Program-made: the position numbers and the translations under genes | The notes under the pieces: model-generated | The model's input: the letters and a program-made list of their open reading frames with translations, nothing else | Told to the model about the DNA's origin: nothing | Databases searched by the model: none | In this document: positions 1 through 64,000 of the stretch, piece by piece | Position numbering within the stretch: the stretch's first letter is position 1 | Layout of the letters: every line of letters starts with the position of its first letter | IMG/VR virus record: IMGVR_UViG_3300009183_000083 | Location: 1-64,000 of that record | Direction: 5' to 3' (one strand) | DNA from: a virus | DNA length: 64,000 bases

Positions 1-38
1 GCAGCTTGTAGCAACAATGTCATCGTTTGCTCAGTCAT
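1..38 (-). CDS. partial hypothetical protein (N-terminus only)
   Basis: Only the first dozen codons are in the window, reading MTEQTMTLLLQA and then running off the left edge. The ATG overlaps the TGA stop of the upstream gene (ATGA), as for many neighbours in this operon, so translational coupling is likely. Function cannot be inferred. Confidence 0.6.
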   Translation of the reverse strand, partial: MTEQTMTLLLQA

Positions 39-316
39 TGCAGCACCTCCTGCACAGTGATACGTTCCCATGATTCGGGTACATGTTCTATGTTCCGTTG
101 AACCGCTCCACTGTATTTGTTTCTCAGAATTGTGAACGTGCGCGGTTCTGGCTTAATGCGGTATTCTTTAACATCGTCGTGAAAGCTAATTTCTTCGTCT
201 TCATCAAAGTCATCCCAACACGGTTTTTTATCGGAACCATTTTGATATTGTATCTGCTTGCCTTCACTCAACGCTTGTACGATTGGCAGGAATAAGTGTG
301 CGTTGTCTTTATTCAT
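35..316 (-). CDS. conserved small phage protein, 93 aa
   Basis: The protein has an N-terminal half with HLFLPIVQALSEGKQIQY, an acidic middle (WDDFDEDEEISF), and a second half with YRIKPEPRTFTI and WERITVQEVLQ. This arrangement is familiar from small proteins of unknown function in many phages: an ALxxGKxIQY opening, then an EYRIKPEPRT core ending in WERITVxEVL. Function is unknown; a host-takeover or nucleic-acid-related role is possible but not shown. It is part of the minus-strand early operon, with an ATGA overlap to the next gene. Confidence 0.8.
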   Translation of the reverse strand: MNKDNAHLFLPIVQALSEGKQIQYQNGSDKKPCWDDFDEDEEISFHDDVKEYRIKPEPRTFTILRNKYSGAVQRNIEHVPESWERITVQEVLQ

Positions 317-330
317 ATTTTTAAATCAAA

Positions 331-528
331 TTATTTTTCGTAGGTATAAAAAGCAAAGGTAAAAAGCCCGTCTGTATCTTGAAGGAATTCGGCAAAATAA
401 GGCATGTCTTCATGAAGAGCTACCTGTATAGTCATCTGACCATAGCAGGGTTCATGGTCGCATATCGTAGCAGACCAATCCAATTCTTTTATTAGACTCC
501 AGACTTGTTTCTCTGTGTATTTTTTCAT
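331..528 (-). CDS. hypothetical protein, 65 aa
   Basis: A short acidic protein with no domain I recognise. The start overlaps the stop of the upstream OB-fold gene by ATGA (positions 525-528), which supports both the start and co-translation. A competing frame at 452-646 on the same strand overlaps two better-supported genes and is a shadow. Confidence 0.65.
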   Translation of the reverse strand: MKKYTEKQVWSLIKELDWSATICDHEPCYGQMTIQVALHEDMPYFAEFLQDTDGLFTFAFYTYEK

Positions 529-995
529 TCTGTTTTGTGGCCATCAAGAAATGCTTTTGCAGCAAAAGAAAAAGCAGTTGCACGTAAATGACCTTGATCT
601 TTTTCAGCAACATATCCTGCTGCCCATAAACCAGCATCAATAGCACTACGAATAGATGGTTTTATAACCTGTCCTTGAACATCAACTTCATCAAATAAAA
701 CAGCATTTTCTGGCTGAGTTATTTTTTCACAAGTAATGCTTACTTTGCCATCGTATGTTCTTTTAAAGAAAGTCCCGCGAAGAGTTATTTCAACTCCAAT
801 TGGAAGCTTCCACATCGAAGCTTCATTCCAAAGAGTTAAAGATATTTCATTAGAGCTTGTCTTTAAAACAGCATTTGAATAACGCTTGTTATTCTTAGAT
901 AGTTTTGGAGGGTATTGGTTTTGTATTGTAACTGGACCAACGCAAGTAAATTGATCTCCGTCTTTGGCTTGCTTTATTTCATGAATTGAAGCCAT
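525..995 (-). CDS. OB-fold nucleic-acid-binding protein (ssDNA-binding candidate), 156 aa
   Basis: Residues about 1-105 have the alternating beta pattern of an OB-fold: a conserved opening, a YSNAVLKTSSNEISLTLWN core strand pair and a GVEITLRGTFFKRTYDGKVSI barrel closure. The C-terminal 50 residues look like a separate alpha-helical tail. In the family, such folds bind single-stranded DNA or RNA. Its position directly next to a DUF3127 protein, an ERF-type annealase and a RecB-like nuclease suggests a role in replication-coupled recombination. The function is inferred from pattern and context, not from a diagnostic motif. Confidence 0.6.
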   Translation of the reverse strand: MASIHEIKQAKDGDQFTCVGPVTIQNQYPPKLSKNNKRYSNAVLKTSSNEISLTLWNEASMWKLPIGVEITLRGTFFKRTYDGKVSITCEKITQPENAVLFDEVDVQGQVIKPSIRSAIDAGLWAAGYVAEKDQGHLRATAFSFAAKAFLDGHKTE

Positions 996-1007
996 TTATT
1001 TAGAAAA

Positions 1008-1295
1008 TTAAAAAGGTTCTTTCTTATCAATCTTCCATGCTTGAAGAGAAACGTAGTGCTTACCATTGTACTCACTACCGCGTAGATTGTAACTCACTGT
1101 TACAACGTCACCAACTTCACAGTCGTTAATAAGAGAACAACCATCTTTAATTAACTCTAGTTTAATTGGTTGAGGATATTTTGAATCAGAATCGTGTTCA
1201 ACAATGAATTCACGTTTGGTAAAGCCTTTTGTTCCAATTGTTTGCATTTCGCTGATTGAAAGAATAGGACCTGTAATTTTGTTTATTTCGGACAT
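1008..1295 (-). CDS. DUF3127-family protein, 95 aa
   Basis: The order of segments matches DUF3127: an N-terminal ITGPILSISEMQTIG strand, KREFIVEHD, a YPQPIKLELI segment, GDVVTVSYNLRGSEYNGKHY and the C-terminal LQAWKIDK. DUF3127 proteins are small OB-like proteins, common in Bacteroidota and in phages, often near recombination or single-strand-binding genes. Here it sits between the OB-fold protein and the ERF protein, so a single-strand-binding accessory role is likely. A YNGK(H/R)Y tract just before the final strand is the clearest signature. Confidence 0.75.
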   Translation of the reverse strand: MSEINKITGPILSISEMQTIGTKGFTKREFIVEHDSDSKYPQPIKLELIKDGCSLINDCEVGDVVTVSYNLRGSEYNGKHYVSLQAWKIDKKEPF

Positions 1296-1310
1296 AATAT
1301 TGTTTTTTGT

Positions 1311-1916
1311 TTATTTAGTGAGATTTTTAGCTGCTTTTAAGTAAGCGTTTATTACACGATCGTCTTTTCCATAAGGAGTGGAATTGGCTTTTTCGAGTTT
1401 AGCATCAAGTGCTTCAAGAGTTGTTTGAAGATTAAATGATTCAATGATTTTTGGAACCATGTCATCTTCCTTGTTTGCAACATCCTTCTGTGGCTTGCTT
1501 GTTGATGCACTAGATTGTGGTTTGCCATGATCATTAGTCGCGTCAGGGTCTTTAGTATCATCAATGCAAAACAAACCGTTTAAAGCATACTTTCTTGCGT
1601 AAGATGAACATGCACCTGTAACTTGCGCTTCGTCCATACCTTTTTTACTTTCAGTTTCGCGAGCAAATGCTGTCGTGATTATTGATTCACCTTCAGAAAA
1701 AAAAGTTGCAGTGGCTTTAACGTAAATTCTACCACCAACTTCAACAATCTCATCACTTAAGGTAAGGATTGCATTTACTGCTTGTAAAAATGGTTTGACT
1801 GATTCAAGGATGCTTTCTGCTGATCTATATCGATAATTACCAAACTTGTTTTCTAAGTTTTTAGGTGCAATAAGATTAGTCTGAATTATTTTTAATTTTT
1901 CTGCTGCTTTCTTCAT
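1311..1916 (-). CDS. ERF-family single-strand annealing protein, 201 aa
   Basis: The N-terminal 120 residues match ERF recombinases: a region around KFGNYRYRSAESILESVKPF, a beta strand with IYVKATATFF, and the AQVTGACSSYARKYALNGLFCID segment (residues about 93-116), which is the family hallmark. ERF proteins anneal complementary single strands in phage recombination. The C-terminal 80 residues are a linker plus a helical domain with no obvious homology. It is adjacent to a PD-(D/E)XK exonuclease, the classical annealase-exonuclease pairing. Starts used are supported by the 3-nt gap to the upstream gene. Confidence 0.85.
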   Translation of the reverse strand: MKKAAEKLKIIQTNLIAPKNLENKFGNYRYRSAESILESVKPFLQAVNAILTLSDEIVEVGGRIYVKATATFFSEGESIITTAFARETESKKGMDEAQVTGACSSYARKYALNGLFCIDDTKDPDATNDHGKPQSSASTSKPQKDVANKEDDMVPKIIESFNLQTTLEALDAKLEKANSTPYGKDDRVINAYLKAAKNLTK

Positions 1917-1918
1917 AG

Positions 1919-2155
1919 TTATTGATTCTTAAGTAAATTGTGAATAATTAAGGCGGGGTTTTTTGAAATTGGATGAGAAATAAGACAACATGGATGGAAA
2001 TCTAAAGTTGCTTCTCTAATTTGAAAAGCAACATTTAAGTCTTCTATTTCTATTACCAACGATCCATCAAGATCAGAAAGAGAATCGTTTTCGATTCCAT
2101 GTTCTTCAAGAAGTTGTTGTAAATTACGTGGTAGTTTTCGAATCATGATAATCAT
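1919..2155 (-). CDS. hypothetical protein, 78 aa
   Basis: A small acidic protein between the exonuclease and annealase genes. It has an N-terminal LPRNLQQLLEEHGI helix and a DLDGSLVIEIEDLNVAF strand region. The start has one of the few SD-like leaders here (GGGGAG about 4 nt before ATG). Two ATGs (first and fourth codons) are possible starts. No family recognised; context suggests a recombination accessory. Confidence 0.65.
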   Translation of the reverse strand: MIIMIRKLPRNLQQLLEEHGIENDSLSDLDGSLVIEIEDLNVAFQIREATLDFHPCCLISHPISKNPALIIHNLLKNQ

Positions 2156-2166
2156 AAACTCCCCAC

Positions 2167-2181
2167 AAGCGCGGAGCGCTT
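2167..2181 (-). repeat. 15-nt perfect stem-loop AAGCGC-N3-GCGCTT
   Basis: Six-base arms flank a three-base centre immediately after the exonuclease stop codon, which it overlaps by two bases. Similar hairpins occur at 6321, 7846, 9613 and 11786. There is no long U-run, so it may be a 3'-end stabiliser rather than a classical terminator. Confidence 0.6.
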
Positions 2182-3046
2182 AAAATTCTTCGCTGCTAGA
2201 ACTCATAGATTCAAGCTTATATTGAGGGCAGACATGACAAAGACCACAAAATGAGTTTTGCGGCGTTCCACAATAAGTTTTTGCTCCAGGCCTAACTTCC
2301 ACAAATTGTCCCGGCTTTTTGAGTTCATCAGCTTCAGCTTGCGTAGCACATAATTTAGAAGCTCGCTTAGCTCCTTTTGTTGTAATTGCATAAACAGCAG
2401 GTTTTTCCCATTGTTCTTCCGGAGTGCAATTACGTGGAGATCCTTTTAGTGCTGCTAAGTGTTCAGGAACTGTTTTATTGAAAAGCTTTAAAGCGTGTTC
2501 TCTATCGTAAGGTTGAGTATAAATCATCCATGGAGATTGTGGATACTTTGGATCAAGAACACTGCGTGAATGTTGCCATGTGATGTCGATGTAGATTACT
2601 GCAACTTGTAACACTTTAAGTCCATTGACCTCGGCTAGATAACCGTTCATTTGAACTTGGTCATAATGCTTGCTTTCTATTTTATCTTTTGGAGAACGAA
2701 CAGTTTTGTAGTCGTAAATAGTATTGTTGCAATATAAGTCAATCTGTCCTGATACAGAAACATCGCAAATTTTTGTGTAAAGACGACGTTCAGAAATTTC
2801 ACCTTCGATTTCCATTGTGTTGGATTCAAAAGTTGAATGCATTGATGTACCAATGAACGCAGCAAACATTGAATAAGTTGATCGTATCTCCTCATTTGCA
2901 ATCTTTAAGTAAGTGCGTTGTGGAGGTGATAGTAATTGAGTAACACTGAATACTGAATCAGCTTTGGAGTAATCGTTTCGTAGCAATGCTCGTGCAAATG
3001 GCATAGGTAAGCTTTGTAAGCTTATTGGGATGCTTTTTGGGTCCAT
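2180..3046 (-). CDS. PD-(D/E)XK exonuclease, RecB/Cas4-like, 288 aa
   Basis: The nuclease core is visible: SGQIDLY (D103), then YDYKT (D112-x-K114), then QVQMNGY (Q130, Y136), which is the D...DxK...QxxxY signature of RecB-like PD-(D/E)XK nucleases. Four cysteines near the C-terminus (CGTPQNSFCGLCHVC) could bind a metal or Fe-S cluster, as in Cas4/AddB relatives. It should process DNA ends to supply single strands for the ERF protein two genes downstream. A 15-nt hairpin follows the stop directly. Length is typical for this phage family. Confidence 0.85.
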   Translation of the reverse strand: MDPKSIPISLQSLPMPFARALLRNDYSKADSVFSVTQLLSPPQRTYLKIANEEIRSTYSMFAAFIGTSMHSTFESNTMEIEGEISERRLYTKICDVSVSGQIDLYCNNTIYDYKTVRSPKDKIESKHYDQVQMNGYLAEVNGLKVLQVAVIYIDITWQHSRSVLDPKYPQSPWMIYTQPYDREHALKLFNKTVPEHLAALKGSPRNCTPEEQWEKPAVYAITTKGAKRASKLCATQAEADELKKPGQFVEVRPGAKTYCGTPQNSFCGLCHVCPQYKLESMSSSSEEF

Positions 3047-3060
3047 AAGTTTTAGTTTTT

Positions 3061-3345
3061 TTAAATGTAGATTGCTAAAATTTCCTCGTCGCTCATTGTT
3101 GTTAGCATAAACAACTGATTGTATTCTGTTTGTTCGCCATCGAGGGGAGATTGACCATCGTCATGGAAGTATTGCATTCTTAGGCGACCGTCAATAAGTT
3201 CATCAAATTCTTCACCCCAGCTGTCTCCATCAAGAATGACTGATGGATATTTTTTCTTGTTGTTTTTACCAACAATTCCATATTCGACGACTAGGCGGCG
3301 ATATTTGGTTTTGTCCATTTTGGTGATATCTGTTATTGTTTCCAT
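3061..3345 (-). CDS. hypothetical protein, 94 aa
   Basis: I start it at METITDITKMDK (ATG at 3345), one base after the stop of the upstream gene, rather than at an earlier in-frame ATG that would overlap that gene by 20 nt. The protein has a KKKYPSVILDGDSWGEEFDE region and a C-terminal QYNQL-like tail. No family recognised. It belongs to the recombination block. Confidence 0.65.
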   Translation of the reverse strand: METITDITKMDKTKYRRLVVEYGIVGKNNKKKYPSVILDGDSWGEEFDELIDGRLRMQYFHDDGQSPLDGEQTEYNQLFMLTTMSDEEILAIYI

Positions 3346-3346
3346 A

Positions 3347-3538
3347 TTAAAAGTTTTCGAAATCAAAATCAGGATGGAGCTCTTTCATCTTTGCTTGAAC
3401 TTTTTCTTGCCATGTGTAATATTCACTAATTAAGTCAATGCTATCGCCAAGCGCGTGAATTAATTCATGTACAACTGAATCCATTGTACTTTCCATGTCT
3501 TGAAGAATTTTAGCTTCATTAAATGTTTTCATCTTCAT
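3347..3538 (-). CDS. hypothetical protein, 63 aa
   Basis: A short helical protein with a DSVVHELIHALGDSI segment and a YYTWQEKVQAKMKELHP helix. The HELIH string resembles an HExxH zinc-protease motif, but the rest of a metalloprotease is absent, so I treat this as coincidence. The start may be MKMKTF or the internal MKTF two codons later. Confidence 0.6.
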   Translation of the reverse strand: MKMKTFNEAKILQDMESTMDSVVHELIHALGDSIDLISEYYTWQEKVQAKMKELHPDFDFENF

Positions 3539-3552
3539 CGAGTGTTTTCATA

Positions 3553-3951
3553 TTATTCTAATTCAAGGTCGATTGCTCTGGTGCATCCATTTTGCTTGAC
3601 GATAAGGGTTGCTGTAATTGTCTCTCCTTCAGCCACTCCATCTTCATCCCCGACAAAGACTGAACCTTTCAAGGAGGAACTGAATAGGTCTTCTCCTGTG
3701 AGATCGAAAGGGCAGTCCTCAAATATGTCGTACTCATCGACGGTTGTTACGCCACAGGTGATCTCTGTGAATCCATTTTCAATGTCCCAACAAGAGTCAG
3801 TGATATCGAGTGTGTATTGGCGACCCTCGCATGAGAGATAGACACCCCCTAAGTCGAGGGCTGCAATACTCTCAAGCTCTTTCGAGAGTGAGATAGTAAC
3901 ATGGGAGATTGCTACATCGTCGATGTAACCTTCTACTTGGTTTTTTTTCAT
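3553..3951 (-). CDS. hypothetical protein, 132 aa
   Basis: An acidic, beta-rich protein with four cysteines spread over the second half. No family recognised. The start codon overlaps the stop of the small gene upstream (ATGA at 3948-3951), supporting the start. Local base composition is more GC-rich than the genes to its left. An open frame on the other strand (3500-3841) is a shadow. Confidence 0.65.
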   Translation of the reverse strand: MKKNQVEGYIDDVAISHVTISLSKELESIAALDLGGVYLSCEGRQYTLDITDSCWDIENGFTEITCGVTTVDEYDIFEDCPFDLTGEDLFSSSLKGSVFVGDEDGVAEGETITATLIVKQNGCTRAIDLELE

Positions 3952-4124
3952 GGTTCAATAATTTCGTATTCTCCTGTTTTTAACAAAATTTCTCCACACC
4001 AAATAAGTCCATCTTTGTTTGCGTTTGGAATATTTTTTGCAATGCTAACTTCGTAGACTTTGTTTTTGTCTATTTCAATATTGGTTCCTGCAAGCTTGTA
4101 AGAAATCTTTGGTTTAATTTTCAT
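3948..4124 (-). CDS. hypothetical protein, 58 aa
   Basis: A short frame starting MKIKPKISYKLAGTNIEIDK and ending GEYEIIEP, with coding-like composition and an ATGA overlap with the following gene. The 15-bp near-palindrome at 4128-4142 lies three bases before its ATG. It ends with a DGLIWCGEILL strand. No family recognised. Confidence 0.65.
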   Translation of the reverse strand: MKIKPKISYKLAGTNIEIDKNKVYEVSIAKNIPNANKDGLIWCGEILLKTGEYEIIEP

Positions 4125-4127
4125 TGT

Positions 4128-4142
4128 TTTAGTCAGGCTAAA
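4128..4142 (-). repeat. dispersed 15-bp near-palindrome TTTAGCCTGACTAAA
   Basis: An exact copy of the main form of the motif, reading in the direction of the 3948-4124 gene and ending 3 nt before its ATG. Confidence 0.75.
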
Positions 4143-4159
4143 AGTGCCGTGGTACTTTA

Positions 4160-4330
4160 TTACGCCCCACGGCGGGCGTACCAGTCACATGAGTTGCCTA
4201 CATAGTAGTTGACTGAAACACCTATGTAACCAGACGGTTTTTGCTGCCGCCAACCAGACCGTTTTACCTTGTAACGGTCAAAGGAAACTTTTACACATTT
4301 ACGGTGATTAGAGCAGACTGCTGTTTTGGG
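4160..4330 (-). other. candidate -1 frameshift site and 54-codon extension of the 4291-4770 gene
   Basis: On the minus strand, the frame of the upstream gene contains C CCA AAA (positions 4330-4324), a classic X XXY YYZ slippery heptamer, ten codons before its stop. In the -1 frame the sequence is open for 54 codons to a TAA at 4160-4162, with a basic, cysteine-containing product including SFDRYKVKRSGWRQQKPS and GYIGVSVNYYVGNSCDWYA. That frame contains no ATG, GTG or TTG, so it cannot start on its own. A fused product would be about 203 residues. No strong downstream RNA structure is evident by eye, so this is a hypothesis. Confidence 0.35.
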
Positions 4331-4770
4331 TTTATAATGGTGGTCAGGAGCGAGTCTAGAGCTTTTTCTGCATCCTCGTTACCAATAAGCGGGTTGGGCG
4401 CTTTAAGGCTATCTACAATGAGTTTTCTTGTATCGTTGTAAGCAAAACTTGTAGATTGGACTTTTGCTAGTTTTGCTTGAATTACTTTGATTGCTGGTGA
4501 CGTAATACCAAAATTGACTTTTGCTTCGGAGCTTGGATTCCAACGATGGTAAATAGTAATGTCATCTTCATTTAAAACTACTTTCTTGAAATCTTTCATA
4601 ACCAAAGCAATTCCTTCTTTCTCAAGCGCGTATCGCTTTGCTTCTTTTTTGATTTCTTCATCTTCATGCGCTCTTATAGCTTGGTGCATTAACGCTTCTA
4701 TAATTTGCGTTTTTGTAGGCTTAGGTTGAATTGCTTGGATTTTATTTGGAATAGTAATTGCAGTGTTCAT
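4291..4770 (-). CDS. hypothetical protein, 159 aa
   Basis: A mostly helical protein: a Pro/Lys-rich N-terminus, a long charged helix around residues 28-60 and a VMKDFKKVVLNEDDITIYHRW strand region in the middle. No domain is recognised. The leader is A/C-rich (CAACTAAAACAAC before ATG). The last ten codons follow a C CCA AAA heptamer that could direct a -1 frameshift into a longer C-terminus (see the neighbouring entry). The plus-strand frame 4241-4441 is a shadow. Confidence 0.7.
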   Translation of the reverse strand: MNTAITIPNKIQAIQPKPTKTQIIEALMHQAIRAHEDEEIKKEAKRYALEKEGIALVMKDFKKVVLNEDDITIYHRWNPSSEAKVNFGITSPAIKVIQAKLAKVQSTSFAYNDTRKLIVDSLKAPNPLIGNEDAEKALDSLLTTIINPKQQSALITVNV

Positions 4771-4776
4771 GTTGTT

Positions 4777-5127
4777 TTAGTTGTTAAAATTTAAGTTTCG
4801 ATCTTTTGCTAGTTGTTGTAATGTTTTTTCCCATATCTCTGTAGGAAGCGAGTCGTGGATTATTTGTAATTCATTAATTAATTCCATGTGATCTTCTGGA
4901 ACCCATCCAGCGTCATGCAGTTCTTGCCATCTTTGATATTCAAATGCTTCAACGTATTCGTCTTCAGCGATTAAGCATCCAGCAGCGCAAACTTTGTTTT
5001 TACTCCCTCTGTACATGCATGTTCCTTTTTCTCCTACGCTTCTGCTGTTTTGTTGAAGTAAGTGTGTTGTTACTTGGTTAAAAACTTCTTGAGCAGTAGC
5101 GTTAGGTAGTGTTTTAAGTGTTATCAT
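4777..5127 (-). CDS. conserved phage protein with CAAGCLI motif, 116 aa
   Basis: The layout matches a widespread uncharacterised phage protein. It has an N-terminal helix with AQEVFNQVTTHLLQQ, then SVGEKGTCMYRG, the CAAGCLIAEDEY motif (residues about 47-58), a WQELHDAGWVP stretch and a C-terminal LQIIHDSLPTEIWEKTLQQLA helix. The three cysteines around CMYR...CAAGC could bind metal. Function is unknown; in other phages such genes are in early operons. The 1-nt spacing to the next gene supports the operon. Confidence 0.75.
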   Translation of the reverse strand: MITLKTLPNATAQEVFNQVTTHLLQQNSRSVGEKGTCMYRGSKNKVCAAGCLIAEDEYVEAFEYQRWQELHDAGWVPEDHMELINELQIIHDSLPTEIWEKTLQQLAKDRNLNFNN

Positions 5128-5415
5128 TTAGTTTTTAGAATTAGAATACAAAATTGTTTGTTCATGCATGATCAAATCGTTTTCATGTATTATTTCAATG
5201 GTTGCTTCTCCGTTGTTCTGGTATGGATCTATTGTTTCTTCACTACCTTCAATTAATTTTGTATATGGATCTAGTCCGCTTTCGTATGCCCATTCATATA
5301 AATCTGAAGATGTGAACGAAGGGTTTTTTGCCATGAAAATTAAGAGAGCATCTTTATGTTCATCTTCGATACTAAATCTATCCCACGCAGTTATTTTTTG
5401 ATCGATGTGTATCAT
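5128..5415 (-). CDS. hypothetical protein, 95 aa
   Basis: A small acidic protein; a region around NPSFTSSDLYEWAYESGLDP suggests a short helical domain and the C-terminus is beta-rich. The ATG overlaps the stop of the upstream small gene (ATGA, 5412-5415). No family recognised. The opposite-strand frame at 5168-5401 is a shadow. Confidence 0.6.
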   Translation of the reverse strand: MIHIDQKITAWDRFSIEDEHKDALLIFMAKNPSFTSSDLYEWAYESGLDPYTKLIEGSEETIDPYQNNGEATIEIIHENDLIMHEQTILYSNSKN

Positions 5416-5585
5416 TTGACATCCTTAAAATAAATTGTTTCTATTTTTAAAAACTCCATTTCTACTTCTTTATTGTTCTTGTCGATAAGGTGCCATTTCA
5501 TTTCGTTAAAAATGTTTTCAGCAGCGAGTTGTGTCTCTGCTTCAACATCTACAATTATTTCACTAATCACTTTATATATTCTCAT
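5412..5585 (-). CDS. hypothetical protein, 57 aa
   Basis: A short frame starting MRIYKVISEIIVDVEAETQL, amphipathic and acidic, with ATGA overlap into the next gene. Upstream of the ATG the same frame is open for about 30 more codons without any usual start codon, so the N-terminus may be longer if a non-canonical start is used. No family recognised. Confidence 0.55.
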   Translation of the reverse strand: MRIYKVISEIIVDVEAETQLAAENIFNEMKWHLIDKNNKEVEMEFLKIETIYFKDVK

Positions 5586-5674
5586 TGTTTTAAAAATGAT
5601 GCTTGCAAGCTCGCCAAACGATGGATGGCTGTCCTCCTCTGTCCCGTTGAGGTGTTTGACGAACTTGCAAGAAA

Positions 5675-5818
5675 TTATTCAAGGTCTAGGTTTTCTTCTT
5701 CGTCTAGAAATTCTTGGTTTTTAGCCAGACTAAAGCAGTCTGGTTCTTCTTCTGGTTCAGTCCAACAGACATAGCATCCCCTGTTTGGGGAGCTACATCC
5801 GCAACGTGAGCAATTCAT
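5675..5818 (-). CDS. small zinc-ribbon-like acidic protein, 47 aa
   Basis: It begins MNCSRCGCSSPNRGCYVCW, with CxxCxC and CxxC pairs that look like a small zinc knuckle, followed by a very acidic tail. The ATG overlaps the stop of the following upstream gene (5818-5820). A copy of the 15-bp motif lies inside the coding region at 5720-5734. Too short for confident family assignment. Confidence 0.6.
   Translation of the reverse strand: MNCSRCGCSSPNRGCYVCWTEPEEEPDCFSLAKNQEFLDEEENLDLE
5720..5734 (+). repeat. dispersed near-palindrome, variant TTTAGCCAGACTAAA
   Basis: A copy of the motif inside the 47-aa cysteine-rich gene. The outer TTTAG/CTAAA arms are perfect. Confidence 0.65.
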
Positions 5819-6285
5819 TATTTGTGATTTTGAACGTCACAAACTACTGAATAAGAAACCTTTTTCACAACTTTACAGGTTGGTGTACTCATACCACTTC
5901 TTGTGTATTTTGCTGCGATTGTGAAATTTAGATTCTCAAATACACTTTCTACTTCAAGTGTGCATTCTGTCATAGGATCACCTTCAGTATCGCAAAACGA
6001 CTCTTTAGAAAACTTTGGCTCGCCTAAATCCAAACTCATTATCCATTCCATTGATTCTTCACGATTGTCAAATGACTTGCTGTAATGGATGTCTGTACTG
6101 CCATAAGCCCACCAACCGCCACCGTACTTCTCACGAAATCTTTTGACAATTGGATCCATTTCAATTAGCAAAACTTCGCGTCTTAAGCTTTCAACTCGAT
6201 AACTGTTTTCACCGAATAGTTTTCCAAGAGCGTTTAGTGCTTGTTCTACTGTTACTTCTGTTTCGTTTTCGTATTCTGCTGTCAT
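5818..6285 (-). CDS. hypothetical protein, 155 aa
   Basis: An acidic alpha/beta protein with an N-terminal helical half (EQALNALGKLFGENSYRV) and a GGGWWAYGSTDIHYS stretch. The C-terminal half is beta-rich with three cysteines. No family recognised. The leader before ATG is A/C-rich, without a Shine-Dalgarno. It is the last gene before a probable terminator region on its upstream side. Confidence 0.65.
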   Translation of the reverse strand: MTAEYENETEVTVEQALNALGKLFGENSYRVESLRREVLLIEMDPIVKRFREKYGGGWWAYGSTDIHYSKSFDNREESMEWIMSLDLGEPKFSKESFCDTEGDPMTECTLEVESVFENLNFTIAAKYTRSGMSTPTCKVVKKVSYSVVCDVQNHK

Positions 6286-6320
6286 GTTTTTGTTTGTATT
6301 GATTAAGACAATTATTTCCC

Positions 6321-6335
6321 AAGCCCGAAGGGCTT
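6321..6335 (-). repeat. 15-nt perfect stem-loop AAGCCC-N3-GGGCTT
   Basis: Six-base perfect arms around a three-base centre in the short intergenic region. It is the same design as the hairpins at 2167, 7846 and 9613. Confidence 0.55.
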
Positions 6336-6352
6336 AGATGATTGATATAAAT

Positions 6353-6390
6353 AAAAAAACTCCGACGACTTGACATCGTAAAGCACGGAG
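6353..6390 (-). terminator. intrinsic terminator on the minus strand
   Basis: Read on the minus strand: CTCCG, a short spacer, an inner ACGA/TCGT stem, then CGGAG followed by seven U residues. It would end transcripts from the 6470 gene and its upstream neighbours. Confidence 0.7.
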
Positions 6391-6469
6391 GTTATTAGTT
6401 GATCGGATGCGCTTCTACACCCGCCTGCAATGTCCAGCAGGTCCGTTTGTCTTCTTGGGGAAGATTGTT

Positions 6470-6694
6470 TTAGCGTTTAAGTATTGTAATCTTTTGGATT
6501 TTTTCCGCATTTGCATCAGGGTAATACCTTTGTGCTGCTTCAAGGCACTTTTCTACTGATGACGCGGCGATTACAAACTTATCTCGCTCGTTTGTGCCAA
6601 TCATAGTTCCAAACCATTCTAATTCTGTTTTTTTAGAATAGCTTTTATTATTTATGATCGGGATATATGCAGGTGTCGTGTCCATAACATTCAT
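6470..6694 (-). CDS. hypothetical protein, 74 aa
   Basis: A small alpha/beta protein ending SVEKCLEAAQRYYPDANAEK and a short strand, reminiscent of small phage proteins that modify an EKAxxxAxxYYP pattern, but no family is certain. The start could be MNVMDTT or the internal MDTT (6685). It overlaps the membrane-protein gene upstream by 40-47 nt. After its stop the same frame stays open for 24 codons up to a TAATAA just before the terminator. Confidence 0.6.
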   Translation of the reverse strand: MNVMDTTPAYIPIINNKSYSKKTELEWFGTMIGTNERDKFVIAASSVEKCLEAAQRYYPDANAEKIQKITILKR

Positions 6695-6812
6695 TGATGC
6701 TTTTTGACAGCTTTTTGTATTTTGTGTTCATTTCCATGATTGCTATTTGTATTAACAATAATGAAAAGCTAGTCACTGAGAATGCTGCGCCTACTATGAT
6801 TGATGTGCTCAT
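6648..6812 (-). CDS. small membrane protein, 54 aa
   Basis: Residues 4-27 form a hydrophobic segment (IIVGAAFSVTSFSLLLIQIAI) typical of a single transmembrane helix, followed by a basic cytoplasmic stretch (NTKYKKLSKS). Its ATG overlaps the TGA of the 24-aa gene upstream (ATGA), which is the best evidence that it is real. It overlaps the next gene by about 40 nt. Function unknown. Confidence 0.5.
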   Translation of the reverse strand: MSTSIIVGAAFSVTSFSLLLIQIAIMEMNTKYKKLSKSINECYGHDTCIYPDHK

Positions 6813-6883
6813 ATTTTTTTGGGCATTACCCCCATTTCTCGCCTCCGGGAAGCTTCTCCGTCAATAGACTCGCTTGTCCACAT
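6809..6883 (-). CDS. very small ORF, 24 aa
   Basis: Starts MWTSESIDGEASRRREMGVM and ends KKI, with its stop overlapping the start of the membrane-protein gene (ATGA). The SIDGEASRRREMGV wording resembles short conserved phage peptides I have seen but cannot name. It lies just after a 15-nt hairpin (6884-6898). Confidence 0.45.
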   Translation of the reverse strand: MWTSESIDGEASRRREMGVMPKKI

Positions 6884-6898
6884 ATCACGAAGCGTGAT
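6884..6898 (-). repeat. 15-nt perfect stem-loop ATCACG-N3-CGTGAT
   Basis: Six-base perfect arms. It directly follows the TGA (6898-6900) that ends the ATG-less open segment at 6901-7020, as other hairpins follow gene ends here. Confidence 0.5.
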
Positions 6899-7020
6899 CA
6901 GCGCTTATGCCAAGGTGGATTTAAAAGGTCTGGCACATTAAAGCTTTTAACCTTATCGCTATCTACGTCTTCGGAGACGAGAAATGGAGTGCCAGTATTA
7001 CGCCTCTGGCAGTGCGTTTT
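6898..7020 (-). other. 40-codon open segment in frame after a TAA stop
   Basis: Directly after the TAA of the 55-aa gene, the same frame stays open for 40 codons to a TGA at 6898-6900. It encodes a coding-like sequence including RRNTGTPFLVSEDVDSDKV and NVPDLLNPPWHKR. No ATG, and only one internal GTG, is in frame. It may be a stop readthrough, a gene with a non-canonical start, or non-coding DNA that happens to be open. Confidence 0.3.
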
Positions 7021-7188
7021 TTAGTACAAATGACCTGCGTACTTGAGTTTTTTCCCTCCTGTGCGTTTGTGTAGCTCTTTACGGGCTTGCTTAATATCTT
7101 TGTGGAATTGAAGCATTTCTTTATGCGCGTTCCACTTTTTTTCTTCGTCTTTGCCGCTTGGCTGAAAGTTGTTTTGAAATTTTTCCAT
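7021..7188 (-). CDS. basic hypothetical protein, 55 aa
   Basis: A highly charged helical protein starting MEKFQNNFQPSGKDEEKKW and ending KKLKYAGHLY. The leader AAACACAATCAATC precedes the ATG and shares the ATCAATCATG string with the 16-aa ORF at 7257. No family recognised. Confidence 0.65.
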   Translation of the reverse strand: MEKFQNNFQPSGKDEEKKWNAHKEMLQFHKDIKQARKELHKRTGGKKLKYAGHLY

Positions 7189-7206
7189 GATTGATTGTGT
7201 TTAGGT

Positions 7207-7257
7207 TTAGCTACGTTTCCAGTAGCCAGGGACGTAGTAGTAGGTTTCTGTGTGCAT
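7207..7257 (-). CDS. candidate 16-aa peptide ORF
   Basis: Encodes MHTETYYYVPGYWKRS. Codon use is coherent and it shares the ATCAATCATG leader with the next gene, but the length allows chance. It lies just downstream (in transcription) of a terminator. Confidence 0.35.
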   Translation of the reverse strand: MHTETYYYVPGYWKRS

Positions 7258-7279
7258 GATTGATATGATTGATACGGTT

Positions 7280-7319
7280 AAAAAAAGGGAGCAGGACGCT
7301 TAACCGAAGTCAAGCGCCC
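7280..7319 (-). terminator. intrinsic terminator after the 7332-7775 gene
   Basis: On the minus strand an 11-bp stem with two mismatches (GGCGCTTGAC / GTTAAGCGTCC type) closes on a four-base loop. A CTGCTCCC spacer and seven U residues follow. Confidence 0.6.
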
Positions 7320-7331
7320 TGTGTGTGTGTT

Positions 7332-7775
7332 TTAGAATTCGATTGCGACTTCTTTTGTATTGAAGAAACTATCTAAGTCATTGTAATCAACGTCTTCAGC
7401 TGCGACTGTGGAGATTGGATTAACATAGCTTACTTTTGCTTGTGTACGTCCATTATATTCTTCGTACTCAACTCGTACTGAGCAAGCTTGTCCTACGATG
7501 CTTTGCACATCTTTGAAGGACTTCAGACCGAACGAAGCTTCTAGCTGTGAAGCCGTGTTTGCTGTACCTGCTAGGCTGGTGCAGTACATATTGTGTGTGA
7601 CTTGACGCTCCGCAAGCTCGAGTTCTAGCTCAACGCTTAATTTGCCGTTTCGGTTTCTTGTCATTTGCGCGTTAAGGACACGTGCGCGGTGGTTTCCCGC
7701 TTTTAGCATTTTGCTAATAGGGGTTAATAACGGTGGGGTTGTTTCAGTCATTGTTTCAGTTTCTGTAGTATTCAT
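7332..7775 (-). CDS. putative single-strand-binding-like protein, 147 aa
   Basis: After a Thr/Glu-rich start, residues about 25-125 show an OB-like pattern: AGNHRARVLNAQMTRNRNGK, LSVELELELAERQVTHNMYC, an ASFGLKSFKDVQSIVGQACSV helix-strand and VEYEEYNGRTQAKVSYVNPI. The acidic C-terminal tail ending in DLDSFFNTKEVAIEF is like the protein-interaction tails of ssDNA-binding proteins and DUF669-type phage proteins. I infer DNA binding in replication or recombination; the tail and fold pattern are seen, the function is not proven. Confidence 0.5.
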   Translation of the reverse strand: MNTTETETMTETTPPLLTPISKMLKAGNHRARVLNAQMTRNRNGKLSVELELELAERQVTHNMYCTSLAGTANTASQLEASFGLKSFKDVQSIVGQACSVRVEYEEYNGRTQAKVSYVNPISTVAAEDVDYNDLDSFFNTKEVAIEF

Positions 7776-7800
7776 ATTTATTAGTTATTAGATTTTGTGA

Positions 7801-7827
7801 GGTGATCGACTTGTGTTGTCGACCACC
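7801..7827 (-). terminator. 10-bp stem-loop after the 581-aa gene
   Basis: On the minus strand GGTGGTCGAC pairs with GTCGATCACC (one G-U) around a seven-base loop, 17 nt after the 7844 stop. There is no U-run, so termination is uncertain; it may stabilise the 3' end. Confidence 0.4.
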
Positions 7828-7843
7828 TTCTTACGTTTATCTC

Positions 7844-9589
7844 TCAAGCGCGAAGCGCTTCTTCAAACGCTCTTGAGAACGCTAATTCGATGCTCAGTGT
7901 TCCGGCTTTGATGGAGCGTAACACCTGACCCTTGCGGGCTTCGCGCTGGCGTTTTGCTTCTACTTTGGGTGACAAGCCGTAGCTCCACGAGTAGCGGCGG
8001 CTTGGGGCGGTTCCCATGGGATGTCCGTTTTTCCATTCGTGGCTGGTTGTTGTCATATCTGGCATTTTGTCAAGCTCTCGGATGATCGGACGCTCTATTT
8101 CGTTTGATGGCGAGTTACACGCTCCGGCGATGATCGCAGGGATCATCTTGGCGTGGTTCTCGCTTGACATGCACATCATTCGATTGGAGTTGTTTGGATA
8201 CCAGTAGGTGACGAGGTGGTTAGTTTTGCTGTTACCGACAAACTTGTTCCACATTGTGTTGAGGCGTTTTAGCCTGACTAAATGTTGCTCTAAGTTTTGG
8301 ATGATTTGGAGCGTTTTGTCGTCAATTTCTTCTAGCGCTTTCATTTTACGGATGGTCTTTTCCGTTCGCAGAATACCTTTATGGAGGTAGTCGTTGACGA
8401 ACTGGGAGGATTCTAAGTCTCCAAGTGTGATGCCAGCTTCTGATCGTTCAGTTACTGCTGAACAAGCTTGGAATAGCTCCATTTCTTCGTCGTCTTCGCA
8501 ATATTTGGTGAAGTCTATGAATGTTTCGTCAGTTTCCCGTTGTGGGAACATTGTCAGGAACTCTTCTTCCTCGTTCATAAACTCAACCACTTCATTGTTT
8601 TCATCTGTAACTGCCAAGTCGCTGCTTTCGCAGAGTAATTTGTAGTCAAGCTGGGACAGTGTGAGCGGTTTTTCGCCCTCTACAGGCATTTGCGTAAGCT
8701 CGTCGTTACTGTCCAGCCAGTAACTTGATGGTGTGCATTTTGGGTTTGCTCTCCAGCCAACATATACTACCCACACGCTACCTGACCATATACTGGTGTA
8801 GCTTGGGAGGTATTGGTAGCAGAGTTCTTTTTCTCCATGTGAGTTGGTTTGCTCGAGCATTTCTGCTCCCAACAGTATGTTTAATATTGCTGTGTCACCA
8901 CCGCGCATTACGATGTTAAGTCTAGCCGCTATGTTCTGCATTGCTACGCTTGGGTATTTGTTTAGTTTAGGATTAAACTTTTCAGTTTTAGCTCCTAAAT
9001 TTACTATTTTTCCACATGGCAATTTGATTGCGTAGTAGGCTGGTGAGTGACCTCTATCTTCTTGTGGCGGTAGTTCGTGTACTGTTGCGTCAATCCATTT
9101 GTATCCTTTATCAGTTATCACTTTCTTAGCTATTACTTTTTCGCCGTAATGGCTGGCGTTCTGTAATTTATTTTGTTCTAGTTTCCAAGCCTTGCGGCTT
9201 TTAACTTTATCGATGGCGTAGACCGCTGCGGACAAGCGGTCTTCAATACTTACTAAGCCTTCTTTCGAGGCGTTGATGAGTTTCTTTTCATCATCTGGCA
9301 GAAATCGACCGAAGTTTCGGTAGATCATCATCTTTTGTTGCCATACTGCATTTGCTAATGCTCTGCGATCAGCGAATGAACTTAGTTCATCCGCAACTGT
9401 TGACATTATTGGATCGTTTGAAACTACTTCCAATAGTGGTTTGATTGGGTTTATTAGGGGTTTCGTGAAATTGTTTTGCATTGCTGCAATCAGCTCTTCA
9501 CGAGCTATCATCATATCAAGTGGAGTGGTTTCTGTCACTCCCATTGTTTCTATGCTAGCGTTTGCGTAGGTCGCCACCGAGTTAGTCAT
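7844..9589 (-). CDS. large early protein of unknown function, 581 aa
   Basis: The largest gene of the left minus block. The N-terminal 130 residues are helical. The middle (about 150-300) is alpha/beta with a repeated KLPCGKIVNLGAKTEKFNPK region. Residues 300-400 are strongly acidic (NEEEEFLTMFPQRETDE), a coiled-coil-like helix follows at about 410-460, and the C-terminus is basic with AKRQREARKGQVLRSI. It ends in a stem-loop that is part of the last codons (7846-7860). I recognise no family. A DNA-associated or scaffolding early protein is possible from size and the basic tail. A copy of the 15-bp motif is inside it at 8268-8282. Confidence 0.65.
   Translation of the reverse strand: MTNSVATYANASIETMGVTETTPLDMMIAREELIAAMQNNFTKPLINPIKPLLEVVSNDPIMSTVADELSSFADRRALANAVWQQKMMIYRNFGRFLPDDEKKLINASKEGLVSIEDRLSAAVYAIDKVKSRKAWKLEQNKLQNASHYGEKVIAKKVITDKGYKWIDATVHELPPQEDRGHSPAYYAIKLPCGKIVNLGAKTEKFNPKLNKYPSVAMQNIAARLNIVMRGGDTAILNILLGAEMLEQTNSHGEKELCYQYLPSYTSIWSGSVWVVYVGWRANPKCTPSSYWLDSNDELTQMPVEGEKPLTLSQLDYKLLCESSDLAVTDENNEVVEFMNEEEEFLTMFPQRETDETFIDFTKYCEDDEEMELFQACSAVTERSEAGITLGDLESSQFVNDYLHKGILRTEKTIRKMKALEEIDDKTLQIIQNLEQHLVRLKRLNTMWNKFVGNSKTNHLVTYWYPNNSNRMMCMSSENHAKMIPAIIAGACNSPSNEIERPIIRELDKMPDMTTTSHEWKNGHPMGTAPSRRYSWSYGLSPKVEAKRQREARKGQVLRSIKAGTLSIELAFSRAFEEALRA
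7846..7860 (-). repeat. 15-nt stem-loop AAGCGC-TTC-GCGCTT
   Basis: Perfect six-base arms formed by the last codons of the 581-aa gene. It contains GCGAAGC on the plus strand, a sequence known to form an unusually stable DNA mini-hairpin. Confidence 0.6.
8268..8282 (+). repeat. dispersed 15-bp near-palindrome TTTAGCCTGACTAAA
   Basis: An exact copy of the main form, inside the 581-aa gene and far from any start. Confidence 0.65.
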
Positions 9590-9824
9590 TAGTTTGTAGT
9601 ATTTTTTTCACTAGCGCGAAGCGCTCAACGCAGAACGGGTCAGCCGTCGTGTTCCACAGCACAATTTGCCGTGGTTGGGCTTCGAACTCGTAATGCTTTG
9701 CTTTGGCCACAATGGCTTCCATCTCGTTGCGGACCTTGGTGAGGGCTACAACGTTGTTCGGCGCATCAAACGCCATCATGGGGATCTCGTCAGTCGAGTC
9801 CCAGCTTGCTGTAATTACATACAT
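9582..9824 (-). CDS. hypothetical protein, 80 aa
   Basis: A short alpha/beta protein with IMMAFDAPNNVVALTKVRNE and a PRQIVLWNTTADPFCVERFA segment. It overlaps the 581-aa gene by 8 nt. Codon use is GC-richer than the neighbours to the left. The hairpin at 9613-9625 lies within its C-terminal codons. Confidence 0.6.
   Translation of the reverse strand: MYVITASWDSTDEIPMMAFDAPNNVVALTKVRNEMEAIVAKAKHYEFEAQPRQIVLWNTTADPFCVERFALVKKILQTND
9613..9625 (-). repeat. 13-nt stem-loop AGCGC-TTC-GCGCT
   Basis: A member of the same small hairpin family, within the coding region of the 80-aa gene. It contains GCGAAGC on the plus strand. Confidence 0.5.
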
Positions 9825-9848
9825 ATTTTTGTGTTTTCTATTATTAGT

Positions 9849-10175
9849 TTATTTGGCTTTTTGAGCAAGTTTTTGGATTGTTTCGCAGTGGCATCGTTTT
9901 GGCGCACAGAAGCAGTAGAGCGCAACTTTTTTGCCTTCTGATACTCGCAAGCCGATGCGTGCGATAATCGGTAGGTGTGGGTGAGCGTCCGAAAGCTTCA
10001 AATCGTTCTCGTAAGCATCGCACACTGCATCACGCTGACTTTCGTCGCGCATCCAGTGTGGATTGCCAAGATTAGCGAACACTAGGTCTGTGCGCTTGCA
10101 CGAGCCTTTACGTCCGCAATATAGGTGCAAGTCAGCCTGCACGTTGGCTTCAGATACATGGTGTATGGTGATCAT
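9849..10175 (-). CDS. DUF4326-family protein, 108 aa
   Basis: The C-terminal half shows the DUF4326 signature: GNPHWM after a basic stretch, SQRDAVCDAYENDL, then KKVALYCFCAPKRCHCETI (residues about 83-101). This CxCxPxxCH pattern probably binds metal or forms an active site. DUF4326 proteins are common in phages and plasmids; their biochemical role is not established. The leader has AACAACACACAATCC before ATG, typical for this genome. The gene is GC-rich relative to the recombination block. Confidence 0.75.
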   Translation of the reverse strand: MITIHHVSEANVQADLHLYCGRKGSCKRTDLVFANLGNPHWMRDESQRDAVCDAYENDLKLSDAHPHLPIIARIGLRVSEGKKVALYCFCAPKRCHCETIQKLAQKAK

Positions 10176-10193
10176 TGGATTGTGTGTTGTTTT

Positions 10194-10598
10194 TTAGCCA
10201 CGGCTAATCCATTGTCCGGGGCGTGGTTCGTGGTAGCAGCATTCGTTGATGAGAAACAGTGCCACTTCACGTTCTCCAACGTTGTAGGGACGTTCGCGGT
10301 CGCTTTGAACATCCGTGATGATGCGGGCTTTTGCGAGACAGGCGCGGCGAATCTCTGCGAAGTTGGCTTGCAGGCGTTCGCTTCTTGCGCCTTCAGAGGA
10401 TATGAATACAATGTCTTCCGACGTGTATTCGCTTTTGTTGGCGAGCTCACCCCATGCTAACATGTAGCGATGGGTGGATGAACGTGACGAACCTCTGCCG
10501 ATGAAGCAGGTGGCACGGTCAGATTTGGCTTGGTCTTTCGCAAGGTAAGGGCTGCTACCCTGTAATTTTAACCCTCTCAGTTGTTGTATTGTTGTCAT
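10194..10598 (-). CDS. hypothetical protein, 134 aa
   Basis: A soluble basic protein with RATCFIGRGSSRSSTHRYM near residues 28-46 and a C-terminal LFLINECCYHEPRPGQW. The FIGRGSS and HRYMLAWGE wording suggests a small enzyme-like or binding domain, but I recognise no family. The stop codon lies in TTAGCCACGGCTAA, an inverted repeat resembling the dispersed 15-bp motif with one extra central base. Opposite-strand frames here are shadows. Confidence 0.6.
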   Translation of the reverse strand: MTTIQQLRGLKLQGSSPYLAKDQAKSDRATCFIGRGSSRSSTHRYMLAWGELANKSEYTSEDIVFISSEGARSERLQANFAEIRRACLAKARIITDVQSDRERPYNVGEREVALFLINECCYHEPRPGQWISRG

Positions 10599-10599
10599 A

Positions 10600-10959
10600 T
10601 TAGTGTTGGTCTATTTCTTGAATTTGTTGTTTGATTTCATTGCATCGATCTTTTAATCCAGACAGATCCAATTCTAATTCATTTGTTTTTTTTATTCCCA
10701 GTTGGTACACCGTGTCCCCATAATCGTCGTATATGAACTCGCTTAACTGTTCAGCTTCTGTTTCTAATGCAAACAGTTGGTTTTCAAGTTCTCTGATATC
10801 AGTTTCTTTTGGTTCCTCGATCATGAACTCTAGCTTGCTTTGAGCTAGTTTTGCTGCTTTTAAGTAAGCAGTATTCCTGTCGTCTGCCCAGATTTCCATG
10901 ATTTCTACAGTTGCTTTTCCATACTGCACTTTTATCCAATATTGGTTTGTTTTTAACAT
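10600..10959 (-). CDS. coiled-coil hypothetical protein, 119 aa
   Basis: Residues 1-55 form an alpha/beta domain (QYWIKVQYGKATVEIMEIWA followed by a helix rich in Ala/Lys). Residues 55-119 are heptad-like, with LENQLFALETEAEQL and LKDRCNEIKQQIQEI. It is the first gene of the left minus block, transcribed divergently from the small terminase. No family recognised. Confidence 0.65.
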   Translation of the reverse strand: MLKTNQYWIKVQYGKATVEIMEIWADDRNTAYLKAAKLAQSKLEFMIEEPKETDIRELENQLFALETEAEQLSEFIYDDYGDTVYQLGIKKTNELELDLSGLKDRCNEIKQQIQEIDQH

Positions 10960-11004
10960 ATCATTAGTTTATTTAGCCACTCTACGCGTGTTGGCATTAC
11001 GCTC

Positions 11005-11020
11005 TTGACTACCTAGTCAA
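11005..11020. promoter_or_regulatory. palindrome TTGACTA-CC-TAGTCAA in the divergent intergenic region
   Basis: A perfect 7-bp inverted repeat with a 2-bp spacer, centred between the two divergent start codons (10959 and 11040). Its left half is TTGACT, a good -35 hexamer for the plus strand, though no convincing -10 box follows. It could be an operator for an early/late switch. Confidence 0.45.
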
Positions 11021-11039
11021 AAAAGCTTTATCTGTCGTC

Positions 11040-11546
11040 ATGCATGACAACTCACCACAGCCTGAACAGGCTCATCCATACATTTTGCTTCCCAATAAGC
11101 TCGCTAAAGCTACACCTCAGCAATGGGCGCAAATGCAAGCCTTAGCCGAAGCTGGTGTCCCATACCCAGAAATCGCAGCAGACTTCCCTGTAGGCGTTGA
11201 CTCCATTCGCAAACGCTCAACCGAACGCCAATGGGTTACCCCCGCTCGTCTCCTCAAGGCAGCTAAGGGACAGCTCTCCGCAGACGATCCTGCAACTCTT
11301 GTAGCTAATCTTTGGAAGGAACGAGGCGAACAATCAAGGGAGGACATCTACCAAGGCGCTCACAAGGCTTTACAACGCTTCTTCGCCTTAGCTCCTGTCC
11401 CTCAATCATTTAACGAAGCAGCAACCGCCGCTAAATTACTGAAAGAGGCTATAACTCCCGTATCTCTTAACGAAAACAACTCAAACCTCTCAGTAACTAT
11501 CTTAGCTAACTCAGGTTTCTGTCCCAAACCCGCTATTGACGTTTAG
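11040..11546 (+). CDS. probable terminase small subunit, 168 aa
   Basis: Residues about 28-62 read as a helix-turn-helix: WAQMQALAEAGVPYPEIA then DSIRKRSTERQWVTP, the pattern of TerS N-terminal DNA-binding domains. A helical middle follows (oligomerisation segment) and a C-terminal tail that could contact the large subunit. The length is right for TerS. The gene is the first of the plus-strand programme. It is separated from the large terminase by an island of minus-strand genes, which is unusual. A general HTH regulator is the main alternative. Confidence 0.6.
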   Translation: MHDNSPQPEQAHPYILLPNKLAKATPQQWAQMQALAEAGVPYPEIAADFPVGVDSIRKRSTERQWVTPARLLKAAKGQLSADDPATLVANLWKERGEQSREDIYQGAHKALQRFFALAPVPQSFNEAATAAKLLKEAITPVSLNENNSNLSVTILANSGFCPKPAIDV

Positions 11547-11748
11547 CCAATCTCTAATTTGACAAACCTCTAATCTACACCCAACCCCAATATGCACCCC
11601 AAATGCCACCCACTAGTACCCACTTGTCTTTCCCATGTGAAGAACAAATCGAATAACTAGGGGGGTATTAGGGGGGATTGGGTTAGAGTTTGTAAAGAAA
11701 AATCGCAATAAAGTTATAATTAGATGTAACTTGTTTGGATTTAGGTTG

Positions 11749-11850
11749 TTAAGAGAGTGAATTATTAACTACTAACAAGTGATGATAACCCGAAGGGTTA
11801 CCTGTTAGCAGATAAAGTTCAAAAAGCCCGCCTCCTTTAGGCCCAGGCAT
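11749..11850 (-). CDS. candidate small ORF, 33 aa
   Basis: Encodes MPGPKGGGLFELYLLTGNPS and more, preceded by the ATCAATC leader found before two other small minus-strand genes. It overlaps the hairpin at 11786. Its length and glycine-rich start allow chance occurrence. Confidence 0.25.
   Translation of the reverse strand: MPGPKGGGLFELYLLTGNPSGYHHLLVVNNSLS
11786..11800. repeat. 15-nt stem-loop TAACCC-GAA-GGGTTA
   Basis: Perfect six-base arms around GAA, of the same design as the hairpins at 2167, 6321 and 7846. Confidence 0.5.
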
Positions 11851-11960
11851 GATTGATAAATGTAAAAAGCAAGGGGTTTATTAAGTGGAATAAGGAAGGG
11901 AGTTAACCCCCACCCCTAAGCCCACCGCTGGGTGACGGTGAGCTATGGGGTAGTGTTAAT

Positions 11961-12137
11961 CTAGGTTGGTTTGTAATGTTTAAAGAGATGATCGTAAGAC
12001 ACCTCTATAAACTTTCCGAATGGGAATCGAATGGTAGCCTTGTCTCGGCTAAGGTGGGCAATGTACCCCGATCCCCCAGCAATTCTGGAGACACGATATC
12101 CTACTTTGATGTTTCTCCATTGTTTTGGAGTGATCAT
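11961..12137 (-). CDS. small basic beta-rich protein, 58 aa
   Basis: Reads MITPKQWRNIKVGYRVSRIA, then GGSGYIAHLSRDKATIRFPFG and a short C-terminus. The pattern KVGYRVSR..GGSG..A.....KATIRFP resembles a small SH3-like barrel. Its ATG overlaps the stop of the membrane-protein gene (ATGA), which supports both. Function unknown. Confidence 0.6.
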   Translation of the reverse strand: MITPKQWRNIKVGYRVSRIAGGSGYIAHLSRDKATIRFPFGKFIEVSYDHLFKHYKPT

Positions 12138-12292
12138 GGAAAGAAAGTCCTTTCAATAGTCGTGCCATCTCCTCGCATTCCTGTGTCAGCCCACGCCATA
12201 AGGCGCAGAGCTGCGATTATGGCTGCTGCAAACAAGCAGAGCCATATGATTTTGAGCATAACCTGCCACAGTTCATACATAACTTCTTTCAT
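12134..12292 (-). CDS. small membrane protein, 52 aa
   Basis: Residues about 9-35 form one transmembrane helix (VMLKIIWLCLFAAAIIAALR), followed by a short polar tail with DTGMRGDGTTIERTFFP. Overlap by ATGA with the next gene indicates co-translation. The plus-strand frame at 11976-12299 covers the same DNA and is a shadow. Confidence 0.6.
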   Translation of the reverse strand: MKEVMYELWQVMLKIIWLCLFAAAIIAALRLMAWADTGMRGDGTTIERTFFP

Positions 12293-12337
12293 ATCTTAAA
12301 AGCCAGCGTTGGTTCACGGCTGGTGCGTGTCATCAGA

Positions 12338-12393
12338 ATCCCCGATGAGCCGGGCTAGCGCCCTGAGTTGCCCCAGAGCGCCCGGTGAGGGAT
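12338..12393. other. nested GC-rich stem structure between minus-strand genes
   Basis: Three nested pairings can be read: ATCCC/GGGAT on the outside, CCGG/CCGG next, and GCGC..CTG / CAG..GCGC inside, around a TTGC-containing loop. It lies immediately downstream of the 12395 gene on the minus strand. It could be a terminator without a U-run or a structured RNA. The 12690-12750 gap has a similar outer part. Confidence 0.45.
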
Positions 12394-12394
12394 T

Positions 12395-12637
12395 TTATAC
12401 TACCTCTAGTTCCATGTAGGACACCGCGATTTTGGTGCCTTTGGTCTTGAATGAGAAGAAGCGCTGAGTGCCATCCTCGTCGTGCTTGGCAAGCATCGGG
12501 CAAGCCTTAATGTTAAGGTCAGGCTCCCAGCCTTCCAGTTTCAGTTCTTTCCATACGGCCGCCGCCGCGTCGCGCCCCATGTGTTTGGTGATGGACTTAG
12601 TGGCGATGTGCTTGGCGATTGTGTTTTTTGTTGTCAT
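12395..12637 (-). CDS. hypothetical protein, 80 aa
   Basis: A small basic protein with KHMGRDAAAAVWKELKLEGW, suggesting a helix, and a beta-rich C-terminus ending YMELEVV. GC-rich and different in codon use from the early operon on the left. The leader is ATACACAACT before ATG. No family recognised. Confidence 0.6.
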   Translation of the reverse strand: MTTKNTIAKHIATKSITKHMGRDAAAAVWKELKLEGWEPDLNIKACPMLAKHDEDGTQRFFSFKTKGTKIAVSYMELEVV

Positions 12638-12750
12638 AGTTGTGTATTCTAAATCGGGCGGTGTAGCCCTTGTTCATCATCGTGCAGCGATTTCCCCGAT
12701 GGGCTCAGGACTTACGCATGGTCTAGCCATGCTGCCCGAGCGAGGGATTA

Positions 12751-12960
12751 CTAACCTTTGGCGAATGTCAGCATGTAGCTCCCATCTGCCTGCATCTTCT
12801 CCTCTTGGAGAAGAGATCCAACCGCAATGAATCCTTTGGCTTCATCTGGCAAGCTGTAGCAAGGATTACCATTCCAAACAGGCATTGTCCTGCCATCGTC
12901 CAGAACAATGCCATAAACGTGTTCATCAAAATCTTTGATAATGTTTACAATCTTAGTCAT
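12751..12960 (-). CDS. hypothetical protein, 69 aa
   Basis: I place the start at MTKIVNIIKDFDEHVYGIVL (12960), preceded by AAAGACACACGAAT, rather than 105 nt upstream, because the upstream part is Cys/Arg-rich and does not look coding. The protein is beta-rich with GRTMPVWNGNPCYSLPDE. No family recognised. Confidence 0.6.
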   Translation of the reverse strand: MTKIVNIIKDFDEHVYGIVLDDGRTMPVWNGNPCYSLPDEAKGFIAVGSLLQEEKMQADGSYMLTFAKG

Positions 12961-13039
12961 ATTCGTGTGTCTTTCTATTCGTCTGCACTCCCCGGCAGGA
13001 TTCTGGGTTGGGCAGCAAGAGCGCTGCCAAAGCAGTTGG

Positions 13040-13054
13040 TTTAGTCCAACTAAA
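13040..13054. repeat. dispersed near-palindrome, variant TTTAGTCCAACTAAA
   Basis: A copy of the motif in the 190-bp gap upstream of the 12960 start. Its outer TTTAG/CTAAA arms are perfect. Confidence 0.6.
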
Positions 13055-13151
13055 GACACAGACATGAAACACCACTCTGCATTTACACGGGCTTGTGACC
13101 GTCATTGGCTGCATTAGTGGCTGTTGATGACCCGGTCAGCTCCGGGGCGAA

Positions 13152-13427
13152 TCAAGACCAGTCGCGCACCGACTCGATGAGCCAGTCTTGATGCTCAGCA
13201 AGTTGTTCTTGCTGTTGTTGCGGAGTCAAGGGATCTTCGTCCTCCATATCGCTATAGTACTCCTCTTGGAGCATCCAGCCGACAAGGAAGGCTTCGAAGG
13301 ATGCCTCTGGCATCCCTGTGAATGAGAAGCGCCAGCGCGCTATCGCAACCTTGTGCTCCCATGCCCAATCAGCATAGAAGCACAAAGCTTTCTCACACAC
13401 AGCGAATGCATTTGGATACGTTGTCAT
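13152..13427 (-). CDS. hypothetical protein, 91 aa
   Basis: An acidic, Trp-rich helical protein (KALCFYADWAWEHKVAIARW, a Gln-rich PLTPQQQQEQLAEHQDW stretch) with a leader of CACACGACC before ATG. GC-rich like the rest of this island. After the stop the frame stays open for 22 codons. No family recognised. Confidence 0.6.
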   Translation of the reverse strand: MTTYPNAFAVCEKALCFYADWAWEHKVAIARWRFSFTGMPEASFEAFLVGWMLQEEYYSDMEDEDPLTPQQQQEQLAEHQDWLIESVRDWS

Positions 13428-13627
13428 GGTCGTGTGCGGGCTTTGACCCGTCTCGCCCTGATTGTTACGCCGGGATCACGCTCGATAGCCTGTCCTTTCG
13501 GGGCAGTCGCCATCTGAGGACCATGACTGATCCAATGTCCTATCTTCCCAGACAGGGCTCAGCGACACGCCGAGCGGTGGGAAGCCCCTAAGGGGAAGCA
13601 GTTTAACGACCTACTCAGGTCTTTTGA
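13428..13627. other. intergenic GC-rich region with hairpins
   Basis: About 200 bases between two minus-strand genes. Small hairpins follow the upstream gene: GACCT-N4-AGGTC at about 13606-13619 and CCCC-TTA-GGGG near 13590. A 19-codon ATG frame (13465-13524) is the only possible gene and I do not support it. Confidence 0.4.
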
Positions 13628-13903
13628 TTAACTGTAACGAGCGTTAATCTCTTCAATCCGCTTGCGGCCAGCGGCGAGGAACTCCTCCTCACGCTCAATA
13701 GCTGCCCAAGCCTCAACCTCAAGACGCTTGACATCTTCTGGTCTACTACCTAGCCAACCACATTCAATGGCGTGGTCTAGGCGGCGAGCAGCAGCGTGCG
13801 CTTCTTCACGAAGCCTGCGCTCCTTCTCTGCTACGCCACTGTTGGCGTAACGACGTGACGCAAGGCTGTCTCCTCCGTATGCGTATCCTGATAGTCTTCT
13901 CAT
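13628..13903 (-). CDS. charged helical protein, 91 aa
   Basis: A strongly helical, Arg/Glu/Ala-rich sequence with EKERRLREEAHAAARRLDHA and a second helix EAWAAIEREEEFLAAGRKRI. Likely a coiled-coil. The leader contains two CACACA blocks. First gene of the minus-strand island, transcribed away from the head genes. No family recognised. Confidence 0.6.
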   Translation of the reverse strand: MRRLSGYAYGGDSLASRRYANSGVAEKERRLREEAHAAARRLDHAIECGWLGSRPEDVKRLEVEAWAAIEREEEFLAAGRKRIEEINARYS

Positions 13904-14138
13904 AGTAGTGTGTGTTGTGTGTTGTTCAAGCAGTGTGCTGCGTAGGTGCAGGCACAGTGCAAGGTGGTATAGATCACACTATCAATGAGTACGTACAGGC
14001 TGCTGAGGGGCCACGGGTGGGTCACCTGCTCCCCTACTGCTGCACACCTAGCTGGAGTACAGTATGGGTTCCTCGTGGAATTATTTTTATTTCTTGAAAA
14101 TAAAACAAAACAAAATAAAAAAATAAAAAACAAATAAG
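13904..14138. promoter_or_regulatory. divergent intergenic region between the minus island and head genes
   Basis: A GC-rich half (13920-14080) is followed by an almost pure A/T half (14080-14138), the latter giving the 14139 gene an A-rich leader. No exact promoter consensus is evident. AGGGG/CCCCT arms near 14007-14038 could pair. It must hold the control signals for both directions. Confidence 0.35.
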
Positions 14139-14348
14139 ATGAGAGGTAAGGTATCGAACAAGAGTCGTATTTTGTGTTGTGGATTATTTTGGGATGGTCA
14201 TTGTGTTGAGGTTTGTCCGAGATGTGGGAGGGATTTGTGGGGGATAGGAGTTAAAGGATTGAGTGTTGACAATAAAGTGTTGGGAGTATTAAGTGAAGGG
14301 CATGGGAAGCAAAGTGGATTTGACGAAGGTGGCGCCGTGGCCTCCTAA
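14139..14348 (+). CDS. small cysteine-rich protein, 69 aa
   Basis: It has CCGLFWDGHCVEVCPRCGRDL in its first half, with a CPRC zinc-knuckle-like pair. The start follows a long A-rich leader, which is how this phage initiates. Its last ~50 nt overlap the start of the next gene in another frame, so the second half is less certain. Confidence 0.5.
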   Translation: MRGKVSNKSRILCCGLFWDGHCVEVCPRCGRDLWGIGVKGLSVDNKVLGVLSEGHGKQSGFDEGGAVAS

Positions 14349-15030
14349 GCCAGTATTGGCACAAAATGTTTCGATGATTAAGAAGCGGTTGTCTGGTAAG
14401 GGGAATGCGCCTGACGCTGGTTCAGAGGAGGAGGATTCGGGGTTTGTTGCGCAGGCGCATGAGAAGGTGAATGATGTTGATTCTATTGTTTCTAATGCTG
14501 GGGCAGCGGCGTCGATTGCTGACAGGGCATTGAAGTATGCGTCGCCTAAGTTAGGGGCTGTTGCAAGTGGGCTAGGAAAGGGGAACCAAGCTCTTTCTTA
14601 TGCCCGTGCTGCTATTGATGCTGGTCGGCTATTAACAGACCAAGATCATTGGGAGAACACGCAGGAGGAGGGTGCTGATGGCAGTGTCTCTCCTATTGAG
14701 TTTGGAATGAATGCTGTAGATATAGGACAGCTTCCCACTACGGTTGTTCGCGCTACTGGTATGGTTGGAGGGATCATGGATGCCAACCGAGAGGCTGGAG
14801 AGGCATTAGCGATGAAAGACCAACAAGATAAGTTGATGGGTATTTATCAAAAGAAGAAAGAACGTAATCCATTGACGTATGGTGCAGGAGGCTCATCTGA
14901 TGTTCCTCCTGTTGATCCAGAGAGAGAGCGTCAAATTCAAGCTGCAAAAGAAGCCTTTGAGGATCAAAACCTTGAAGGGATGACAATGGAATTGGTTCGT
15001 AACATTATCCGTGGTAATCAGCCAAGTTAA
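14302..15030 (+). CDS. putative virion protein, 242 aa
   Basis: Starts at MGSKVDLTKVAPWPPKP; a GTG three codons earlier (14293) is also possible. The centre is Ala/Gly-rich and helical with hydrophobic stretches (ASIADRALKYASPKLGAVAS) and a GMVGGIMDANREAGEALAM segment. The C-terminus is charged. It lies directly before TerL with a 5-nt gap. An internal or membrane-active virion protein is a guess; I recognise no family. Confidence 0.55.
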   Translation: MGSKVDLTKVAPWPPKPVLAQNVSMIKKRLSGKGNAPDAGSEEEDSGFVAQAHEKVNDVDSIVSNAGAAASIADRALKYASPKLGAVASGLGKGNQALSYARAAIDAGRLLTDQDHWENTQEEGADGSVSPIEFGMNAVDIGQLPTTVVRATGMVGGIMDANREAGEALAMKDQQDKLMGIYQKKKERNPLTYGAGGSSDVPPVDPERERQIQAAKEAFEDQNLEGMTMELVRNIIRGNQPS

Positions 15031-15035
15031 GATTT

Positions 15036-16820
15036 ATGATTAAAGATAAAGGGTTTATTGTTGGTGGGATGGAGTTCCCGCATGGAGCAAGCGAGTTGTC
15101 TTGTAATTTGTGGATGTTTTCTCAGGGAGTGAGAAAGGGGGATGGGAGTGAAGTTATGGCAAACGATCGTTTTGTTTTTTTAAAGAAAGCAATTGATTTA
15201 GCGTTTAATTGTGAAGGAAGTATTCGCACTGTTGTATGGAATCCTTGGACAGAGTTGATATTAAAAGAAATGATTGGGGGGTGGAAAAAGAAGCGGTTTG
15301 TTGGTTTTGCTGGATGTTCTTCTTCAGGCAAGTCTGATGCAGTGGCTCTTTATGGATTGATGGAGTATTGGGCTCGTCCTACCGAGACATTCTTTTTGGT
15401 GATGTCTACGACTAAGTTGAGTGCTCGTATGCGTGTTTGGAAGTCAATTACGCAGTTGTGGGGGCAAGCAGAAACTCAAGGTTGTCCAGGAAAGTTAATT
15501 GATTCAGACGGCTACATTAAAGGAATTAATGCTAATGGTAAGTTGTGGCGCAACTCTGGTATTGTCTTGATGGCTGCTGGAACGCAAGATGCAGAGCAGG
15601 CTTGCAAGGACTTGCTAGGAATTAAAAACCCTAATGTTATTATTGGAGCAGACGAGTTTAATGAGCTTGGAGAGGGAATCCTTAAGACAGCTTATGAAAA
15701 TATGACCTCAAATGATAGGTTGACGTTTGCAGGTATGGCTAACCCCGATAAGCTTACTGACCCTTTTGCAAATCTGTGTGAACCAATTAATGGCTGGAAG
15801 TCAGTCAATGAAAATGAGGAACGTTGGGAGACTAAATATGGGGCGTGTGTGAGACTGAATGCTGAGAAAAGCCCAAGAATTATGTTTCCTGATTTAGTGG
15901 ATCATAATGAAAAACACTTGTATCATTGGCAACCAGACCAAGAGTATTGTGATCGGATTGCTGAGAATCGAGGCGGCATTAAAAGCCGAGGTTACTATCG
16001 TTTTGTAAAAGCATTCTGGTGTCCTGATGGGTCGACTAATTCAATTTATTCAGAAGTTGAGTTTATGAACTCAGGAGCATTGGACCAAGATGAACCAGCT
16101 TGGGATTGCGCCCCTATTGTTGTGAGTTCGTTGGACCCCTCATTCAGTCGTGGAGGAGATAGAAGTTTTTGTTGCTTGATGAAAGCTGGATTAGTAAATG
16201 GCAAAACTCACGCTCATGTTTGTTATGAAACAAGCATTGATGAAGACATGCAGGACAAGAGTGTTGCGCTTACGCATCAAATAGTAAGAGGTTGGAAGAC
16301 GTTGAGTGAGGAATGGGGAGTTAAGCCTTTCCGAGCCATTCATGACAATACGGGAGCAGGAACACCGTTTGGTCATGTTGTTGATATGGAATGGTCAACC
16401 TCTGTACAAAAAATAAACTTCCAAGGAAAGAGTTCTGGAAGGACAGTTATATTTAGAAATGAAGACTGTGATTACTTTAATAAAAACTCTGAATTATGGA
16501 TTCAGCCAAAAGAATTTTTTCGTGAGGGACAGATTAGTGGCTTATCAAAAGAAACAATGTCCGAGTTAGTTGATCGAGAGTATCACAAAAAAGAAGGTCG
16601 GACAATGCGGGTGGAGGGCAAAGATGAGGCTAAGAAGCGTTTAAAAAAAAGTCCCGATAGAGCTGACGCTTTCTTGCTTTGCATTGAAAAACTCATAACA
16701 ATAAATATGTTGAAGAGTGAAGAAGTTAAAAAAGTTTCCAAAACAATAAACAATGGATGGCTTGATTTAGTTCAAAAATTTGGAATAAATACAAATGTTG
16801 GAAAAAAATTTAAGAGATAG
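15036..16820 (+). CDS. terL: terminase large subunit, 594 aa
   Basis: The packaging motor. Residues 93-100 form Walker A (GCSSSGKS) and 201-208 form Walker B (VIIGADEF). The C-terminal nuclease shows LDPSFSRGGD (first acidic residue about 367), FRAIHDNTGAG and SPDRADAFLL (Asp pair about 541-543), as in RNase H-like terminase nucleases. It cleaves concatemeric DNA and drives it into the prohead using ATP. Length is normal. No Shine-Dalgarno precedes the ATG. Confidence 0.92.
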   Translation: MIKDKGFIVGGMEFPHGASELSCNLWMFSQGVRKGDGSEVMANDRFVFLKKAIDLAFNCEGSIRTVVWNPWTELILKEMIGGWKKKRFVGFAGCSSSGKSDAVALYGLMEYWARPTETFFLVMSTTKLSARMRVWKSITQLWGQAETQGCPGKLIDSDGYIKGINANGKLWRNSGIVLMAAGTQDAEQACKDLLGIKNPNVIIGADEFNELGEGILKTAYENMTSNDRLTFAGMANPDKLTDPFANLCEPINGWKSVNENEERWETKYGACVRLNAEKSPRIMFPDLVDHNEKHLYHWQPDQEYCDRIAENRGGIKSRGYYRFVKAFWCPDGSTNSIYSEVEFMNSGALDQDEPAWDCAPIVVSSLDPSFSRGGDRSFCCLMKAGLVNGKTHAHVCYETSIDEDMQDKSVALTHQIVRGWKTLSEEWGVKPFRAIHDNTGAGTPFGHVVDMEWSTSVQKINFQGKSSGRTVIFRNEDCDYFNKNSELWIQPKEFFREGQISGLSKETMSELVDREYHKKEGRTMRVEGKDEAKKRLKKSPDRADAFLLCIEKLITINMLKSEEVKKVSKTINNGWLDLVQKFGINTNVGKKFKR

Positions 16821-16856
16821 TCTTGACAATCTTATAAAAGTAGAAGAAAAGATTTT

Positions 16857-17147
16857 ATGCAGAAATTAACAATTACGGCAACTGGAACATATCTTATTGA
16901 TGCGGTTCCTGGGCGCACTACCTACATTGCTTCGTCAGGTACCATTAATGCCACCGTACAGTATCTGACGGCTCCTGGTGTTTATCAGGCAATGGGAACG
17001 CCTCCAACACTAACTAACTCCACTCAAATTCCTGTTGTAAATTATGGCGCACATTCGGAACTTGCCATTGTGGTTACAGCAGTTACTGGCTCAGCAATTA
17101 TTATTGCTAATCCAGCAGCTCTTCAAGAACGCGGTCGCGTACATTAA
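16857..17147 (+). CDS. small beta-rich head protein, 96 aa
   Basis: Alternating hydrophobic strands (KLTITATGTYLIDAVPG, TYIASSGTINATVQYLTAPG) and Gly/Ala/Val-rich composition resemble capsid decoration or head fibre proteins. It sits between TerL and portal. A second protein of the same style is at 22838. Function inferred from shape and position only. Confidence 0.5.
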   Translation: MQKLTITATGTYLIDAVPGRTTYIASSGTINATVQYLTAPGVYQAMGTPPTLTNSTQIPVVNYGAHSELAIVVTAVTGSAIIIANPAALQERGRVH

Positions 17148-17162
17148 TTTAGCCAAGCTAAA
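17148..17162 (+). repeat. dispersed near-palindrome, variant TTTAGCCAAGCTAAA
   Basis: It lies directly after the stop of the preceding gene and ends 3 nt before the portal ATG. Confidence 0.75.
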
Positions 17163-17165
17163 ACC

Positions 17166-19493
17166 ATGCCATTAAGTCTTTTTCGTGACTCAGAGCAGTA
17201 CCTAGATAGCCTAAAAACTCTTGATGCGGAAACGTATGAAGCCCCATCAGAACGCTTAGGAAGCCCATCAGCTCTTCGTAATAGCTACCTGACGCTAAAG
17301 GAAGCAGACAATGACAGTAGCTTTAATAGGGCCTTAGTGGATGGTTTAATGGATTACACCCCGCCTCACGATGATGGCGAGTTGGAAAACAAAGGACAGT
17401 CTGATCGCTTCAACATTACAACAGGTGAAGGAGCTGCTATTCTTAATGAAGCTGTTGCGGCATACGTTGACATTTACACCACTCCTAAGATATTAGCTGA
17501 AATTCCCTTACTCCCTGAAGTTGATAAGCAGCAAGCATTAACTTGGAGCCAGATTATGGCAGAGGAGTACACGGAAATGGATAGGAGTCACGACGGCTCT
17601 TTACCATTACATCTACAATTAGCCACAACTTACGTTAAACATGGCGTTGCAGTTCCTTATTTTGATGACAAAGAAACCATGCAGTATTCTGTAGGTGGAC
17701 TTGATCATTTCAAGTTTCCACGCAAAACAGGAATTATTAGTTCTGAAGTTGAATTAGCTACGGCACTTGGATCTTATGGTGTGACACGCCTTTACAGTAA
17801 GATTGGTGGTGAAGGATGGAATGAGGATGCAGTTAAAAAAGCTATCCTTGAAGCCACAACATCTTACAACGAGAAATGGAACAACTGGGAAGAAGCACAA
17901 CGTCAAATTAAAGCTAATGAAATTTATATTGATACTGTTTGCGAAGAAGTTGAAGTGATCCATGGCTGGGTCCGCGAGTTTGATGGATCAATTAGTTATT
18001 ACATTGCAGCAAAAGAGGCTCTGTCAGATAACAACAATAATAAAGAGGAGTTTTTATTTAAGGCTCGTGGTTTTTACGAAAGCGTTGACCAAGCATTTCA
18101 GATTTTCCCCTTCTCAGTTGGCAATGGTAGCCGTTTGTACACAGTGCGTGGACTAGGGTATTTGATTTATCAGCTTTGCAATGCAGCTGATATTCTCCAT
18201 TGTAAGCTTTTAGATAATGCTCGTGTTGGTTCTTCTCTTATCTTGCAGCCTGCGTCTACAGAAGACCAGCAAGACATGATGCTCCATGACATTGGAGCAG
18301 CTATTATGCTTCCTCCGACAATGAAGATTCCTGAACGTCAAATCGGGATGAATCTTAACAACTCTCTTATCCCAGCAATCACAGAAACTCGTAATATCTT
18401 AAATCGAGCAACTGGAGGATTAGCCTCGGGTAACATGATGCTGAATGATGAAAATTCACGTCAGACTAAGTTAGAAGTTTCCAGCAAACTAGACTTTATT
18501 AATAAACTCAATAGTTTTGCTGTCACTTTGTTTTATGGACCATATGACAAAATCACTAGGGAAAAAGTAAGGCGAGCATTTACAGTGCGTCAAAAAGATA
18601 GCGCTGCCGCCAAGCGAGTTAAAGAGATGAAAGATCGTTGCATTGCTCGTGGAGTTCCTCCAGAGGTTTTCAAGCAAATTGATTTCAAACGTGTTAAAGC
18701 CACTCGTATTATTGGGACAGGTTCTCGCTCGTCTCGCATCATGTTGATGGAACAACTCCGTGAGGGCTATTCAACATGGGATGCAGTAGGAAGAAAGAAC
18801 TACGATTATGACAGAGCCATGATGCTTGCTGGAGTTGAGATAGCAGATCGTTACGTTGGAAAAGCAAATGAAGTTCGTAAAACTTATGATGATTCTATTG
18901 CTAAACTGGAAAACTTCCAGCTTCTTGAAGGTGATTACATGGACCCAACGGATGGTCAGATTCACATGGTGCATTTGCCAATCCACATTGAGCCACTAGA
19001 GCAGGGTCTTAAGTCTGTAGATGAAGGGGAAATTGATTTGATGCAATGGACAATGGAGCACCAAATGCTTTACAACCATTGTGTTGCTACACTTGAAATG
19101 ACAGTGGTTCACGAAAGTGTCCAGCCTGAGCTTAACATGCTTAATCAGAAAGTTCAACAGATCGGAGAGATTGTTGTTAATGGACTTAAGATGATAAATA
19201 AAGCAAGCAGAGAAGGAGAGATGGCTCCTCAACAAGAAGGAGAAGGGAAACAAGAAATGTCTGAGGACCAAAAATTGCAGCAGAAGACGCAACAAGAAAT
19301 GCAAGCTTCGGATGCTAAGCACAAACAAAAAGTTGGTCAAGAGATGGAAATAGGTTTGCTGCGCCTTAAACAAATTAAACAAGCTGGAGAAGCAAAGATG
19401 GTTGCGCAAGCTCAATCTGCAATGGCAGGTATGGTTACAAAAGATGCAGAGGCCAAAGCTAAGCTTCAGCGCGCTATGTCAACAATGTCTTAA
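17166..19493 (+). CDS. portal protein, 775 aa
   Basis: Position (after TerL, before scaffold and capsid), size and the long helical body fit a podovirus portal. Visible signs are an N-terminal region with SDRFNITTGEGAAILNEAVA, a central alpha/beta part, a NRATGGLASGNMMLNDENS loop and a long helical region. A Gln/Glu/Lys-rich C-terminal tail follows (residues about 680-775, with QKTQQEMQASDAKHKQK), as barrel or tail segments often are. It forms the dodecameric channel for DNA at one capsid vertex. Function assigned from context and overall pattern. Confidence 0.75.
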   Translation: MPLSLFRDSEQYLDSLKTLDAETYEAPSERLGSPSALRNSYLTLKEADNDSSFNRALVDGLMDYTPPHDDGELENKGQSDRFNITTGEGAAILNEAVAAYVDIYTTPKILAEIPLLPEVDKQQALTWSQIMAEEYTEMDRSHDGSLPLHLQLATTYVKHGVAVPYFDDKETMQYSVGGLDHFKFPRKTGIISSEVELATALGSYGVTRLYSKIGGEGWNEDAVKKAILEATTSYNEKWNNWEEAQRQIKANEIYIDTVCEEVEVIHGWVREFDGSISYYIAAKEALSDNNNNKEEFLFKARGFYESVDQAFQIFPFSVGNGSRLYTVRGLGYLIYQLCNAADILHCKLLDNARVGSSLILQPASTEDQQDMMLHDIGAAIMLPPTMKIPERQIGMNLNNSLIPAITETRNILNRATGGLASGNMMLNDENSRQTKLEVSSKLDFINKLNSFAVTLFYGPYDKITREKVRRAFTVRQKDSAAAKRVKEMKDRCIARGVPPEVFKQIDFKRVKATRIIGTGSRSSRIMLMEQLREGYSTWDAVGRKNYDYDRAMMLAGVEIADRYVGKANEVRKTYDDSIAKLENFQLLEGDYMDPTDGQIHMVHLPIHIEPLEQGLKSVDEGEIDLMQWTMEHQMLYNHCVATLEMTVVHESVQPELNMLNQKVQQIGEIVVNGLKMINKASREGEMAPQQEGEGKQEMSEDQKLQQKTQQEMQASDAKHKQKVGQEMEIGLLRLKQIKQAGEAKMVAQAQSAMAGMVTKDAEAKAKLQRAMSTMS

Positions 19494-19513
19494 CATTTGT
19501 TCAGTTAATATTT

Positions 19514-19774
19514 ATGAAAACACTACTAAGTAAAGAAGAGCAGGTAGAACTGCGTCAAATGGTTGACAGTAACACAATGCAAAAAGCATTCATGGAAGCG
19601 CTAGGTGATGTGTACAAAGAGCAGAGTGGGTCTTCCACGCTTGAAGGTTGTGCGATGAGTTACAGCGTAAATGAAGGAGCAAGAAGCGTCCTTAATAAGC
19701 TTATGCTGTTGTCTGAATCAAAAAAAGAAGTCAGTATTCCAAATACCCGTCGCCTTCGCACAATTAAAAACTAA
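19514..19774 (+). CDS. hypothetical head-region protein, 86 aa
   Basis: A short helical protein, MKTLLSKEEQVELRQMVDSN onwards, with a basic tail (NTRRLRTIKN). It sits between portal and scaffold genes, so a head-assembly role is possible. No family recognised. Confidence 0.6.
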   Translation: MKTLLSKEEQVELRQMVDSNTMQKAFMEALGDVYKEQSGSSTLEGCAMSYSVNEGARSVLNKLMLLSESKKEVSIPNTRRLRTIKN

Positions 19775-19798
19775 TCTCTAGAAACACACACTAAAAAA

Positions 19799-21013
19799 AT
19801 GAGCACTGAAAACACAACGCCACCAACAGAACTTAAGGCTGAAAACTGGGGTGATCCTAAAATTGATATGATGAAAGCAATGGATGAGTTCTTTGATGGA
19901 CCATCTAAAGTTGAGCCTGTTGCTGAACAAATACCAGAAGTAAAGATTGATGCAGCGCCGCCTGTTTCAACGCCTCCAGTTGAAGTTGAAAGCACACCAG
20001 AACCAACTTCAATTATTGAAGAAGAGTTTTTTCCTGATGCTGACAAAGCGCCAAAAGAATCAAAGCCTGAATTAAAAGAAGGTGATTTTGATGAGGACGC
20101 TTATGACAAGCAGACAGAAGAAGAGGTAAAAGGAATGGATTTAAAGGCAGGAGATAAGTTTCGCGCACTTAAAGCGGAACTTAAAGCTGCAAAGCAACAA
20201 ACAGTTACGCCTGAAATCCAAGCCAAACTTGAACAACTTGAAATCAAGGCTCAAGAAGCAGAAGGACTTCGTCTTCGTATTGCTGAAATTAGTTCGCAAT
20301 CTGCAAAACTACAGGTTGAAAACGAAGAGATTTACCAAAAAGAAATTGTTGAACCAGCAGCAGATATCTTTTCAAATGCAGATCGGCTTTCTGATACCGT
20401 TGGTTTAGATCCAAACATCTTAAGATCCATCATTAAAGAGCGTGATCTTGAGGTTCAAGAGCAATTGATGGAAGAGCACTTTGGTTCTAAGTCGCTTCTT
20501 ATTCAGTCAAAAGTAGCGACAATGGCAGAAGGGTTTAATTCTTTAATTGTTAAACGCGAAAGGTTGTTAGCTAATGCGGAAAAAACTATTGAAAGAAGCA
20601 ATGTGGAACGCATTGAAAAATCAAATAGATTGCTTGAGGAACAACACAAAGCAGTTCAAGTTTACCAAAAAAAATACTGGGATAAATACAAGCAATACTT
20701 TCCTGGATTTGTTGAGGACGGAGTTGACACTCCTACAATGAAGAAGCTCATGTCTAAAGGTTTATCTATTGACTTTGGATTGGCTAGAGCTGAAGACCAA
20801 GGTTTTGCGGCTTTTGCTAGTGCATCGCTCCCACACGCGCTTGATCAGATTGCTGTGCTAAAAAAACGTCTTAGTGTGTATGAAAAAGATGATAGCAAAG
20901 CTGTTCAACAAGGAACAAGTGCTGGAAAGTCAGTTACCTCTACTCCGTCTGAAGGCGCTGCTCCTAAAGACTTTATGGAAATGATGAACTCAGATTATGC
21001 GTTCACTCATTAA
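19799..21013 (+). CDS. scaffold-like protein, 404 aa
   Basis: An acidic, Pro/Glu-rich N-terminal 100 residues is followed by a long coiled-coil (about 115-300; AKLEQLEIKAQEAEGLRLRI) and a C-terminal helical part. It lies immediately before the capsid gene, where phage scaffolds are encoded. Low cysteine content and a charged helical make-up support a scaffold. The leader is AAACACACACTAAAAAA before ATG. Function inferred from composition and position. Confidence 0.7.
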   Translation: MSTENTTPPTELKAENWGDPKIDMMKAMDEFFDGPSKVEPVAEQIPEVKIDAAPPVSTPPVEVESTPEPTSIIEEEFFPDADKAPKESKPELKEGDFDEDAYDKQTEEEVKGMDLKAGDKFRALKAELKAAKQQTVTPEIQAKLEQLEIKAQEAEGLRLRIAEISSQSAKLQVENEEIYQKEIVEPAADIFSNADRLSDTVGLDPNILRSIIKERDLEVQEQLMEEHFGSKSLLIQSKVATMAEGFNSLIVKRERLLANAEKTIERSNVERIEKSNRLLEEQHKAVQVYQKKYWDKYKQYFPGFVEDGVDTPTMKKLMSKGLSIDFGLARAEDQGFAAFASASLPHALDQIAVLKKRLSVYEKDDSKAVQQGTSAGKSVTSTPSEGAAPKDFMEMMNSDYAFTH

Positions 21014-21269
21014 CTGGTTTAAAAATATTAATATTTATTTAAATTAATTGTTGACTCTTGCTAAGATTGTGGTAAAAACCTTTTGAACTCAATAACTAAG
21101 CGAGTTCAAAAGGAAGTCTTAGTTCGGCCGCTCGTCCGTCATCAGTTCTAGAAAGCATCCGTTGAGCATCACGCATTTATGCGTAGCTCTGTTTTCCATT
21201 CTGGCATAAACAATAAAGCAAGCATGCTTTAGCCTGACTAAAAATAAACTTTAATAACAAACCAAAATT
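21014..21269 (+). promoter_or_regulatory. capsid gene promoter/leader region
   Basis: A non-coding 256-bp region. It holds TTGACT (21051-21056) as a possible -35 with TAAAAA 16 nt on, and a perfect 12-bp inverted repeat CCTTTTGAACTC / GAGTTCAAAAGG (21079-21090, 21102-21113). It also holds a 14-bp palindrome ACGCATTTATGCGT (21171-21184) and the dispersed motif at 21228-21242. The hairpin near the expected transcript start could stabilise the capsid mRNA or be a control site. Confidence 0.55.
21228..21242 (+). repeat. dispersed 15-bp near-palindrome TTTAGCCTGACTAAA
   Basis: An exact copy of the main form in the capsid leader, 27 nt before ATG. Confidence 0.75.
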
Positions 21270-22763
21270 ATGGCATATACAGTAACAGACCTCATGGTGC
21301 AACAAGCACCTCAAATCGGACCATTGATCAATCAAAAGATGATGGCTCGACCAACCCCTTGGATCACCCTCGGACGCAAGGAAACTTGGGCTGATGAAAT
21401 GTCCAGCAAACAAAAGACCATGCAATTTGACCGCGCTATGCTGTCTGAAACGGGTCTAGCTGCCGATCTCGTCGAAGAAGTAGACTGGGCTGATGTTGCA
21501 ACCGACGTTGGCCTTAACGACTCGGAAGCAAACCACCTTACTGGTACTGGAGATGGACTCCCTCCTGCCGATACCGTAACCTTCACGGAAACCCTCCGTG
21601 ACTATCGTCTGCAACATAAAGCAGTTTGGGGACCACCAATGAACACCAACAATTTGCGCGACAAGTTTATGCGTGTTAAACAAATGGGTGCTTGCGTTGA
21701 AGCTCTTGCTGACCAAGGTCGTGAGCTTCAAATCAATCGTGGCCGCAGCGAATACACCCGTGTTGCTGACAAGCTTGTTGTTCTAGACTCAGGTTTCAAC
21801 TTGAACAACAGTTTTTATGGAAATGTTGCATTTCCTATTCCAACAGGAACGGACTCGTCCATCCTTACCAATGAGTTCACCGACATGATCTACGAATACC
21901 TCAACCATCAAGGTGGAGGAGCTGGTTCTCTCGGTGAAGCTGGAGGCAGTTCTAGCTACTCTCTAATCACTTCGCCTCGTTCGTCTCGCCGTCTTGTTAC
22001 AGCTGACCCAGAACGTCGTGAGGACTTCCGTTATAGCTCGCAAAACGAGTATTTGCTCAAGTCAATGGGTCAAAAAATCAGTTACAACGGGTTTGTCCAC
22101 ACTTGTGACGAGAAAACTAATCGTTGGGAACAAAGTTCTTCAGGCCAGTTTTCTATTGCTACTGCACTTGCTGGTGCTGTAGGAGTTGTAACTTACAGCA
22201 GCGCGCCATACATTCCATATAAAGGAAGCACCATTCGTATCAATTCAATTGACTACGTTGTTTCGAAGCGCCTTACTCAGAGTGGCACTACTACCTTTGC
22301 TGGAACACTTAATGTAAAGCGAGCAGACGGCACCGCTCCGGCTATTACTTCCGTTGCGTTGGCTGCTTGCGCAGCTTGGTATGTCGTGCCTCAGTTTTAC
22401 GTTGCTACAACTGGACTCACAGGCGATGGCACTACAAAGCTAAAGCGTGTTCCTAATCCAAACTGGCTCACTGCCACATGGGAAGACACTTACATCTATC
22501 ACCAAGGTGTTTGCACTACGTTTGTTCCAAAAGCAATCACTTCAGTTGGTCAAGCCACATTTGATCCAGTAAACTACGCAGGAACTTATCGTTGGACTAA
22601 CTATGAGCATAAAGATGACAATCCAGACGGCTCGATCGGTCAATTCCGTGGAGTTTGGTCAAACGGAACTCGTCCAGACAGTCCTGAGTTTGGTGTTGTT
22701 ATTCGTCACCTAGCCGTAGCATTCCCAGATGGACGCATCATTGATGGCAGTTCGCTTGGCTAA
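21270..22763 (+). CDS. major capsid protein, 497 aa
   Basis: Placed directly after the scaffold. An N-terminal arm (MAYTVTDLMVQQAPQIGPL), a helical/beta body, Gly-rich loops (NHQGGGAGSLGEAGGSSSY) and a C-terminal VVIRHLAVAFPDGRII fit an HK97-fold capsid subunit. Codon choice is noticeably more optimised (many C-ending codons) than in neighbouring genes, and the gene has its own leader and a strong terminator, all signs of a very highly expressed protein. The HK97 assignment itself is inferred. Confidence 0.8.
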   Translation: MAYTVTDLMVQQAPQIGPLINQKMMARPTPWITLGRKETWADEMSSKQKTMQFDRAMLSETGLAADLVEEVDWADVATDVGLNDSEANHLTGTGDGLPPADTVTFTETLRDYRLQHKAVWGPPMNTNNLRDKFMRVKQMGACVEALADQGRELQINRGRSEYTRVADKLVVLDSGFNLNNSFYGNVAFPIPTGTDSSILTNEFTDMIYEYLNHQGGGAGSLGEAGGSSSYSLITSPRSSRRLVTADPERREDFRYSSQNEYLLKSMGQKISYNGFVHTCDEKTNRWEQSSSGQFSIATALAGAVGVVTYSSAPYIPYKGSTIRINSIDYVVSKRLTQSGTTTFAGTLNVKRADGTAPAITSVALAACAAWYVVPQFYVATTGLTGDGTTKLKRVPNPNWLTATWEDTYIYHQGVCTTFVPKAITSVGQATFDPVNYAGTYRWTNYEHKDDNPDGSIGQFRGVWSNGTRPDSPEFGVVIRHLAVAFPDGRIIDGSSLG

Positions 22764-22778
22764 ACAGTAGTGTGTTAT

Positions 22779-22815
22779 CCCCGGTCTAGACGCCCATCTG
22801 GGCCGGGGTTTTTTT
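22779..22815 (+). terminator. strong intrinsic terminator after the capsid gene
   Basis: CCCCGGTCTAGA pairs with TCTGGGCCGGGG (12 bp including two G-U) around a six-base loop, followed by seven U residues. It is the clearest terminator on the plus strand. Confidence 0.85.
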
Positions 22816-22837
22816 AACGGGTTTATTTAAAAACATT

Positions 22838-23122
22838 ATGAAACAAGTTATTTTACCACTTACTACTTATAATAAAAAGATTAGTGCTATTACGGCATCT
22901 GCAACTTTGACTCGCAAAGTGACAACGTCTGCTGGAGCTAACACTGTTACCCTTCCTTCTGCTAAAGGCAAAAAGAAAGAGTTTACAGTTATTTCCACCA
23001 GTAACACAGCAATATTTGCTGTTGTGTCTCCTGACACGTTTGTTGGGCTCACAACTGTTGGCGTAAGTACTTCTGGTACTTGCAGAGCTATTGGCGGCGT
23101 CTGGTATCGTACAGCGACGTAA
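22838..23122 (+). CDS. small beta-rich head/decoration-like protein, 94 aa
   Basis: Val/Thr/Ser-rich beta pattern (ISAITASATLTRKVTTSAGA, TVGVSTSGTCRAIGGVWYRT) like small capsid-associated proteins. It is isolated between two terminators, suggesting independent regulation. Similar in style, though not clearly homologous, to the 16857 protein. Confidence 0.5.
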   Translation: MKQVILPLTTYNKKISAITASATLTRKVTTSAGANTVTLPSAKGKKKEFTVISTSNTAIFAVVSPDTFVGLTTVGVSTSGTCRAIGGVWYRTAT

Positions 23123-23131
23123 TCTTAATCA

Positions 23132-23175
23132 GGAGTCCTTACGTGAATGCGTAGGGACTCCCTTTTGTCTTTTTA
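23132..23175 (+). terminator. intrinsic terminator
   Basis: GGAGTCC-T-TACG pairs with CGTA-G-GGACTCC around a six-base loop, followed by a CTTTTGTCTTTTT tract. Confidence 0.8.
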
Positions 23176-23186
23176 GTCAGGCTAAG
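23172..23186 (-). repeat. dispersed near-palindrome, variant TTTAGTCAGGCTAAG
   Basis: It overlaps the terminator T-tract and ends 2 nt before the ATG of the 447-aa gene. One mismatch in the right arm. Confidence 0.7.
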
Positions 23187-23188
23187 TT

Positions 23189-24532
23189 ATGCTTCTTACT
23201 GCAAATCTTGGAGACGCTAAAACCTTCAGCATCCCGCTGAGGTGGGGCAATCGTCAATTTATCCCAGGAGCAGAATGGAACTTAACATTCACAGCCAAAA
23301 GCCAACCAGCCACTCAGCTGGATAGTGCTGCATCGCTTCAAAAACAATTGGGTTCTGAATTTTTTATTTTAAATGACAAAGCAAATATAAAACTTCTTCC
23401 TGCGGACACATTTGGAAGCTCTACAGTTACAGCGTTAAGCCCCGGCTTACTGTACTGGGACATCCAGGCTCAAAAGATACTGGATACTCTGGATATTAGG
23501 ACAGTTGCTGGAGGCACTCTTAACTTATTTAGAGACGTAACACGGGGAACGCCCACTTATGTTCCACCAAGTCCATCGTTTTCAAGTGTTATTCCAAAAT
23601 GGACATCAACATCCTCAGCATCTAAAGACGCATATTCTGCTCCATCTGTTGTTAATACGTCTGGGATTACAATTAGTTTGGTAGCATCAAATGGGAGCGG
23701 TGGCATTACCAATGCAAAGATTTCTCTTAATTCTGTAGAACTGGCAGGAACATATTCTTCTACAGGCGTTTGGCCTAATTTGTTTATTAACATTCCTTCG
23801 GCTGATCTTACGGGACTTTCCGCTAGTTATGTAGCAAGCGTGGCAGTTAGAGTTGCTGGAACTTTCAACTCGTTAACTTTCAACATTGCAAATGCAGGCA
23901 CTCTTACAAATGTTCAGCCCGTAGCTTTTGTCGCTAGTTTGTATGCATCTTACGCACAGCAGTCGCTTCCATTCTACACAACAACAGCAACAGTAAATTA
24001 TAATTACTCTGTAACAAGTGGTGCAGCTACTCAGTACTTAGGAACAATTACTCCGACAACTAGCGCCACGTTGAATGCAACCGCAGCAAGCGGCGCGCTT
24101 ACTAATGTCCCAAATAAAACTCTTACGTTAGGTGGAAATATTACCGGAACTGGAACAAATGGAGCTGGTTCAACAACCGTCCCAATTATTGGAACAGTAA
24201 ACGCAGTGCCTGTTTACTTCCCGGCTTTTTATAAAATTACAACTACCAGTACTCCACCAACATGGACAACAGCTGATGTACAAACTGCGTCTAGTCCAGT
24301 GGGACTCACAATTACATATCCTCTTACTGCACCAAGTACAAATTATGGATGGTTGGCAACAAGAGTTTCAAAAGAATTGATTTCTATTGTAATTACTGGT
24401 ATTGGTGAGTTCCCTTTTGATCCTCCAGTAGTTAGCATTGTTACTATTTCTGGTGAAGACTTTAATCTTTATGGTTTTACTGGATTTGCTGATATTGCAG
24501 ACAACTCACCACTAAAGTTGAAATTTAATTAA
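23189..24532 (+). CDS. putative tail/baseplate or fibre-anchoring protein, 447 aa
   Basis: The N-terminal 100 residues (ANLGDAKTFSIPLRWGNRQF then WNLTFTAKS) resemble the N-terminal domain of phage baseplate upper/fibre-anchoring proteins. The rest is Ser/Thr/Ala/Gly-rich beta sequence, like Ig-type fibre domains. It opens the fibre cluster. Assignment is from pattern only. Confidence 0.55.
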   Translation: MLLTANLGDAKTFSIPLRWGNRQFIPGAEWNLTFTAKSQPATQLDSAASLQKQLGSEFFILNDKANIKLLPADTFGSSTVTALSPGLLYWDIQAQKILDTLDIRTVAGGTLNLFRDVTRGTPTYVPPSPSFSSVIPKWTSTSSASKDAYSAPSVVNTSGITISLVASNGSGGITNAKISLNSVELAGTYSSTGVWPNLFINIPSADLTGLSASYVASVAVRVAGTFNSLTFNIANAGTLTNVQPVAFVASLYASYAQQSLPFYTTTATVNYNYSVTSGAATQYLGTITPTTSATLNATAASGALTNVPNKTLTLGGNITGTGTNGAGSTTVPIIGTVNAVPVYFPAFYKITTTSTPPTWTTADVQTASSPVGLTITYPLTAPSTNYGWLATRVSKELISIVITGIGEFPFDPPVVSIVTISGEDFNLYGFTGFADIADNSPLKLKFN

Positions 24533-24540
24533 ATTTAACT

Positions 24541-26370
24541 ATGCCGTCATACATTACATTACCATTAACGTTAGGAATTAAAAACGTTGCAGAGCCAGAT
24601 GTGACAAGTGCCGTCACCACAAAAGGATATGTAGACGCTCGTATTTCATCTGCCTCGGCCACCGCCCCTACTTCTCCAGTGACTGGCACTTTGTGGGTGG
24701 ATACGTCAACTTACGTACTAAAAGTTTATTCTGATAATCTTTGGAGGACAGTCTCCGGTGGAGTGGCAAGTACTTCGCCAACAATTAACAGCGGTTCGTT
24801 ATCTGGCCCTTTAACCAGCACATCTGGCACAGCGTCACCCCCAGTAACCTTCTCAGTTGCTGGTACAAATTTGACAGCGGGCATTCTAGTGACAGCGCCT
24901 CAATACTTTGAGGTTTCCCTAACGTCTGGAGGTACTTACTCAAACCCCATTACTGTAGGTGCAGCAGGAACGATTGCAGCTACCACTGTTTATGTGCGCC
25001 TTACCGCTTCTGCTCCAATTAACACTTACAACTCTCAGAACATTGTTCTCACGAGTGCTGCAGCAACCACCGCAAATGTAACCACTGCCGCAACTGGAAA
25101 CAGTGTCACTGCTGTAAGCACAACGCCTACAATCACTGGAGGTGCCATATCTGGTGCGTTAACCACTACTTTTGGCACAGCGTCAAGCTCTGCAAGCTTT
25201 ACGGTTTCTGGTGTTAATATGACAACTGGAATTACAGTAACTCCTCCTACTAGCTTTGAAGTTTCTTTAACATCTGGAGGTACTTACTTAGCGGCTGTCA
25301 CAGTAACAGGAACAGGAACAATTTCCTCTACTACTGTTTATGTACGACTTAAATCAACTGCTGCTGTAGGAAATTACAATGCCCAAAACATTGCCCTTAC
25401 AAGTGCTAGCGCAGCATTGGTGAATGTGACTACATTATCATCTGGAAACAGTGTCAATTCTGTTGCAACCACCAGTGACTTTACCTACACGTCAACTGCA
25501 AGTGCTGTTACGATTACAGGATACACTGGAACTGGAGGTGCTATTACAATCCCAAGTACCATTGGTAGTCTTCCAGTAACAAATATAGCAAGCCAAGCAT
25601 TTTATGGTAATACAAATTTTACTAACGTGACAATTCCTGCTAGTGTAACTACTATCGGAAGTCAAGCATTTGGCGTTTGCAGCAATCTTGTTGCTTTAAT
25701 AGTAGATGGATCAAATCCAAACTACAGCAGTACCAACGGAGTATTGTTCAATAAGAACCAAACAAGTCTGATTCAATATCCTGGAGGCAAGACGGGTATT
25801 TACACAATATTAAACACTATTACAAGCATTACTGAGTATGCGTTCTACAACTGCTCAAATTTAACAGGTGTAACAATTCCAAGTAGCGTAACAGCGATAG
25901 GTGCCTTTGGATTTTCAGGTTGCTCTGGTTTAACAGCTCTAACTATCCCTAGTCTGATAACATCTATTAACTACTGGGCATTCTCATACTGTACTGGATT
26001 ACAAACTTTAACTATTCCAAATACAGTAACGTCTATTTTAGACAATGCATTTGTAGGCTGCACAGGATTAACTAATGTAACGGTGTCCTCTAATTTAACC
26101 AGTTTAGGAGCTTCAGTCTTTAATTCTTGCAGTTTGTTGACTAGCGTTTCTTTCCTTGGGAATGCTCCAACTGTGTCTGGATCATGGAGTAATATGACAG
26201 GCACCGTTTATCACTTGTCTGCGGCTACAGGTTGGGGAACAACTTTTGCAGGAAGACCTGTAGCAATAAGTGACACTACAATAGTTGACAGAGGGTACAC
26301 AACTCCAACTTCTAATGGCGCTGATTATTACATGGCTAATGCCACTGACTACTACTTACAACCTAACTAA
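24541..26370 (+). CDS. tail fibre with Ig-like repeats and BspA-type leucine-rich repeats, 609 aa
   Basis: Residues 1-70 look like a fibre attachment region. Residues about 78-190 and 195-305 are two copies of an Ig-like module (TPTITGGAISGALTTTFGTA then SFEVSLTSGGTY). Residues about 310-555 are BspA-type LRRs, with phrases such as LTGVTIPSSVTAIGAFGFSG and CTGLTNVTVSSNLTSLGA. The end (NMTGTVYHLSAATGWGTTFA) matches a closing phrase common in Verrucomicrobia surface proteins. It likely binds a host surface structure. The domain set appears acquired from a host-like bacterium. Confidence 0.8.
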   Translation: MPSYITLPLTLGIKNVAEPDVTSAVTTKGYVDARISSASATAPTSPVTGTLWVDTSTYVLKVYSDNLWRTVSGGVASTSPTINSGSLSGPLTSTSGTASPPVTFSVAGTNLTAGILVTAPQYFEVSLTSGGTYSNPITVGAAGTIAATTVYVRLTASAPINTYNSQNIVLTSAAATTANVTTAATGNSVTAVSTTPTITGGAISGALTTTFGTASSSASFTVSGVNMTTGITVTPPTSFEVSLTSGGTYLAAVTVTGTGTISSTTVYVRLKSTAAVGNYNAQNIALTSASAALVNVTTLSSGNSVNSVATTSDFTYTSTASAVTITGYTGTGGAITIPSTIGSLPVTNIASQAFYGNTNFTNVTIPASVTTIGSQAFGVCSNLVALIVDGSNPNYSSTNGVLFNKNQTSLIQYPGGKTGIYTILNTITSITEYAFYNCSNLTGVTIPSSVTAIGAFGFSGCSGLTALTIPSLITSINYWAFSYCTGLQTLTIPNTVTSILDNAFVGCTGLTNVTVSSNLTSLGASVFNSCSLLTSVSFLGNAPTVSGSWSNMTGTVYHLSAATGWGTTFAGRPVAISDTTIVDRGYTTPTSNGADYYMANATDYYLQPN

Positions 26371-26378
26371 ATAAAATC

Positions 26379-29300
26379 ATGGCTAACATAACAGTAAAAA
26401 CATTAGTTGACAAATTATTAACTTCGGACGCAACAGCTTCTGGTAGCATACAAGATCATAAAACAGCACTTACAAACTTAGGTGCTGTTGTTACGGGTGG
26501 TGCAGCAACTGGATTAAATATGTCCACTGCTAAAATTCTTGGGCGTACCACCGCAACCACAGGTGCAGTTGAAGAGATTACAGTAGGCTCAGGACTTAGC
26601 TTGACTGGTGGCATTCTTGACAAGGGAGCCACAACTGTAGTTGGACCCACTACCGCAGACGACAACGCTATTGCACGTTTTGATACGGGTACTGGCAAAT
26701 TGATTCAAAACAGCTTAGTCACAGTGTCTGACGCAGGCGCAATTACAACACCACAAAGCACGGCTAGCGTGATTCCGTTTTATTATGCTGATTTAGCAAG
26801 TTTCCCAGCAGCAACTGCAGCAAACCATGGAGCTATTGGACACGCTCACCTTGAAAACGCAATGTACTATTCTCATAACAGTACTTGGGTTAAAATGCTT
26901 GATACTGGCACAGCAGTTACAATAGCTCAGGGCGGCACAAATGCAACTACTGAATTAAATGCGCGTAAAAACATTTTGCCATCATTCACTAGCGCTGGTA
27001 ATGCGGGAAAAGTTTTAGCGGTTAAATCAGATTTGTCAGATGTTGAATTTGTTGCACCAACAACTGGACTCCCAGCCGATGGCACTGTTGCTACTTTGCG
27101 TGCTGCTAAAGCAAGTGGTTTTAATTCTGAAGCATCTACGCCATCGCGTATGTGGAGACTTAAAATGAAACTGCAAAGAGATCGCATGACTGCTGGTGGA
27201 TATGTTATTGGTGAGAAATTTAGATCAATTGTTTTAGGAGATTCAGTGTCATGTAGTATAGCCAATCAATCAACAGGATTCTTTGGATATGGAGGCGTTG
27301 ATCTTAATATTCAAGGTTGGACTAGGACAGGTGCTAATGCTGGAGCTACTACAGAGGCAAATTGGACTAGCGGGTCTCTTTCTCTTTATGATGAATGGAC
27401 TAAAACTCCAGGGGGATATGTAGCATATATTGATGCAAATTATACTAATGGTAGTACTCTTACGCTTTCCAACCTCACTGCTCCAGGAGGACAAGTTTAT
27501 GTTCAATTTCTTTCTGGCACCGCCGATACTGGATATGGTACATTTAAATTAGAATATCAAACAAATAATTTTGGCGTCCAAGGAGCTTGGACTCCTGTAA
27601 CTAGCAATGCAGTTGTGTCTTCAGGAGTAACTCAATCTGGGGGAGTAGTTAATACAGACAATGCAGGAACTCAAACATTTTCTCAAGCAATCTTTAATCT
27701 TCCGCAAATAGATAGATATAATTATCGAATTGTTGCAGTAACTGGCCGTTCAAGAATTTGCAATGTATTTTTAAATGCAGGAGGGCTTGTAAATACAATT
27801 ACTAATGTAAATCCATTAGCAAAGTCAGGAGCTATTGCTATTAATTATTCTCAAGGAGGGAAATCTCTTTCAAACGCTTTTCGGCTTATTCCTCAATCGG
27901 TATTAACTTCAGCATTTGGATTTGGTGATCCACATGTTATTATATATAAATCTCAAAATGGATGGGATCTTGCTAGTTATCAATCATATTGGACAACATT
28001 TGCAGGCAGAGTAATGACAGCCGCGCCAAAAGCGTTGTTTATTGTTTGCGGTAGCCATCCACAAGGTAATCTTGTTTCCCCAGGAGTTTATACATCTAAT
28101 ACTAATTTAGATCCTGACCAAATAGCTGTTGATGATTATTTAAGAAAATGGTGTGTTAATACTGAAGGGGCAATTTTTATTGATGTACGTCAAAGTTTTC
28201 CCGAATGGAAAGCTGCCTATGATGGTGACACAACTCTTGCTGAAGATTTATGGACAGCGGGGAGTAATGGCGTTCATATTTATAATGGATCTATTGCAAG
28301 TCCTGCTGGTGGTGAAGAATATGTTCGATCGCTTGTATGGAGCGCTATCTACCCTATTATCCAATCTAATTCAATTGAATCTAATCCAAATGGTACTCAA
28401 AGGATTTTACCTTTTGTTCCGACAGAGATTCGTCTTTTTGATGGTGCTATAGATTTTAATGCTCCAAACCGGGCTGGAAAATTAGATATTATTGTACCTC
28501 CACGATATCCAGGAGAGCTAATGATTCGAGACTTTTCGGAAATTAATTATGGGGGTCCTTCTGGAATCAAAAAACTTTCTAATGATTCAGCGTCAAAAAA
28601 TTCATTAGTACTTGTTAACAACAATAGCGATGCTGTTACATTTACTAATCATTCTCTTGGCGCATCACTTGGAGCTGCTTTTGGAATCACATCTTCTTCA
28701 AGTACGAATCTTGTTCGTTCCACTGGTGGATTTAGGTTCTTACAACCAAGTCAGGTTTACGGTGCTAATGAAGGGATGGTAATTGAATCGCGAGACACAT
28801 GTTATATTACTCAACGTTTTTTTGGCATTGATATTTTAGGCAATGACACAACAAAAGCCAATCCATTGTGGTCATATTATCAAGATGGTCGCATTGAATA
28901 TGAGGGTCAAATTTATGATGCAACAAACGGTTCGTCTGGCGCAAAAACTGTATTTACGCATGATGAGCCAGCAACAATAAAATGTGGAGGATCAGGATAT
29001 ACTACCGCACCAACTGTAGTTATTGGAACTCCATGGTCAGCTAATGCAACTTATGAAAAAAACCAAAGTATTGTAAATGGTTCACTTCATTATCGAGTTG
29101 TGGTTCCAGGCACTTCTGGAACAGTTGCGTTTAGCACACCTGTTATCGGTATTTCCTCAGCAGTGTATACTCCAAGTTCAACTACTATAGTAATTACAAC
29201 AAATGTTGCCCACACTCTTGCTTATAGTGCGGCTACTCCGATAACAATTATCGTTGCAGGTCTTGATTACGATACTAATTATCCAAATCCTAATGGTACT

Positions 29301-29819
29301 TTTGTTATTACCGCAACAAGCACAAATACAATTTCTTATGCAGCATTAACAGCTTCGGGCAGTAATGTTTCTTGGATTGGCACTAATTCAGGACCAACAA
29401 TAAGTATTAAAGCTACAGGTGGCACCGCATTTTTTTCTGCTGCCGGGAATCTTGCAATCGGAACCGCAAATGTATCTGCTGGAGGTGCTGTTACTGGTTT
29501 TGCTATGTCTAACAATGGTACTGGATATAGGAATGTAACTCCACCAAAAATAACGCTTACTGGTGGTGGTGGTGGTAGCGGCGCATCCGCTGTGACCACA
29601 GCTGTAAGTGGAGCTGACAACGTAGCATCAATAACATTATCGGCAAGAATACACACACCAATAAATTCCAAGGCAGGTGACGGAGTAAATTCTCGCGTTA
29701 TTGGTGTAATACCAAGTTATTTAAATGACGCTAATATAACCAGTGCAACTTTAGGTGTTAGCGTAGGAGATGTGTACTATGATGAATCACTTCAGAAAGT
29801 AAGAGTTCGGATAAGTTGA
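26379..29819 (+). CDS. tail spike/fibre with SGNH-hydrolase-like domain, 1146 aa
   Basis: The N-terminal fibre region starts MANITVKTLVDKLLTSD, followed by an SGNH-like domain: FRSIVLGDSVSC (GDS at about 287-289), DPHVIIYKSQNGWD and SNGVHIYN (His about 632). The aspartate usually found three residues before this His is replaced by Ser, so activity may be weaker or the pattern different. The C-terminal part has GGGGGSGASAV-type glycine-rich beta repeats and ends with VIGVIPSY and VYYDESLQKVRV. Such domains deacetylate surface glycans. A paralogue follows directly. Confidence 0.7.
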   Translation: MANITVKTLVDKLLTSDATASGSIQDHKTALTNLGAVVTGGAATGLNMSTAKILGRTTATTGAVEEITVGSGLSLTGGILDKGATTVVGPTTADDNAIARFDTGTGKLIQNSLVTVSDAGAITTPQSTASVIPFYYADLASFPAATAANHGAIGHAHLENAMYYSHNSTWVKMLDTGTAVTIAQGGTNATTELNARKNILPSFTSAGNAGKVLAVKSDLSDVEFVAPTTGLPADGTVATLRAAKASGFNSEASTPSRMWRLKMKLQRDRMTAGGYVIGEKFRSIVLGDSVSCSIANQSTGFFGYGGVDLNIQGWTRTGANAGATTEANWTSGSLSLYDEWTKTPGGYVAYIDANYTNGSTLTLSNLTAPGGQVYVQFLSGTADTGYGTFKLEYQTNNFGVQGAWTPVTSNAVVSSGVTQSGGVVNTDNAGTQTFSQAIFNLPQIDRYNYRIVAVTGRSRICNVFLNAGGLVNTITNVNPLAKSGAIAINYSQGGKSLSNAFRLIPQSVLTSAFGFGDPHVIIYKSQNGWDLASYQSYWTTFAGRVMTAAPKALFIVCGSHPQGNLVSPGVYTSNTNLDPDQIAVDDYLRKWCVNTEGAIFIDVRQSFPEWKAAYDGDTTLAEDLWTAGSNGVHIYNGSIASPAGGEEYVRSLVWSAIYPIIQSNSIESNPNGTQRILPFVPTEIRLFDGAIDFNAPNRAGKLDIIVPPRYPGELMIRDFSEINYGGPSGIKKLSNDSASKNSLVLVNNNSDAVTFTNHSLGASLGAAFGITSSSSTNLVRSTGGFRFLQPSQVYGANEGMVIESRDTCYITQRFFGIDILGNDTTKANPLWSYYQDGRIEYEGQIYDATNGSSGAKTVFTHDEPATIKCGGSGYTTAPTVVIGTPWSANATYEKNQSIVNGSLHYRVVVPGTSGTVAFSTPVIGISSAVYTPSSTTIVITTNVAHTLAYSAATPITIIVAGLDYDTNYPNPNGTFVITATSTNTISYAALTASGSNVSWIGTNSGPTISIKATGGTAFFSAAGNLAIGTANVSAGGAVTGFAMSNNGTGYRNVTPPKITLTGGGGGSGASAVTTAVSGADNVASITLSARIHTPINSKAGDGVNSRVIGVIPSYLNDANITSATLGVSVGDVYYDESLQKVRVRIS

Positions 29820-29849
29820 TGAATTCAAAACTTAAATTTTAATAATACC

Positions 29850-32800
29850 ATGGCTAACATAACAGTTACAACAGATATAGACAATCTGCTTAAGTCAACA
29901 TCAGCAGGGAGTGGGACTACAATAAAAAGCTATAAAGCAGCATTAACTGATTTAGGCGCGGCAACTATTACTTCTGGCACAATTGCGGCAAACATATCGG
30001 GCAATGCAGCAACAGCTTCAAGTTTAACTGGTGGAGTAATTGCTAACATTACAAATAACACTTTACCACTCGCTAAGATTTCTACTGCGAATGCACCTGA
30101 TAATTTTGTATTAACATCTCAAGGGCCAGATGTTCCACCAGCATGGGAAATAATTCCACCAACTGGTGGAGGATTGCTAGCAGACGGAACCCAAGCAACC
30201 TTACGCACCGCTCGCGTAAGCGGGTATAACCGTATTGTTAATCCTTCAATAGACGCTTGGCGCATTCAAAACAAGTTATTGTCACAAAAAAAGATAGGGG
30301 CTAACGCTAACTACGGCAGTCAAAAATTTAGAATTTCTGTTTTTGGGGATAGCGTAGCCGCTGACCCTGGATCATTTGCTCAAGGTTTCTTCGGCAAAGG
30401 TGGAATTGATGTTCATCCTACGCCCGGATTTTTCCTTGAACCTGGTCGAGGCCAATTTCTTTCTCTAGATACCACTTACGCTAACTGGACAACAGGTCAA
30501 TTTAACTTATATGACGTTTATGCTAGAACAACAACAGGACGTATTCATTATTTAGATCAAAGCATTACTAGCGGAAGAGAACTTTTTTACAGCAATGTCT
30601 TACAAGTTTTGTGTCATACATATGTTGTTCGTTATCTTTCTGGTCCAACAACTGGCGGGGGTACTGGTGATTTAAGTTACGGAAAATTCAAGCTGCAATA
30701 CAGAGTAAATCCTACTGATAGTTATACTGGGGTTAGCACTTCGTTTTCAGATTGTATTTTGACAACGACATCAACTGGAGGTGGAGTTGTGTCTGTTGCA
30801 CTTAGTGGCGCGACGGGTACAAATGCTTCTTTAATTAACAACGAGTTAATTGCTTTGCCTACAATTTCATTCTCAAGGCAATCTTACTCATACACAAGCG
30901 GAGCCAACGTTGTTACAATGTCGTATGCTCCTTCTAATGTGTGGCAAGTTTTTGTAAACGGATCACCGCACTTTACAGCATCATCAGTAGACTCAGTAAC
31001 TGGCTGGCCTACAGCATTTACAGCTGTTAGCGGATCAGGAGCCACAGGAACCTTAACAGCACAAACACCAAGCGTAAACACAAATAGCGGTGCAGCAGAA
31101 CGTGTTTCACAAGCTGTATTTTATTTGCCTAAAACCGATCGATATGAATTCAGATTGGTATGTACCTCTGGAAGAGTTAGAATAACACAAGCCATATTAA
31201 ATGATGGTGGTATGGCAATTAATGGTGCTTCAGAGTACAATGATAACGGATCAATATCATTCTATCACGCATTAAGTGGCAGAGCTTTAAATAATGCGTT
31301 TCAGTACATACCTCAAAGTGTTTTTAATGACGTTTTAGGTTTTGATGATCCGCACATTATTGTTTATAAAAATTTAAACAACTACGGGGTTAATGTGTAT
31401 CAAGAATTTTGGCCAGCATTTGCAGCTAGAATTATGTCTGCTGCCCCTAATGCGTTGTTTATTGTTTGCGGTTCACATACTGCTGGAGCAAGTAGTTATC
31501 ATTATGATGCAGGTAACCTTGATACTGATGATTATTTAGCAAATTGGTGTGCTAATAAACAAGGCGCTGTTTTTATTGACATTCGTCAAAACTACCCTTC
31601 GCATAATGGAACAATCTTGCTTAGTGGTGCAACGGGTACATATGCTAATTTAATTAACAATGATCTAGTTGCTAATGAGCTAACACTTGTAGGTGGAAAA
31701 CAGTCCTACTCATTTACCAACTCACTTGGTACTGTTACAATGCAGTGGAATGGAACAAACTGGGTAGTTGCTGTAGATGGAATAACTCAATTCACATCAA
31801 CTGCAATAAGCGGTGCTGGCTGGCCGCCTACGGGTAGTGGAGCAGTTGCAGGGACAGTGACTCGAAATGGTTCAAATGCTATTACGGCCATTGCTGTTGG
31901 TGACGGTGGTACTTTCTACTCTGTAGCCCCATCTGTAGTAATTACGGGTGGAGGAGGTAGTGGCGCAGCTGCTACTGCCGTTATTACAAATGGAGCTGTG
32001 ACTGGCGTTAATGTTACTTCTGGTGGTATTAATTACACTTCAACCCCAACAGTTGAGTTTTTAACATTTACACCTAGTAGTGGAGCAACTGGCACATTAG
32101 TATATTCTGATTATGGCAATTCTGTACGAGGTATTGATGACCTGTCCGCAGATGGAGTGCATATTGGCGGTATAGGTGCGGACTATGTCAATTCTCTTAT
32201 TTGGGAAAAAATTCGGCCAGCTTGCGAAGCATCAATAAATAGCGTTGAAAATTTAAACGTAGGAATTATTAAAGCTCCATTTGGGTTTAATCAAATAGAT
32301 CTTACTGTTAGGGACAACAGAACTTCAACATACAATAATCAAACAAATATTCTGTCAATTAAAACAGATCCGCAGTTTACATCAAAATTTGTTACTCGCC
32401 CAAGTAACGCTTACGCTACAGGAGGTGGATATACAGAAGGTGGTGGTTTTGAAGTTAGTCAAAACATAACTAATACTTATGACGCACCTGCAACCGCATT
32501 GACGTTAATCAGTGGTGGCGTAAACACAATGCGATTTGGTATATCAAAAAACCGAGGGTATTCTGGCGCAATTATTGGCAATCAATGTACGGCAGGTAGA
32601 TCAGCTTCTGGACTTAGAGTTTTGCAACCAACTCAAGTTTATGGAAATAACCCTCCTTCTATGGTAGTTGAAGGCATCGTAAATCTTCCTACAACAACAA
32701 GAATTTTTGGGATTGATGTAAATGCAACTAATCAGGCTGAAGGAATCCCTGTTTATTCATGGCACACAGACCACACGGAGTTCCACGGCGCACAAGGTAG

Positions 32801-33260
32801 TGGTGCAACTGCAACTGCGGTTCTTAGTGGCTCAACTGTAGGGTCTATTAACGTTACAAACAAAGGACACAGCTATCTTGTTGCTCCTATGATTGCCATT
32901 ACTGGGGGAGGTGGTACTAATGCGTCATACACAGCTACTGTTTCTGGAGGTAAAATTACTGGTTTTGTGATGGTCAATGCTGGTACTGGATACACCACTG
33001 CGCCAACAGTTGTGATTACTCCAGCATTGCCATCTGCCACAGACAACACTGCAATTAGCTTTACCACAGAAGCTCCTACAACAAATGTTGCTATACACAC
33101 TCCAATTTCCGCAACAGAAGGGTCTGGGGATTTGAAAAGAGTCATCGGAGTTATTCCAAGTTATGTTGACGCTAATACTGCCGCTAATGTTGCTGCTCTC
33201 GGTGTAGGTGAAGCGTACTACGATGAGGCAACTAAAAAAGTAAAAGTGAAATTACCATAA
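29850..33260 (+). CDS. tail spike/fibre, paralogue with intact SGNH-like motifs, 1136 aa
   Basis: It has the same design as the previous gene: MANITVTTDIDNLLKS at the start, FRISVFGDSVAAD (GDS about 167-169), DPHIIVYKNLNNYG and DLSADGVHIGG (Asp and His about 767-770), then glycine-rich repeats and the same C-terminal VIGVIPSY...YYDEATKKVKV. The SGNH region is interrupted by two related modules, each starting LSGATGT and containing a QSYS(Y/F)T...VTM core (about 315-405 and 585-670). This suggests domain insertion or duplication. Likely a receptor-binding glycan esterase. Confidence 0.7.
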   Translation: MANITVTTDIDNLLKSTSAGSGTTIKSYKAALTDLGAATITSGTIAANISGNAATASSLTGGVIANITNNTLPLAKISTANAPDNFVLTSQGPDVPPAWEIIPPTGGGLLADGTQATLRTARVSGYNRIVNPSIDAWRIQNKLLSQKKIGANANYGSQKFRISVFGDSVAADPGSFAQGFFGKGGIDVHPTPGFFLEPGRGQFLSLDTTYANWTTGQFNLYDVYARTTTGRIHYLDQSITSGRELFYSNVLQVLCHTYVVRYLSGPTTGGGTGDLSYGKFKLQYRVNPTDSYTGVSTSFSDCILTTTSTGGGVVSVALSGATGTNASLINNELIALPTISFSRQSYSYTSGANVVTMSYAPSNVWQVFVNGSPHFTASSVDSVTGWPTAFTAVSGSGATGTLTAQTPSVNTNSGAAERVSQAVFYLPKTDRYEFRLVCTSGRVRITQAILNDGGMAINGASEYNDNGSISFYHALSGRALNNAFQYIPQSVFNDVLGFDDPHIIVYKNLNNYGVNVYQEFWPAFAARIMSAAPNALFIVCGSHTAGASSYHYDAGNLDTDDYLANWCANKQGAVFIDIRQNYPSHNGTILLSGATGTYANLINNDLVANELTLVGGKQSYSFTNSLGTVTMQWNGTNWVVAVDGITQFTSTAISGAGWPPTGSGAVAGTVTRNGSNAITAIAVGDGGTFYSVAPSVVITGGGGSGAAATAVITNGAVTGVNVTSGGINYTSTPTVEFLTFTPSSGATGTLVYSDYGNSVRGIDDLSADGVHIGGIGADYVNSLIWEKIRPACEASINSVENLNVGIIKAPFGFNQIDLTVRDNRTSTYNNQTNILSIKTDPQFTSKFVTRPSNAYATGGGYTEGGGFEVSQNITNTYDAPATALTLISGGVNTMRFGISKNRGYSGAIIGNQCTAGRSASGLRVLQPTQVYGNNPPSMVVEGIVNLPTTTRIFGIDVNATNQAEGIPVYSWHTDHTEFHGAQGSGATATAVLSGSTVGSINVTNKGHSYLVAPMIAITGGGGTNASYTATVSGGKITGFVMVNAGTGYTTAPTVVITPALPSATDNTAISFTTEAPTTNVAIHTPISATEGSGDLKRVIGVIPSYVDANTAANVAALGVGEAYYDEATKKVKVKLP

Positions 33261-33261
33261 C

Positions 33262-33576
33262 ATGAAACTCCTAGCCTTAATCCTAACCTTAACTCTGCCG
33301 CTAGCCGCCGAACGTACAGTTACTTTCGCGTGGGACGCTAGCGCAGATGCAACGTCTTACACGCTCTACGTCAACGGTGCGGCGTTAGCCTCCACCTCGA
33401 ACACTGAGATCACCGTGCAGATCCCAGACGGCAAAACACTGGCAAACGTCACGGGCGTAAACCTCGCAGGGGAATCCGAGAAATCGGCGACGCTCGTCGT
33501 GCCGCCCGCACCGACCATACCAAAGAATTTTCGCATCAGCAAAATTGTCAGAACCACAACCGCTACCCCAAAATGA
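33262..33576 (+). CDS. secreted fibronectin type III-like protein, 104 aa
   Basis: A clear signal peptide (MKLLALILTLTLPLAAE) is followed by VTFAWDASADATSYTLYVNG, the opening of an FN3 domain. GC content and codon use are much higher than in the neighbours, suggesting recent acquisition. In Verrucomicrobia such one-domain secreted proteins are common. Its stop overlaps the next ATG (ATGA). The role at the start of the lysis cassette is unknown; it could act on the periplasm or envelope. Confidence 0.6.
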   Translation: MKLLALILTLTLPLAAERTVTFAWDASADATSYTLYVNGAALASTSNTEITVQIPDGKTLANVTGVNLAGESEKSATLVVPPAPTIPKNFRISKIVRTTTATPK

Positions 33577-33764
33577 TTAATCCCTTTGACCACACAGATT
33601 TAGGAACGAAATTTTTCTTAGGAATAGGCGCACCTATAGCAAGCCTGTTTCTAAACATTGTCCCAGCAGAAATTAACCCTTGGCTGCAAACAGTAGCTTT
33701 GATCACTGCCATCATCGTTTCCACTCTCAGTGCCATATCGATTATAACAAAAAACCTAAAATAA
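33573..33764 (+). CDS. holin-like membrane protein, 63 aa
   Basis: Two hydrophobic segments (about 13-30, FLGIGAPIASLFLNIV, and 36-58, LQTVALITAIIVSTLSAISI) with a short positively charged C-terminus (ITKNLK). Size and location before the endolysin fit a small holin. Coupled by ATGA to the FN3 gene. Confidence 0.55.
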   Translation: MINPFDHTDLGTKFFLGIGAPIASLFLNIVPAEINPWLQTVALITAIIVSTLSAISIITKNLK

Positions 33765-33768
33765 TATT

Positions 33769-33927
33769 ATGAACCTAATTATTGAAAAACTAAAAGAAGA
33801 AAGCACATGGAAAGGAATCATTGCACTAGCAATGGCATTTGGTTTGCAGTTGGACCCAGAATTGCAGAACAGCATTCTTATTGTTGGATTGGCTGTTATG
33901 GGGTTAATTAACATTAAAGCAAAATGA
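33769..33927 (+). CDS. small membrane protein, holin or anti-holin candidate, 52 aa
   Basis: Starts MNLIIEKLKEESTWKGIIAL, with two possible membrane segments (GIIALAMAFGLQL and NSILIVGLAVMGLINI) around an LDPEL turn. Four bases of overlap (ATGA) with the next gene. Too short for family assignment, but typical for lysis cassettes. Confidence 0.6.
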   Translation: MNLIIEKLKEESTWKGIIALAMAFGLQLDPELQNSILIVGLAVMGLINIKAK

Positions 33928-34064
33928 AAACACTCACCGCACTCATCACTATTGTAGGACTTAGTTCTTGCACAGTTACAAACAATCCAGATGGAACGTT
34001 TAAAGCATCAATGGACTCCGCGTCAGCAATAGCAATTGCTAATCAAATGTTTGCAGACAAATGA
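33924..34064 (+). CDS. small lipoprotein, outer-spanin-like, 46 aa
   Basis: Signal peptide MKTLTALITIVGLSSC with a lipobox-like LSSC (Cys16). The mature part is only 31 residues. It overlaps both neighbours by ATGA. Its place beside a single-TM gene and the endolysin suggests an o-spanin-like role, but the short mature part makes this tentative. Confidence 0.55.
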   Translation: MKTLTALITIVGLSSCTVTNNPDGTFKASMDSASAIAIANQMFADK

Positions 34065-34201
34065 TTACCTTTTGCATGTTGATCTTGAAATGGCTGCTGC
34101 TCCTTCTGGGGGCAGCAGCTGTAATTGCGGTAGTTTTATTGGCCGCTGTAATTTTTCTGGATTATCATGTGGACCGAATAGAAAAAGATAAAAAACCATA
34201 A
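34061..34201 (+). CDS. single-TM protein, inner-spanin-like or holin, 46 aa
   Basis: A very hydrophobic helix of about 25 residues (KWLLLLLGAAAVIAVVLLAA) is followed by a short charged tail (DYHVDRIEKDKKP). Overlaps the lipoprotein gene by ATGA. An i-spanin or an extra holin is plausible. Confidence 0.55.
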   Translation: MITFCMLILKWLLLLLGAAAVIAVVLLAAVIFLDYHVDRIEKDKKP

Positions 34202-34213
34202 TTTTTTAAAACA

Positions 34214-34801
34214 ATGATTCCTATTCCCAGAAACAAACCACAAGCATCTTTGTCGGTTGTTATGGATTCTGCTAAACAAGAATGGAACAAATTTAACGAA
34301 GAAGATTTGTTCCCTGAAACTTTTGTGTTAGCTGTCCGAGGGTATTTTTCTAAAACTATTGGTGAAGTTGGAAATGACATCAATGTTTATGATGATGCTC
34401 ATTTTATTGTTTCTCCACTTGGTATTAGTGCATGGAACTCCAACGTTGATCCAACTCGTTATGGTTGGAACGCAAAAGCGGGGAAGTACATGGCTCGCCT
34501 TTCGGTAGGTTGTTGGAAATTTCAAAGTCTTATTCATCGCGGAAAATATCAAGCTTTTGGACAAGGAGACAATTTGGTAAAAGTAGACAGGGTTAGAGCT
34601 GATGAAAGCGTTGCGCGTGTTGAGACAGGGCTATTTGGAATCAATGATCATCTTGGAGGCGTGAATGGAACCTCCTCAGAAGGCTGTATGACGCATCCTC
34701 CTCAGCAATGGAATGGTTACCGTAAGAAGTTAAATGAAGTCCTTGCTTTAGCCAGCCTAAAACAGTTTGACTTTATTTTGGTTGAAGGACCAATAAATTG
34801 A
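34214..34801 (+). CDS. endolysin candidate, L,D-transpeptidase-like, 195 aa
   Basis: The C-terminal third has GINDHLGGVNGTSSEGCMTH (about 141-160). Its HxxG...SxGC pattern is the catalytic motif of YkuD-type L,D-transpeptidases and related phage peptidoglycan enzymes, with Cys as nucleophile. The N-terminal part is not recognised. Following holin- and spanin-like genes, it most likely cuts or remodels peptidoglycan. A copy of the dispersed motif (34747-34761) is inside it. Confidence 0.6.
   Translation: MIPIPRNKPQASLSVVMDSAKQEWNKFNEEDLFPETFVLAVRGYFSKTIGEVGNDINVYDDAHFIVSPLGISAWNSNVDPTRYGWNAKAGKYMARLSVGCWKFQSLIHRGKYQAFGQGDNLVKVDRVRADESVARVETGLFGINDHLGGVNGTSSEGCMTHPPQQWNGYRKKLNEVLALASLKQFDFILVEGPIN
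34747..34761 (+). repeat. dispersed near-palindrome, variant TTTAGCCAGCCTAAA
   Basis: A copy near the 3' end of the endolysin candidate. The outer TTTAG/CTAAA arms are perfect. Confidence 0.6.
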
Positions 34802-34833
34802 CATCTGATTAAAATTAATTATTATTGTTTAAT

Positions 34834-36705
34834 ATGGCAACTCGCTCAGATCAACCGCTTAATCAACCTCGGATTGTTGAGGTTTTAGATCCAGGAACAG
34901 GCACTTACACGGTGATGGTGCTAATGCCAACTCACCTTGCCTCAAAGTATCCAGACAAGCCGTGGGGTACAGGGATCGAGTCTATTGGGTTGTCAGCAAA
35001 AGACGCAAATCAATTCCCCGGATATGTATTGGTGGATTTTGAGCCAATAAAAGGATCTCCTGATTTGTTTTGGGTTTTTCAGAATTTGACTAATGCTCCT
35101 TCATGGACAACTAAAAGCACAGGACAAGAAAGTTTAATTCCTCAAAAATACAGAAAACAAATCACTACTGTCCGTACTAAAAAAGAAGTTGTTCCATCAA
35201 CATTGCCACTTGCAATTACTGGTGATCTTACGTCTTCGATAGTAGAGCAGCAAGATAACACAGGTAAAGCTATTCAGGTTAATACAACTGAAGTAATTCA
35301 GGAAAATACAAGTGTTCTTGAGGGAGAAGAATACGGAGCGCTAGTTACACAAACAGTCGAAGAGCTAATTGTTGTAGACGGAACGGATGCAGATTCTGGA
35401 TTAAATGTAATTTCATCTACTGTCAGCCCTTTGGGCAATGGTAAATCAATTAAGCAAACTAAAAAAATTAAGGGTGTTGCATGGCCTGATCCTATTGACA
35501 AAGAGGTTTCAAAAGATGCAGCTGGAATGCCACCACTTCGTTATCGGAAAAACTTAACCCAGACAACAACAACTCGAAAGATTGCGACAAGTGCCATTCC
35601 GACTACCCCGGCACTTATAAACAAAGAGGTAGCCAAGTCGTACAAAAAAGAAACGCCTGATCGCGCTGAAGAAACCTTAGTTGTTCAAGATTTTGTGTTG
35701 AACGCAACATCCGTAGATGAGGCTGTTGAGCAGAAACCTTTTGTTAAAATTGTTTCTACTATGACACCCGGACCTACTGCCGTTGTTCCGTTAACGGGTA
35801 ACGGTTCTGCTAAGTTAGTATGGGAAGGGCCAGATTCAAACATCTATGAGAATATTGCAGAGGTGGCAACTATTAAGGCAGGTCTTAAAGGCGTAGACAC
35901 AGACGCTCGTGAATGGGGCAGTTTAATAACTACCACTAATTACACTAGTTCTTCTTCTGCTCCATCAGGTGGTTCTACTCAGTTAATTTATAATGATGGC
36001 GCAATTAGCATTTATGAAGCAGCTACTTCAGCTGTGTCACTTCTTTCTGGATCTTTTACCTCAGCCGAAAAGACCACTCCAATTTACAAGATTAGTGAAA
36101 CTACGAGTTTTTCATCTAGTGCAACTGCTACTGGAACAAACAATAAAACTAGATTAGTATTTTCACTAGGATCACAAAGAGTATTTGAAAACACAACTAC
36201 TGTTGTTAGTGCAAATTTAACAAAAGTTTATTATTCGGTAATCAATGCTCAAAAACCAAGTGTACTAACTTCTGTTTCAATAGAACCTATGGGAAGAAAA
36301 GCAGATTCAGATGGAAACCCGCGACGTGACAAAGTTTGTGTCAGAGCTATTATTGAAGAAGGTTACAGTGGTTTATTTCCAGCTAAGATTACAGAGTATT
36401 TCACAACAGACCCTTCTGCCGCAGATACTTTTGTACCTTTAATTTTTAAAACTAAAAGAATTGATTATGATGGTATTAATTATCAAGTTTCAATTGGTGA
36501 GACGCTGCATAGTGCAATTGTTTTTAATGACTTAATAGGAACTAACGATCCTGAATATGATTATGGATCTCTTTCTTTAGGATTTCGGACTTTTGAAGCC
36601 ACTGTCCCTAATACTGTTCCAACAGGATGGCAAAATTACGCAATTCAAATTGATCCATTTGAAGATGGATACATTGTTAAAGAGATTCAAATTAAATATT
36701 TGTAA
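34834..36705 (+). CDS. putative tail protein, 623 aa
   Basis: Starts at MATRSDQPLNQPRIVEVLDP; an ATG three codons earlier (34825) is also in frame. The sequence is beta-rich with Thr/Val repeats such as SYKKETPDRAEETLVVQDFV and no enzyme motif. It is the first of four co-oriented overlapping genes. A tail or neck structural protein is likely from position and composition. Confidence 0.55.
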   Translation: MATRSDQPLNQPRIVEVLDPGTGTYTVMVLMPTHLASKYPDKPWGTGIESIGLSAKDANQFPGYVLVDFEPIKGSPDLFWVFQNLTNAPSWTTKSTGQESLIPQKYRKQITTVRTKKEVVPSTLPLAITGDLTSSIVEQQDNTGKAIQVNTTEVIQENTSVLEGEEYGALVTQTVEELIVVDGTDADSGLNVISSTVSPLGNGKSIKQTKKIKGVAWPDPIDKEVSKDAAGMPPLRYRKNLTQTTTTRKIATSAIPTTPALINKEVAKSYKKETPDRAEETLVVQDFVLNATSVDEAVEQKPFVKIVSTMTPGPTAVVPLTGNGSAKLVWEGPDSNIYENIAEVATIKAGLKGVDTDAREWGSLITTTNYTSSSSAPSGGSTQLIYNDGAISIYEAATSAVSLLSGSFTSAEKTTPIYKISETTSFSSSATATGTNNKTRLVFSLGSQRVFENTTTVVSANLTKVYYSVINAQKPSVLTSVSIEPMGRKADSDGNPRRDKVCVRAIIEEGYSGLFPAKITEYFTTDPSAADTFVPLIFKTKRIDYDGINYQVSIGETLHSAIVFNDLIGTNDPEYDYGSLSLGFRTFEATVPNTVPTGWQNYAIQIDPFEDGYIVKEIQIKYL

Positions 36706-37325
36706 TGGGAGACAAAGTAAATGATGCTGCTACTTCTGGTGCTGGAAGAGGAAAAGCAATTAAACGTGATTCTTCGGACAATCGTCCAGTTAATCCAGCT
36801 GCTACTCTTGGAGCTGGAAGAGGCTATGTGCCAGTAAGGATTGGAGTTCATGCAACACCAGAGCGGCGCAGAAATAACGACACTAAAGTAGAAATTACTT
36901 TAACTCCAGATCCTGTAACAGTAAGTGGTGGTGGTGGCTGCAATGGATTTGAACTCACAGCGGGAGGCACTCCTGCCGACCTTAAAGTAAATGTTTCCTC
37001 TGCCTTGATAGCAGGTCAAGAACCAAGTGGGTTCACAGCAGGGTCTAAAGAGTTTTCCGTTTCTTCTTCTGGGGTGATATACGCCCAAATAACGGTCAAC
37101 AGCACTACTGGAGCGATTACTGGAAGAGCCTTGAATTATGGATCAAGCACCCCTGCTAATACCGCTACAGTTTTCTACGAACAGATCGGTACTTACACCG
37201 TGACAGGCATTGGCGATGCGCGAGCTGTCAGTGTTGCAAATTCCCGTTGCGGATCTGTATACGTCAACATCTGCCGAAACTGGTATGCAGCAACAGCACC
37301 TTTCTTTGGTGTTTCATTTTCATGA
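36705..37325 (+). CDS. hypothetical structural protein, 206 aa
   Basis: The N-terminus has two GAGRG-type repeats (ATSGAGRGKAIKRDSSD and ATLGAGRGYVPVRIG). The remainder is Gly/Ser/Thr-rich beta sequence. It overlaps the previous stop (TAATG). Composition suggests a virion surface or tail component. No family recognised. Confidence 0.5.
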   Translation: MGDKVNDAATSGAGRGKAIKRDSSDNRPVNPAATLGAGRGYVPVRIGVHATPERRRNNDTKVEITLTPDPVTVSGGGGCNGFELTAGGTPADLKVNVSSALIAGQEPSGFTAGSKEFSVSSSGVIYAQITVNSTTGAITGRALNYGSSTPANTATVFYEQIGTYTVTGIGDARAVSVANSRCGSVYVNICRNWYAATAPFFGVSFS

Positions 37326-37328
37326 ATT

Positions 37329-38429
37329 ATGGCCGATTCTAATAGTGCTTGTGATTGTTGCAATCAACCGCCGTGTCCTACTCCAACTTTGGAGTTTATT
37401 TCGGTCAGTGCAAACTGCGAAACTACATGCGCGACTGGGGAAATTGAGTGGAATTTACAGGGGAAAATCCAAACAACAACAATCACTCTTGTCGATGGCG
37501 AGTGCAAAATTGAGGAATCTTGTTCTGGAAGCAGAAGTATTACCTATGATAGTTCTGGGAGTACTGGGGGGAGTACCGCAGGAGAGGGGACTTGTTCAGG
37601 TTCGGACACCTTCACGGAAACCACGTCCTTTGATGATGATTGCGAAGGCACAATTATATGTTCGGGCAGTGGTAACTACACCACTACTACCTATAGTGGA
37701 AGCGGTGTAAGTAATACACAGGTGGTCGCATGGACGATCAATGCCGATTGCAGTACGACTTACTCAGACGGAGAGGGGTATGCTATTTGCCCAACCAGTA
37801 CTGTAGTAACACAAAGTCCACCAGCAGGAACCGCCTCCACTGTAACATCGTCGTTGGTTAAATTGGAATGCACATTGCCGCCCTACCCCGCCTATCCAGC
37901 ATTCTTTAACTCTTGGGAATCTCCTCCCGCATTATTGTTAGGACAAGGTCGCTTCCCCACAGCGAAAAGAGATTGGAACGCATTCGTCGCAAGAGTCCCG
38001 ATTGACCCTACCCTGAACGGTGGAGACTCTATTGACGGAGTTCAGGTGGATGCGGGTTCGACGAAGATGGAGCGAAAAATCAAATATCGAATCTGCCATT
38101 GGCCTTCTGGCACTTGCTATCTCAAAGTTTGGATTTCTACTATTTTTACACCCTTGGATGGAACTCCAGAAGCGCCAGTCATTACCAGCTACACTTGGAC
38201 AGGCACCGGAAACCCATGTCTTACTGTTCCCAATGATCCAGTTAATGCCGACTCGCAAAAAATCAACAGTTCAACCACTGAAGTTTTACCCCCTGCGACT
38301 AATGGTACGAAGGAAGTCACCATTCTTAAATGGTCTTGCGTCAATGGCTACGAACCAGACGTTTCAGACCCCGACAACAAACAAAATAACGGATTCCCTG
38401 ACCCAATTTGGGAAGCATCACCACCATGA
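37329..38429 (+). CDS. cysteine-rich tail-region protein, 366 aa
   Basis: More than 15 cysteines, beginning ACDCCNQPPCPTPTLE and with repeated C-(6-12)-C spacing in the first 200 residues, suggest disulphides or metal sites in an exposed beta protein. It ends with a Pro-rich tail. It is GC-richer than the gene before it. Probably a tail or fibre accessory; no family recognised. Confidence 0.5.
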   Translation: MADSNSACDCCNQPPCPTPTLEFISVSANCETTCATGEIEWNLQGKIQTTTITLVDGECKIEESCSGSRSITYDSSGSTGGSTAGEGTCSGSDTFTETTSFDDDCEGTIICSGSGNYTTTTYSGSGVSNTQVVAWTINADCSTTYSDGEGYAICPTSTVVTQSPPAGTASTVTSSLVKLECTLPPYPAYPAFFNSWESPPALLLGQGRFPTAKRDWNAFVARVPIDPTLNGGDSIDGVQVDAGSTKMERKIKYRICHWPSGTCYLKVWISTIFTPLDGTPEAPVITSYTWTGTGNPCLTVPNDPVNADSQKINSSTTEVLPPATNGTKEVTILKWSCVNGYEPDVSDPDNKQNNGFPDPIWEASPP

Positions 38430-38731
38430 AAATTCAAATAAACGAAATTTACAAAATGGCAGCGGAAAGACCAGAAGGTTACGCCGCACATGTTATCTCT
38501 GAAGGTGAAATTGTCGGCGATTACCTTGAGATTTCCAGCGAGTCTCTGGCAAAGCTACGAGCCATTTACCGTCCCACGAAACCAGCACTGAAAGGATTAG
38601 GAGACGTAGTAGCCGCTGTAGCGCAGCCGATAGCTAAAGTTATTGACGTTGTATCTGGAACAAACGTAGCTGGATGTGGCGGTTGCGCTAAAAGACAGGC
38701 TGCGTTAAACGCGGCATTTCCTTTTAAATAA
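38426..38731 (+). CDS. small protein with C-terminal CGGCAKR motif, 101 aa
   Basis: I start it at MKIQINEIYKMAAERPEGYA (38426), overlapping the previous stop by ATGA. The C-terminal GCGGCAKRQAALNAAFP segment is a phrase I have met in small proteins of PVC-type phages and could bind metal through its two cysteines. Function unknown. Confidence 0.6.
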   Translation: MKIQINEIYKMAAERPEGYAAHVISEGEIVGDYLEISSESLAKLRAIYRPTKPALKGLGDVVAAVAQPIAKVIDVVSGTNVAGCGGCAKRQAALNAAFPFK

Positions 38732-38788
38732 TTAAATTGTGTCTAGTCTTGCATATTTTCTAAAAATCAATAACATCTCTAAAACATT

Positions 38789-39445
38789 ATGTCAAAACTG
38801 ATTACCTTTGCAGAAGCTATTGTTCGGTTTGGTCCGCTTGTTACGACAGGGATTGAGATTGAGGATGCAATCCAAGAAGCAGTTGATCGCATTTTTGAAA
38901 TGGGTCGTTGGCCTGGAACTACACGAGAAGTAGAGCTTTTGCAGGCAGATTTTGTTGAAGATGCTGATTCTTTGGAATGGTATTACTTTTTTGACGAGAC
39001 TATTTATGATGGTGCAATTGGCTTTAGAAACATTACGCGCGGCTGGGCAATTGTTGATCAAACTTCTCTTTATAAAGATGGCATTAATATGGGGGATAGG
39101 GAGTGGGTTGATCTTGGAACAATCACAGTGGATGGTGTGGACTTTAGAAAGTATCGCGCCCCTCTAGGGTTTGTTCCATCCACTGGTCCTTATTACGCCC
39201 TGATGAAGCTTGAAGCTCCTAGCCTAAGCATGGACGACTTGATTCCAGTTCAAAGCGTAGCAGCACTTAAATGCGCGATTTTGGCTGTCTCCTCAGAATA
39301 TGCGGGAGACACGGAGAAAGCAACGAATCAATGGCAGTTATTTGATCAATTTATTAAACTTGGTGAACGTCAAGTTTCTGGTCCAAAACGATATTCAATT
39401 GGAATGGATTCTAGCTTAAGGCGTAAACCTCGTCAATTTAACTAA
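38789..39445 (+). CDS. head-tail connector/adaptor-like protein, 218 aa
   Basis: A helix-rich protein with SKLITFAEAIVRFG at the start, EIEDAIQEAVDRIFEMGRW and a C-terminal DTEKATNQWQLFDQFIKLGE helix. The size and the pattern of two helical parts around a beta region resemble podovirus adaptor/tubular-type proteins. It precedes the internal proteins. Function inferred from size and context. Confidence 0.5.
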   Translation: MSKLITFAEAIVRFGPLVTTGIEIEDAIQEAVDRIFEMGRWPGTTREVELLQADFVEDADSLEWYYFFDETIYDGAIGFRNITRGWAIVDQTSLYKDGINMGDREWVDLGTITVDGVDFRKYRAPLGFVPSTGPYYALMKLEAPSLSMDDLIPVQSVAALKCAILAVSSEYAGDTEKATNQWQLFDQFIKLGERQVSGPKRYSIGMDSSLRRKPRQFN

Positions 39446-39463
39446 CTTTACCTAAATAAAATC

Positions 39464-41542
39464 ATGGCCCTTAAATACAGTATGGCTCCCCCGTCTGAAG
39501 GAGAAAGAGCTGCAAAAAGAGAACGCACTACAAATAATCGTATTGATCGTAATTTGCAACGTGCAATGCGAAGTGGATCTCCAGCAGCACGACTTGAAGC
39601 GGGGAAATTGTATCAACAGCGCTCAAATACCCCGGGTTATCAGCAAGGTGGAGGGATTGGTAGTGCAGAAGGGAATAGGGAAAGAGATCGGATAACTGCA
39701 GAAAATTATACAAAGGAAGGATTGCAGCTCAAAAACAATACAAATCAAAATGTTAATCCCGGAACTGCCCAAGATGCAAATGCCATTGAGCAAAAGAATC
39801 CTGCAAATCCAGCAGGAAGACCGTTGCAAAGATCAGAAAGAGCAGCTGGACAAACTCAAGAAGATTTTGTCAATGAGCGGGCTGGCCCTGTTTATAAGGA
39901 AAACGCTGTAGGGCCAGTTGACGTAACAGAGCCACGAGACCCTCGCATTACTGCTGGCAATCAGGTTACGCCATATACAAACACTCCAACTCCTCAAGGT
40001 GGAATGTCTCCAAAAGACTTTGCAACAGATGCGCTCAAAGGTCCTAATATTTATGAAAAAGGCGTAAAACCAGATGATATTGCTAAAGGTCTTGCTGCAA
40101 CACAAGGTGTTGGGAATGCAAGTAATCCTATAAAAACAACTGCTGCGCCTCAAGAAGCGCCAGCAAATACAACAACTACGCCACAAGTAGCGTCAACCGA
40201 CACTATGGCAGATCGAGGTAATTCAAAAATTGCTGGATATCAAAAAGCAACTGCTGATGCTAAAACAAAATTTGCTGATGATTTAAAAAAATACGGAACA
40301 TCAGGAAAAAGATCTCCAGAAAAAGACGCTCAAATTCGTGAGTATGGTAAAACGCTTAATCTTAACGAAGATCAAATTAACGCAGCAATGCGAGGAGATA
40401 CAAAATTAGATGCTAAGTCAGCGGCTGCATCTGCTTCAGCATACGAAAAAAACGCAGCAAATAAAGCTGCAAATACTCCGGAAGCAAGAAACAAAAGGTC
40501 TACTGATGAGTTTAGCAAGGCTTACGGCAACTATCTTAATGGAGAAGGTAAAGGGGCTTCCGAAAAAGAAAGAGCAGCTAAATACAACGAGTTAAAAGGC
40601 AAGGCAACAAAAGATGGATTTGTTGTCACTAAAGAAGCTGAAGATAAAGTATTTGAAGATCGTTTTAATGCAAGAGTTGAAAGAGCTGTGAAATCAGGCA
40701 TGTCTCGCGAAGACGCTATATCAGAAACTTCTAGAAGAGATAACTCTACACAAGAAGTTCTTGATTTAATTCCTGGAGCAAAAAGAGATGTTCAAGCAGC
40801 TATTGATCTTGCCGACATGATGACAGGTTCCAAAGAAGATGCCCTTGGTGATTATAAGGCAAAAGCTGATTCGTTGAGGAAAAAGCGTGGAGCTCCTGCT
40901 ATTTCAGACGCTCAGCGTCAAATTGTTACCGAAGGAAACAATAACATTCAAAGAGAAAACGATCCAACTCTTCAGTCTACTGGTAACCCTTTATATGATG
41001 ATTTAATTAACAAACCAATAAAAGAAGACTTAACCGATGGATCAATCAAAGACGATCCAACTGGATCAATTGAAGATCCATATAAAAACTCTAAATCTTC
41101 TCAACCAAAGATTGATGTGCCACCCATTAATCCAAAAAATAAATCGAAAGAAAAAACGTTTATTGAAGCCGCTTTAAATGACGCTGGATCGGTTTATGAT
41201 TTTGGAAGTGGCGTAACAAAACAAATAATTGATCAAGGTAAATATAACGCTATTGACGCAATTGGTCAAGCCCGCAAAGTTTGGGCTGGAGCTCAAGAAG
41301 TCGGCCCCTCAATGCTTACTCAGTTTTTGCCGGGAGATGTAGGTGAATGGTCAGAAAAAAAATCCAAGGAAAATTTTCAAAATCTTGGAAAACGTTCTCA
41401 AAAAATTGATGCCTCAACAAAAAATCTAAAAGATGCTTTGGATTCACCGCAAGCTTCAGTAAACACAAAACAAAAGATTCAGAAATCTGCTGCAGAAGTT
41501 GTTTCTTATTCTGATAATCTTAATAGATACCTTTTAGCCTGA
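39464..41542 (+). CDS. internal virion protein candidate, 692 aa
   Basis: A long, low-complexity, hydrophilic protein (Asn/Lys/Ala/Gln-rich; RTTNNRIDRNLQRAMRSGSP) without globular domains in the first 450 residues and with a helical C-terminus. Together with the next two genes it resembles the ejected internal protein set of podoviruses. The TGA stop lies inside a copy of the dispersed motif (41533-41547). Function inferred. Confidence 0.5.
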   Translation: MALKYSMAPPSEGERAAKRERTTNNRIDRNLQRAMRSGSPAARLEAGKLYQQRSNTPGYQQGGGIGSAEGNRERDRITAENYTKEGLQLKNNTNQNVNPGTAQDANAIEQKNPANPAGRPLQRSERAAGQTQEDFVNERAGPVYKENAVGPVDVTEPRDPRITAGNQVTPYTNTPTPQGGMSPKDFATDALKGPNIYEKGVKPDDIAKGLAATQGVGNASNPIKTTAAPQEAPANTTTTPQVASTDTMADRGNSKIAGYQKATADAKTKFADDLKKYGTSGKRSPEKDAQIREYGKTLNLNEDQINAAMRGDTKLDAKSAAASASAYEKNAANKAANTPEARNKRSTDEFSKAYGNYLNGEGKGASEKERAAKYNELKGKATKDGFVVTKEAEDKVFEDRFNARVERAVKSGMSREDAISETSRRDNSTQEVLDLIPGAKRDVQAAIDLADMMTGSKEDALGDYKAKADSLRKKRGAPAISDAQRQIVTEGNNNIQRENDPTLQSTGNPLYDDLINKPIKEDLTDGSIKDDPTGSIEDPYKNSKSSQPKIDVPPINPKNKSKEKTFIEAALNDAGSVYDFGSGVTKQIIDQGKYNAIDAIGQARKVWAGAQEVGPSMLTQFLPGDVGEWSEKKSKENFQNLGKRSQKIDASTKNLKDALDSPQASVNTKQKIQKSAAEVVSYSDNLNRYLLA

Positions 41543-41547
41543 CTAAA
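41533..41547 (+). repeat. dispersed 15-bp near-palindrome TTTAGCCTGACTAAA
   Basis: An exact copy. It contains the TGA stop of the 692-aa gene and ends 3 nt before the next ATG. Confidence 0.8.
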
Positions 41548-41550
41548 AAC

Positions 41551-42969
41551 ATGCCAAACTACCAATCTTACACAAACGATAGCGACACTCAGTTTGCCAA
41601 TCAACTTGACAACTATAAATTAGGGACAAGTCGTAGTGGTGGCAGTGATTATGATGAAGCTGTTGGAGCATTCAATACATTGCCTGAGAGCATGGCGGTT
41701 GGACAGATAATGCAAATGCGTCAAGCGGCACAAAACAATAGTTTAAACACGCGCCGTGCAGTGGCTGAAGACAATGTGAAAACAACTGAAGCTAATGAAT
41801 TTGCAGCATTTAATGATAGTTATCAAAACCTAAACCTTGATCCAACTGATTACGAAGGAAATGCAAAAGCATTGGCTAAACTTCAAATACAAAATCCTAA
41901 TAATAAATTAATTAAAGATGCGGCTGATAGCATTCGTGATGCATCACAGAAAATTTTAACTGGTCGCAAACAAAAAAATGATAGTCTGGATATGGATTAT
42001 GATGAGGCAACTCGTGAAATGCGCGAAGAAACTGATCGTTTAAATCGTCAAGCAAACCTTAAAAAAGCGCAAGTGTTGTATGAAACTGCATCTATGGCAG
42101 AAGACGAAATAAATCCAGGTAGTGTAATGTCTAAGGTAACAGGCACTTTGGCAGAAAAACATCCAGAATTAATGGGAGCTGCAGCTTCATGGAATTCTCG
42201 TTATGGGAATAATCCAGAACTGGCAGAGGAAACAAGAGGCATGGCTCGTTTATTAACTGGATTAGGCACGGCAGGTTATTTAGAAGACGCCAATAAATAC
42301 CCAATGGAAAATATTGGAAAAGGGCTTAATTCATTAGCTCCAAAAATTAATTTTGATTATAATCAAACACCTGAAGAAATTGCTGCGTCTTATCAAGCCG
42401 CTGCAAGCTTATATGAGGATTCAGATCCAAGAGATATTGCTCTTGAAAAACTTATTGCTCAACATAAAACTATTCATAACGCTCAAGTTACTCGCAAGGG
42501 TTTAGAAAAAAGTATTACCGAGCTTCTTAGCCAGCAACCTAATATTATGGATGCACAAGCAAAAGCTGACTTTAAAGCTAGAATTGCGGATGTACAAACA
42601 AGAGCTGGAGTTATTACGGGTCAAGTTGAGAAAGACTACAAAGACAGGAAATCACAAGAAGACGCAATTACCAAAGAGCAGACAGAAAGAAAGCTTGAAA
42701 TTCAAGAAGAGAGTCTTGGCATTAGAAGAGATACTGCTAATAGTACTATTGAAAGCAGAGAAGATAAAAGAATTCTTGACGCAAGAAAATTTAAAGAAAA
42801 ACAAAAACTTGCAGAAGAGAAAAATGGTCTTGATGTTTACACACAACTTTCTAAAGACGAAAAATTCAAAAAACTTCCTGCTGAAGAGCAATATAAACTA
42901 CTTAATGATCAAATAAAATTAAAGGCTTCATCTATTCCTAGTTGGAACAGCGCTAATGATAATGAATAA
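41551..42969 (+). CDS. coiled-coil internal virion protein candidate, 472 aa
   Basis: Mostly helical, with a charged coiled-coil region (about 310-440; ARIADVQTRAGVITGQVEKD and Lys/Glu-rich heptads) and a Gln/Asn-rich N-terminus (QIMQMRQAAQNNSLN). It sits between the 692-aa and giant proteins, like internal virion proteins in short-tailed phages. No sequence family recognised. Confidence 0.5.
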   Translation: MPNYQSYTNDSDTQFANQLDNYKLGTSRSGGSDYDEAVGAFNTLPESMAVGQIMQMRQAAQNNSLNTRRAVAEDNVKTTEANEFAAFNDSYQNLNLDPTDYEGNAKALAKLQIQNPNNKLIKDAADSIRDASQKILTGRKQKNDSLDMDYDEATREMREETDRLNRQANLKKAQVLYETASMAEDEINPGSVMSKVTGTLAEKHPELMGAAASWNSRYGNNPELAEETRGMARLLTGLGTAGYLEDANKYPMENIGKGLNSLAPKINFDYNQTPEEIAASYQAAASLYEDSDPRDIALEKLIAQHKTIHNAQVTRKGLEKSITELLSQQPNIMDAQAKADFKARIADVQTRAGVITGQVEKDYKDRKSQEDAITKEQTERKLEIQEESLGIRRDTANSTIESREDKRILDARKFKEKQKLAEEKNGLDVYTQLSKDEKFKKLPAEEQYKLLNDQIKLKASSIPSWNSANDNE

Positions 42970-42986
42970 TTTCAATTACTAAATTT

Positions 42987-45900
42987 ATGCTTATTGATAA
43001 ATCAAGTTATTCTTCGGATAACAAATTACCAGAAGAAGAAGAAGAAGTACATCCATTAGCCTCTGAACTTGGAAGGCATTATCTTTTATCAGAAGATTAC
43101 GTATATGGTGACGATAAAAAACTTGTAGCCAATCAGGCTTTTATGCACTGGGCTTCTGATCAAGAAGCTGAAAAAAAAGGAACAGTTAAAGCAACTGGTT
43201 ATGAAAAAAACGATGCTGGTGTTTTAGAAAAGGTTGAAAAAGATTTTCCTATGTTTAATGGGGAAAGTTTGACTTCTAAAGGACAAGAAGAATACGAGAA
43301 GGTTAAAAGGTATTTTGATGACGCTGCTTCTATGCCAAATGGAGGAGTGTCTCGTAATCCAACAACTCGCAAGTGGGAAGTGGATAGTCGCCTTGAGTCT
43401 GTTTTTACAGAAAAACAAGAAAAGCGTCCTGATCCATTTAAGGACATGTCGGAGTTTATTGATGAACAACTTAAAGTTACTAAGGAAGGTGATAGTCCCG
43501 CTTACACTTACGAAGACTTTACTAACTTTTCTAACGCTGTAGTAAAGAACGGCGAAGCTCACCTTGATCCAAATAACAAGGAAATGAAAGCTCGCTTTTT
43601 ACAAGAAGTGAATCGTCGTACATTTGATTCTTCTTTAATGGATGAAGCTGAAATTGGTCAGAAAGTAGCTGGAGCTTATGTAATCAACCCTAAAAATTAC
43701 AGTGAAGTAGACAAAGTTGAAAGTTGGATTGAGGGCTTAACAGATCTAAGTGCTTCTGATAAGAAGATGATGCTTATTGATTATCGTTCTAAAATTGAAG
43801 CAAATGTTGGTACTTTAGTTAATGATTTTGCCGCTGCTGATGCTGGAGTGATTGGCGGTATTTTTAGTTCTCCTCTTCGTGATGAGTTTAATGAATACAT
43901 GAGCAAGCCAGGAGCTAGTGGTTATCAATTTCTTAAAGAGAACAAAGAGCGAATGAGCAAAGACTCATATGGCGTTACGTCTGAAATTGCTACTAAATTT
44001 CGAGACTCAGTAATGGCTACCGGAACTGGTTTTTTATGGGCGGCGAGCGCTGGCAACTACACCAGCCCTGCGGAAGCGTGGGGTGGCTTGGCCGAGGATT
44101 CGTCCAAAGCATATTCAAATGGCAAGGCGTTCGAACTTTTTGGAGTCGACATCAACCGCCGTGATTTAACCGAGCTAACCGGACAGGTCGGGTCGTTTAT
44201 TGCAATGGGTGGAATGGGCGCTTTAGCAGGTAAAGGATTGACCGCAATTGGTGCTCAAGGAGCTTCACGTTATGCTGTTAATGAAGCCGGGATTTTGCTT
44301 TCTACTGTAGCTAAAACAGAAGCAGCCGCTGCTGCTGGCACTAGAACTTTTGGACAAAAAACTTTAGCCGGACTAAAAGCGGCTGGGACTGATCCAGAAA
44401 TGTATCTTGGATCGCTTCAAGCTGCTGGAACGTCTTTTGGAAAAACTTTTAATTCAACACTTGAAGAAACAGGAAGTCGTGAAGAAGCACTTAAGGCAGC
44501 AAACATTGCTGCAATATCAGATGGTTTTTCAGCTTTTATTGCAACAGGTGTGATGAACCGTTTTGCTCCAGGCATGGGCAAAGTGCTAGGAATGGGAGAT
44601 GGCGAAGTAGGTGGTGGTATTGTTCAAGCATTTAAAAATAAAGCTTTAGCTAAAGAGTCGATGGAGCAAGTCCAGACATTGCTTAACAACCTTGATGGAA
44701 AAATTGGAGAACCGCTTCGCAAGCAATTTGCTAATGACATTGGAAGTGTGATGGGTGCTTCTGCACGTTCTCTTGGTTTAAAAGGAATTGGTATTTTTGG
44801 AAATATGGGAGCTGAAGCAATTGAAGAAGCTTCAGATGAAATTATTTCTGATGTTATTAGTTCGATGCTTGATGATTCTAAAACTTGGAACGAAGAAGTT
44901 TGGCAAAACATTGGGACCAAGTGGAAAGAATATGTTAAGGCGGGGGTGCTTGGTGCAATTGGTGGAGCAATGGGTGATGCTACATCAACAGTACTTAGTC
45001 CAAAAGAAACATTTGGAACTAGCGAGGGACTTAAACTTCAAACTCAAGAATGGGACAGAATTAAAACTAATGTAAAAAAGTTTGACTCTATGGAGAATTT
45101 TGTTTTCCCAGCTCCTATTCAAGATGCAAAGAATCTTGCTGAGTATATTGCAATGCCTGATGACAAAGTTTCAATAGAACAAAAGTCAGATGCGTTGTTA
45201 GCGGCAGTTCGTAATAAGACTTTATTTACAAGCATGGTTAACGCCAATGTGCCTGTAGCCGATCCTAGTAGTGTTCCTGAGCCAAGTGTCACAGTTGACG
45301 CTGAAGGCGCACCTATAGCTAGCGACGCAGCAAAACAAGCCACTTCAGCTAGTGTGTTTGCTACAGTTATGTCAAACTCAGGTTTAGTTTTACCTGAGGG
45401 TCGTGTTTGGCGTGATGACATTTCATTTGCCCCAACTGAAGGAAGTTCTCCACTAAGTATATCTAATAATGTTAAAATCACACCATTGTCTACTGTAGCT
45501 GATGGAGACAGAACAGATCATGTTACTTATGTAGCGGCAAAAAAAGAAACAACAAATCCAAATGGATCAGTTACCACTGAGTATTTAAGCGCAAAAGAAG
45601 CTGCTGCTGAATTAGGAACAGCAATGTCTAGTCTCAGTTCAAAGAATAGAACTAAAGCAAATAATTTAGTTAACAACTTTCTCAGCAAATCAACTAATAC
45701 TAACTATAATGAACAATGGTCAACTGAAGTTCAAAAAGAACAAGGAGCTTCTTCTTCTGAACCTAATTTAACAACAGAATCTAAACTGTCATCAAGCATA
45801 GAAGGTGTACCACTAGATGTTGGGTCGGAAGTAAAATGGGAAAGCTCAAATGGTAATGGTCCGCGCAGTGGTAAAATTATATCTATTGACGCAGCAAGTG

Positions 45901-48900
45901 GTATGGCTGTTGTGCAAATGCCAGATGGAAAAGCTCGTGACGTTCCCGTTAAGGCCTTTAGTCAGGCTGAAACTCCAACTGTAGCGGAGGGCGCTCTTAT
46001 TTCCTCTCAAAACCAATCTCCTGGAATAAAAAAACAACAAACAATAATAAAAAATGAACAACAAGAAAATGATGCCAATGATGGGAGCAATGATGAAGCC
46101 ATCAGCAAAGCCGAAAGCGATGCCGAAAAAGATGGCGAAATCAATGCCGAAAAAGATGGCGAAGAAAAAGATGTGTTAAGTGAATCAGGAGCTGCTGGGG
46201 AAACATCTCCAGCAGCTTCTTCTAGTAGCGTTAATAATCGCATTAAAATCAGAAATCGGCTCAAAGGAGTTAAAAACACAGAGCCTCTTGTTAACAAAGA
46301 AAACGATCGCTTTTACAAATCAGACGGAGGAATTTATGTTTCTAAAGGAAAAGATCCCGTAACCTATGTTACCGACGATGAAATTGATGCTGAGATTGAA
46401 AGACAGGGTGGCAATCTAAATAATGCCCTTAAAGTGATCAACGATAAGATCACAAAAATGGGCGGTAATATTAACGCTTATGCTTTAGACATACAAGAGA
46501 AGACAGCGGAAAATGCCACTTCATTAACTTATCAAGACGTAACTTACGTTGCTGACCCTAGTCTTATTCAAGATGGAACTGATGCAATTGGCGGCAAGTG
46601 GATGATGATAACTAACGAGAAGACTGGTGTTGTGTCTTATACTTATCGTCCACCTACTGGAAGCGCGTTATCATTAGGAATTGGTGAAGTTGTAGCAATT
46701 GATGGAAAACCTGACGAATTCTTAGTAGTAAAACGAGTATTCAATGGTCGATGGGATTTTGAAAAAAAGGATGCTAAAGACGCAGCTGGAGACATTATCA
46801 ATGATAAAGGCTTAACTCAAGAAGGAAACAAATTTACTCGTTCTCGTTTATCTTTAATTTCCAAAGAATTTGAAAAACATTTTGAGTCAATTGTTAATGG
46901 AAAAATTAATCCAGAACAAATGGAGAAATTATTTCTTAAAGTATTGAAAATTGTTTCTCCTAAAAAAGATTTTGTTGTTGTCAATAAAGACATGTCTGAA
47001 GAAAAAGGTTATGTTTACGCAAGCCGAAACAATGAGAATCCAGATGATTTTGGTTCAATCAATGTAGACTATAAGAAGCTGTCTGAGCAACTTTCTCAAC
47101 TTTATCGTACAGCTAATACTAAAAATAAATTTTCTAATGCTCTTCTTGGAATGGATGCAGCAAGAGTTGTTTCTGCTATTATTGATGAAGAACTCACTCA
47201 CTTAATTGGATTTAAGATTTTTGACGATGCTGAACTTTTTTCGTTTTACAGATCTATTCTTGATCTTCCAAAAAACAAAGATGGTACTGAGCATCCATTC
47301 AAACAAATTCTTTTAGAAACTTTAACTGAGCGGTTTCCTCAAAGACAAGGTTTGCCTGCGTTAAGCCCCGAGATTGATGGGTTTGATGAAGGTACAGTAG
47401 GTGATGCTGATAACATGGATGAGATTGTCCTGACAGTGGCAACAGAAATGATTCGTAAGCTTCATCAGATGGCAACACGCGGAACTACCACAGAACGCGA
47501 TACAGAGCTTTCTAGACAGCTTCAGGCTGCGATTTATGGTGACGCTGCTGCTAAGTCCCAAGAAACTGCTGAATCAAAGGTGAAGGGGCCTTTAAACGTC
47601 ATTGGTCAAATAATTAGGCGTTACGCTGAACGTGTTCGCAATATCCTTTGGATGAAGTGGCAACAAGGGATGCTACCACGAAACACTCGTGATATGCTTA
47701 CAAGATTAAACAAAGCTTATCAAAACGAAGGGATTCAAGGTGATGTAGACTTTGGTTATGACGCTGCGATGGAAGAATCAGAGCGCCGAGTAGAACAGTA
47801 TGAGAAATCTTTTATTGATGAAACTAGCAAAATTGCAAGGATTTCTAATCCTGCAATGATGAAGCTTCGATCAATAAGCAGGGAGTTTGGTTACATGTCT
47901 CTTGGTGAATCCCTAGTAGTTGACAAAGACACAATGACGCTTTCTCTTCATCCAAAAATCATGCAACACATTAAGGATAATAACTTAATGGACTTGGATT
48001 TGGTAAATAAAGTTTTGTTTGAATTAAATGGTGAGGGTGTCAGCACTCCATCTTATCAAAAAGCAGTTACTGTAGCTTTTCTAAAGCAGCAAGTTATGGA
48101 TTTAAAGCGTGATAAACTTACGTTTAATCCTTCTGATTTGTTTGACTCAATGAAAAATGATGAGGGGTTATTTGGTAATCAAGCAAAAGATGCTAAGTCT
48201 GCAAAGCATTCTGTTTTATGGAGACAAATTCTTGAAGGCATTCCAGAAAACAACTTTGAAGCATCACTAAAAGAAGTTGTCTCACCATTAGTTTCTGAGC
48301 GAAACGAGATGTGGAAAGAACGTGATCGTTTGCATGGATTAGTTATTCAAGAAGCATTTAAGGCAGTTAACGCAATTGATACAGATTTGGGTGGGTTCTC
48401 TTCAATTAAAGCGTTAATTAAATGGGGTCGCTTGGCTCAAGTCAAACGACCTGGAAAAAGAGAATTAGTTGATATTTTTGATGATTTTACATTTCCTAGC
48501 GAGCAATGGTTTGAATATCAATCTCCTGCAGATAAGTTAATTAATGCAACTCCAGAAGAATCAGCGCAGGTGCGTCGTGATTTCAAGCAATCCATACTTC
48601 AATCGCTGGCTCTTTCTCTTCCTTCAATTACCGGAGAAAGTCATGTTAAATTTTTAGAGTCTATTGGTGGTCCTGTTTCAGAAGCTTTAGCCGAACTAAA
48701 GAGTACGGAAAAATCTTTAGAAACTATAACTCAATATATTGAAACAATTAAGTATTATAATAAATTCAATCACTTTATTCCAGGAATGGACCCTAAGGAT
48801 AGGGATCAGCTTAAGACTGCAATGTCTGCAGAACGTAACGCGCGAAGCCCGAAAAAAAGTGGGCTACCTATAAATGATGAAAATAATGTTCTTCAGCGTC

Positions 48901-51900
48901 AGCAACCGCTTTCACCTGAAGCGCAAGCTGCTTCGTTTTCTATTTATCAAGAATACATTGAGTTTTCTCGCGCTGTAGATGACTACAACAAATCTATTCA
49001 ATTTGTAAAGAACCGAGCATTGGGTGAGTTTGGTACACGTTCTGAGGAGTTTGGAATGAATTATGCAGACATGAATAAAGCAACTGGCAACAACGCTACG
49101 CTTGAGTTTAAAAGCATGACTGACGAACTTCAGCCTGCTAGTACGCCTAATGATGTATTTAGCGGAAATATGATTCCAGAAGGAATGAAATATGGTTACG
49201 GGTCAATAGCTCGTTTTGATGATAATGGAGAACCACTTTCAGAAGAAGAACAGGCATGGAACGCTGGACTAGAAGTTTATCGTTACACAATGCAATCAAA
49301 CGCTGATTTTGTTGGCAAAAATTTATTTTTAAACTACTGGGTTAATCTTCAACTTGGGAAAGTTGTTTTGTCTGGTGTTGCTAGTGACTACGAAAAAACA
49401 GGAGGATTCTTATTTAAAAGACAAGTTAACGAAATTGAAATGGTAGATTACGAAACTGCTGATCAAGCGTTTCCTGACTTACCAACTGAAGAGCTTGGAG
49501 AAGCAAAGATGAAACTTAAGTCTGGCGGCGCAGAAGACATTCTTAATGTTATGCGTTTTTTCCAAAAGGTTAACGTATGGGCAAGCGGAATTAAAAGCAA
49601 GTATCAAGGAGTTACGACAGATGAAGTTGGTGGAGAGCAAGGTTTTGCTGGTCGCATGATTCCAATGCTTAATGAATTATTTGGAAAGATGGAAAGCATG
49701 ATTGATCCAATTAGTGGAGAGTCATTTATTGGACTTACTGAAGGATTGGATTTTGATTTAAAAGCACACGTTGAAGACGTAATAAAGTTTTTAAGTCGTC
49801 ATTACGAGATGAAGGATTTTTACACAAGATCTGGTAGTTTTGTTATGCCTACAGAAGAAGTAAAAGACTTTATGGACTTCTTTAAAATGAAGGACGGCAA
49901 GTTAATTAAAATTTCATCACGTAAAGACAATCAAATTGCTAATGATTTTTCTGGTGTGCTTTTAAATTCAGGCAAAAAACTTAAGGTTTCATTACGCAGC
50001 GCTACCCAAGGTGTTAAATTAATGAAACGTTCTTTTAAAGCGTTTAGTAACCCTCGCTGGAAGCGTAACGTTGAACAAGAAGGTAGTCGTTATCAACGTG
50101 ATCCTGCATATGAACCAGACAATAAAGCTATTCTAAAGCTCGGAGAAATGACGGCAGATGCCCGAATGAGAAATCAGATGAAGTGGAATTTAAAATATTT
50201 TGAAACTAGCCGTAATTACATTTTTGGTTCTAATTGGGCATTTGAATTTTACAATGATATTCAACGAAGCAGTTATGGAGAAGGACGAGAGCCTTATGTA
50301 AAAATCAAAGCTTCAAGCATAAGTGCTAATAGAGATATAACATTAAATGAAATGTTTGATCCTAATCGGTGGACCCTTGAAAGACCTAAAGGATTTATTC
50401 CTAATCAACAAGATTACAACGATTCTTTATATTTTGGTGTCGGAAAAGAAACAAGAAGAGTAACAGATACTAATCTTTATTTAAATCCAGAAAGCGAAGT
50501 AATTAATCCAAACGAGTATTCCGGAAGCGAAGATGATCCTCGTGTTGCTAATTCTAGCATGTCTACTACAGACCCTACGGTTAGGGGGTACACTCAAACT
50601 TATAACGAAGGTCGTGCTTCAACACCACAGGAAACTGCTCAAAGGGCTTTTGGACGTTCTGCAGTTTCCCGGTCGATTAAAATAACTCAAGCGGCTATGT
50701 TCATAGGCAGCAATGGTCCAAGCGGACGTTCATCGTCAGACGCAGATCAATTTTATTTTGACATGATTCGTCTTGGAAGAGACAACGATTGGTTTACATC
50801 AGAAAACATTATTGAAGAACGCAATCGTTCAAGTAATAACGTGTTTTTTGCTGATTTGACAAATGATGAAATTGATAGCATGGATAATCGTCAGATTATG
50901 ACGGTTTTTCGTCAATCTATGACTGACAGTCTTGTTCGTCGTGGATTAAAAGGATTGTTTCCAGCTTTAGATTACACAAATGATGAAACTCATAACAAGA
51001 TTTACGATGCGTTTCTTGATGAATACGGAAACAAAACAGACAAAAACGGTAAGTATTTTTTTATTGATTCAGAAAAGTTTATTTTAGATTTGCTTGAGTT
51101 TAAGATGAAGTTTGAACGGGCAGTTGTAGAAGAAAACCGTGTTAAGAATCAAGATGACATTGCTATAGCTTACGATTTAATTTCTAAAGGAAATCAATTT
51201 GTATCTCCTAATGAGTCTGAGCGCATGGCTAAAGCCATCAAGGAGTCAATGACGAGTGAAAAATTTAATATTTTTGATACTCGTCTTGGTACTGGGCTTG
51301 GAACAGGAAATGCAATTGTGGATCATTTAATTGATACGCTTCCAGGCAGAACACTAATTGTTGAAATTCGTTCTGATGTTGCAGATGCAAACGATTTAAA
51401 GGGACTTAACATTCAAGTATTTAAAGGCAATCAAAAACAAGGTGAGGCAATCACTCCGAATGTTGTTTTTATGCCATTAAATCAAAATGGTCCATATCTT
51501 TCCAAAGACAAAGCAAGAAGTTTAATTAGCCAGTTACTCAGCATATCGGCTGAAAACAACTTAGTAGTTAAAAAAACGCTTCTTGATCTTTCTGCTAAGA
51601 TTGATGCTGAATTAAAGCCAGTTCAGTTGGCTGATGGTCTTGTAATTAGCTATCGTTCTAAACCAAAAAAGAAAACGTTTTTTCCTAAAAATCGTTACAT
51701 TTTTGATGCTTTTGACAAAATGGCGGCAATCCGATCTGATTTTGACATTGTTTCAAAAAGCTTATCTTTTCCTGGCGTTGATCCAAACTTGGTAGACGCA
51801 ATTATTATGGTTTCTGCATTTCTTACTAACGATGATGCTAAAACATTTCTTGATCAATCTTATAAAGGATTTGAAGTTCGCGTTTCAAGCAATTTGCCGC

Positions 51901-54900
51901 AGCAAATACAAGATGATCTACTTCATTCAATTTGGATGATTCGTCAAAGCAAACTTTATGAAACTAATCGTTTTGGAGATGAGACAGAAAACCTTGAATC
52001 AAACGATAATAACAACGAAGAAAATGAAATTGATGATGAGGAAGAGTTTCCTGATCCAGACAAAGATGTAGACAATTCTGACCCATCTCAAGAACTTGAT
52101 GATTCACTTGAAAAAAGTGAAGAAGCTAATAATTTTTTTGCTGACAATGTTATTCCTGAACTTGAAAAAAAGATAGCTGAGATTGAAGATGGCAAATTAG
52201 AAATTGAAATGGTAATTGCTTCTGCTGATTTTGGTGTAAACGATGCAAGCGATATACTGCTTTATAATGCTCTTGCTTCAATTGTTGAGGCTGGAATAAA
52301 ACGTGAAAGTTTGGAAGTTGTTAAAGGTCTTCAGGAAAGATATTCTAACAAGGGCCGCAAGGCTAGAAGCACTCGTGATATTCTGGCTAATCCTAAATTA
52401 GGTGGACAGTCAGGTAATCTTCGCGCTGATCTTGCTGCTCCAGTAGTTAAATCTAATGCAAAAGAGGATGAAGAGGTTGGGTTTTCACAAACAAAAATGA
52501 GTTTTGCTGTTAAAACTTATATTGGAGAAGCAATTAATATGGCTCGTCCAAACGTAAAAAATAGAACCGTTTTGAATTCTGAATTTGCTTCCACTAGGAT
52601 TAATAATATAAACGCTGCTTTAATTTACAGTTTAAGCAGTGTTGAAAATCAAGTTGAAGAACAACTTACTAGGTCTTTTAAATCAGCTCTTGGGGCTGTT
52701 GCAAAAATAAATTTTAGAAGCAATACAAAAAACGGAACTTTGGATTCTGTTAAGATTTCTAGCCAAAAAATTGAAGTTGTTGTTAATGATGAGCTTCTTT
52801 CTGAATTAGGAAGAAACTTGCCAGCAGCTGAATTAGAAGTTGCTTTGAGTCAGACTCGAAAAGCAGTTGAAGATTTATTTGTAAGCAAAGATAGATTTGA
52901 AACTATTTTAGCTTCTTTAAAAGAAGATCGCGCTAATGCAGTAGTTCTTAATTCAAAAAATGTTGCTGAATACTGGGCTAATACACCTACATCAATTCCT
53001 GATGCAACAGGAAAACGTAAAGGCAAAAAAGTTTCAAATGACGAGTTAAGCAACGCAATGAGCAAAGAGAATGTTGAATTAGCAAGAGCTAAGTCTGCAG
53101 CTCTTGTTGATAAGTTGCGTGTAATTGATCGCCAAATTAATCGCGTCCAAGATGATCTACTTGCAGTAAAACGTGAGATTTCTAAAATTGAAAATTATCG
53201 CGGTCAAACTGTTTTAGGTCGTTCACATTTTAAAGCTAATATTGGATTAGACATTCTTAAAAATGAAGAAGGCACACAGATTTCTGCTGCGGTAGAAGAG
53301 GCTACACGTAAAGTTGGATTTAATATTATTACTACTCCGTTTTTTGGCTCAATTGACGAACGTGCTCGCTGGATGGACACATCTTCTGATAACGCAATAG
53401 CTGATGTTGAAATCAAAGAACTTCGAAAAGAACATTACATTAAAGAACAGGCAATGATTTCTGCTTTAACGCAGTTAGCAACTGATCACATTGATGATGC
53501 TTATAAGATTTCTAGAAACACAGCGGATAATTTTATGGATTTTAATCCGCTTAAAGCAATTCGCCAAGCAATTGAGATTTCCAACGTTGAATCAATTGTT
53601 TTGAAAGATCAAATGAAGATGGCAAGAACTGAAGCTGAAAGTGCCATGATGAGAGGGTTGGAGGCTGACGATATTGCAATGTTGACTGACCCCGCTTCAA
53701 CTAATTTAATGGTGATGACGTTTGCTGATCAAGCAAAACTTACTCCACAAGAAAAAACAGGCAAAACAATTTTAACACCTAATCAATACACTAGATTACG
53801 TATTTTAAACATGCCTAAGAGCATGACAGAAAGAAGTAAGAAGATTGGAGCGCTATTTAGTCAGGAAGGCCAAAACGCAATCTTAATGCCTACTACAGTG
53901 AAGGAGCAGCTTATGAGGGCATTTCCTATGACTGTAACAAAAAGGAACGTAAACAGCACTATAACACAGATAGTAGCTGAAGCAGCGGCTTTGTCTCAGA
54001 ATGTCTCACTTGATTCAATGCGTCATTCCGAACTGGAAGCCAAGCATAACGATGGAACGATTACTCCTGAGGAGACAGAAACGGCTCAAAAACTTGTATA
54101 TGAGGCAGCTGATAAAAAGGGGTATGACCAAAAAGGACATAGAGCAGGAGTGTATAAAAATGGAATTCCACTCCTACCAAGCACAACTGGTGGTTTGGGG
54201 TCTGCTTATTATGCTATTTTGGGAGGTTCTCTCGAGGAAATTAAAGAGTTTGGTGGGGAGATTTTGGGCCCTGACCGAAACAACCCGTCGATTAAAACAA
54301 TAGCTGGTGAAGTGAGAATAAATCTTGGTGATAAACCTTTATTTGTTAAGCACCCCAGTGAGGTGTCAGAATGGGCTGATAAAAATAACCTTATTCCATC
54401 TTTTTATGCTTGGTTGAATTACCAACAAGCAGTCAATTCAGTTTATGATACCATCTATAAGGGTCAAAATAAAACAGATTGGAATGCGCCTACACGTCGT
54501 ATAGACGTTAATCCAAACAGTCTTGAAGCCAGAAGAGCAGGACGCTTATACATAGAAACTGCTGAAAGCAAAAAAGAATACCGAGATGCCCTAATTAAAG
54601 ATGGGTATTCAGAAAAGGACATTGACCGAATGAGGCTGAATGAAGACACGGTAGGAACTTCTGATGCTGCTAAGTTGAATTCTTTCTTGTTTGATCAAGG
54701 TCATGTTACTGCAATCGTAGCAGATTGGTCTGGAGCTGCAAAAAATAAGAGAGCTTCGGGTGATGGACGTATGTTCACCGAGGTTGCATTAGCAAATCCA
54801 GATCAAATCAAATCCGCAGAACCCTTCACTGGAGTTCCTTTGGATCAAAGGTTTAACCCACAAAGTCATAGCATTGCTTACGCTGCCAATCTTGATTCAC

Positions 54901-57900
54901 GCCCGATTTTAAACATCCGTTCTTCTGTTCGAAAAGCATTAGAGGATTCTGGTTTTTCGTTTAGCGATAATTTTGATGATGTTCAAGCTAGCAAGATTGC
55001 TCGCGTTGTTACAAAACGGTTGCGTGGAACTCGTGACACCAGCCCGGAATTTATTTTAGATGGTTCTGAAGCATTATCGTATTTAGTTTACGAACAACTT
55101 GGTCTTCCTGAGCGAGATCAAGCTGGCCGAGAATCAATTCAAAAAGCTATCGCTTCGTGGATGGAAACAGGTAAAGATCCAAAGAATATTGATAAGTCAC
55201 TTTGGCAGAAGGTGCTTGAAGTTATTGAACGCATTAGTTCGTTATGGAATGGATCTAAATTCCAATCTATTGAAAAAGCTCTTTCAAGCGAACTCAATCA
55301 AATCGAAATGGGGAACAAGAATTACTTCTTGTCTCCTGCTGTTGGTCGTTCAAAAATAAGTTTCCAAGGTATTGTCAATCGCAATCCAGACGCCGTTGGG
55401 GTGATGAACTACCTTCAAGATCAAGGAATTGATTTTATACTTACTGGAAGCTTTGCTTACGCCGATCAAGTGTCAATTTATCGTAGCGCCGATAAGCCTG
55501 TGCATGATGTTGATCTAATTTTAAAGAGCGGAACGGTTGATTTAGCTGCAGACAAACTAAAGAATCATTACACTACCGCTAATCTTTACGACTTTCATCC
55601 CCGTAAAGGCGAGGCATCCCGCATCAATGGAATTATTGTTGTTCCAAAATCTCAACAAATAACTAACCTCATAACTCGTTGGGTAAAAACGCGAAATGGC
55701 TTTGAACCATTACGTTCGTATGATGTTATCGACAACGTGACTGGTAATAAAGTAGGGTCTTATAAGTTTTCTCCATCTGGTGAAGTTTCAGATAATGCTG
55801 GAGTAATACTTGATTTAATTGAGCACAAACCCGGTGTTGAGCGAGAGTTTGTAAATCAATCATTTCAAGATGGGTCTGACAACAATCGCACCATCAAGGT
55901 AAGTAATTATGTTTCTGGATTTGTTCACAAGCTGGAGCTTCTTCGCTATAAGGATTTGCGAGACTTTAGAATGGCTCGTCCAGCGAACACTGAGGGTTCT
56001 GCTGTTTTGGATTCCACAACTCAATCGGTCAATAATCAGGGTCAAGGAATTGCTTATGCTGCAAACCTCAACCCAACAGATCATTCTTATTTCATGAACT
56101 CTATGGAGAGCTTGAAAAAAGAAACATTTTCTGGCGACGAGTTTAGCCTAACTAAAGGCAAAACAATGACTAAAGAAGAAGCGGCTAAAGCATTTTCAAC
56201 TGAGTTTGCTAATAAGGTTAAAGTGTTTCTTAATACAATTCGTAATAATGGAGATGTAAACGGAAAGAAAGTTTTTGATTCTAATGGCCCTCTTTATCAA
56301 GCACAAATTGAAGAATTTTCCTTCATGCTTGAAGGAATGGTAATGGCTTACAACGACTCAGCCGGGGTGTTAAAAAAGGAAACAAAAGATGCGGTAAGAA
56401 CTTTATTAAAAAGCATTAGTGAAAACAATGAAGGATCTTTTTCTTTTATTTCAGAAAGACAGTCATTTGGTATTGATATTAACACTGAAAACATGGTTAA
56501 CTTTAGGATTCCAAAAGTGTTTTCAAGTGTTTTTATGGATGTTGAAACCGATTTGATTGTTAAGCGTCTTACTTCATCTATGACTATTCATAATGGATGG
56601 GCATCATTGTTTACAATGAAGTATCTTGATCATCATGACTCTCGTATGCGCAATCGTTTTCAGAAAAACCGCGCTGGTCGACAAGCGGCACTTCATTTGA
56701 AAAACATTCTTGATCGAGGCGTGAGCGGCAAAAGCGGACGTTCAGCTTACGAAACGCGAAAAAAAGCAGCTCAAGAAGAAATTGCTCAAGCTGCAAAAAA
56801 ACTTGATAATAATGCTTTAGATCAAACTATTGGATATTTTCATGCAATGCTTGATGGTCTTGATAACGCTAATGGCATGACCTATGTTAACGCATTCAAC
56901 TCTTGGTTTAATCAAATAAAACGTGGTTTTGATCAATATAATGAGTTGGTAAAAGAAGTAGATAGTTATTACGATAAAAACGAAATTTCAAAATATTGGG
57001 ATGCTAATCACATTGATTTACGTCGTGACAAAGAATTAACTGATAAGATCAAAGAGATATTAAATAGTGCTAAAGCAACATCTGATTTCATTGATGAATC
57101 TAAAGCAAGAGAAGCGGTAGAGCGAATTCAAAAAGCGTTAATAGATAATGTTACTAAAGGTAAAGAAGCAGATGTGCTTAATTATTCTACAACTGTATCT
57201 AGAGTTTTAGGTGATATTGATAGTGCAATGCATTTAACAATGGCAATGCTTTCTCAGCCTTCTGATCCACGAATAGATTCTGAAAAAAACAAATGGAATA
57301 ATCGTGAAGTTAAAGGATATAAGCGAACCTATTCATCTGTTCCAATGATTATTGGATATGCTGGCAACCCTAAAAGCAAGGTTCCAATTAAACAAGGTGA
57401 ATACATTTCTGATGCTATGGATATTGTAGCGTTTGATAGGTCTTCATTTTTTGGCGGTGTCGGTCATTCCTCACAGCGCTTTGACGATAAAAGTGTATTT
57501 CGACCTATTTTTGTTAATGGAGTGATGGCTCCACAATCTTTAATTGATGATGCTATTTATCGTCTTAACGTAACTCCAACTTATGAAGTGCTTCGTCGTT
57601 CGCTTGGAAAGGTTAAAGACACATCTGGACAACTTGGTATTGAAGATAGCGGTATTCTTGAAATTGTTCAGTCTCAAGTTCCTGATATTAATTTGCCAAC
57701 TCAGGATTACAATGAACAGAAGCACAATCATGACATGGAAGTTGATGCGACAACTACAGCTTTGGCTTTTGTCGCAAACGAATTAGAAACTACAATACGA
57801 AATGACTATCAAACTGGTGTAGTAAATACTGGTGGTGCAGAAATATTGAGATTTTTAGGTTCAACGTTTATTGTAAGATCTTTAGCATCATTACAACAGA

Positions 57901-59309
57901 TTACTGACCAGTCGGTTGCTCCATCTATAGGTTACGTTTCTGGAAAGTTTGCTGTTGGTAAGTTTAAAATGGCTACAACTTATCTTAATTTAGTTCAACG
58001 CTATCTTACAGATTCAAAGTTTAAAAAAAGAGCTCGTGAATTTATTATGAAGACTGATCCTACAGTTTACTACCGTTCTCTTGATGGTCGCGAAGTGTAT
58101 CAAGATGTAACTAAAGGACAGGTTCGTTACAGCAAAAAAAACTCAGTTAAAAACAAATTAGGAAAAGGATTTAGAGCATATGAAAAGTATGGAGAAATTG
58201 CATTGCATAAAACTATTGGTTCAGTAGAGCGTGTGCTTGCAACGTCTGTATTCTTAACTGAACTAATGGATTACAATGGAGAAACTGACGTTGAAAAACT
58301 TTTTTCTGGAGAATCAAAGTTTACTTCAATGGACGTTACTAATTCTCGGATTAAAGTAAACGACATGTTTGGTCAATCTGATCAAGGCAACAAAGCTTGG
58401 ATGTTCCAATCTAGAGATAGCAGTCCAATTATGTCTGCTATTTTTAAATCGTTATCTGCTTTTTCTAATCACACTGCTAGTGTTGGAAGCAACATGTATG
58501 TTCTTGCGCCACAAGCACTTAACCCTTTGCTTAACAAAATAAGCCCTAAGAAAATTGACTTGCTTGATAAAGATATTCAACAAGAAGCATTGGAAAACGT
58601 AGTTACAACTTTGGTTCAAAACGTATTGTTTGCTCCGTTTAAAGCAAAGATGATTGTTCCAATGGTATGTTGGGTTATCGCACGTTTGATTTATCGTGAT
58701 GATGAAGATAAAGCTGTAAGACATGCCCAAGAAATGGCCAATTCAATTCTTGCTCCAACTGAAGATGGAAATATGGTCACCAATGCTATTAAATCAACGG
58801 TTTTTGGCAAGAAGCGTGAGTTTTTCCGTTCCGAGTTGGAACCTGACGCGGCATTCGCTTCAGGCATTGCTGAGATAGTTTCTAAAACGTTGCTTGAAGG
58901 TGTAACAGCGCTTCCTTTTGGAGTTGTTGCTAGTTATTCAGCAGCAAACACAAATGTTCAAAGATTCGTAACAAACGATGCTGCTGAATCAATTGTGGCT
59001 TGGGTTGCTAATCTTGAGAAATCTAAGTTTTATTTTGATGACAACGGAGTTATGGTCCGTCAATATGAAGCGAATGCATTGGAAAATGTTGCTGATACTA
59101 CCGCAGCAGGAAGCACTTTATATGATCTTGCCGCATCAGCAAAATTAATGGCTGAATATAACATGACTGACGAAGCTTCAAGTAATCGAATGAAAGCTGC
59201 AAGCAACACAGCGCTTTATTTTGCAACTGAGATTGCACCTTTTTTACGTGACGCTAGAGGTCAAATGCAAAGCGTGTTGAAAGAAACTATAAAAGCAGAG
59301 AAAGATTAA
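42987..59309 (+). CDS. giant polyvalent virion protein, 5440 aa
   Basis: A quarter of the window is one frame. Residues 1-340 are hydrophilic. About 340-680 is Ala/Gly-rich, possibly membrane-active (FIAMGGMGALAGKGLTAIG). Near 1012-1095 and 3000-3055 are acidic linkers. EELTHLIG (1401-1408) suggests a degenerate metallopeptidase-like patch. About 3705-3965 ends with QIKSAEPFTGVPLDQRFNPQ, the closing phrase of ADP-ribosyltransferase-like domains in polyvalent phage proteins. About 4150-4330 has TGSFAYAD and HDVDLIL (GS at 4154-4155, D4174, D4176), a nucleotidyltransferase pattern. A hydrophobic segment lies near 5210-5235. Such proteins are thought to be injected with the DNA to modify or protect it. 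The frame has no internal stops; activity of each domain is inferred. Confidence 0.8.
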   Translation: MLIDKSSYSSDNKLPEEEEEVHPLASELGRHYLLSEDYVYGDDKKLVANQAFMHWASDQEAEKKGTVKATGYEKNDAGVLEKVEKDFPMFNGESLTSKGQEEYEKVKRYFDDAASMPNGGVSRNPTTRKWEVDSRLESVFTEKQEKRPDPFKDMSEFIDEQLKVTKEGDSPAYTYEDFTNFSNAVVKNGEAHLDPNNKEMKARFLQEVNRRTFDSSLMDEAEIGQKVAGAYVINPKNYSEVDKVESWIEGLTDLSASDKKMMLIDYRSKIEANVGTLVNDFAAADAGVIGGIFSSPLRDEFNEYMSKPGASGYQFLKENKERMSKDSYGVTSEIATKFRDSVMATGTGFLWAASAGNYTSPAEAWGGLAEDSSKAYSNGKAFELFGVDINRRDLTELTGQVGSFIAMGGMGALAGKGLTAIGAQGASRYAVNEAGILLSTVAKTEAAAAAGTRTFGQKTLAGLKAAGTDPEMYLGSLQAAGTSFGKTFNSTLEETGSREEALKAANIAAISDGFSAFIATGVMNRFAPGMGKVLGMGDGEVGGGIVQAFKNKALAKESMEQVQTLLNNLDGKIGEPLRKQFANDIGSVMGASARSLGLKGIGIFGNMGAEAIEEASDEIISDVISSMLDDSKTWNEEVWQNIGTKWKEYVKAGVLGAIGGAMGDATSTVLSPKETFGTSEGLKLQTQEWDRIKTNVKKFDSMENFVFPAPIQDAKNLAEYIAMPDDKVSIEQKSDALLAAVRNKTLFTSMVNANVPVADPSSVPEPSVTVDAEGAPIASDAAKQATSASVFATVMSNSGLVLPEGRVWRDDISFAPTEGSSPLSISNNVKITPLSTVADGDRTDHVTYVAAKKETTNPNGSVTTEYLSAKEAAAELGTAMSSLSSKNRTKANNLVNNFLSKSTNTNYNEQWSTEVQKEQGASSSEPNLTTESKLSSSIEGVPLDVGSEVKWESSNGNGPRSGKIISIDAASGMAVVQMPDGKARDVPVKAFSQAETPTVAEGALISSQNQSPGIKKQQTIIKNEQQENDANDGSNDEAISKAESDAEKDGEINAEKDGEEKDVLSESGAAGETSPAASSSSVNNRIKIRNRLKGVKNTEPLVNKENDRFYKSDGGIYVSKGKDPVTYVTDDEIDAEIERQGGNLNNALKVINDKITKMGGNINAYALDIQEKTAENATSLTYQDVTYVADPSLIQDGTDAIGGKWMMITNEKTGVVSYTYRPPTGSALSLGIGEVVAIDGKPDEFLVVKRVFNGRWDFEKKDAKDAAGDIINDKGLTQEGNKFTRSRLSLISKEFEKHFESIVNGKINPEQMEKLFLKVLKIVSPKKDFVVVNKDMSEEKGYVYASRNNENPDDFGSINVDYKKLSEQLSQLYRTANTKNKFSNALLGMDAARVVSAIIDEELTHLIGFKIFDDAELFSFYRSILDLPKNKDGTEHPFKQILLETLTERFPQRQGLPALSPEIDGFDEGTVGDADNMDEIVLTVATEMIRKLHQMATRGTTTERDTELSRQLQAAIYGDAAAKSQETAESKVKGPLNVIGQIIRRYAERVRNILWMKWQQGMLPRNTRDMLTRLNKAYQNEGIQGDVDFGYDAAMEESERRVEQYEKSFIDETSKIARISNPAMMKLRSISREFGYMSLGESLVVDKDTMTLSLHPKIMQHIKDNNLMDLDLVNKVLFELNGEGVSTPSYQKAVTVAFLKQQVMDLKRDKLTFNPSDLFDSMKNDEGLFGNQAKDAKSAKHSVLWRQILEGIPENNFEASLKEVVSPLVSERNEMWKERDRLHGLVIQEAFKAVNAIDTDLGGFSSIKALIKWGRLAQVKRPGKRELVDIFDDFTFPSEQWFEYQSPADKLINATPEESAQVRRDFKQSILQSLALSLPSITGESHVKFLESIGGPVSEALAELKSTEKSLETITQYIETIKYYNKFNHFIPGMDPKDRDQLKTAMSAERNARSPKKSGLPINDENNVLQRQQPLSPEAQAASFSIYQEYIEFSRAVDDYNKSIQFVKNRALGEFGTRSEEFGMNYADMNKATGNNATLEFKSMTDELQPASTPNDVFSGNMIPEGMKYGYGSIARFDDNGEPLSEEEQAWNAGLEVYRYTMQSNADFVGKNLFLNYWVNLQLGKVVLSGVASDYEKTGGFLFKRQVNEIEMVDYETADQAFPDLPTEELGEAKMKLKSGGAEDILNVMRFFQKVNVWASGIKSKYQGVTTDEVGGEQGFAGRMIPMLNELFGKMESMIDPISGESFIGLTEGLDFDLKAHVEDVIKFLSRHYEMKDFYTRSGSFVMPTEEVKDFMDFFKMKDGKLIKISSRKDNQIANDFSGVLLNSGKKLKVSLRSATQGVKLMKRSFKAFSNPRWKRNVEQEGSRYQRDPAYEPDNKAILKLGEMTADARMRNQMKWNLKYFETSRNYIFGSNWAFEFYNDIQRSSYGEGREPYVKIKASSISANRDITLNEMFDPNRWTLERPKGFIPNQQDYNDSLYFGVGKETRRVTDTNLYLNPESEVINPNEYSGSEDDPRVANSSMSTTDPTVRGYTQTYNEGRASTPQETAQRAFGRSAVSRSIKITQAAMFIGSNGPSGRSSSDADQFYFDMIRLGRDNDWFTSENIIEERNRSSNNVFFADLTNDEIDSMDNRQIMTVFRQSMTDSLVRRGLKGLFPALDYTNDETHNKIYDAFLDEYGNKTDKNGKYFFIDSEKFILDLLEFKMKFERAVVEENRVKNQDDIAIAYDLISKGNQFVSPNESERMAKAIKESMTSEKFNIFDTRLGTGLGTGNAIVDHLIDTLPGRTLIVEIRSDVADANDLKGLNIQVFKGNQKQGEAITPNVVFMPLNQNGPYLSKDKARSLISQLLSISAENNLVVKKTLLDLSAKIDAELKPVQLADGLVISYRSKPKKKTFFPKNRYIFDAFDKMAAIRSDFDIVSKSLSFPGVDPNLVDAIIMVSAFLTNDDAKTFLDQSYKGFEVRVSSNLPQQIQDDLLHSIWMIRQSKLYETNRFGDETENLESNDNNNEENEIDDEEEFPDPDKDVDNSDPSQELDDSLEKSEEANNFFADNVIPELEKKIAEIEDGKLEIEMVIASADFGVNDASDILLYNALASIVEAGIKRESLEVVKGLQERYSNKGRKARSTRDILANPKLGGQSGNLRADLAAPVVKSNAKEDEEVGFSQTKMSFAVKTYIGEAINMARPNVKNRTVLNSEFASTRINNINAALIYSLSSVENQVEEQLTRSFKSALGAVAKINFRSNTKNGTLDSVKISSQKIEVVVNDELLSELGRNLPAAELEVALSQTRKAVEDLFVSKDRFETILASLKEDRANAVVLNSKNVAEYWANTPTSIPDATGKRKGKKVSNDELSNAMSKENVELARAKSAALVDKLRVIDRQINRVQDDLLAVKREISKIENYRGQTVLGRSHFKANIGLDILKNEEGTQISAAVEEATRKVGFNIITTPFFGSIDERARWMDTSSDNAIADVEIKELRKEHYIKEQAMISALTQLATDHIDDAYKISRNTADNFMDFNPLKAIRQAIEISNVESIVLKDQMKMARTEAESAMMRGLEADDIAMLTDPASTNLMVMTFADQAKLTPQEKTGKTILTPNQYTRLRILNMPKSMTERSKKIGALFSQEGQNAILMPTTVKEQLMRAFPMTVTKRNVNSTITQIVAEAAALSQNVSLDSMRHSELEAKHNDGTITPEETETAQKLVYEAADKKGYDQKGHRAGVYKNGIPLLPSTTGGLGSAYYAILGGSLEEIKEFGGEILGPDRNNPSIKTIAGEVRINLGDKPLFVKHPSEVSEWADKNNLIPSFYAWLNYQQAVNSVYDTIYKGQNKTDWNAPTRRIDVNPNSLEARRAGRLYIETAESKKEYRDALIKDGYSEKDIDRMRLNEDTVGTSDAAKLNSFLFDQGHVTAIVADWSGAAKNKRASGDGRMFTEVALANPDQIKSAEPFTGVPLDQRFNPQSHSIAYAANLDSRPILNIRSSVRKALEDSGFSFSDNFDDVQASKIARVVTKRLRGTRDTSPEFILDGSEALSYLVYEQLGLPERDQAGRESIQKAIASWMETGKDPKNIDKSLWQKVLEVIERISSLWNGSKFQSIEKALSSELNQIEMGNKNYFLSPAVGRSKISFQGIVNRNPDAVGVMNYLQDQGIDFILTGSFAYADQVSIYRSADKPVHDVDLILKSGTVDLAADKLKNHYTTANLYDFHPRKGEASRINGIIVVPKSQQITNLITRWVKTRNGFEPLRSYDVIDNVTGNKVGSYKFSPSGEVSDNAGVILDLIEHKPGVEREFVNQSFQDGSDNNRTIKVSNYVSGFVHKLELLRYKDLRDFRMARPANTEGSAVLDSTTQSVNNQGQGIAYAANLNPTDHSYFMNSMESLKKETFSGDEFSLTKGKTMTKEEAAKAFSTEFANKVKVFLNTIRNNGDVNGKKVFDSNGPLYQAQIEEFSFMLEGMVMAYNDSAGVLKKETKDAVRTLLKSISENNEGSFSFISERQSFGIDINTENMVNFRIPKVFSSVFMDVETDLIVKRLTSSMTIHNGWASLFTMKYLDHHDSRMRNRFQKNRAGRQAALHLKNILDRGVSGKSGRSAYETRKKAAQEEIAQAAKKLDNNALDQTIGYFHAMLDGLDNANGMTYVNAFNSWFNQIKRGFDQYNELVKEVDSYYDKNEISKYWDANHIDLRRDKELTDKIKEILNSAKATSDFIDESKAREAVERIQKALIDNVTKGKEADVLNYSTTVSRVLGDIDSAMHLTMAMLSQPSDPRIDSEKNKWNNREVKGYKRTYSSVPMIIGYAGNPKSKVPIKQGEYISDAMDIVAFDRSSFFGGVGHSSQRFDDKSVFRPIFVNGVMAPQSLIDDAIYRLNVTPTYEVLRRSLGKVKDTSGQLGIEDSGILEIVQSQVPDINLPTQDYNEQKHNHDMEVDATTTALAFVANELETTIRNDYQTGVVNTGGAEILRFLGSTFIVRSLASLQQITDQSVAPSIGYVSGKFAVGKFKMATTYLNLVQRYLTDSKFKKRAREFIMKTDPTVYYRSLDGREVYQDVTKGQVRYSKKNSVKNKLGKGFRAYEKYGEIALHKTIGSVERVLATSVFLTELMDYNGETDVEKLFSGESKFTSMDVTNSRIKVNDMFGQSDQGNKAWMFQSRDSSPIMSAIFKSLSAFSNHTASVGSNMYVLAPQALNPLLNKISPKKIDLLDKDIQQEALENVVTTLVQNVLFAPFKAKMIVPMVCWVIARLIYRDDEDKAVRHAQEMANSILAPTEDGNMVTNAIKSTVFGKKREFFRSELEPDAAFASGIAEIVSKTLLEGVTALPFGVVASYSAANTNVQRFVTNDAAESIVAWVANLEKSKFYFDDNGVMVRQYEANALENVADTTAAGSTLYDLAASAKLMAEYNMTDEASSNRMKAASNTALYFATEIAPFLRDARGQMQSVLKETIKAEKD
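44016..44215 (+). other. GC-rich patch inside the giant gene
   Basis: Base composition and third-position choice change abruptly to GC-rich codons (GGC, CGC, GCG, GTC, GAC) within a mostly AT-rich frame. Coding is uninterrupted, encoding residues about 344-410, including SAGNYTSPAEAWGGLAEDSS. A recombination tract is one explanation. Confidence 0.5.
44363..44377 (+). repeat. dispersed near-palindrome, variant TTTAGCCGGACTAAA
   Basis: A copy inside the giant gene, encoding part of LAGLK. Confidence 0.55.
45957..45971 (-). repeat. dispersed near-palindrome, variant TTTAGTCAGGCTGAA
   Basis: A copy inside the giant gene with one mismatch in the right arm. Confidence 0.5.
46119..46160 (+). repeat. 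tandem duplication in an acidic linker
   Basis: The string ATGCCGAAAAAGATGGCGAA occurs twice, almost head to tail, encoding repeated AEKDGE in the acidic linker of the giant protein. It looks like recent slippage or duplication. Confidence 0.55.
48686..48700 (+). repeat. dispersed near-palindrome, variant TTTAGCCGAACTAAA
   Basis: A copy inside the giant gene, encoding part of LAELK. Confidence 0.5.
56142..56156 (+). repeat. dispersed near-palindrome, variant TTTAGCCTAACTAAA
   Basis: A copy inside the giant gene, encoding FSLTK, the same peptide as the copy at 60586 in the HNH gene. Confidence 0.55.
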
Positions 59310-59458
59310 TCTTTGAAATAATCTTGTTTTATATCGTGAATTATTAATTCTAATGCTCCGATTACAAAAGGATAAGTTAAATCAAATTCTTTTGTTAATC
59401 GGTTAATTAATTTTTCCACTTGCTCTATAAAAATAGTTTCTTGGTCATTTTGATCCAT
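59306..59458 (-). CDS. small acidic helical protein, 50 aa
   Basis: Starts MDQNDQETIFIEQVEKLINR and ends HDIKQDYFKD, a single amphipathic/acidic unit. Its stop overlaps the giant gene stop by 3-4 nt on the opposite strand, so the two transcription units converge here without a visible terminator. No family recognised. Confidence 0.6.
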   Translation of the reverse strand: MDQNDQETIFIEQVEKLINRLTKEFDLTYPFVIGALELIIHDIKQDYFKD

Positions 59459-59463
59459 AGAAG

Positions 59464-59916
59464 TTAAAACTTAAGCTTTTCAATTAACAATCTAGCGTGG
59501 GTAATGTTAATTGAAATCCTATTGATGAATTGTGGATTTGGACCGTTCACTCCTTTTGTTTTATTTGCAATGGGAGCTAAATAGTTAATTGCATTAATCA
59601 ATCTTTCAATTATCAGTGCAGCGCTAGGCGTTTCATTTTGTCTTGGATCTTTAGTTTTTTCTAAGAGTTCTTCAACTTCTTGATTAACAGCAATTTGCTC
59701 TTCATTGTTTTTTTGTACAATTATTTCTTGTTCTTCTGTCAAATCATTAGTCCATATATTTGCAATTTCATTGTTTGGAGAAAATTCGTTAAAATCTTCA
59801 TCTTCAATTATTTCATTGGCAATAGGTTTTACTGGAAGAGTGTCTTTTTTTAAAGCTGAGTCAAAAGCTGCTGCAATAACTTTTGTTTTTTTTGTGGTTG
59901 TTTTTTTAGCTGGCAT
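59464..59916 (-). CDS. hypothetical protein with basic N-terminus, 150 aa
   Basis: Begins MPAKKTTTKKTKVIAAAFDS, a lysine-rich tail that could contact nucleic acid, then an acidic middle (EIIEDEDFNEFSPNNE) and a helical C-terminus (LIERLINAINYLAPIAN). The leader contains AAACACACAAACCAACAAC. Last large gene of the replication block. Function unknown. Confidence 0.6.
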   Translation of the reverse strand: MPAKKTTTKKTKVIAAAFDSALKKDTLPVKPIANEIIEDEDFNEFSPNNEIANIWTNDLTEEQEIIVQKNNEEQIAVNQEVEELLEKTKDPRQNETPSAALIIERLINAINYLAPIANKTKGVNGPNPQFINRISINITHARLLIEKLKF

Positions 59917-60151
59917 TGTTGTTGGTTTGTGTGTTTATTTTATTTATTTCTTCTTGAGCAATAGCTAATGCTTCGGATTTTATTAATCCGGGCATGATTC
60001 GTTTGGCAATTTTTTGCGCAGCTTTAATAGCGTTGTCTAAAGATATTGGATCATTAACGTCAGATAATGGTTTCATTAGAGCTGGAGCTAAAAAAAGAAC
60101 TAATTTTTTAATTCTTTCTGATTGTTCCAAAGTAAAAGGTTTTTCCTTCAT
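59906..60151 (-). CDS. helical hypothetical protein, 81 aa
   Basis: Mostly helical (EQSERIKKLVLFLAPALMKP and NAIKAAQKIAKRIMPGLIKS). It overlaps the next gene by 11 nt. No family recognised; an accessory role in replication is inferred only from location. Confidence 0.55.
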   Translation of the reverse strand: MKEKPFTLEQSERIKKLVLFLAPALMKPLSDVNDPISLDNAIKAAQKIAKRIMPGLIKSEALAIAQEEINKINTQTNNNAS

Positions 60152-60363
60152 TAGTTTTTTTCTTGAATAAGGTTTATGTATTTAAGAGTTACCAATTCTA
60201 ATGCTTTTGCATTTCTTTCGGCTCCTTTATTGGCGGCTCGTAGCAAGCGCCTAGCTTCGTGCCACTTATGTCTCATTGCCATCATTTGATCATAAAGTTG
60301 ATCTGCACGAATACGTTCATTCATTGCAATTAAACGATAGGTTTCTTCTTTATTTATATTCAT
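60151..60363 (-). CDS. charged helical protein, 70 aa
   Basis: A single long basic helix region (MAMRHKWHEARRLLRAANKG, AERNAKALELVTLKY). Could bind nucleic acid. Overlaps the next gene by one base and its upstream neighbour by 14 nt. No family recognised. Confidence 0.55.
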   Translation of the reverse strand: MNINKEETYRLIAMNERIRADQLYDQMMAMRHKWHEARRLLRAANKGAERNAKALELVTLKYINLIQEKN

Positions 60364-60583
60364 TCAATGGTTGCCAAGTGTTTATAAAAAGACTATTGAA
60401 ATATTTTTTTTCTACGCGAAAAGGATCGCCAAGATCTCCTTCTTCAGAATGGACAAGGTATATTTTTTTTGCATAACGACAAGTAACTCGATTAAAATTA
60501 CCGACTTGATCAACATAGAGTTGTCTTTTAATAATCCCCCGCTCTCCACAAATATGACGAAATTCAATTGTTAGTTTTTCCAT
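60350..60583 (-). CDS. small alpha/beta protein, 77 aa
   Basis: A short protein starting MEKLTIEFRHICGERG, with beta strands and a charged C-terminal part. A dispersed motif copy (60586-60600) ends 2 nt before its ATG, and its ATG overlaps the stop of the HNH gene. No family recognised. Confidence 0.55.
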   Translation of the reverse strand: MEKLTIEFRHICGERGIIKRQLYVDQVGNFNRVTCRYAKKIYLVHSEEGDLGDPFRVEKKYFNSLFINTWQPLNEYK

Positions 60584-61020
60584 TATTTAGTCAGGCTAAA
60601 GTTTTCTAGAATTGGTATAGAGTAGTAAGCTGGGAAAGGCATTTTCAAAATAAGTTCTCTTGCGTCATCAATGGTAAAGACTTTGCTGTTTCTTCCTGGC
60701 CACAAGAGTCCAATGGATTCGGCATCTTTTCCGTTTTCGTGTACCCAGTGGTGGCACGGAGTGCATGTTTGAACTGTAAATAAGAACGAGGTTTTGCGTC
60801 TTCCTGCTGGGTGGTGGCGTTCGAACGCAGCTTTAGGGAGCGATACCCCACATTTTGGGCATCTAGGATAAGGCGGTATTTTTTCATAGGCTTGCGCATA
60901 TGCGCTTAACAAAGCTTTTCTTTGTGCAGTCGCAGGAGGACGCTTACGACGCTTCTCAGGGGCCTTAAAGGTAGGCTCTTGGTCCGTCTGGATTGTATTC
61001 GGGATTGTTGCTGGGTTCAT
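60583..61020 (-). CDS. HNH-type endonuclease, 145 aa
   Basis: I start it at MNPATIPNTIQTDQEP (61020); an upstream ATG (61101) would lie in a frame shadowing the neighbouring gene. The core has CPKC (about 54-57), FERHHPAG with the HH pair (about 69-71) and CTPCHHW (about 86-92), the CxxC...HH...CxxCH layout of HNH nucleases. It probably cuts DNA during packaging or as a mobile nuclease. It ends FSLTK, encoded by a copy of the dispersed motif. Confidence 0.75.
   Translation of the reverse strand: MNPATIPNTIQTDQEPTFKAPEKRRKRPPATAQRKALLSAYAQAYEKIPPYPRCPKCGVSLPKAAFERHHPAGRRKTSFLFTVQTCTPCHHWVHENGKDAESIGLLWPGRNSKVFTIDDARELILKMPFPAYYSIPILENFSLTK
60586..60600 (-). repeat. dispersed 15-bp near-palindrome TTTAGCCTGACTAAA
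   Basis: An exact copy of the main form. It forms the last codons of the HNH gene and ends 2 nt before the next ATG. Confidence 0.8.
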
Positions 61021-61288
61021 TTGATGAAACCATTTCAGAGAATCCTTCAATTCCTTTTTGGATGAGCTTAAACTTTTTTTCTTTAATGCTTTTTTCTTCA
61101 TTGATGAACTGATTTAAAGCATTAGCAGCAATTTCCATAATAACTTCAAGTTCTTCTTCTTCGTTGCCTACATTTGGAGTGGATTGTGCAACTCGGGCAA
61201 CAACTAAAGCAATGGCTTCTTGAATAGTGTTGTAATCACTATTAGCATGAAAGATTGGTCCTAAAACTTTTGTTATTTCTTCGACCAT
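60965..61288 (-). CDS. hypothetical protein, 107 aa
   Basis: I start it at MVEEITKVLGPIFHANSD (61288), preceded by AAAAACACACAAC, instead of seven codons earlier. A helical, acidic protein with QEAIALVVARVAQS and a Lys-rich helix near 65-85. It overlaps the HNH gene by 56 nt. No family recognised. Confidence 0.55.
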   Translation of the reverse strand: MVEEITKVLGPIFHANSDYNTIQEAIALVVARVAQSTPNVGNEEEELEVIMEIAANALNQFINEEKSIKEKKFKLIQKGIEGFSEMVSSNEPSNNPEYNPDGPRAYL

Positions 61289-61318
61289 GTTGTGTGTTTT
61301 TGATTTCATTTTATTAAA

Positions 61319-63163
61319 TCACCAAGGTTTGGATTCATACATTTGTTTTGGTTCGCCAGCTTTTGACATAAAACGCATTGTTGGCTTGTCAAAGTAATAA
61401 GAACACATTGGAAGAGAACCAGTCGCACGTTGCTTGCGAGCAATAATCTTACCACATGGAGTAGATCGCCAAAACATTTCAATGTCTTTCTGCTCTTCCC
61501 CTGAGTCTTCCATTTCTGCAATTCGTTCAGCTTTTGCCATGTCACGCCAACAAGTTATTACATTGTTTGGTATGTCACCCCATTCTGAAGCACCACGAAT
61601 TTCAGCCATTCCAGGGGCTTTGCTGGTGCTTTCTGGTGGTTTGCGAGGGTGAGCTACAACATGCACATGAACAGGGTAATCTGCCGCAAATACACGAACA
61701 AGGTCTGCCGCTTCTGCTTGCTTTGTATTGTCACCGCGATCAATATCCATTGTCATAACATTATCTATTACGAATGATTCAATGCCATAACGTCTGTGCG
61801 CATGTACAAAAGTTTGTAGTAAATGTTTTGGGTCAGCCCGTTTGCGTATCTTGTACATAAACACATTTTTAGACAAATATTCATAAGCAGGATCAAATTC
61901 TTCGTGATGAGGAAGATTAGGCCAAGCAGTGAAGTTCAAAAGAATCTGAGCAAATGTAAGTTCTGGTGGTTGTTCAAACGATGCAACACAACTCATCTTA
62001 CCTTGACTCATCAATGATGCGACTTGGTTTTGTACGCATTGAGACTTACCGTGTCCTGAGAAACCAAACCACAAAGTGATTTCGTGCTTTCTAAAGCTCA
62101 TGTCAAAACCTGGAAGAAAGAATGAGTCGCCATCAATCAAATGCTCACCTTTCATGTAAGACCTAACAGTCTCTTTCATTGCAACAGGATCAGCAATTTC
62201 AGCGATAGGGTCACGATTGGTGTTTTCAATGCATTCAAGAATCTCAGCTCCTCGCCCTGATTTAAGCATGTCATTCGCATCTTTAAGAGGCAAGGTGACA
62301 ATTAAGCAACGTTCTGAGCCAAGTCGTGCAGCAGCCTCTCGTACACCTTTCTTGCCGGGTTCATCATTGTCGAACAAAAGAACAATCTCATCAAAGTGAG
62401 ACAAGTATTGGTAATCTTCTGTAATCCAATTTGTGTTGCTTACACCCATAGGGATTGAAACCGCAGGCAGTCCTAGTTGCCAACATGCCATAGCATCCCA
62501 CTCACCCTCACAAATAATCAGTCTAGGAATGTTTGTTTCTGGATCACAAACATCTTTACCAAAAATAGATATGACAGGATCAGAACTAACCCAAGTATCT
62601 TTTTTGCCGTCAGCTTTAAGTTTGTGACCCCAATGCTTGGTCATTCCAAGATTACCATATGCGTCGTAGTAGGGGAACAACAACCCGTCACGGTCGTCTG
62701 ACGAAACTCCAAACTTACGTAATGTTTCTTCAGTGATGCCACGTTGCCTTGCATACTCAATAGAAGCAGGTTTAAGGGGGCGCATTGTACGTGATAACGC
62801 GTCTGGATCTTTAGCCTTACTAATAGTGCCAAAGCTTTGAATTGGAGGAACATTGCAAAACTTAGCTAACCATTCGATGCTTTCTTTAAGGGTGCAACCT
62901 TTAACTAAAGAAACTAATCTCCATGGTCCACCTTTTATTGAGGGATCAGCAAAGTCTTGAAAGTATCCGGGATTGTTTGCGCGAGTACTGATCATCATTG
63001 ACTCACCTTTTTCTCCAGTAATACCGCCAATTCGATATGCAGATGCTTGTCGTTTAGCATTAGGAAACAAGGTTAAGCAAAACTCGTCAATTCTAGTAAC
63101 AAGAGATTCCCGAATTTGTTGTAAGTCATAGAAGTCTTGATCTTTTTGGTTTGTGTGATTCAT
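61319..63163 (-). CDS. TOPRIM primase-helicase, 614 aa
   Basis: A T7 gp4-like bifunctional protein. TOPRIM motifs are LIICEGEWDAMA (Glu219) and VLLFDNDEPG (Asp265, Asp267). The DnaB/RecA-type helicase has Walker A GFSGHGKS (367-374), SFEQPPELT, and a Walker B-like FVIDNVMTMDIDRGDNTKQ. The first 110 residues lack the zinc-binding Cys pairs of canonical phage primases. It unwinds DNA and probably makes primers for the replisome. It is the largest gene of the right minus block. No DNA polymerase gene is seen in the window. Confidence 0.88.
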   Translation of the reverse strand: MNHTNQKDQDFYDLQQIRESLVTRIDEFCLTLFPNAKRQASAYRIGGITGEKGESMMISTRANNPGYFQDFADPSIKGGPWRLVSLVKGCTLKESIEWLAKFCNVPPIQSFGTISKAKDPDALSRTMRPLKPASIEYARQRGITEETLRKFGVSSDDRDGLLFPYYDAYGNLGMTKHWGHKLKADGKKDTWVSSDPVISIFGKDVCDPETNIPRLIICEGEWDAMACWQLGLPAVSIPMGVSNTNWITEDYQYLSHFDEIVLLFDNDEPGKKGVREAAARLGSERCLIVTLPLKDANDMLKSGRGAEILECIENTNRDPIAEIADPVAMKETVRSYMKGEHLIDGDSFFLPGFDMSFRKHEITLWFGFSGHGKSQCVQNQVASLMSQGKMSCVASFEQPPELTFAQILLNFTAWPNLPHHEEFDPAYEYLSKNVFMYKIRKRADPKHLLQTFVHAHRRYGIESFVIDNVMTMDIDRGDNTKQAEAADLVRVFAADYPVHVHVVAHPRKPPESTSKAPGMAEIRGASEWGDIPNNVITCWRDMAKAERIAEMEDSGEEQKDIEMFWRSTPCGKIIARKQRATGSLPMCSYYFDKPTMRFMSKAGEPKQMYESKPW

Positions 63164-63172
63164 TATTTATTA

Positions 63173-63526
63173 TTAAGTTTTGTCTTTGACAAATTGATCC
63201 ATTAATTTTTCGTTAACTTTTTCCATTATCTCGTGCATTTTTGAATTGCCCGTAATGTTTGAATGTAATGATATCATGCGACCAAACATGCTTGAGCCAT
63301 TCATTGTCTCAAGTGGAAACATTTTAATGCATTCTAAAGCAACAGCGTTTAGCTTGTGCTCTATTTGTTCTTCTGACATAAGAAGCTGAGTCTTAAGTTT
63401 TTTACTTAAATTAGCATCAAGAACAAGAGCGCAACTAATTTCTTTTTGAATTAATCCGAGAAATGTCATCATTTCCATAACGAAATCAACAATTGATTCT
63501 TCGTCTTCAGGAAATTTATTTATCAT
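63173..63526 (-). CDS. helical hypothetical protein, 117 aa
   Basis: A methionine-rich helical protein (EDEESIVDFVMEMMTFLGLIQ) with DANLSKKLKTQLLMSEEQIE. It is the gene immediately upstream of the primase-helicase and overlaps the next gene by 11 nt. An accessory to replication is inferred only from the context. Confidence 0.55.
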   Translation of the reverse strand: MINKFPEDEESIVDFVMEMMTFLGLIQKEISCALVLDANLSKKLKTQLLMSEEQIEHKLNAVALECIKMFPLETMNGSSMFGRMISLHSNITGNSKMHEIMEKVNEKLMDQFVKDKT

Positions 63527-64000
63527 TTGTTTCGGATGGCATTCTTTTTACTTTTTTGATTTCGGCAACAACTCCGTTTGCGGTAGCTGTAAGTTTTTTT
63601 AGATTTATTACTATTGCTCCTTCATGCACTGAGTCTACTGAATCTGTAAATGTTACAAACTCACCTTGATCATACACAAGAAACTGAGCCTTGTTTCCAC
63701 GGTATGCAATAATTATGTCCATTGCTTGACCGTGGCTTCGGATATTTCGGATAACAGTGTCATCTTCCATTCTTTTTGCTACAGAACAAAGCGATCTTAA
63801 TTGTTTTGCCCCTAGTTTATAGGTCTTTGCCTTGTTGAGTAACAATTTCTTTGTCACCATTGGGTCTGGTCGCAGCTTGGTTTTTGGGATTTTATTATTA
63901 GCCATTTCTTGATGGTGACTATAACTAAGTCCGCTTATTGGATTTGGGAATGTACGAACAGTTTTGACTGCTTGAGCAATAGTATTGTATGCTTTTTCTG
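63516..64000 (-). CDS. probable DNA-binding protein, N-terminus missing at the window edge
   Basis: The annotated ATG (63905) is preceded in the same frame by an open sequence to the edge of the window, including FPNPISGLSYSHHQEMAN. This matches the GLS(F/Y)SHHxEVA pattern seen in phage and plasmid DNA-binding/partition-like proteins. I therefore treat the gene as a partial coding sequence of more than 160 residues. The rest is basic, with a LLNKAKTYKLGAKQLRSLCS helix-turn-helix-like stretch and a beta-rich C-terminus. Replication initiation or regulation is a reasonable guess. Confidence 0.6.
   Translation of the reverse strand, partial: EKAYNTIAQAVKTVRTFPNPISGLSYSHHQEMANNKIPKTKLRPDPMVTKKLLLNKAKTYKLGAKQLRSLCSVAKRMEDDTVIRNIRSHGQAMDIIIAYRGNKAQFLVYDQGEFVTFTDSVDSVHEGAIVINLKKLTATANGVVAEIKKVKRMPSETNDK

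Follow-up and report, generated by a model that had tools for sequence, protein, structure and literature searches.

Introduction

The genes for gp14, gp15 and gp16 of phage T7 stand in this order with the largest last, and gp16 carries a transglycosylase. The virion RNA polymerase of phage N4, about 3,500 aa in length, is a giant injected protein encoded at the end of the virion genes. A third group of large phage proteins, the polyvalent proteins (Iyer et al., 2017; PMC5512222), combine several unrelated enzyme modules in a very long chain, among them ART-PolyVal (PF18760), share these modules with unrelated phage proteins, adjoin late virion genes and are thought to be packaged.

Here we describe a gene of 5,440 codons within a 64,000-nucleotide stretch of viral DNA (the window; positions 1 to 64,000 of IMG/VR record IMGVR_UViG_3300009183_000083, which has 69,809 bp). 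Its product resembles the polyvalent proteins in size, in its unrelated enzyme modules, in their occurrence in unrelated phage proteins and in its place beside late virion genes, but differs from them in that its N- and C-terminal parts match no searched family and that its ART core is divergent. The family to which it belongs and its nucleotidyltransferase module appear to be undescribed, the general idea being already known, as judged from a sample of the later literature.

The giant gene and its relatives

The gene forms one open frame with an ATG start and a single terminal stop, and makes up 23% of the virus record. An earlier note, made from the sequence alone, had pointed to this uninterrupted frame. 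Relatives of the phage were found via the terminase, which is 63–69% identical in about 20 viral contigs. Two of these terminase-matched contigs, G001 (73,925 bp) and G005 (73,295 bp), are long enough for the giant gene, and both carry a homologue at the same place in the genome, of 5,493 and 5,983 codons stop to stop, respectively. These frames come from other metagenomes and are uninterrupted too, which rules out both an artefact and an assembly-made fusion as the origin of the giant ORF. Part of another, G001-like copy lies on a 27-kb contig (L026); the family as treated here is based on three distinct sequences. The length, which the earlier note took for undescribed, is not unique, as PHROG 701 spans 6,136 profile positions.

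Single-sequence scans of the whole protein against Pfam and PHROGs gave no match, nor did a direct search of the viral contigs with it, and tblastn searches of 50,697 phage records and of plasmids gave no significant match, a result that reflects the collections searched. Common to the three homologues are the N-terminal ~1,000 residues, a middle region and the C-terminal ~1,050 residues; the inserted modules differ (Table 1). The polyvalent nature proposed for the protein is supported, in that chains of well over ~2,000 aa each combine at least two unrelated enzymatic domains (nucleotidyltransferase and ART-type in the window, exonuclease and hydrolase in G005).

Table 1. Coordinates of the giant gene, its parts and its upstream neighbors in the window.
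Feature	Coordinates	Strand	Remark
218-aa conserved protein, probable tail tube or adaptor	38789..39445	+	64% identity in both relatives; name from position
692-aa protein, T7 gp14-like internal protein position	39464..41542	+	from position; weak match in G001
472-aa protein, T7 gp15-like internal protein position	41551..42969	+	from position; 38% identity to G001 counterpart
Giant polyvalent protein gene, 5,440 aa	42987..59309	+	homologues of 5,493 / 5,983 codons in L023 / L050
N-terminal conserved domain, residues 1-998	42987..45980	+	27-31% identity to both homologues
Slot A, acidic low-complexity linker, residues ~1000-1090	45984..46256	+	relatives carry enzymes here
Conserved region with EExxH, residues 1290-1620	46854..47846	+	DEExxH in 3/3 homologues
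Conserved middle region, residues 1620-2900	47844..51686	+	22-27% aligned identity; no PDB profile match
Slot B, ~700-residue insertion, residues ~3672-4380	54000..56126	+	only a few tens of residues in G005
Module with ART-PolyVal flanks and divergent core	54000..54893	+	helical hairpin ...TAQKLVYEAADKKGY and tail NPDQIKSAEPFTGVPLDQRFNPQSHSIAYAANL
First IAYAANL	54873..54893	+	family-wide ART-PolyVal tail, I-x-Y/F after RFNP motif
Nucleotidyltransferase module, residues 3974-4346 (catalytic ~4065-4340)	54906..56024	+	motifs, homologues, model
Second IAYAANL	56049..56069	+	beyond nucleotidyltransferase, far edge of cassette
C-terminal conserved domain, residues 4381-5440	56127..59306	+	29-36% identity

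Gene neighborhood

The giant gene is the last of a plus-strand block with the order terminase, portal, scaffold, major capsid protein, fibres, 218-aa protein, 692-aa protein, 472-aa protein and giant, and a primase-helicase gene on the opposite strand adjoins this virion block. Gene order and strand are identical in G001 and G005, so that the late-virion-gene setting of the giant is conserved in three phages; the names portal, scaffold and capsid come from gene order and inspection. Identities to G001 and G005 are 66 and 68% for the terminase, 77 and 69% for the portal, 68 and 56% for the capsid protein and 79 and 66% for the primase-helicase, against ~30% for the giant, which therefore changes much more quickly than its putative carrier particle. 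The order fits the third of three genes after the tail genes, as in T7-type ejection, and no known ejection protein proved homologous; a homologue of the 472-aa neighbor was not detectable in G005. The particle would be that of a short-tailed podovirus, as suggested by gene order and the T7-like primase-helicase, which are the whole basis for this assignment.

This location beside the fibre genes, together with the resemblance of a hydrolase in the G005 giant to tail lysozymes (see below), would also suit a tail-tip, fibre or tape-measure protein that is not injected. We regard this as improbable, because no fibre or tape-measure family was matched and because enzymes of intracellular type (exonuclease, nucleotidyltransferase and ART flanks) suit a protein that gains access to the cytoplasm.

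As a separate observation, two tandem, paralogue-like fibre genes (26379–29819 and 29850–33260), SGNH-hydrolase-like by eye, are 30–38% identical to one G005 fibre.

Conserved backbone

The strongest block of the N-terminal domain reads GAEAIEE.SDE.ISDV...DDSKTW...W.NI...Y..AGVLGA.GG. The same domain contains, at residues ~400–660, the Ala/Gly-rich segment that had been described as membrane-active-looking. The segment is present, but no 19-residue window within it exceeds 1.5 on the Kyte-Doolittle scale, and it is thus not a plain transmembrane helix. Acidic linkers were found as described, at residues ~1010–1075 and ~3000–3060, and so was a late hydrophobic segment, which peaks at residues 5213–5231 within the C-terminal domain. 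In the middle region taken as a whole (1290 to ~2900) alignments show 20–27% identity, those at ~20% being approximate, and a short piece (3477–3668) aligns to G005 directly before the last insertion.

Profiles of the conserved regions matched nothing in the PDB or PHROGs, and for the N- and C-terminal domains no known ejection protein and no Pfam, PHROG or PDB family was matched. Neither were these two domains found in 18 other giant-protein records, in a search that had no positive control.

Two slots with exchanged modules

Slot A sits between the N-terminal domain and the middle region. The window's phage has mainly an acidic linker there; G001 and G005 have a PD-(D/E)XK exonuclease (PHROG 298, 1.9e-12 and 1.5e-13), and G005 has in addition a TIGR02594/tail-lysozyme cell-wall hydrolase (72.8 bits, with a cut-off of 70.55; PHROG 1259, 2.4e-21). 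No wall hydrolase was recognized in the window's own giant. A hydrolase and an exonuclease, as in the giants of these relatives, are typical of virion entry proteins. Slot B lies directly before the C-terminal domain and holds the ART-type and nucleotidyltransferase modules, which form a single insertion relative to G005; G001 is poorly alignable at this point. The same ART-nucleotidyltransferase cassette also occurs in unrelated giant phage proteins.

The nucleotidyltransferase-like block of the earlier note proved to be real, in its homologues, in its catalytic motifs and at the level of fold. The motifs are TGS (4153–4155, with GS at 4154–4155), HDVD (4173–4176, with DVD at 4174–4176), a third Asp (4276) and R..KD..D (4320–4326). 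Scanning for the pattern TGSxA...R...HDxD yielded 60 loci (L191–L250), most in long frames; five loci gave phmmer E-values of 1e-42 to 1e-46 and BLAST identities of 33–37% over residues ~3940–4346, and matches to the family below 1e-3 come from over 40 giant phage proteins, many of them longer than 1,500 aa. In an alignment of 22 sequences, TGS, R, H, both Asp residues of DxD and the last Asp are invariant (T89, G90, S91, D110 and D112 in alignment numbering), and the third Asp (D212), K and R-x-KD are nearly so. The GS, DxD and third carboxylate of Pol-beta enzymes are all present, as is, at low TM-scores, the fold. The core of the AlphaFold2 model has a pLDDT above 90, and its PDB matches in Foldseek were led by TM1012 and MenT3/TglT (2ewr at 2.4e-4, probability 1.00; MenT3, probability 0.98). 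Although the Foldseek probabilities for MenT3/TglT, MenT1 and TM1012, with which it shares GS, DxD and the third Asp, are 0.92–1.00, the TM-scores are only 0.26–0.46, which is due to an extra beta insertion; moreover, the module is embedded in a giant phage protein and is not part of a toxin-antitoxin pair. Pfam named no family in ten members, and PHROGs gave nothing significant for two copies. The 2017 survey assigned such nucleotidyltransferase domains only to conjugative elements (PMC5512222). In the window's own copy of the giant, this module is the sole enzyme that can be firmly assigned.

The ART-like block, whose QIKSAEPFTGVPLDQRFNPQ begins at residue 3940, presents a mixed picture. A degenerate scan for QIKSA(D/E)P found at least 120 viral loci, and in nine of ten tested Pfam called PF18760, ending at that motif. 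Among the three giants, a profile built from 55 bridging loci matches only the window's protein (3633–3969, 1.5e-20); with the selection motif and the tail removed the match was 1.6e-6, scored mostly by the upstream hairpin. The characteristic ART-PolyVal flanks are thus present, including the QIKSA...RFNP tail, but the core has GHRAGVY instead of HGT (the nearest core is that of L073, the only locus to share it), and PF18760 itself gave no match to the window's module at E<=10, its curated cut-off not being reached. The AlphaFold2 model reaches a mean pLDDT of 65, its core is poor, and the PDB offers no match to it at E<0.5. The earlier note had made a structural match its own test; the nucleotidyltransferase-like block passes it, and the ART-like block, though supported in its tail, fails at the fold level. 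By its flanks the module is thus at most a putative ADP-ribosyltransferase.

The earlier note had also seen a hint of duplicated linkers in the phrase IAYAANL, which begins at residues 3963 and 4355; no other 7-mer of the giant protein is repeated. Both copies exist, but the first is the standard ART-PolyVal tail and the second marks the other edge of the cassette. At the DNA level the copies show four differences over 21 bases, every one synonymous, and some repeated 7-mer occurred in 7 of 200 shuffles (3.5%); the repeat alone is therefore weak evidence. The pair may be the footprint of a recombination event.

The EExxH region and possible processing

A peptidase had been suggested on the basis of EELTH, at residues 1401–1405 (47187–47201). 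All three homologues keep DEExxH, and none has the HExxH of zincins; with no profile match in addition, the peptidase is not supported. A metal-binding role of the region is possible. Homology of residues 1290–1620 to the EExxH regions of other giant phage proteins, which look similar by eye, was considered and rejected (hhalign probability <1%). As an observation in its own right, EExxH occurs in the same frame as the nucleotidyltransferase or a neighboring one in L195, L214, L215, L218, L235 and L248, and lies close upstream of it in L218 and L248.

These features bear on whether the giant is a precursor that is cut into separate virion and effector proteins, the linkers and I-x-Y-A tails being cleavage sites and EExxH the protease. 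Two low-complexity acidic linkers and IAYAANL at both cassette edges would suit such processing, and polyvalent proteins have been predicted to be processed by their own zincins (PMC5512222). However, HExxH is missing from each of the three homologues, their EExxH region has no profile match to those of other proteins, neither G001 nor G005 contains IAYAANL, and N4 packages its virion RNA polymerase without cutting it (PMC5512222). We therefore consider cutting unlikely.

Proposed role of the giant protein

Its genome position, the sister phages' wall hydrolase and nuclease and the modules in common with other phage giants together point to a packaged and injected protein, and we think it probable that the giant is a polyvalent protein that is packaged in the virion, injected and equipped with swappable cargo. 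It would be produced together with the late virion proteins, enter a particle of short-tailed type and be released into the host at infection. Packaging and the crossing of membrane and envelope would fall to the conserved N-terminal, middle and C-terminal parts (~3,300 residues), as would assembly with the products of the two genes immediately upstream, in the manner of gp14, gp15 and gp16 of T7. The enzyme modules would be cargo in two slots, one after the N-terminal domain and one before the C-terminal domain. A host tRNA or protein may receive a nucleotide from the nucleotidyltransferase early in infection; for the ART-flanked module, modification of a host target and degeneration are both conceivable. 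We infer packaging and injection, these roles of the conserved parts and these targets, as well as the end by which the protein would be anchored in the particle and whether it would be cut.

The giant is like the T7 proteins in the three-gene order with the largest last, and like gp16 in that a relative's copy carries a wall hydrolase; unlike them, it has no sequence match, is four times longer and contains extra cytoplasmic enzyme modules. The N4 virion RNA polymerase offers a likeness in size class and place, as a very large last virion gene, and enzymes of this type may carry ART and lysozyme domains (PMC5512222); injection of the giant would complete the parallel. Yet a polymerase hidden in the middle region is highly improbable, since neither single sequences in Pfam and PHROGs nor a three-sequence profile against the PDB gave a polymerase match, though a very divergent domain may have escaped these searches. 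No HExxH peptidase was detected in the giant either.

Returning to the injected polyvalent protein with swappable cargo, we advance only tentatively the wider proposal of a new entry system, in which a giant ejected scaffold, undetected outside the clade in the collections searched, would have two cargo slots with different enzymes and would inject a MenT-like nucleotidyltransferase acting on host tRNA or protein.

Host and putative regulatory signals

The earlier note had taken this for a probable PVC phage. Nothing that was found supports a PVC host. Cellular genome collections queried with the giant's C-terminal domain and the terminase gave no match and hence no host lead. The GC content is 40% in this phage and ~57% in both relatives, so that their hosts may differ. 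A Shine-Dalgarno-like 4-mer preceded none of 25 window gene starts (15 on the plus and 10 on the minus strand), against 14% of random 17-mers, and 3 of 25 starts in G001 and G005; the leaders are A-rich. Such starts point to a host lineage, or a phage group, that initiates without Shine-Dalgarno sequences.

A 15-bp palindrome, TTTAGYC-N-GRCTAAA, has 32 matches on both strands with at most 2 mismatches, against 2.8 expected (0 of 100 shuffles), at window positions including 4128, 5720, 8268, 17148, 21228, 23172, 41533, 44363 and 60586. Clade loci (e.g., L006, L008, L016 and L017; some records overlap) contain 90 sites in 357 kb, and the palindrome is absent from 1.83 Mb of 196 other phage loci. 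It lies at most 60 bp upstream of an ORF start at 43 of the 90 sites, against 6% of random positions, and precedes the portal, capsid and 472-aa genes. A regulator site or a leader hairpin specific to the clade is the probable explanation.

Significance

Sister phages whose portal, terminase and capsid proteins are 56–77% identical carry the same giant backbone with different enzymes. This amounts to a natural experiment, in which a delivery role of the backbone and an effector role of the cargo can be tested apart. The nucleotidyltransferase family would be a widespread injected early effector, and whether phages inject MenT-like enzymes becomes a testable question.
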